Positions 1-21,490 of a stretch of DNA of 21,490 nt are shown piece after piece; position 1 is the first letter of the stretch; each line of letters begins with the position of its first letter. This stretch comes from a virus. Under the pieces are notes generated by a model. The model was not told the origin of the DNA. It made no database searches and was given only the letters and a program-made list of their open reading frames with translations. A program made the translations under genes and the position numbers. Location: positions 1-21,490 of IMG/VR virus record IMGVR_UViG_3300025889_014445. One strand, written 5' to 3'.

Positions 1-1377
1 CCCGGTGAGCGACCCTGACAGGGTGGTGAACGACCCGCCATCCACTGAGTACGCGACCTGCACCGTGTCGGACCCGGCGTTCCCCTCGGTTGTGACGGTG
101 ACGCTGGTGAGAATCTTGTTCAACCCAAGATAGCCGAAGTCGTATCGGCCCGTGTCGAGCGACGCTGCGGCTGTCTCATACTTGTCGAGTTGATACCGCA
201 TCACTTGGGGTGATGTGTATTCGTTGCCGCGCACCATCACCTCATCGGAGAAGGCGACGCACGGCGCATAGCCAAGTGTTTCAGGCAGGCTCATTTCCCG
301 CAGCAGCACGACAGCGCCGTCGGACTGGTCGTAGGCCCACAGGCCGCCTGCACAGTTGAAGATGATGCGGTCACCGACCTCGCCTGCCACATTCACTTGC
401 GAGTAGGCGGTGCCGGTCAGGTTGCGGATAGGGCCGATGACGCCCTCTCCGGTCGGTGCCTTGAACCACAGGTAGCCGGATGTGTTGAAGCCGAGGTTGA
501 ACCCGCAGTAGTAGGTGTCGCGTGACCAGTAGACGTTCGCTGCGGTGGCGCCGTATGGAAGCCTTCCAACGACCGACCCTGTCTGTTCGGCCACGTTGAA
601 CTCAAAGACCCACCCGGCATAGTTGGCCCACACCGGACCCACATCCGACATCGCCATCTGCCGGTATATCGCCATGCCGTTGCCATACAACAGGGTGTCG
701 TACTTCTGCACATACGCCCCTGTGTCTGTGTCGATCAGATACAGGCTGCCGTTCCGCACCCCGTAGAGTTCGCTGGCGAACATCCCCAACTGTTCATACC
801 CGACACCGCCGAACGCCGACGACGACACACCTGGCAGGATGCGGTAGAGCTGCGAGTTGGTGGACAGGTACACATAGCTGGGGGTTACACAGAGGGAGTC
901 GATGTTGCTGGTGCCTGTCCCACCGATAGCGTGCGACTGGTCCCACACCTCCGTTGAGGTGTTCCACTTGTAGAGGTATCCCGACGCGTCCGACGCTGCA
1001 TACACCCAGTGGATGGACACATAGGTGTACGAGGAGATGCACAGCCCGTCGGTGAAGTCTCCCGCCCCCGACTCCTGTGTCTCCGTCTCCAGCGGCATCG
1101 CGACCAGACCTGACCCGTCCGACGCAGGGGACAACCCGTCCGAGATGTTGTATTGGTCGCGGTCCTTCCACCGCAGGTCGCCCTCACCCGCCGACCAGTC
1201 CGAGATTGCCCATGTCGCCACCGTGTCTTCCGGTGCGATCTTCGCATCGGCACCGGGAATCTCCTGCGACTTCGGTGTCACCGGCACATAGTCGCGACGG
1301 TACCTGTTGTCCGGCTCCACCGTGTGGGCCAGCCGGATGTCGAGTGAACCCAGCTTGCCCTTCTCGTCGTATGCCAT
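1..1377 (-). CDS. Beta-propeller-like tail/nozzle protein, 3' end cut off by the window edge
   Basis: The frame opens with ATG at 1377 and has no stop through position 1, giving 459 codons of an incomplete protein that continues outside the window. The start shares its A with the TGA of the upstream gene (TGATG), and GGAGAG lies just upstream. From about residue 115 to 400 the sequence shows recurring short strands of the form small-aromatic-hydrophobic, such as GYLYKWNTSTEVW (133-145), SQLYRILPG (175-183), GSLYLIDTDTG (210-220), GWVFEFNVAEQTG (255-267) and GGLWAYDQSDG (344-354). This is the look of propeller blades. After residue 400 a different beta-rich segment begins (VAYSVDGGSF at 441-450). 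The position after an adaptor-like gene fits a tail nozzle or hub protein; podovirus nozzle proteins such as T7 gp12 have propeller folds. The fold and role are inferred, as I recognise no specific family. Confidence 0.75.
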   Translation of the reverse strand, partial: MAYDEKGKLGSLDIRLAHTVEPDNRYRRDYVPVTPKSQEIPGADAKIAPEDTVATWAISDWSAGEGDLRWKDRDQYNISDGLSPASDGSGLVAMPLETETQESGAGDFTDGLCISSYTYVSIHWVYAASDASGYLYKWNTSTEVWDQSHAIGGTGTSNIDSLCVTPSYVYLSTNSQLYRILPGVSSSAFGGVGYEQLGMFASELYGVRNGSLYLIDTDTGAYVQKYDTLLYGNGMAIYRQMAMSDVGPVWANYAGWVFEFNVAEQTGSVVGRLPYGATAANVYWSRDTYYCGFNLGFNTSGYLWFKAPTGEGVIGPIRNLTGTAYSQVNVAGEVGDRIIFNCAGGLWAYDQSDGAVVLLREMSLPETLGYAPCVAFSDEVMVRGNEYTSPQVMRYQLDKYETAAASLDTGRYDFGYLGLNKILTSVTVTTEGNAGSDTVQVAYSVDGGSFTTLSGSLTG

Positions 1378-2264
1378 CAGAAGGCTCTCCGTCGCTCCCG
1401 TTTCCTGAACCGGGGCGCCGGAGGCACATCCAGCAGGAGCTGACGGTGCAGGGCGTCCCTCATCCGCAGGAACTCAGACATGAACCCCCGGTAGTCACGG
1501 AACTCAGACCCCTCAGACTGCTGGTTCACATCGGTGCCGGGCTTCTGCCGACGAGGCACCGCCCTGAGCCCCGCCGACAGCTTCCCGACAACCGCCCACG
1601 GAATCATCTCCGCAATCTCGTCTGACACATTCGCCAAGTCGTTGATGTGTGGGCGCCGCTTCGCCGTGTAATACACCGTCTCCGTCTCATCGAAGACACG
1701 GATGAGCCGCAGCATGTTGCTGTTCGTCGTCACCGCCGTGTTGATCTGCCGCTCCACATCCCACATCTTCACCGACAGCGGATACCACTTGCCTGCACCG
1801 TCGAGGTTGTATTGCGACACCCGCACCACATCCTCCACATACAGGTCGAGCGGATACACGGTCTGGCCCGAGGTGAACGACAGCGTGTCGTGATGCCAAG
1901 TCCACACATGCGGCCACAGGTCGTTGCGTACCACCTGTGTGATGGCCCGCTCAATCTCTATGCGGGGGAACATCGGGTTGCGGTAGAACACATCGGTCGT
2001 GTCGTAGACGGAGGCGGCGGTGGTGCCGCGCTGGGCTCGCCGCACCGTTGTACCGCCGTCCTCCACGATGTAGACAATCTCGCCGTCTGTCGCATCCTCG
2101 GCATAGTCGCCGCGCTTCCACATGGACGGCGTCGCCCATGTCCACGAAGTGTCGCCTGTCCCTGACACCGACGAACCGACGGTGTCTTCCTCAGGTCGCT
2201 CCGCTTGGGCCAACCCGTACAGCATCCCGTAGATAGATTCGGTGAGCGCGGCGAGCGTTGTCAT
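1377..2264 (-). CDS. Putative head-to-tail adaptor protein
   Basis: This is a 295-residue protein. The frame is open 17 codons further upstream, to 2315, but I choose the ATG at 2264 because it forms an ATGA overlap with the stop of the preceding gene, and the extra residues would lie inside that gene. The sequence begins with a helical stretch (MTTLAALTESIYGMLYGL). It continues with a beta-rich segment holding DGEIVYIVEDGGTTVRRAQRG followed by TTAASVYDTTDVFYRNP, then a helix-rich part with IEIERAITQVVRNDLW, and ends in a very basic tail (PRFRKRERRRAF). The GTTAA turn followed by an NP-x-FPR-x-x-I helix resembles adaptor-type proteins that I have seen encoded downstream of capsid genes in phages. 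The location between capsid and a propeller-like tail gene supports the role. No catalytic motif is visible. It could instead be another minor structural protein. Confidence 0.6.
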   Translation of the reverse strand: MTTLAALTESIYGMLYGLAQAERPEEDTVGSSVSGTGDTSWTWATPSMWKRGDYAEDATDGEIVYIVEDGGTTVRRAQRGTTAASVYDTTDVFYRNPMFPRIEIERAITQVVRNDLWPHVWTWHHDTLSFTSGQTVYPLDLYVEDVVRVSQYNLDGAGKWYPLSVKMWDVERQINTAVTTNSNMLRLIRVFDETETVYYTAKRRPHINDLANVSDEIAEMIPWAVVGKLSAGLRAVPRRQKPGTDVNQQSEGSEFRDYRGFMSEFLRMRDALHRQLLLDVPPAPRFRKRERRRAF

Positions 2265-2713
2265 GGCATAGACGGCTTTCCCAGCCACATATCGACGTTG
2301 TTCCCACGGTCCCACTTGTCTCCGTAGACATTCTCAGTGGCGGTGCGGGCAGCGTCGCGTGCGTGCTGCTCGATCTTCGACGCTAGTTCGTCGTCGGACA
2401 GATGGCCGTAGGCGTCGGGGTACGAGTTGCGGACGATCTGCGCCATCAGCGCAAAGTTCTTCCGGTCGCCCTTCGCCCAGTTCCAGATCATCCCGTAGAT
2501 TTCCTGCGCCACCTCACGGGGCGGCATCGCCTGGGCGATCTGCTGCACACCGGGGGACGACACCGACACCGTGTCACCCTCCGCTTCTACCGGCTCCAAC
2601 CCGACGGTGTGCGCCGTGTTCTGTTCTCGGATATGCCCCTTCGGCAAGGTGCGCCGATGCTCCGCAATCTCAGCGGACGACATCGGTTTCCACAGTCCAG
2701 AATCAGACGCCAC
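2261..2713 (-). CDS. Hypothetical structural-region protein, 150 residues
   Basis: I do not recognise this family. The first codon is GTG at 2713, overlapping the end of the preceding gene by 11 bases. An AAGGA stands about 12 bases upstream, which is rather far, so the ATG ten codons downstream (MSSAEIAEH) is a possible alternative start. The N-terminal third is polar and probably flexible. From about residue 54 the protein looks helical (VQQIAQAMPPREVAQEIYG, then IWNWAKGDRKNFALMAQIV), followed by an acidic helix (LSDDELASKIEQHARDAAR) and a tryptophan-rich end. No signal peptide or membrane segment is seen. Its place between capsid and adaptor genes suggests a minor head, completion or connector protein, but this rests on context only. 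The stop overlaps the next start as ATGA, so the two are probably translated together. Confidence 0.6.
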   Translation of the reverse strand: MASDSGLWKPMSSAEIAEHRRTLPKGHIREQNTAHTVGLEPVEAEGDTVSVSSPGVQQIAQAMPPREVAQEIYGMIWNWAKGDRKNFALMAQIVRNSYPDAYGHLSDDELASKIEQHARDAARTATENVYGDKWDRGNNVDMWLGKPSMP

Positions 2714-3569
2714 TCAGAATCGTGTCCTTCGTGTTGAGCCCGACCGTCGGTGACTGGTCGCTGCCTTCCACCTGAGCACGGTGCGTCTCCGAGCAGTACC
2801 CGTCGTACAGCCACCTGTGGAACTCGTCCGAGGCGGCAGGTCGGAAACACCCGGCCCGTGGACACAGGAACGGGTCGGTCAGCTTGAACCCTTTGCGGGT
2901 GTAACGGACGATCCCGTCGGCCAGCGACCCGGCCATGTTGTTGATCTGGTTCTCCATCGGAATCTGCTCAATGGTCGGCATCCCGTTCCGCATGATGAAC
3001 AGCTTCACCCTACGGGCAGGAGGCTCCCCCGGCTCCTGCGCCCGAGCCATCGCTTCCTTCGTCTTCAACGTGTTGATGAGGTCGTCCAGAAGCTCAGGGT
3101 GTTCCTTGATGGAGAACACCGGCAGGCCGTCCTTGGCCCTGTTCCGGTTCTCCTTCTTGAACTCTGCCTCGGCACGGTTCAGCCAGTACGCCTCACCCTC
3201 AGGGGTGTTCTCGGTCAGCCACTTGACCCGGTCGTTCAGCATGGCCGACACATCACGGGTCGGCTTCAGCTCCTCGTTCTCGCGTGCCAGGCGGGCCGTC
3301 TCTGCCTCAAGTTCTGCGATGCGGCGACGCAGCCCCTCATCCGAATCGGACGGCACGAAGTCGGCAACACCGCTGCTTCCCGTGGCCGGTGCGTCGAACG
3401 CCTCGTCGGTGTCGCCTTCGCCAAGGTTGCCCCACTCCTGCTCATGCGCCCACTTCGACACCGTCACCGCGGAGAACCCGAGCCGCCGCCCGATTTCCGC
3501 GAACGACTCGCCCTGTTCCTCGTACATCTTGCGCCCACGGGCCTTGTCGATCTGGGTTGCTCTTGGCAT
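2703..3569 (-). CDS. HTH, coiled-coil and possible zinc-site protein after the capsid gene (candidate terminase small subunit)
   Basis: This is a 288-residue protein starting at ATG 3569 behind AAAGGAACAACCG. Residues 1-48 contain a helix-turn-helix of the type found in many phage small terminases (YEEQGESFAEIGRRLGFSAV then TVSKWAHEQEWG). Residues 50-78 are acidic and flexible. Residues 80-102 form a short heptad-like coil (RRRIAELEAETARLARENEE). A helical middle section follows. Near the C-terminus C236, C241, C259 and H263 have the spacing C-x4-C-x17-C-x3-H, which could bind a metal. DNA binding through the N-terminus is likely from the motif. That it is the packaging small subunit is inference, because small-terminase genes usually precede the large-subunit gene, which here lies about 15 kb upstream in transcription. 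The alternative is a DNA-binding head or regulatory protein. It follows a strong hairpin, so it may be expressed less than the capsid gene. Confidence 0.6.
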   Translation of the reverse strand: MPRATQIDKARGRKMYEEQGESFAEIGRRLGFSAVTVSKWAHEQEWGNLGEGDTDEAFDAPATGSSGVADFVPSDSDEGLRRRIAELEAETARLARENEELKPTRDVSAMLNDRVKWLTENTPEGEAYWLNRAEAEFKKENRNRAKDGLPVFSIKEHPELLDDLINTLKTKEAMARAQEPGEPPARRVKLFIMRNGMPTIEQIPMENQINNMAGSLADGIVRYTRKGFKLTDPFLCPRAGCFRPAASDEFHRWLYDGYCSETHRAQVEGSDQSPTVGLNTKDTILSGV

Positions 3570-3591
3570 CGGTTGTTCCTTTGGTTACGGG

Positions 3592-3624
3592 GTGGGGGGA
3601 GGGGGCCGAAGCCCCCATCCCCAC
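3592..3624 (-). terminator. UUCG-capped GC hairpin directly after the capsid gene
   Basis: The transcript begins this hairpin eight bases after the capsid stop codon. The inner stem GGGGGC/GCCCCC closes on a TTCG loop (minus strand 3616-3601), the very stable C(UUCG)G tetraloop. The arms extend, with small bulges, through GTGGGGA and TCCCCCCAC. No T run follows (the next bases are CCCCGTAACC), so this is not a textbook intrinsic terminator. It may pause or partly terminate transcription, or protect the 3' end of the capsid message. The stem is certain from the sequence; the function is inferred. Confidence 0.6.
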
Positions 3625-3632
3625 GCCTGGGC

Positions 3633-4511
3633 TTACGCTCCGTCGGAGATGATCCGCACGCCCGAGGCATCGTCCGTCTCGCCCACCGCATAGGCGGCGG
3701 TGACGACGATTTCGGAACCGCGGAGGGAAGCGTCGCGCTCCAGCTCAGGCCGGATCGCCCACTTCTCCACGAACCCGATTGCCCGGTTCGGGGCGTACAT
3801 GCCGTTCTCCTTGTCGGAGTTCCCATCTTCACCGACGAGCGGCGTGATGAGGGTGTTGACACCGTAGAGCTGGCCGACCATGCCACCAGCGCCTGCACCC
3901 GGCAGGTCGTTGGATTCGGCGCGGACGCCCTGCCCCGTGTTCGCCAACGCGGGGAACGTGGTGCCGATGTCCCCGATGAGCTCCTTGTAGTAGGTGTCCG
4001 TGTGGAGCACCGCAACATAGGGGCCGGGAACCTTCGCGCCCCGAAGGTACGCGATCGCGTTGAGGAAGAACGCCTCGGTCATGTCCGTGTTCGTCGTACC
4101 AACAGAGTTGGAGAACCCGGCCATGAGAGCGACGAGGTCGGTGGTGCGCTTCTCAGCGACTGCCTTCCCCGCTTCCTCGCCGTAGTGGGAGGCACCGACG
4201 ATGCCACCCATTGCCATCAGGTCGGTGAGGGTGAGCTTCAGCCCGACCTCTCCGACGGTCAGCGTCACGGCAGTCGGTGCGAATGCCGTGTTGGCGGTCA
4301 GATCGGTGCCTTCGGTGAGGGCCGCCGCCGTGAGGGCGGGGGTCTTCGGGAACCGTTCTGCATTGGACGCCCAGTTCGCAATCGACTTGACGATTGCGTA
4401 CTGGCGCATGTCGAGCGAGTCGTACAGCGCAGAAATAATGGAGTCTGCGAGCAGACGGTACTCGTATGAGTATTCGCCCTGGAGGTTGTTCCAGGTGATC
4501 TCATTCGCCAT
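3633..4511 (-). CDS. Major capsid protein (HK97-like fold)
   Basis: This is a 292-residue protein. The start at ATG 4511 lies behind a strong AAAGGAAGG site about six bases upstream (4526-4518). The order of segments fits an HK97-fold coat protein: an N-terminal arm, a beta-hairpin-like stretch at about residues 66-100 (TEGTDLTANTAFAPTAVTLT, then VGEVGLKLTLTDLM) matching an E-loop, a long helix at about 111-133 (EEAGKAVAEKRTTDLVALM) matching the spine helix, and a beta-rich C-terminal half ending in a set of strands (GSEIVVTAAYAVGETDDASG). There is no long N-terminal delta-like extension, consistent with the separate scaffold-like gene just before it. Length is typical for compact coat proteins. 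The assignment rests on fold-like pattern, position after the scaffold and the strong translation signal. A hairpin follows the TAA stop. Confidence 0.85.
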   Translation of the reverse strand: MANEITWNNLQGEYSYEYRLLADSIISALYDSLDMRQYAIVKSIANWASNAERFPKTPALTAAALTEGTDLTANTAFAPTAVTLTVGEVGLKLTLTDLMAMGGIVGASHYGEEAGKAVAEKRTTDLVALMAGFSNSVGTTNTDMTEAFFLNAIAYLRGAKVPGPYVAVLHTDTYYKELIGDIGTTFPALANTGQGVRAESNDLPGAGAGGMVGQLYGVNTLITPLVGEDGNSDKENGMYAPNRAIGFVEKWAIRPELERDASLRGSEIVVTAAYAVGETDDASGVRIISDGA

Positions 4512-4534
4512 GCGTCACCTTCCTTTCGGAATGG

Positions 4535-5071
4535 CTACCCCGGTGTGACCGGGGCAGCGGTGCGCCACTCAATCAGCCCTTCCCTGTCCAGCCGTTCGAT
4601 CGCTGCCTTGTCGTTGGCGGCGATCAGCGCCCGAATCTCAGGATCGGTCGTGCGGTACTTCTTCTGCCCCGGCGGCTGACCCTCACCTGACGGTGATGGG
4701 CGTGCAAAGCCTGGCGGCTGGACCGCGTCGGGCATCGGTGTGGTGTCGGCGGGCGGGGTGGAAGGCGAAGGTATGTCGCCGCTCGGGTAGAGCCGAGCGA
4801 ACTTCTGGTCGAGGAACGACCCGATGTCTTCGATTTCCCCAGCGTTCTGGCGAATGGTGGGAAGCGCAATCTCAGCAGCCCAATCAGGGTCTTCGACATG
4901 CTTCGCTTGGAAGTGGCGACGCGCCTTGTCGGCAAGACCGAAGTCAAGCACCGTCGCTTCTAGTTCACTCACCCTTGCCTTCAACTGGTTCCGTTCGTCC
5001 GTCATCCGCTGATGTGCTTCACGACTGACCATGTCTGGAAGGTTGCTGTCGGTGGTGTTGTCAGGCGGCAC
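4535..5071 (-). CDS. Putative scaffolding protein
   Basis: This is a 178-residue protein with a GTG start at 5071. The start is well supported: AAGGAGG lies five bases upstream. Residues 15-48 form a charged coiled-coil-like helix (RMTDERNQLKARVSELEATV). A helical segment with KARRHFQAKHVEDPDWAAEI follows, then a Pro/Ser/Thr-rich linker at about 97-135. A short C-terminal helical unit (TDPEIRALIAANDKAAIERL) resembles the capsid-binding end of phage scaffolds. The architecture of coil, flexible linker and small helical end, together with its place immediately before the coat gene, is typical of scaffolding proteins, which guide procapsid assembly and then leave the head. No protease motif is visible here or in the neighbouring genes, so scaffold removal would be by exit rather than by an identifiable protease. 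The identity is inferred from architecture and context. Confidence 0.75.
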   Translation of the reverse strand: MPPDNTTDSNLPDMVSREAHQRMTDERNQLKARVSELEATVLDFGLADKARRHFQAKHVEDPDWAAEIALPTIRQNAGEIEDIGSFLDQKFARLYPSGDIPSPSTPPADTTPMPDAVQPPGFARPSPSGEGQPPGQKKYRTTDPEIRALIAANDKAAIERLDREGLIEWRTAAPVTPG

Positions 5072-5211
5072 TTGATCCTCCTTGTGCCATATGGCGACAC
5101 CGTCGTGAGAGGTACACGACGGCGCATCTGTCCGTCTGCCCGTTCACCCTTTGCTGCCGTCCCGGTGGGCGAGTCCCGACGGCGGGTGTCCTTTGCATCA
5201 TAGGCACAGGG
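5072..5211 (-). promoter_or_regulatory. 140-base structured leader before the scaffold and capsid genes
   Basis: This is the longest noncoding gap in the window. On the minus strand it carries two hairpins. One is at 5125-5094: GCG-CCGTCGTG, a seven-base loop, CACGACGG, a three-base bulge, then CGC. The other is at 5183-5156: GCCGTC pairing with GACGGC around a GC-rich loop. A 10-base palindrome GCCATATGGC (5086-5095) lies between the first hairpin and the ribosome binding site. TATGAT near 5203-5198 resembles a -10 box, but no acceptable -35 box stands in front of it. Neither hairpin is followed by a T run. The region separates the large-protein block from the capsid genes and may set capsid-gene expression; promoter activity is unproven. 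Confidence 0.4.
5077..5083 (-). promoter_or_regulatory. Consensus ribosome binding site deciding the GTG start of the scaffold gene
   Basis: The minus strand reads AAGGAGG, then ATCAA, then GTG at 5071. This near-perfect match to the anti-Shine-Dalgarno sequence at five-base spacing fixes the GTG rather than the later in-frame ATG codons as the start. Confidence 0.8.
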
Positions 5212-7248
5212 TCATGAGAAGTCCGCGAACCCTTGCATGATGGGCCGCCCACGTTTGTCGAGGAACGACTGGATCGTCGTGTACCCCTGCGCCGCAGCGG
5301 AGCGTTCCCTAGCGAACTGTTCCAGAATGGCATTCACCTCAGACACCGGCCTGCCGTTCGTCAGCGTCTCCCCGAACATGGCGGCGATAACGTCTTCACG
5401 GGTTAGACCCATCTTGTCAAGGTTGAGCTCGCGAGAGTTGCGTGCCAGATAGGAGGCGGCAAGCTGCGCCTGGCGTGAGAACGCTTCCGGCGACTGGATG
5501 GTGTCGGAGGTGCCGGTACCGAGCTCCGTCGCCAACTCAAAGCTGATTTCCACTCCTTCGGTTAGCAGCGCCTGGAACCGCAACGCATCGTTGATCGCCT
5601 CAAAATAATCGGACGGCGTGTAGCCGGGGTCAAGCGTTGACACGTTCTGCTCTAGCAGGAAAGACACGAAGTCGTCGGCAGAGAGCGGGTCGAGCCCCTG
5701 ATAGACGAGGATGTCGTTGATGTTCTGCAACGCCTGCGGGTTGGCCCGCACCTGCTTCTCCAACTGCAACAGTTGATCGACCTCGGTCGGGCTCCACCCT
5801 GAACCGATGAGGCTCGACACATACTCCTGCGAAGTGTCGGTTCCCGGCCCGCGAGCCGACAGCAGCGACGACCGTATCTCGCCCTCCCGGTACACATATT
5901 CGTTGACGGCATCGACCCATGAGGTGGACCCCGTCTGCTCTTTGACGACTTCGATCCCTTTGAACCGTGTCTTGAACGCGTCGGTGCTCGACAACGCACC
6001 GTAGATGCGTTCCGCTGACCAGCCCTCGTTGACCCCGTTGACGAAGATGACCATTGCCTCGTCGGAGGCCATGAGCCACGCCGGGGGCGATTCCAACCCG
6101 AGGGCTGCCATCTCACGATCAAACTCTGACTGGAGCGAACCCGTTGCGCCGATAATCTCATCGACGGTCCCCGCCATCTGGACATCGAGGCTGTCGAACT
6201 CTGACTTGGAGACGGTGGACACGTTGGGGAAGTAGCCGATCCCACCGAAGATGGCGTTGAGTGCGGCACGGTCGCCTATCTCGTAGCCGATCTGGACGCC
6301 GTACACATCCCCGACGAGGTAGAACACTTCAGTGGAGTCGGTCCCCGGCACATTCCCGCCGCTGTCTGAGGTGACACGGATGAGCCGCATCCCCCGTGGG
6401 ATCGACACGTTGTTGATCTTGTCGGTGCCGGGTTCGCCGCCACCGGGGATGGGGGGGATGTCGCCGCCGTCGCCGGTGGACGGCGGCCCGCCGCCTGTCT
6501 GTGCGGGGATGCCCGTTTCCTCATCCATGTAATACTTTTCGGCGGCGATACCGAAGTTGGTGGCGTCCTCACCGAACCCTTGCGGGTCGGTGTCGTACCA
6601 GTAGGACCGTGCCGTCGGGGTGTCTGCGGAGGTGATGATCCCGTTCGCATAGGCGTAGTCGATGAGTGCCTTGCGCTCTACGGACCCTGCCGCTGTCGCC
6701 AGTAGCCCTTGAGTGAACAGGTTGGCGTACTCGCCTTGGTTGACGGACGCCGCCGACAGGTAGTAGTTGATGTCGGAGGTCTGGTCCCCGAGCACATCGC
6801 GGATCAGCCAGGTGAAGAAGGTGCGGTTGTCAGCGTTGGTACCAGGCACCGACGGTGCAGCCGGTGCCGGTGCCGGTGCCGGTGCCGGTGCCGTGCCTGG
6901 TGTCGTGCTCGGCGTGGCGGCGGGCTGTGTCGCGGCAAGGTTCGTGTAGTACGTTTCGGCGGCGTTGGCGAAGTTCTGCACATCGCCGCCGAGGTCGGCA
7001 GCGGAGGTGTTGATCCAGTAGGACCGTGCCGCGGCGGTGTCTGCGGAGGTGATGATCTTGTTCGTGTACGCGTAGTCGATCAGCTTCTTCCGTTCGGCAG
7101 AGCCGGGGGCGGTGCGCTGTATCGCCAGCGTGAACAGGTTGGCGTATTCGCCGCTGTTCCCTCCGGCGCCGTTGACGTAGTAGTCGATGTCGGAGGTGGT
7201 GTCCTTCAGGACCGTCCGAATCAGCCACTCGAAGAAGTTGCGGTCCAT
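5212..7248 (-). CDS. 678-residue putative internal/ejection protein with a duplicated N-terminal domain
   Basis: I do not recognise a named family. ATG at 7248 overlaps the previous stop as TGATG, with AGGGAAG upstream. Residues 4-102 and 143-241 are two copies of one unit, aligned without gaps at an offset of 139. Shared positions include FF-x-WLIR, TSDI-x-YY, GEYANLFT, LIDYAY, IITSADT and ARSYW. The copies are joined by an Ala/Pro linker (103-139) and followed by a Gly/Pro linker (about 246-275). The middle and C-terminal parts are acidic and mostly helical, with STDAFKTRFKG (421-431) and EYVYREGEIR (450-459), a pattern also seen in the neighbouring 392-residue protein. No membrane segment, signal peptide or enzyme motif is seen. 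Context between portal and scaffold, next to a giant protein, suggests a virion-internal or ejected protein. The role is inferred; the duplication is certain. Confidence 0.65.
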   Translation of the reverse strand: MDRNFFEWLIRTVLKDTTSDIDYYVNGAGGNSGEYANLFTLAIQRTAPGSAERKKLIDYAYTNKIITSADTAAARSYWINTSAADLGGDVQNFANAAETYYTNLAATQPAATPSTTPGTAPAPAPAPAPAAPSVPGTNADNRTFFTWLIRDVLGDQTSDINYYLSAASVNQGEYANLFTQGLLATAAGSVERKALIDYAYANGIITSADTPTARSYWYDTDPQGFGEDATNFGIAAEKYYMDEETGIPAQTGGGPPSTGDGGDIPPIPGGGEPGTDKINNVSIPRGMRLIRVTSDSGGNVPGTDSTEVFYLVGDVYGVQIGYEIGDRAALNAIFGGIGYFPNVSTVSKSEFDSLDVQMAGTVDEIIGATGSLQSEFDREMAALGLESPPAWLMASDEAMVIFVNGVNEGWSAERIYGALSSTDAFKTRFKGIEVVKEQTGSTSWVDAVNEYVYREGEIRSSLLSARGPGTDTSQEYVSSLIGSGWSPTEVDQLLQLEKQVRANPQALQNINDILVYQGLDPLSADDFVSFLLEQNVSTLDPGYTPSDYFEAINDALRFQALLTEGVEISFELATELGTGTSDTIQSPEAFSRQAQLAASYLARNSRELNLDKMGLTREDVIAAMFGETLTNGRPVSEVNAILEQFARERSAAAQGYTTIQSFLDKRGRPIMQGFADFS
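6526..7239 (-). repeat. Tandem duplication of an approximately 99-residue domain (period 417 bases)
   Basis: Copy A is encoded by 7239-6943 and copy B by 6822-6526. The protein copies align without gaps at an offset of 139 residues. Stretches such as the codons for IITSADT and ARSYW are also close at DNA level, so the duplication has diverged but is clear. It looks like internal gene duplication within one reading frame. Confidence 0.85.
6861..6890 (-). repeat. Five perfect CCGGTG hexamers encoding an Ala-Pro linker
   Basis: The plus strand reads CCGGTG five times without interruption. On the coding strand these give alternating Ala-Pro between the two duplicated domains. The repeat unit is a multiple of three, so gain or loss of units would change linker length without a frameshift. 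Confidence 0.85.
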
Positions 7249-8426
7249 CAGGTCTTCCCTATCCCCGTGTCGGCCATCTTCTGTGCGAACTTCTGTGAGA
7301 AGGTGCCTTGGTTGCCTGCGTACACCTCGCGGATGCTGCCGACCCGTTCAGCGAATCCCTTGGTGCTTTGCCCTGCACCCATGCCTGCTTCCAGTTCACG
7401 TTGCGTCACCCTGCCAGAGAGGCCGTAGCCGGAGGTGACGTTGCGGAACCCGGCGAGGTATTCACCCTCGGTCTGGAACTCTGGCTTCTTCTGGTACAGC
7501 GTCTGGTACCGCTTGGTGCTCCGCAGCTTCTCGGTGAGGAACGAGTCGAAGTCGAGCCGTCCGGCCTGCGCCATCCAGAACGCGTTGGCCTCGTTCGTAT
7601 ATTCGGTGACCCACTGGTTGACGAGGGCGTCGTCGGCTTCTTCCAGCAGCCAGCTCCGGTACTTCTCTGTGACGGCTTGGGACAGTTCTCGCCGGTCCCA
7701 CACCTGCGTGGTCCGGCCTGTGCCGCTGCCGCTGCTGCCCCTGCCGCTACCTGAGGTGGGGGCGAGGACTCCGCGAAGCTGGTTGAACTCGTCTTGCGTA
7801 TACACGGGTGCGCCGCGTGGGCTATAGGGGATGTTCCCCACCGCAGGGACGATCCCCTTCGTCGGGTCGTTCAGGTAGTAGACCGCCCGCCCGTCTTCCC
7901 CGATGATGCCGAACACGTTGGGAAGCGCAGACATGCCAGACGCAAACGTCGTGATGGAGTTGACAGCGACATCCCAAGAGAACAGCTCTGGCCCAGTCGG
8001 GAACCGCTGCCCCCCACCGTAAGTTTGTTTCCACAGTTCAGCGAGGCCGTTGATCCGTACCCGCAGGTCCGACTTGTTCACATCGTATGCCTCAGCGAAC
8101 CGAGACGCGACCCAGTTGTAGTCCTCCACCCGAGTGGTGTTGTAGACAGGGATGGACCCCCCGCCAATGGCTTCTTCCACCGCCTTGGTGACCGTGTCGG
8201 TCAGGTCAAGGGTCAACCCGTAGCCATCCGCAGTACCGCCACCCGTGCCAATCGGATTCCCAGATCGGCGCGCTTGGTCCTTCTCAAACTGGGTGATACG
8301 CGGCGGCCTGGTCGATGTCGGCGGTGACGGCTCAGGCTCAGGCTGCTGCGTTTTCGGTGTGCCGCCTGGGCCGCGCGTGCCAATGGTGGCGCCGTACCAG
8401 ACAGGAAGTTCGTCAGGATTCGCCAT
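7248..8426 (-). CDS. 392-residue hypothetical protein of the putative ejection block
   Basis: I do not recognise a named family. ATG at 8426 lies behind GAGGAACT and overlaps the end of the giant upstream gene by 14 bases. The N-terminal 45 residues are proline-rich and disordered-looking. The middle (about 70-215) mixes helices and short strands (LFSWDVAVNSITT, DGRAVYYLNDP). A Gly/Ser linker lies at 223-238. The C-terminal part (about 240-340) is helical, with NEANAFWMAQAGRLDFDSFL (278-297), STKRYQTLYQKKPEF (303-317) and EYLAGFRNVTSGYGL (322-336). The STKRYQTLYQ...EYLAGFR pattern resembles STDAFKTRFK...EYVYREGEIR in the next protein. There is no signal peptide, membrane span or catalytic motif. 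Likely a virion-internal or ejection protein by context only. The stop joins the next start as TGATG. Confidence 0.6.
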   Translation of the reverse strand: MANPDELPVWYGATIGTRGPGGTPKTQQPEPEPSPPTSTRPPRITQFEKDQARRSGNPIGTGGGTADGYGLTLDLTDTVTKAVEEAIGGGSIPVYNTTRVEDYNWVASRFAEAYDVNKSDLRVRINGLAELWKQTYGGGQRFPTGPELFSWDVAVNSITTFASGMSALPNVFGIIGEDGRAVYYLNDPTKGIVPAVGNIPYSPRGAPVYTQDEFNQLRGVLAPTSGSGRGSSGSGTGRTTQVWDRRELSQAVTEKYRSWLLEEADDALVNQWVTEYTNEANAFWMAQAGRLDFDSFLTEKLRSTKRYQTLYQKKPEFQTEGEYLAGFRNVTSGYGLSGRVTQRELEAGMGAGQSTKGFAERVGSIREVYAGNQGTFSQKFAQKMADTGIGKT

Positions 8427-11400
8427 AGTTCCTCAGCCGTTCCTTCTGATCTGCGAGAATAGCCGCATAGTCAGGCACGGTACCGCCAACCTTCACGCCC
8501 CGTTCGTTGGTGCGGCTGAACTGGGTGATGTCCCACAGTGGCACCCCGTCGATGTAGGCGATGACGAGCGGTCTGTCCCTGTGGACGATAACACCGTCCT
8601 CCTTGGTGAACGCGGCTGTCCCTGTCCCGAACGTGTCGGGCTGCCAGATCGCGAATGCCACATTGTCAGCGTTGCGGATCAGGGCAGCGAGCCCGTCCCG
8701 TGAAGCGGCATACCCTTCCTCTCCCCGCTCGGGTGCGTTGATGCCGAGCAGCCGCACATAGGCGACACCGTCGGGGGTAGGCATTTCGATGGTGTCTCCG
8801 TCCACGACCTGCAACAGCTTGGGGTCGGCAATCTCGGTGTACGCCTTCGTGTCGTTGAGCGGCGGCGGCTGCGGCGGCTCCCAGTTGAGCGGCCCCAACA
8901 TGCGCCCATACACAGAGTTCTCGTAGTCCTTCTCGTTGAACGGGTTGAGGTCGCCGTTCACCCCCAGCTTCCCCAGTGTGACCGCGGTGCGGAACCTGGA
9001 CCGCAACTCGTCGGGGCTGTACCGGGTCGTCACCTTCGTCTTCTCACCCGTGACCGGGTCGCGTGGCCCGTCTTCGACAACGTCGATGTACGGCACATCC
9101 CACTCATCGAGCGATGACCACCCTGCTGCCTTCTGGCCGACCTCCACCGCCTTGTCGAAGTCCTCCCGCAACTGCGACCCGTAGTACGACAGCGGTTGAG
9201 AGGCGTCGAAGTCGGCCATGTCGAACCCTTCCACGGAGCGGAGCCGGTGGTACAGGGCAGTCGGGGGACGGTCATCTATCCCGAGCTTGTTCATCTTCGC
9301 TTCCAGCTCGTTCGACAGGTCGAACTCGTAGGAGAACGCACCCTTCGACTCTTGAATCGCTGCCTTCAGCCGGTAGACGGGGAACTTGACAGCCATGCCG
9401 GACTCCAACGCAACGACGGCTTCCTCGGGGAACGCATTGTCGCCTTCGGTGAAGGCGCCGATCTGCTTCAGCCAGTCGCCGTTCGCTGCCCACCACTCCG
9501 GTGTCAGGGTGACAGTGGGCGGCGGGACACCTTCGTCGGGCCGTCCCGCCAACCCGACCTTCTCCCCGTTCACCATCACAGACTGGGCTGACAAGTCCAG
9601 CCCCGTACCCTGCCGGTAGATCACATCAAGGTATTCCCTCGCTGCCCGATGCACCGACATGTGGGCGTCGTATCGCCAGTCGTTGTCGTCGCGGTACCGC
9701 AGCCACCCTTCCTCCCGGCCACGGATACGGAGCTCCCTTGCCCGTGCCACATCGGCGGTCTTGATGCGGTCCCCTTCGATAGCGTCGCGTGCGTCCTCCG
9801 GTACAGCGGAGATGCTGGGGACGTAATAGTGGGAGACGAGGTTGATCGCGAAGCCGGGGTTGCGGGCGATGAACTCTGCCCGTTCGTCCGGTGTGGCGTA
9901 CTCCAGCACGGCAGCCATGACGTTGTCCCCGAGCAGGCGCCGGTCGTCAATCGTCGCTTCACCCGATTCAAGCAGCGATAGGCCAAGGTTGATGGAGTCG
10001 CGGAGGGCGTCCGGCAACGAACCGGAATCGACCCATCCGTCCACGAAGTTCCCGATAGGCCGCATGGAGTCGATGTATTTCCAGTCGGACCCTGCATACT
10101 GCGGCGACCCGGCGATCTTCAGCATGAAGTCCTTGGTTGATTCCTGAAGGGCAGCGACCGTGGCCTGCTGGTTCAGCACTTCCCACTGGCGCATCGCTTC
10201 CGACCCGCCCGACTTGTCCGGTGTCGTCGCCAGCCCGTTCTCGTTGAGCCAGTCGGCGTGGCCGATTGACACATAGTCGGTGCGCCACGGCGACATGGAG
10301 GCATCCAACATGCGGTCGTTCATCCACTTGTTGAGCGACCGCTGCTGGGCAGGGTCCAACTCCAGCTTCGGGTCGAACCCGAGCGCCGCATACCCGTACC
10401 CCATAAGGGCAAGGTTGTAGAAGGCGGCGACGGTGTTGCGGATCGTGAGCCCACCCGACGGGAATAGGGCATCGTCCAGCGCAGCGACCCACTCAAACAC
10501 ATCCTCATATGGCTGCTGGTAGATGGCAAGGTTCGGCTGGAGTTCTTCCAGCACGCTGCGGGCAACGTCGTACCCCGGCACATCTTGGATCAGAGGTGAC
10601 GCCAAGAGCCACGCCGGGATATTCCCCATCTGTGGCCCGAGGTCGATCAGGAGCTGATCGTCCAACGATGTCGGCAAGAATGAGAAGTTGTTGACAACCC
10701 CTGCCGGGGTCAGCGCCCCAGGCCGCTCATCCGACTCAGGGTCGGTCAGCATTGCGAGGTGCGCCATCCGGTCAACGAGACGCAGGTTGACCCGCCCGAC
10801 CTGCTGGCCGGTGACAAGCTGGGTCGGCTGGAGCAGCTTCGTTGTCCACCATTGCAGATAGTCGGTTTGCGCCCTGCCGAACGGATAGATGCGGGCCATC
10901 TTCTTCCCGAGTGCAGACGACGCACCGAACGAATACATCATGTCGTCGGCGGCGAAGTTGGCGTATCGCATCGCTGCGTTGTGGAGGTCTTCCTCCAGCA
11001 CCATCCCCTGCTGGGAGATGGCGTGCCGGATCGTTTCCGACCTGCGGCCCTGGTTCATCAGGTACTGGGCGTGGTACATGTCGGTGGCGAGGCCGTTGTC
11101 GAGCAGCCACTGTTCCGAGATGATGCGCCCCTTGTACGCCTCGTCGTAGGTGCCACGCACCCAGTCGTAGTAGTGGTCGTAGAACACTGAGCCGCGGCGT
11201 CCCTGCGGCTTCCCGTACAGCATCTCAAACCCGCCACGAACCGTCCTGTCGATAAAGCCGGTGGTCTTCTCTGCCCCCTGTGCGGGGACATGGGGGAGGC
11301 GACGCCACATCTGTGCGCCCCAGTCGATGGTGGTGTTGTTCGCCGCGGCACGCAGAATCTCTTGCCTGAGCTGGGCCTTCGTCAACGCCGGGGTTTCCTT

Positions 11401-14400
11401 CATCCCCTGCATCCAGACTTCCAGGCCGTTGGTGATCGTGTCGTAGGCGTTGCCTGCGGTGATGGGGGTGTGGTTGTAGGTGGTGTTCTTCGCCAGCTTC
11501 ACACCCTCATCGTTCCACCATGTTTCCCACAGGGCTCGCCGTTCCGCGTCGTCGGCGCCGTTCATCACAGCACGGGCATACGCCTTGAACACCGGCTGCT
11601 GCACGAGCGAACCGTTGACCCACCGTTCAGCGTGGACCCACATGCCCCGTTCGCTCGGCAACACCATCGACCACGGCATGGAGCGAGGCGCCATCACCGA
11701 CCCCATCGCTTCACGGGAGAACGCCCGTGCCTCAGACCCGACACCTGCACCGGGAATCTCACGCCCCGCCACTTTGCCGGGGGTCGTGGACTTCAGCAGG
11801 TCCGTTGACATCCCGGCGTCCTCGTAGAAACGGATGACCTCATCCAAGCTGGACCGGAGCGCGGTGAGCGGGTTGAACAGCACCGATGCAGCGAACGCCA
11901 TCTGGATAAAGTCCATCGTCTGTTTGACGCCTTGCCCCGCGGGGGACTTGATGGCCGCCCATGTTGCCCGTGTCGCAGGGTTCCGTTGGAACGAGTGCCA
12001 GATCAGCAGCTCATAGGGTGACACCGGCAGCGCCGTGGTCCCTGCCTGCGGGTTCATCCCGATAGCTGCCATCGCCGGTTCCAAGTCACCGAACGGCATC
12101 AGCGCAGCGGCTTCTTCCTTCCCCTGCATTGCCCCACGCTGCCCCACCACCATCGACCAGTCACGTTGCGGGAGGCCAGGCACGAACGGGTGCGCCAACG
12201 GGTTCCCTTGACTGTCCACCGCGACCGGCACACCCCAGTCGTCAGCCCACTCGTCCATGTAACGGTGGATGAGGTCTTCCAGTGTGGAGCGTTCACGCCC
12301 CGGCCCCTGCAAGTGTTCGATCTGTGCTTGGACACGGGACAGTTCGTCCCGCTTCCCCGCCACGACCTTCAGCCGCTGATCGTACGCGGGGCCGACACCG
12401 TCGAGGATCGCCTGTGCGTTGTCTCGGGCTTCGATGGCGGCAGCGCGGGCCTGCTCCAGTTGAGCCCGCGTGTTGATCTGCTGCGTCCCCTGCCCACGCG
12501 TCGTGGACTGCATCGTGGCGTCACCAGGCGGCAGCTTTGCCAGCCGCTCGTCCAGCGCCTTGACCGAATCGTCGAACTCTTTCACCATCTGCCGCACCCG
12601 AGGTATCTGTGTCACCTCGTCAGGCATCAGCGACAGCGACAGGTCGTCAAGCTCTTGGCGCAGCACCGACGCTCGGCCCTGGAGCAGCGCCGTCGCCTGG
12701 TCCCCTGCCCTGTACGCCTCGTAGGTATCGACAGCGCGGATGATGTCGTCGGCGTAACCATCGACGTCGTTGAGGCGTCGAATCTCAATCATGTGGAACA
12801 TGTCGTCAAGGAAGCTGCGGTCAGACAGCGACGCGTAGCGGCGGGCCGACGCCCGCAGCAGCACATCCTGTATGAAGGTGCGGGCCTTGGTGTTCTCCCC
12901 TGCCAGGCGAGACATGCTGGCAAGGCCCATCGTGGTCTTGCGGCGCAGCGCCCGAGCGGGGGCAGCAGGTATCCACAGCCCGCCGTTGACCGGCAGCTCG
13001 TAGCGAAGGACGTCGATGACTTCCTCCATCGCTGCGACCCGAGCCGACTTCGTGGTGAACGTCTCCCGTGCGATATCGGTAAGGCGTTTGATGGCAGGCG
13101 ACGACAGGCCGCCTTGGGCGAGGAGCGGCACTGTCCGCACCGAGTTCCGCTCAACGATGTGTTTCGCCGCCGACATGATGGGCCGCGACGACAGAAGCCG
13201 CTCTGCCCCTGCCGTCGTTGTCACGCCCCGGCGCAACGTGTTCCACGATGCGTTGCCGCCCAATGTGGCATAGGTGAGCGGGTCGTAGGCGAGCGACGCG
13301 CCGACGTTCACCCATGCGGCAAGGTTCGACTCAGGGTCGAGGTCGTAGTATTCGGCTAGCGTCCCGATGTCCAGCACACTCTCCTTGTACGCGTCGATGG
13401 CTTTGGGGAGTCCTTCCTGCTGGATGTCGGCAACCATCGACTGGAGGAACGCCGTGTTGAGGTTGATGTTCGGGTCAACTATCTGGCGAATCTGGTCCCA
13501 CACATACGGGTCGGACAGCGCCCCGACACCGTTCTCGTTGACAGCGTCGGCCAGCCGTTTCCAAGCACCCATGTCGGTGACATCCTGCGCCACGATCCCT
13601 ATGAAGTGGATGGCACGGTCATAGGCCGACAGCACCTCCAGCGTGGGCGGTGCGATGTCTTCTTCTAGGAACCGGCCCAACCGGGACTGGGTCCGTGCTC
13701 GTTCCTCGGCGGCTGCCTGCAAGTCCTGCACGGTTTCCACCGCAGCAGCCTGCTTGACCTCGTCGGGGATTTGCCCCCATGCACCGATGCCTGCCTGGAC
13801 GATCTGGAGTCCAGTGGCGTCGGGGTTGTCCGCAGCGTATTGCCGCATGAGGTACACCAGCGACTGGTCCGACTGGGACTGGAGCACAGCGGGGAGGTTC
13901 TGCATTTCCCGCATAGCGTTCTGGTCTGCGGTGCGCTGCTCTGCGCTGGGGTTCGGCAACTGGGCTGACCCCTGCGTTGCCGCATATTGGGCCTGCATGT
14001 CCGCGATGGTCTGTTCGGTGTTGTGCGCCCCGAACTGTTCCACCCTTCGGATGATGTTGTCGGTGGCTTCGATGAACGCACCCGCCAAGTTCTGACGCCC
14101 AGGCACCTCGCCGGAACTGGGCAGGATGGTGTGCCGCAGCCCCTTGTCTGCAAGCAGGTATTCGATGATGACATCGGTGGGTGTGTCGAAGTGGGTGCCG
14201 GGGTCCAGCTTGATGAGCACATCGGTGTACGAGTCGGACCCTTCGTCTTGGAACCGCAGCGCCAGTTCGGTGTCGGTCACCTCATAGCCGATGCGTTTCC
14301 CCCGTAGCCCGTTCAGCTCTGAGGTGGACGCCAGGTTGAACCGGGTGATGTCCTCGTTGCTGCCTGCGGCGAGGACGGCCCGTTCGATCTCTTTCCTGCG

Positions 14401-15027
14401 GTCACGGTTCTCGAGGAACGCCGCCTCAAACCAGTTCTGGTTCTGTTTCGCTTCTGCGAACACCATCGCCGCGGTGCGTACTGCGCCACCAGATTCCATC
14501 CATGTGTCGATCGCGGCGTCGGCAAACACTTCGTCCTCGGGGACGCCCCCCATCGCATGGATGACGGCGCGTTCCTCCAGCATCTGCCCGGTGGTCATAC
14601 CGACATGCCTGATGAACTTGCTGGTGCTCATGCTGGTCACCGACTGCGGGTCGGAGTTCTGCATCACCATGTTCATCACTTCGTTCTTGACATCATTCGG
14701 GATGTCAACGAACGCTTGGAGAAGCTGGAACTCCAGAGTGGTGGCGTCAGCGTCGGACCATCCCACGGGACGCTGGGACAGTTCCTGAAGGAACCCTGCA
14801 CCGAACTGCTGGCGAGCTGCTGCCGCTCTTGCAGACGCCTGCTGATGGTCGAACGCTGAGGGGGTCAGCGGCGGCGGCGCCGGTGGCTGTGACGGGACGC
14901 CTGTCTTCGCCAGTTCAGGGTCGGCGGGTGGCGGCGTGGGAGGCTGAGACGGGACGCCTGTCTTCGCCAGTTCAGGGTCAGCGGGTGGTCGCCGTGCCAG
15001 TTCGTCGGCAATCGGGTCGATTGCCAT
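8413..15027 (-). CDS. Giant 2204-residue putative virion/ejection protein with C-terminal staphylococcal-nuclease-like domain
   Basis: ATG at 15027 overlaps the preceding TAA as TAATG, with AAGGAACAGGG upstream. Residues 15-52 are two copies of a 19-residue Pro-rich repeat. Most of the protein looks helical. Charged coiled-coil stretches lie at about 770-920 (SVLRQELDDLSLSL, KRDELSRVQAQIEHLQ). Hydrophobic segments occur near 1036-1052 (MDFIQMAFAASVLFNPL) and 1532-1549 (FYNLALMGYGYAALGF). A conspicuous ALGKKMARIYPFGRAQTDYL lies near 1370. After a proline linker, residues 2070-2185 carry the signatures of a staphylococcal-nuclease domain: VVDGDTI, YVRLLGINAPE and a later RPLVIAYIDG. These correspond to the metal and phosphate site (D2078, R2092, E2100, perhaps R2152). 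Size, context and lack of other enzyme motifs suggest a protein packaged in the head and ejected with DNA. The nuclease domain is well supported; the virion role is inferred. No RNA polymerase, peptidase or lysozyme motif was found. Confidence 0.75.
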   Translation of the reverse strand: MAIDPIADELARRPPADPELAKTGVPSQPPTPPPADPELAKTGVPSQPPAPPPLTPSAFDHQQASARAAAARQQFGAGFLQELSQRPVGWSDADATTLEFQLLQAFVDIPNDVKNEVMNMVMQNSDPQSVTSMSTSKFIRHVGMTTGQMLEERAVIHAMGGVPEDEVFADAAIDTWMESGGAVRTAAMVFAEAKQNQNWFEAAFLENRDRRKEIERAVLAAGSNEDITRFNLASTSELNGLRGKRIGYEVTDTELALRFQDEGSDSYTDVLIKLDPGTHFDTPTDVIIEYLLADKGLRHTILPSSGEVPGRQNLAGAFIEATDNIIRRVEQFGAHNTEQTIADMQAQYAATQGSAQLPNPSAEQRTADQNAMREMQNLPAVLQSQSDQSLVYLMRQYAADNPDATGLQIVQAGIGAWGQIPDEVKQAAAVETVQDLQAAAEERARTQSRLGRFLEEDIAPPTLEVLSAYDRAIHFIGIVAQDVTDMGAWKRLADAVNENGVGALSDPYVWDQIRQIVDPNINLNTAFLQSMVADIQQEGLPKAIDAYKESVLDIGTLAEYYDLDPESNLAAWVNVGASLAYDPLTYATLGGNASWNTLRRGVTTTAGAERLLSSRPIMSAAKHIVERNSVRTVPLLAQGGLSSPAIKRLTDIARETFTTKSARVAAMEEVIDVLRYELPVNGGLWIPAAPARALRRKTTMGLASMSRLAGENTKARTFIQDVLLRASARRYASLSDRSFLDDMFHMIEIRRLNDVDGYADDIIRAVDTYEAYRAGDQATALLQGRASVLRQELDDLSLSLMPDEVTQIPRVRQMVKEFDDSVKALDERLAKLPPGDATMQSTTRGQGTQQINTRAQLEQARAAAIEARDNAQAILDGVGPAYDQRLKVVAGKRDELSRVQAQIEHLQGPGRERSTLEDLIHRYMDEWADDWGVPVAVDSQGNPLAHPFVPGLPQRDWSMVVGQRGAMQGKEEAAALMPFGDLEPAMAAIGMNPQAGTTALPVSPYELLIWHSFQRNPATRATWAAIKSPAGQGVKQTMDFIQMAFAASVLFNPLTALRSSLDEVIRFYEDAGMSTDLLKSTTPGKVAGREIPGAGVGSEARAFSREAMGSVMAPRSMPWSMVLPSERGMWVHAERWVNGSLVQQPVFKAYARAVMNGADDAERRALWETWWNDEGVKLAKNTTYNHTPITAGNAYDTITNGLEVWMQGMKETPALTKAQLRQEILRAAANNTTIDWGAQMWRRLPHVPAQGAEKTTGFIDRTVRGGFEMLYGKPQGRRGSVFYDHYYDWVRGTYDEAYKGRIISEQWLLDNGLATDMYHAQYLMNQGRRSETIRHAISQQGMVLEEDLHNAAMRYANFAADDMMYSFGASSALGKKMARIYPFGRAQTDYLQWWTTKLLQPTQLVTGQQVGRVNLRLVDRMAHLAMLTDPESDERPGALTPAGVVNNFSFLPTSLDDQLLIDLGPQMGNIPAWLLASPLIQDVPGYDVARSVLEELQPNLAIYQQPYEDVFEWVAALDDALFPSGGLTIRNTVAAFYNLALMGYGYAALGFDPKLELDPAQQRSLNKWMNDRMLDASMSPWRTDYVSIGHADWLNENGLATTPDKSGGSEAMRQWEVLNQQATVAALQESTKDFMLKIAGSPQYAGSDWKYIDSMRPIGNFVDGWVDSGSLPDALRDSINLGLSLLESGEATIDDRRLLGDNVMAAVLEYATPDERAEFIARNPGFAINLVSHYYVPSISAVPEDARDAIEGDRIKTADVARARELRIRGREEGWLRYRDDNDWRYDAHMSVHRAAREYLDVIYRQGTGLDLSAQSVMVNGEKVGLAGRPDEGVPPPTVTLTPEWWAANGDWLKQIGAFTEGDNAFPEEAVVALESGMAVKFPVYRLKAAIQESKGAFSYEFDLSNELEAKMNKLGIDDRPPTALYHRLRSVEGFDMADFDASQPLSYYGSQLREDFDKAVEVGQKAAGWSSLDEWDVPYIDVVEDGPRDPVTGEKTKVTTRYSPDELRSRFRTAVTLGKLGVNGDLNPFNEKDYENSVYGRMLGPLNWEPPQPPPLNDTKAYTEIADPKLLQVVDGDTIEMPTPDGVAYVRLLGINAPERGEEGYAASRDGLAALIRNADNVAFAIWQPDTFGTGTAAFTKEDGVIVHRDRPLVIAYIDGVPLWDITQFSRTNERGVKVGGTVPDYAAILADQKERLRNYGES
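8455..8820 (-). other. Staphylococcal-nuclease-like domain at the end of the giant protein
   Basis: The coding strand gives VVDGDTIEMPTPDG, then YVRLLGINAPERG, then a helix (YAASRDGLAALI) and a strand VIAYIDGVPL. This order matches the OB-fold nuclease family, which cuts DNA or RNA using calcium. The aspartate that usually follows GI or VD (Asp40 in the staphylococcal enzyme) is Asn here (codon at 8739-8737), while the Arg and Glu positions are kept. Confidence 0.7.
14872..14985 (-). repeat. Two tandem 57-base repeats at the start of the giant gene
   Basis: The 57-base unit occurs twice with only a few mismatches and encodes PADPELAKTGVPSQPP plus three residues, twice. The near-identity at DNA level suggests a recent duplication. 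It forms a flexible proline-rich N-terminal segment. Confidence 0.85.
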
Positions 15028-15389
15028 TAGCCCTGTTCCTTATAGCCGTCCATGCGGGAGAAGATTTCTTGCATCACTCTGTTCTGCGAGTCCCGCACCT
15101 GCTGGAACGCGACCTGCCGGGGTGGTGCCGACACGAAGTTGGGGTTGGGCTGCCGGTTGGCGAACACGTCGAACGACCCCAGGTCGGGGGGCGGCGCCCC
15201 GGCAGGTTGCGGGGGCGCAGGTCGGACGCCACCTGCCGGGGCAGGGCTGGGTGCAGGGGACGCAGCAGCAGCGGGGGGAGCCCCACCCTCCGATGAGAGG
15301 GGGACTCCCGCTGCCTGCATGGCTGCGACATTTGCCTTGCGGGCGCCATAGGGCTGCCCGGTCGGCACCATGTCCTGTGACGTAGCCAC
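15027..15389 (-). CDS. 120-residue Ala/Pro-rich small structural-region protein
   Basis: I do not recognise a named family. The start is GTG at 15389 with AGGAG seven or eight bases upstream. A competing ATG at 15396 in another frame sits directly against the same AGGAG and gives a less plausible protein. The N-terminus has TGQPYGARKANVAAMQAAG. Residues 34-70 are a low-complexity Ala/Pro/Gly stretch (APPAAAASPAPSPAPAGG). The C-terminal part is helical (QVRDSQNRVMQEIFSRMDG). The TAA stop shares a base with the ATG of the giant gene (TAATG), so translation is probably coupled. Its role may be as a partner or minor virion protein of the large block, but this is context only. Confidence 0.6.
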   Translation of the reverse strand: MATSQDMVPTGQPYGARKANVAAMQAAGVPLSSEGGAPPAAAASPAPSPAPAGGVRPAPPQPAGAPPPDLGSFDVFANRQPNPNFVSAPPRQVAFQQVRDSQNRVMQEIFSRMDGYKEQG

Positions 15390-15402
15390 AGATCATCTCC
15401 TG

Positions 15403-16110
15403 TCAGTTACGGGGAAGCCATGCCTCGTAGTAGTCGATGTCGAGTTCCAGAGTGGCGGCGCCACCCGAGTCCTGCCAGTGGACGATGGAGCACTCCATCG
15501 TCTCAGCGGCGCCGAGCAGGCAGTCGATCTGGCCTGCGTGCTCGTCGTCCACATACAGATCGACCAGCGCAGGGCCGCCGTTGGCGTTGACCCCCGAGAA
15601 CCGGAGCTCCAGATCGTGCCATGTGTCGAGCACCATCGTGGTGCCGCTGGTGAGGGTGGAGATTCTCGCCACCGCCTTGGTTCTGTCACCGTTGGTGGAT
15701 GCGGTGTCGAACGAGAGGACTCCGGCGTCCGAGTCGATCCACACACCGACGGTCGGTTCCGTGGCGGTCACCGAGTTGGAGAACCCGATGCGGAAGTTGT
15801 TGCCTGCGAGCTGGTTCCCAGCGACCGACGGGTACCGGACGCGGGTGCGGACGATCTGGTCCGACCCGGCAAGGACGAGGTGGTCGGGGTGGAGCGTGAA
15901 CGCTTCACCGTCACCGTTCGCGGTGCCTGCGGTGGTGACACGGAGGACACCGTTCTGCGCGGCGACATACGACGGGGTCGATGCGTTGCCGATGGTGGTC
16001 ATCTCCCAGCGGAGCTCACCGACGGAGGCGTCGGCTACCGCCGAGTTCGACATGAAGTCGTCCTTGATGTGGGTGCCGTCGAGGACGGAGGTAGGGATGA
16101 AGTCGGGCAT
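15403..16110 (-). CDS. Concanavalin/LamG-like jelly-roll structural protein
   Basis: This is a 235-residue protein. I place the start at ATG 16110, which overlaps the upstream stop as TGATG and follows AAGAAGGAAACTG. The open frame runs further to 16296, but that part overlaps the 85-residue gene and reads as low-complexity Arg-rich sequence. The protein is almost all beta strand, with features of lectin- or glucanase-like jelly rolls: an early DDF, NGVLRVTTAG, a run of strands, a late TWHDLELRFSGVNANGG and LVDLYVDDEHAG, and an acidic beta end (LELDIDYYEAWLP). Phage proteins of this type decorate heads or act as carbohydrate-binding fibre parts. No catalytic residues of a glycoside hydrolase stand out. 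Its position right after the portal group suggests a head decoration or fibre protein; the fold is better supported than the role. Confidence 0.65.
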   Translation of the reverse strand: MPDFIPTSVLDGTHIKDDFMSNSAVADASVGELRWEMTTIGNASTPSYVAAQNGVLRVTTAGTANGDGEAFTLHPDHLVLAGSDQIVRTRVRYPSVAGNQLAGNNFRIGFSNSVTATEPTVGVWIDSDAGVLSFDTASTNGDRTKAVARISTLTSGTTMVLDTWHDLELRFSGVNANGGPALVDLYVDDEHAGQIDCLLGAAETMECSIVHWQDSGGAATLELDIDYYEAWLPRN

Positions 16111-16367
16111 CAGTTTCCTTCTTTCTTGGGTGCTGGGGTCTTGGGGGCGGGCGGTTCCTCCACGATGATGCCCGCGGTGGCGAGCAGCCCGTCGGTGAGC
16201 CACGCGTCGGCGTGGGCCTTCAGCACGGTCGCCTTGCCGTCCACGAACCGGATCGGGTAGGCGAACCCGTGGGGTGAGATGACCGTGTCGTTCCATCCGA
16301 ACCGTTTCAGGGTCACAACTGGACCCTTCTTCAGTTCCTTGTCTGTTGGTGCGTGGACTGTGTCCAT
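16110..16367 (-). CDS. 85-residue hypothetical protein downstream of the portal gene
   Basis: I do not recognise the family. ATG at 16367 follows the portal stop by ten bases, with AGGGAGACAGG between. The protein has a basic start (DKELKKGPVVTLKRFGW), a central beta-rich part containing FAYPIRFVDGKATVLKAHAD, a short helix (WLTDGLLATAG) and a Pro/Lys-rich tail (PPAPKTPAPKKEG). The compact shape suggests a small virion or head-completion protein made with the portal. No membrane or enzyme motif is visible. Its stop overlaps the following start (TGATG). Confidence 0.6.
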   Translation of the reverse strand: MDTVHAPTDKELKKGPVVTLKRFGWNDTVISPHGFAYPIRFVDGKATVLKAHADAWLTDGLLATAGIIVEEPPAPKTPAPKKEGN

Positions 16368-16377
16368 CCTGTCTCCC

Positions 16378-18261
16378 TTACGCTGCCGTGTTGCCTGGTG
16401 CCGTTTCGCTCACCATACGGCGCTGCCGAGAGGGGAGCATCTTCTGGAGTTCGTTCCCGATGGTGGGCGGCATCGGCTGCCCTTCCGCGTTGCCGGGGAT
16501 GCCGCCGGATGCGAGGGACCGCATCATCTGGATGGTGTCCGGCTGGCCTCCTGGCGCCTGACCCGGCACCGGCCCAGCGAGAGCTTCCATCTCCTTGATG
16601 GTGGACAGCACCGCCGACCGTACCGTTTCACGGTCGTCGTCAATCTTCTCCACGAACCCTTTGAGCGCCCCGAGGTCGCCCTGCTCGATCCGCTGCGGCA
16701 GCAGCACCTTGTAGAACAGGTCGGTCAGGTTCTCAATGGCGATGTCCCGCTCCTCCTGCAACGCGTCGGGGGTGACCCCTGCCTTCTCCATGAAGGTGCG
16801 GAGCGAGATGGCGCCGAGGTTCTTCGCCATTGCGAGCTTCGTCATCCGGTTCTGCTCGTCAAGGCCGGTGGAGTCGCCGTAGGACACCTTGTTGCGGTAG
16901 TCGCCACCGAACAGCTTGACCGGGTCGTACTTCTCCACATACGACCGGACGCCTTCCATACCGTGAATGCGCTTCTCACCGGGACACCACTGTTCATCGA
17001 ACGCAGCGAGCAGCTTGTTGGCGGTCATCAGACCCGACTCCATGTCCTGCTGCGCCCACGCCAGTTCAGCGTTGAACGTGCCTGCGAGAGCGACGACACC
17101 CTTGGCTGACACGATGGATGCGTCGGCGTCGCCGGATCGCTGCACCGGCCACGACGCCTGCCGGTGCGCCGACGAGATGAGGCTGGTCACAGTCTGCTGT
17201 GCCTCAAAGTTGACGGGTGGCCGGTCACGCAGGATCGCCGCCCTGCCGTCGCCTGTGCCGCGGAGCACAGCGGCAGGACCGTATTCCTCCGCGTTCTCAA
17301 TGTTGTCGAGCACGACGGGTGCGTAGATGTTCTGCTGCATGTCGTCCAGCAACCTGGCTGCGAAGTTCTGTGCAGTCTTCAGGTTGGGGATGACATCCTC
17401 CAACGCTCCCCGATACGACCCGTCATGGGTGATGCGCTTCATCTCCACGACAGGACACAGACCGAGCCGGTGCTCGACAGGTTCCGTGGCCCACACCATG
17501 TTCGACCCGCCCACCTGGTCAATCAGTCCACGGGGCAGCAGCGACCTGCCCTGATGCTCCCGAGGCAGCAGCGAGTCAGCGAAGGCGACACCCCACATCG
17601 TGGAGTCGAAGTACCAGCACTCCTCCAAGAACTCTGCATCGTCCAGCCCTTTGGCCGAGCGGTATCCCGAGAACTCGCGGAACGCAGGATGGTCGTCGCC
17701 GTACTCCGCTTTCAGTTCCTTGACTCTCCGCTGCCGGAGGAACAGCACCTGCACCATCCTGCCACGGGAGTCATGTGCGAGCGGATACGCCTGCCGCGGG
17801 TCCATGTGCATCAGGTACGGGGCCCGTTCCGCGGAGGGGCGCACCGACCCGTCGCCGTTGTACCACTCAGCCCACGGCGCCAGATAGGCGGCGCCTGTGT
17901 GGAACCAGTCACGGTACCCCATCTTCAGGAGGCGGGGCATCTCCGAACGGTCCCAATACGACTGGTAGACCCGCTTCCGTTTCTGCGCCAGCCGTTCACC
18001 GCGGTCCTCGGCGGTGCCTGGCGGCGGCGGCACATAGATGGCGGGGACACCGGCACCAGCGGTCGCGATCTTGTCTTCCAGGGCGCCCTTGTAGACGTTC
18101 TCCACCAGCGGCTCAGACGGTTCGTCTTCACCGTCGTCCCATATGATGTTCCACTGGTCGGCGGCGATGGCGTCGTTGACGCGTATCTGCGCCTTCCACT
18201 GTTGATGTTGGTTGATGCCCGTGTCGCGGGCATGACGCAGATCGTCAACCGTCAGAGCCAT
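16378..18261 (-). CDS. Portal protein
   Basis: This is a 627-residue protein. ATG at 18261 lies behind GAGGAACCT and overlaps the end of the terminase gene by 17 bases. Portals form the twelve-subunit ring at one head vertex through which DNA enters and leaves and to which the terminase docks. Evidence is the position directly after the large terminase, the length, and portal-like segments: an early region with VENVYKGALEDKIATAGAG (53-71), a helix-strand part with YRDWFHTGAAYLAPW (116-130), MHMDPRQAYPL (151-161), and a long helical second half (AQNFAARLLDDMQQN; MESGLMTANKLLAAFDEQW; NRMTKLAMAKNLGAISLRTF). The C-terminal 70 residues are Pro/Gly/Met-rich and flexible. No protease domain is fused. 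I am fairly sure of the call from context, less so of the subfamily. Confidence 0.82.
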   Translation of the reverse strand: MALTVDDLRHARDTGINQHQQWKAQIRVNDAIAADQWNIIWDDGEDEPSEPLVENVYKGALEDKIATAGAGVPAIYVPPPPGTAEDRGERLAQKRKRVYQSYWDRSEMPRLLKMGYRDWFHTGAAYLAPWAEWYNGDGSVRPSAERAPYLMHMDPRQAYPLAHDSRGRMVQVLFLRQRRVKELKAEYGDDHPAFREFSGYRSAKGLDDAEFLEECWYFDSTMWGVAFADSLLPREHQGRSLLPRGLIDQVGGSNMVWATEPVEHRLGLCPVVEMKRITHDGSYRGALEDVIPNLKTAQNFAARLLDDMQQNIYAPVVLDNIENAEEYGPAAVLRGTGDGRAAILRDRPPVNFEAQQTVTSLISSAHRQASWPVQRSGDADASIVSAKGVVALAGTFNAELAWAQQDMESGLMTANKLLAAFDEQWCPGEKRIHGMEGVRSYVEKYDPVKLFGGDYRNKVSYGDSTGLDEQNRMTKLAMAKNLGAISLRTFMEKAGVTPDALQEERDIAIENLTDLFYKVLLPQRIEQGDLGALKGFVEKIDDDRETVRSAVLSTIKEMEALAGPVPGQAPGGQPDTIQMMRSLASGGIPGNAEGQPMPPTIGNELQKMLPSRQRRMVSETAPGNTAA

Positions 18262-20293
18262 AGGTTCCTCCGAGCACCATGCTAACCAGCTCCTTCATGG
18301 ACGGCGCAGCATGTTGTTCCCGTTCGTTGATGTAGCGGCGTTCCTTGTTGCGTGCCGCCATCCGGTCCCACTTGCGTTGCACCGCGGCGGGGACCGGCAT
18401 GGCCTGCATCGGGTTGATGGAGGTGCGGCGCTGGAGCAGTTCCAACGCTTTGACGAACCCGACCCACGCTGCCATTGCGAGGTCGTCGGGGTGGCCCTTC
18501 AACGCTGCCCGTGACAGGTCGAGGGCTTCCTTGCGGTCCCATGTCTTGAAGTGGTCTTTGACGAGGATCATCCGTTGACGGTCAGCGGCGGTCATCATCG
18601 GCCAGCGGATGACACGGGCCTTCATGTAGAACGACATCGACGGGACACCGATGGTGGGGTTGGATCGGTTCGCAGAGTGGGTCTGGTGACGGTGCAGGTT
18701 CACCCCGTAGTCATCGAACACCCGCTGGATTTCGGGGTCTTCCACCACGGCGGCTTCACGGTTCACCTCGTAGCAGTACCAGACGGGCCGGTACTTCACG
18801 ATGGGGTCCACCACCAGCTTGGACTTCAGGCCCGAGATGCCGAGCTTCGACCCGAAGAAGTAGTCGATGAGGGTGATCGTGTTCCGCTCCCTATCGACCC
18901 CCCACACCACCCAGGCGGCACCTGCCGACCGTGCAGGGTCGGCACCGACGACCAGCAGCTCCGACGGTTTGTAGGTCTGGAAGGTGCGTGCCTCGTCGTC
19001 GGCGGCGTTCAGGGTGTGGTCGGTGAAGTCGCCGGTGATGATCGACGGCGGGTTCTGCTGATACATCGTCTCAAACAGTTCCTCGTCCCGTTCCCGAATC
19101 TCCCGCAGGCCACGGATGCGCTTCACCCTTCCCCCGTATGCGTTGACGATGTCGTCGGACACCTCCGCAGCGGCGACACGTTCACCGTTCGGCATCTCAA
19201 AGTGGGAGTCGAGCGGGAACCTGTCGGGCCAGTACGACACCTCGTTGCCGTTCTCGTCGTGTTCGATGGCGGGCATGACGACGACGGCGACACCGTTCGC
19301 ATACTTCGTGTAGTGGCGCCCTTGGTGGACGACGTTGGCGTCACCGACGAGGGAGTTGATGATCCGCTCATAGTTGTCGCCGGGGAGGCATCGGGTGCCG
19401 AGGATGAGCAACCGGCCTGCCTCGTCAAGTCGGGACAGGGCGGTACCCATCACCCACGCATACTGCGATTCCCGTGCCGTCGAGGTCATCTGGTTCTCAC
19501 GGTCGAACACATCGGACATGACGAGCGTGTCGATACGGGAACCGTAGAGCTGGCCCTCCATGCCGGTGGCCCACAGGTTCGGGTCGGCCTCGGGTGCGCC
19601 CGACTTCAGGAAGTAGATTTCGTTCTTCGTCCAAGTGGTCGGGTCGAGCTTGTTGCCTTCGTGATCGACCATCCCCTTCTTGTACTTGAACGGCCCGTAG
19701 TCTTCGATCAGGTTCCGTTCCGGTTTCACGGAGGTGGCACCTGGCGGCGAGTTGGAGTAGGTGCGGGGGTCGGTGAGGTACGGGTCGATGCGTTCAGCGA
19801 TGCGGCGCCTCGCGAACGATTCGCCACGCATGATCCACGCTGCACGGTGCTCCCGGTCGTCGCATGTCTCGTACAGCAGAAAGTCGCCTGCGGTGGTGTC
19901 CTTCCCAGCGCCGGGAGGCAGGAGGGCGATGACGACGAGGTTGGTGCGGTCCTCGTAGGCTGCGACCAGTTCTTCTTGGTGCGGCTCGACGCTGCGCCCG
20001 ATGTAGCGGGGCCGCCATTCGGTGAAGGTACCTTTGGGTGGGATGGGGCGGGTGTCGTCGTAGACGAGCCCGTACTGGTCTTTCCCGGCGATGCGTGCGC
20101 TGCGGAGACGACCTTGCCGCACCTTCGCCATCTCGTCATAGGCGAGACGGAAGGTGCCGTCCCTCATCCAAGTCCGTACTGTTGCGGAGCTGATGTCGGT
20201 GGCTCGACACGCTTCTTCGATGGACTTCGCAGTCGAGTATGCGGCGAGGAACCGCTGCTGCTTCTCCTGCTTGCGTCGGGTAGCAGCGTGCAT
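18245..20293 (-). CDS. Terminase large subunit with N-terminal helix-turn-helix
   Basis: This 682-residue protein is the ATP-driven DNA packaging motor with a nuclease for genome cutting. ATG at 20293 follows GAAAGGCACCC. Residues 12-58 form a helix-turn-helix (EEACRATDISSATVRTWM) of the kind found in small terminase subunits. The ATPase part has a Walker A-like LPPGAGKDTT (125-134), a Walker B-like TLVMSD (256-261) and a coupling motif LILGTR (296-301). The RNase H-like nuclease part has VVGADPA (D452), WYCYEVNREA (E509) and HPDDLAMAAW (D603/D604). The usual Ser/Thr after the Walker A lysine is Asp132. The C-terminal 60 residues are basic and helical and could contact the portal. The identification is strong. 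Fusion of a small-subunit-like DNA-binding segment to the large subunit is the unusual part. Confidence 0.92.
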   Translation of the reverse strand: MHAATRRKQEKQQRFLAAYSTAKSIEEACRATDISSATVRTWMRDGTFRLAYDEMAKVRQGRLRSARIAGKDQYGLVYDDTRPIPPKGTFTEWRPRYIGRSVEPHQEELVAAYEDRTNLVVIALLPPGAGKDTTAGDFLLYETCDDREHRAAWIMRGESFARRRIAERIDPYLTDPRTYSNSPPGATSVKPERNLIEDYGPFKYKKGMVDHEGNKLDPTTWTKNEIYFLKSGAPEADPNLWATGMEGQLYGSRIDTLVMSDVFDRENQMTSTARESQYAWVMGTALSRLDEAGRLLILGTRCLPGDNYERIINSLVGDANVVHQGRHYTKYANGVAVVVMPAIEHDENGNEVSYWPDRFPLDSHFEMPNGERVAAAEVSDDIVNAYGGRVKRIRGLREIRERDEELFETMYQQNPPSIITGDFTDHTLNAADDEARTFQTYKPSELLVVGADPARSAGAAWVVWGVDRERNTITLIDYFFGSKLGISGLKSKLVVDPIVKYRPVWYCYEVNREAAVVEDPEIQRVFDDYGVNLHRHQTHSANRSNPTIGVPSMSFYMKARVIRWPMMTAADRQRMILVKDHFKTWDRKEALDLSRAALKGHPDDLAMAAWVGFVKALELLQRRTSINPMQAMPVPAAVQRKWDRMAARNKERRYINEREQHAAPSMKELVSMVLGGTYGSDG

Positions 20294-20316
20294 GGGTGCC
20301 TTTCGTTTCCGTCAGG

Positions 20317-21490
20317 TTACAGGGTGACGGACAAGTCAGCGGAATCAAGTGACGAGTCGTTGAAGTTGTTCCCGGTCCAGGTGGTGCCGGTGCCTTCCCC
20401 GTCGTAGTCGCCGTTCCACACGTTCTCACTGTCGGACCAGAGACGGACATTGTTGTTCGACACGACATGGCCGCCCCATGACCCGCCCGCGTAGTTGATG
20501 GCGTAGATGCCGACGTTCGATGAGGCGCGGGGCAACTGGGACGGCTGCTTGATGGTGTTGCCGTCGATGGTCATGTTGGTGCCGCCTGCGATCCCGATGC
20601 CGACCTGTCCCGGCAGGTACAGGGTGTTGTCGAGGACATCACAGTCGGAGCCGCCGCCGTCACCGACGATGATGCCGGTGCCGGAGGTGGATGTCCAGCC
20701 GCCGTCGATCACATCGGCACGGGCGCCTTGGATGTGGCAGCGTTGCACCACCGAGTTCGTCGCGGAGAACAGCGAGATGATGTCCTCGGTGTCGCCGCCG
20801 ACGATCTTGCAGTCCTGCACGGTGACGTAGGACGGGCCGTTGACGGTCTGGAGGAAGTTCCCGTTCTGTGTGTCGTACCGTTCGGACGGGCCGGTGATGT
20901 TGCGAGCCCGGCACCACTCGACGGTGATGTTCGTCCCGCCGAAGATCGCGAACGGCTGACCGATCGTGTCGAAGTCGCAGTACCGGACGGTGACGTTGGT
21001 GCAGTCGATGAGCATGATGCAGACATGGTCGTTCGACGGGTTCTGTGTGTCGAACGGGATGTTGTAGAACGACTTGTTCTCAATCACGAAGTTCGACTGG
21101 CCCTGGTAGATCAGTTGCGTGGAGGCGGGGCGGGCCATGAACGACACCCCGTCGCCCCACGACGAGCCTTGGTTGGCGACGGTGACCGACCCGGCGGTCG
21201 CATGGACCGTCTTCGCTGCCGGGGTGATGCTGTAGGTGACGGGGGTCAGGATCATCGTGCTCGGGGTGACGGTGATGGTCTTCGCTGCCGGGACGATGGC
21301 TTGGGTCGGTGACGCGTCCACATCGACCGACCCGGCGGTGGCGGTGACTGACACCGCGGCGGGAGTGACGGCGGCAGCGCCGGGAGTGATGATCGGTGTG
21401 TGGGCCACGACACGGATCGACGCAGGGTCGAGGGTGAAGCTCTTGTCGCTCGGCATCTCAGATGCGCCGACGAACGCACCGGACGCCTGC
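20317..21490 (-). CDS. Right-handed beta-helix protein, probably 5'-truncated by the window edge
   Basis: The first in-frame ATG is at 21456 (379 residues), but the frame stays open to the window edge and no ribosome binding site precedes that ATG, so the true start is probably outside. Counting from that Met, residues 18-97 are a low-complexity beta-rich region with degenerate 23-24-residue repeats (VTPAAVSVTATAGSV, ITPAAKTVHATAGSV). Residues about 120-370 show stacked short strands with Asn/Asp turns (NVTVRYCDFDTIG, NITVEWCRARNITG, YVTVQDCKIVGGD, SVVQRCHIQGARADVI, MTIDGNTI). This is the pattern of a parallel beta-helix, as in tailspikes, pectate-lyase-like and decoration proteins. No clear catalytic residues can be assigned. 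It lies just before the terminase gene, so it may be a head or tail surface protein; the fold is well supported and the function open. Confidence 0.7.
   Translation of the reverse strand, partial: QASGAFVGASEMPSDKSFTLDPASIRVVAHTPIITPGAAAVTPAAVSVTATAGSVDVDASPTQAIVPAAKTITVTPSTMILTPVTYSITPAAKTVHATAGSVTVANQGSSWGDGVSFMARPASTQLIYQGQSNFVIENKSFYNIPFDTQNPSNDHVCIMLIDCTNVTVRYCDFDTIGQPFAIFGGTNITVEWCRARNITGPSERYDTQNGNFLQTVNGPSYVTVQDCKIVGGDTEDIISLFSATNSVVQRCHIQGARADVIDGGWTSTSGTGIIVGDGGGSDCDVLDNTLYLPGQVGIGIAGGTNMTIDGNTIKQPSQLPRASSNVGIYAINYAGGSWGGHVVSNNNVRLWSDSENVWNGDYDGEGTGTTWTGNNFNDSSLDSADLSVTL
21184..21339 (-). repeat. Degenerate 23-24-residue repeats in the beta-helix gene
   Basis: A 15-base string GACCGACCCGGCGGT occurs at 21184 and again 141 bases on at 21325. 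GTCTTCGCTGCCGG occurs at 21209 and again 69 bases on at 21278. In protein these give recurring ATAGSV and PAAKT units. The spacing (69 and about 141 bases) fits a repeated 23-24-residue element that has diverged. Confidence 0.6.

Follow-up and report, generated by a model that had tools for sequence, protein, structure and literature searches.

A staphylococcal nuclease-like domain fused to the C terminus of a giant protein encoded among the virion genes of a podovirus-like phage

Results

A giant gene between portal and scaffold ends in a nuclease-like domain

In IMGVR_UViG_3300025889_014445, a short-tailed phage known from metagenome sequence only, a 2204-residue protein encoded among the virion genes ends in a divergent domain of the staphylococcal nuclease (SNase) fold. 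The fusion recurs in the closest relative of this phage, and the domain aligns with most of the SNase active site. Our preferred reading, held tentatively and at somewhat less than even confidence, is that the giant is a podoviral ejection-type protein that would deliver an SNase-type nuclease. We call the whole stretch of DNA that was analysed the window (21,490 nucleotides, positions 1 to 21,490 of the record). The parts of the giant discussed below are as follows.

8413..15027, minus strand: giant protein gene (ATG at 15027, stop at 8413-8415), 2204 aa with 0 stops and 0 cysteine; full-length homologue 42% identical
12298..12699, minus strand: coiled-coil-like region by heptad periodicity, residues ~777-910
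10753..11202, minus strand: best-conserved part of the giant body, residues 1276-1425, 57-71% identity, no known family
8848..8883, minus strand: proline-rich linker from body to SNase domain, residues 2049-2060 (WEPPQPPP at ~2049-2056)
8467..8826, minus strand: SNase-like domain, residues ~2068-2187 (last ~125 residues of the giant)
8575..8625, minus strand: 17-residue insert, residues 2135-2151 (TGTAAFTKEDGVIVHRD), between the G86 and R87 equivalents

Is so long a reading frame a genuine gene? The earlier note on this DNA, made from its letters, had described one uninterrupted frame, and we counted 2204 open codons on the minus strand. Because a homologue aligns with it end to end and because third codon positions changed more than first and second ones between the two genes (0.43/0.34/0.61 for first/second/third), the frame is a real coding gene. 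At the cysteine rate of the window's other genes, a giant devoid of cysteine would arise by chance with a probability of ~7e-7.

The body of the giant is large and mostly helical. Two hydrophobic segments claimed in the earlier note were present at residues 1039-1057 and 1533-1551, but their Kyte-Doolittle peak of 1.26 over 19 residues fell below the usual transmembrane threshold, and we rejected them as membrane spans. A long coiled coil had also been claimed. Heptad periodicity was indeed highest at residues ~777-910, but its value of 8.2 lay within the range of shuffled maxima (mean, 5.8; top, 9.3), merely near the top of it, so that the coiled-coil-like character of this region is suggestive only. 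Residues 1276-1425 gave no family match and no credible phage match; a match to a minor tail protein of Curtobacterium phage Sunfish (E=4) was judged to be chance. An AlphaFold model of ~520 residues (522) around this conserved core was all-helical but unusable (pLDDT 38.8). Searches of the giant against Pfam, PHROGs, NCBIfam, and PDB sequences gave no transglycosylase or RNA polymerase family match, and neither families nor PDB matched it to any known ejection protein. The SNase domain was the sole recognisable domain, with no peptidase, ART, helicase, or other polyvalent domain found, and a defence-system library gave 0 matches.

The C-terminal residues match SNase by several routes

The sequence and structure matches of the C-terminal ~125 residues, weak but consistent, indicate a divergent SNase fold (an OB-fold of the SNase type). 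The VVDGDTI...RLLGINAPE signature at residues 2074-2100 lies C-terminal of the proline linker, whose prolines are partly kept in the homologue. This SNase-like signature, already pointed out in the earlier note, was corroborated by the PHROG 452 endonuclease profile (E=5e-4 with the full window giant, 1.9e-6 with the homologue's domain), by tblastn of the domain, which reached Staphylococcus phage nucleases (E=2e-5), and by Foldseek, in which a modest AlphaFold model of the domain (pLDDT 57.6) matched SNase structures (E=3.4e-5, probability 1.00, TM 0.47); the best 50 listed PDB matches were all SNase. Against a profile of free-standing phage SNases, the native domains of the window giant and its homologue scored 35.5 and 29.9 bits. 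The Pfam search that had been proposed as a check turned out differently from PHROG 452 and Foldseek: PF00565 gave no match to the domain at any setting. We dropped PF00565 as a test for SNase; removal of the insert did not restore a match. NCBIfam matches of the domain were far below their cut-offs.

Most active-site residues are kept around a 17-residue insert

Alignment with staphylococcal nuclease indicates that the domain keeps most active-site residues. D19, the metal ligand D21, and the catalytic residues R35 and E43 are kept as D2076, D2078, R2092, and E2100; at the two other metal-ligand positions, D40 is altered to N2097 and T41 to A2098, with T at the latter in the homologue. R87 was assigned to R2152 by its position after the insert, and this assignment depends on the insert model. 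In the homologue, 9 of the 17 insert residues are identical. When all possible 17-residue deletions were scored against the SNase profile, removal of exactly residues 2135-2151 was best in both proteins independently, and sequence alignment put the same gap there. Loss of the catalytic arginine was considered, since T (window) or F (homologue) stands directly after D-x-F-G; we rejected it in favour of an insert because R2152 is invariant and the strand after it matches. R2152 would be the R87 equivalent if the insert model holds, a model that the deletion scores and the alignment support.

Could such a domain bind nucleic acid without cutting it? As a DNA-binding or anchoring module, the SNase fold might hold the genome end or coat the genome on entry, which would suit the D40-to-N and T41-to-A changes, the insert beside R87, and the failure of PF00565 to detect the domain. 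However, R35, E43, the DGDT aspartates, and the well-placed R87 are invariant in both giants while the rest diverges, and the free-standing SNase of ct2KA10 also has N at position 40 and scores well above the PF00565 cut-off. We consider a non-catalytic use improbable.

The fusion is shared by the closest relative

Viral and genome scans found one close relative, IMGVR_UViG_3300005253_001075, and one distant record (L020) was added from among 80 terminase matches. The giant of the close relative has 2158 aa (L013:6595-13071) and is 42% identical to that of the window end to end, compared to 57% in the SNase domain. Since the same giant is found in this relative with that identity in its SNase domain, the fusion is conserved and not an artefact. 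The earlier note had asked whether the domain is fixed or optional among homologues. It is carried by both members of the clade (2/2) and is absent from the C terminus of the giants found at the same locus in two further relatives, ct2KA10 and L011 (complete), and in Streptomyces phage Immanuel3 of the Beephvirinae; PF00565 was not found in these three giants, a profile that also misses the window's own domain. That the fusion is kept in the only close relative, with a domain better conserved (57%) than the rest (42%), favours an ejection-type protein.

The gene neighbourhood resembles that of Streptomyces podoviruses

The giant gene is flanked by the following genes.

20317-21456: beta-helix protein, likely spike
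18245..20293, minus strand: terminase large subunit (TerL; PHROG 38, E=7e-23; 23% to Beephvirinae TerL)
16378..18261, minus strand: portal protein (PHROG 104, E=3.5e-6; 24% to Beephvirinae portals)
7248..8426, minus strand: p392, start codon overlapping the 3' end of the giant gene by 14 nt; 44% homologue at the same place
5212..7248, minus strand: p678, residues 406-511 matching PHROG 8424 (E=1.6e-4 / 3.4e-7)
4535..5071, minus strand: probable scaffold protein, by position before the major capsid protein; 52% homologue at the same place
3633..4511, minus strand: major capsid protein (MCP; PHROG 283, E=0.005; 83% homologue)

The order TerL-portal-giant-...-scaffold-MCP is that of the Streptomyces podoviruses (Beephvirinae), one of which, Abafar, was shown by electron microscopy to be a podovirus (PMC11536984). 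PHROG 8424 is the family of Immanuel3 gp13, likewise encoded just before scaffold and MCP; in the window, ct2KA10, and Beephvirinae alike, this family lies at the 3' end of the block. Connector conn312 matched Immanuel3 gp54 with an hhalign probability of 96%. By sequence, TerL, portal, and connector relate the window phage to Beephvirinae, distantly. The earlier claim of an SNase-type domain on a giant whose gene belongs to the virion genes of a podovirus-like phage is supported.

Giants at this locus in the window, its close relative, ct2KA10, L011, and Immanuel3 (2204, 2158, 1764, 2493, and 1648 aa) are all free of cysteine, compared to 3 to 6 cysteines in TerL and portal; MCP and scaffold are likewise without cysteine, and the cysteine-free state is therefore not specific to ejected proteins. 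Immanuel3 gp9 (PHROG 10618) resembles the window giant in being encoded between portal and PHROG 8424/scaffold/MCP, in lacking cysteine, and in being overlapped by the start of the next gene. It differs in its length of 1648 aa, in having no SNase, and in showing no detectable similarity. In hhalign, no homology was detected between the window giant and those of Beephvirinae, ct2KA10, and L011, and the PHROG 10618 profile matched neither the window giant nor its homologue. We rejected homology of the giant bodies on the hhalign results, and the equivalence is thus positional only.

The case for a virion protein that is ejected comes from gene order, from a giant that is mostly helical and free of cysteine, and from its positional counterparts in Beephvirinae; this context supports such a role well and makes it plausible. 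Alternatively, the giant might stay outside the mature virion and act in assembly or as a late-expressed protein of the producing cell. Virion proteomics was found neither for this clade nor, in the literature searched, for Beephvirinae, which leaves room for such a role, but the size of the giant, its portal-scaffold position, its overlap with the next gene, and the finding of a giant at this position across several distinct lineages make it very unlikely.

The grouping of the giant gene with portal and scaffold genes also bears on a possible role in genome-end processing, in which the nuclease would act near the portal to trim or resect DNA that the phage itself has packaged, either during packaging or as the head is completed. 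In Flavobacterium phage Fpv8, cyanophage ACG-2014i, and ct2KA10 (~2.8 kb), a free-standing SNase gene is next to or close to terminase genes, and packaging in T4 requires gp4, a non-specific DNase associated with the virion (PMC7824862). However, T4 gp4 has a different fold, many phage SNases are encoded elsewhere (Staphylococcus phages; the lysis region of Abba), and related phages package their DNA with equivalent giants that have no C-terminal SNase. Genome-end processing is, in our view, an unlikely role.

Classical SNase is calcium-dependent and secreted. These properties would suit an enzyme that removes DNA outside the cell or nucleic acid bound to the wall at adsorption and entry, where Ca2+ is plentiful, and the wall-active enzymes, annotated as a peptidase and a glycosylase, that Beephvirinae encode in this block show that it can supply entry enzymes. 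Against this, the domain ends an internal-looking protein in which no tail-spike architecture was seen, the separate beta-helix protein is the likely spike, and Mg2+-dependent SNases exist (PMC3585158), so that calcium does not force an outside role. Action at the envelope stage or outside the cell seems to us unlikely.

Discussion

How might an ejection-type giant deliver its nuclease? We propose that the phage, short-tailed and a distant relative of the Streptomyces podoviruses, uses this gene product as an internal virion protein of the ejection type, whose mostly helical, cysteine-free body represents in this lineage the giant that is found between portal and scaffold. An SNase domain would have been added to the C terminus through a proline linker; inside the capsid it is probably inactive, perhaps owing to a limited supply of metal and to the insert beside the catalytic arginine. 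On leaving with the genome, the giant would bring a non-specific nuclease into the host cell or up to it, where it might attack host DNA or RNA or competing elements early in infection. In a stronger form of this proposal, which we think doubtful, a latent SNase restrained by its insert in the capsid is activated by ejection, and the virion itself, not a newly expressed gene, makes the first attack on nucleic acid. Several observations weigh against ejection with an active nuclease: a non-specific nuclease sharing the capsid with the phage's own DNA would have to be restrained by a means at which we can only guess, D40 is changed to N, the R87 assignment rests on the insert model, and a single close relative was found.

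Since the SNase end of the giant is common to the window phage and its closest relative, phages of this kind may deliver a DNA- or RNA-cutting enzyme with the genome. If the giant is virion-delivered, an SNase-type nuclease would be used at the moment of entry, another catalytic fold would join the enzymes on giant ejected phage proteins, and one would have to ask how a non-specific nuclease is packed with phage DNA without destroying it. Virion delivery would also suggest that entry functions are swappable at this locus, with the giant as their carrier, given that cell-wall enzymes (separate peptidase and glycosylase proteins in Beephvirinae) adjoin the giant in Streptomyces phages, whereas here a nuclease is fused to it.

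T7 gp16 and the N4 virion RNA polymerase are very large ejected podovirus proteins carrying an enzyme; the giant described here carries, by comparison, an SNase-like enzyme at its C terminus. That phages co-inject giant proteins with enzymatic domains, from genes close to the late genes, is well established (polyvalent proteins, PMC5512222). Like these, the window giant is very large, has its gene in the virion block, and bears an enzymatic domain that would be expected to act on invasion, but it has 1 recognisable domain compared to their at least 2 globular domains. The main text of the polyvalent survey names ParB-like DNases, with no other DNase domain accompanying or displacing them, and leaves SNase unmentioned (PMC5512222). 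Free-standing phage SNases (PHROG 452; Staphylococcus, cyanophage, Arthrobacter) share with the giant's domain the fold, DGDT, R35, E43, and, if the insert model holds, R87. However, they are ~115-150 aa long and encoded outside the head gene block, whereas the domain described here is fused to a giant, has N in place of D40, and carries the insert before R87.

The earlier note had considered a nuclease on such a giant unusual, a claim that we soften without dropping it. At least two further very large phage proteins, both uncharacterised, contain an SNase segment: PHROG 8809 (positions 1100-1218 of 2317) and A0A6J5NQ80 of an uncultured Caudovirales phage (1342-residue model). The SNase of Streptomyces phage Ankus is free-standing. 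In PHROG 8809, which does not match the window giant, the SNase is internal and not C-terminal. SNase on a giant is thus an already known kind of arrangement, of which the C-terminal fusion described here is a new variant.

Organization of the window

The window is an entire IMG/VR record, linear and 21,490 bases long, and is probably a fragment. All of its convincing genes are carried on the minus strand, with the 5'-to-3' order beta-helix protein, TerL, portal, three small genes, giant gene, p392, p678, scaffold, MCP, p288, p150, connector, and the start of a tail gene.

20317-21456, minus strand: right-handed beta-helix protein (Pfam PF13229, E = 2e-16), directly preceding TerL; likely a tail spike or depolymerase
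15403-16296, minus strand: p297, overlapping p85 in a different frame
15027..8413, minus strand: giant gene, 2204 aa
5212-7248, minus strand: p678
2703-3569, minus strand: p288, directly after the MCP gene

The giant gene and its fusion to an SNase-like domain are genuine

Through its terminase, we found a second contig (IMGVR_UViG_3300005253_001075; 33,483 bases) with the same gene order as the window. Its giant protein has 2158 aa and is 42% identical to the window giant across 2215 aligned columns. Differences between the two genes by codon position (0.43, 0.34, and 0.61) follow the pattern of a protein-coding gene under constraint. The single unbroken frame described in the earlier note was confirmed, with no interruption across 2204 aa. 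The reading from body to nuclease domain is continuous in both contigs, which excludes a sequencing artefact as the source of the fusion.

Does the C terminus belong to the staphylococcal nuclease (SNase) family? Several lines of evidence, each modest, place a family match at residues ~2068-2187. PHROG 452, a phage endonuclease family, was matched by the whole window protein (E = 5e-4) and by the homologue's domain (1.9e-6). The window domain matched Staphylococcus phage nucleases by tblastn (E = 2e-5) and staphylococcal nuclease structures by phmmer (E = 0.03). It scored 35.5 bits against a profile of free-standing phage SNases that is partly circular, several members having originally been picked up as matches to this domain. 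In a Foldseek search of the PDB with an AlphaFold model of the domain, the best 50 listed matches were all SNases (E = 3.4e-5, probability 1.00); the TM reached just 0.47, a consequence of the model's modest quality (pLDDT 57.6). The SNase-like C terminus proposed earlier is supported by PHROG 452, tblastn, and the modeled structure; a search of the domain with Pfam PF00565 gave no match. The domain almost certainly has the SNase fold. Its higher identity between window and homologue (57%, versus 42% overall) shows that it is under constraint.

Numbered as in staphylococcal nuclease, residues D2076, D2078, R2092, and E2100 correspond to D19, D21, R35, and E43; N2097 occupies the D40 position and A2098 the T41 position, where the homologue has T. 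The R87 of ordinary SNases comes directly after D-x-[FY]-G, whereas the window and homologue have T or F in that column. In a scan of all possible 17-residue deletions, both proteins gained most in score when exactly residues 2135-2151, or the corresponding residues of the homologue, were removed, and this puts R2152 at the R87 position. MAFFT alignment with cyanophage SNases produced the identical gap, with R2152 invariant (cyanophage YGRLLGWLYI versus RLLVWLYI). The insert is also conserved, with 9/17 residues identical in the homologue. Instead of acting as a nuclease, the domain could be a non-catalytic module that holds DNA.

The giant body is linked to its relatives by position

Family, PDB, and phage searches with the giant body gave no match. 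Conservation is highest at residues 1276-1425 (57 to 71%). A coiled-coil-like region is suggested by heptad periodicity, which peaks at 777-910 with a value high within the shuffled range. The two hydrophobic segments of the earlier note exist, but their Kyte-Doolittle peak (1.26) is too low for confident membrane spans. The giant has no cysteine in 2204 residues, whereas the other window genes counted have 24 among 3748 residues; at their rate, the chance of such an absence is about 7e-7.

TerL, portal, and connector are 23 to 26% identical to those of Beephvirinae (Streptomyces podoviruses), and these sequences point to a relationship with that group, of which Abafar is podoviral by electron microscopy (PMC11536984). 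A giant gene lies downstream of portal in Immanuel3, Dennebes, WRightOn, ct2KA10, and the record L011, and cysteine is absent from every giant checked among them. At the other end of the block, PHROG 8424 (the family of Immanuel3 gp13) occurs in Beephvirinae and ct2KA10, with a weaker match in p678. No sequence similarity was detectable between the window giant body and those of the relatives; thus, the link is one of position.

None of the other giants at this locus has an SNase at its C terminus, including that of L011, traced to its stop codon (2493 aa). In ct2KA10 the sole PF00565 match was a free-standing SNase located about 2.8 kb away from TerL. Taken by itself, this search argues only weakly for absence, because PF00565 misses the window's own domain too. 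The fusion thus appears to have been gained within the window's clade, both members of which (2/2) carry it. Nor is a nuclease in a giant phage protein as unusual as first thought: SNase segments already occur in PHROG 8809, a very large phage protein family (2317 positions, segment at 1100-1218), and in A0A6J5NQ80, a 1342-residue model named SNase-like. In the main text of a 2017 survey of polyvalent proteins, SNase is absent, and the ParB-like DNases are stated to have no DNase domain of another kind accompanying them (PMC5512222).

Possible roles of the nuclease

The giant is very probably a virion protein, with a non-virion role as the alternative. More tentatively, we propose that it is of the ejection type and delivers the nuclease. 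The nuclease would probably be latent in the capsid and may attack host nucleic acids or competing elements early in infection. The nuclease may instead process genome ends, consistent with SNase genes close to terminases in other phages and with the need for T4 gp4, a DNase, in packaging (PMC7824862), or it may act extracellularly. Free-standing SNase genes in three unrelated phages (records L004:1-385, minus strand; L116:2977-3360; L109:650-1111) adjoin or neighbour terminase genes, a hint that some phage SNases have a packaging-related role.

Neighbouring genes

Because homologues of p297 start close to its M62, the gene itself probably begins around 16113. Three paralogues lie side by side in the close relative (L013:4039-4776, 4649-5503, and 5519-6214), with 47 to 60% identity to p297. 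In p678, an N-terminal unit of about 105 residues is duplicated (NRTFFTWLIRDVLGDQTSDINYY... plus a near copy); the relative's homologue (517 aa) is without this duplicated unit. p288 (59% conserved) has a helix-turn-helix-like N terminus and then a long stretch that is charged and helix-like; its C terminus carries a CPRAGC motif. It is a DNA-binding-like protein amid head genes. The relative also encodes a Gp3-like recombination-directionality-factor protein (L014:9551-10720, minus strand; Pfam PF18897, E = 2e-33).
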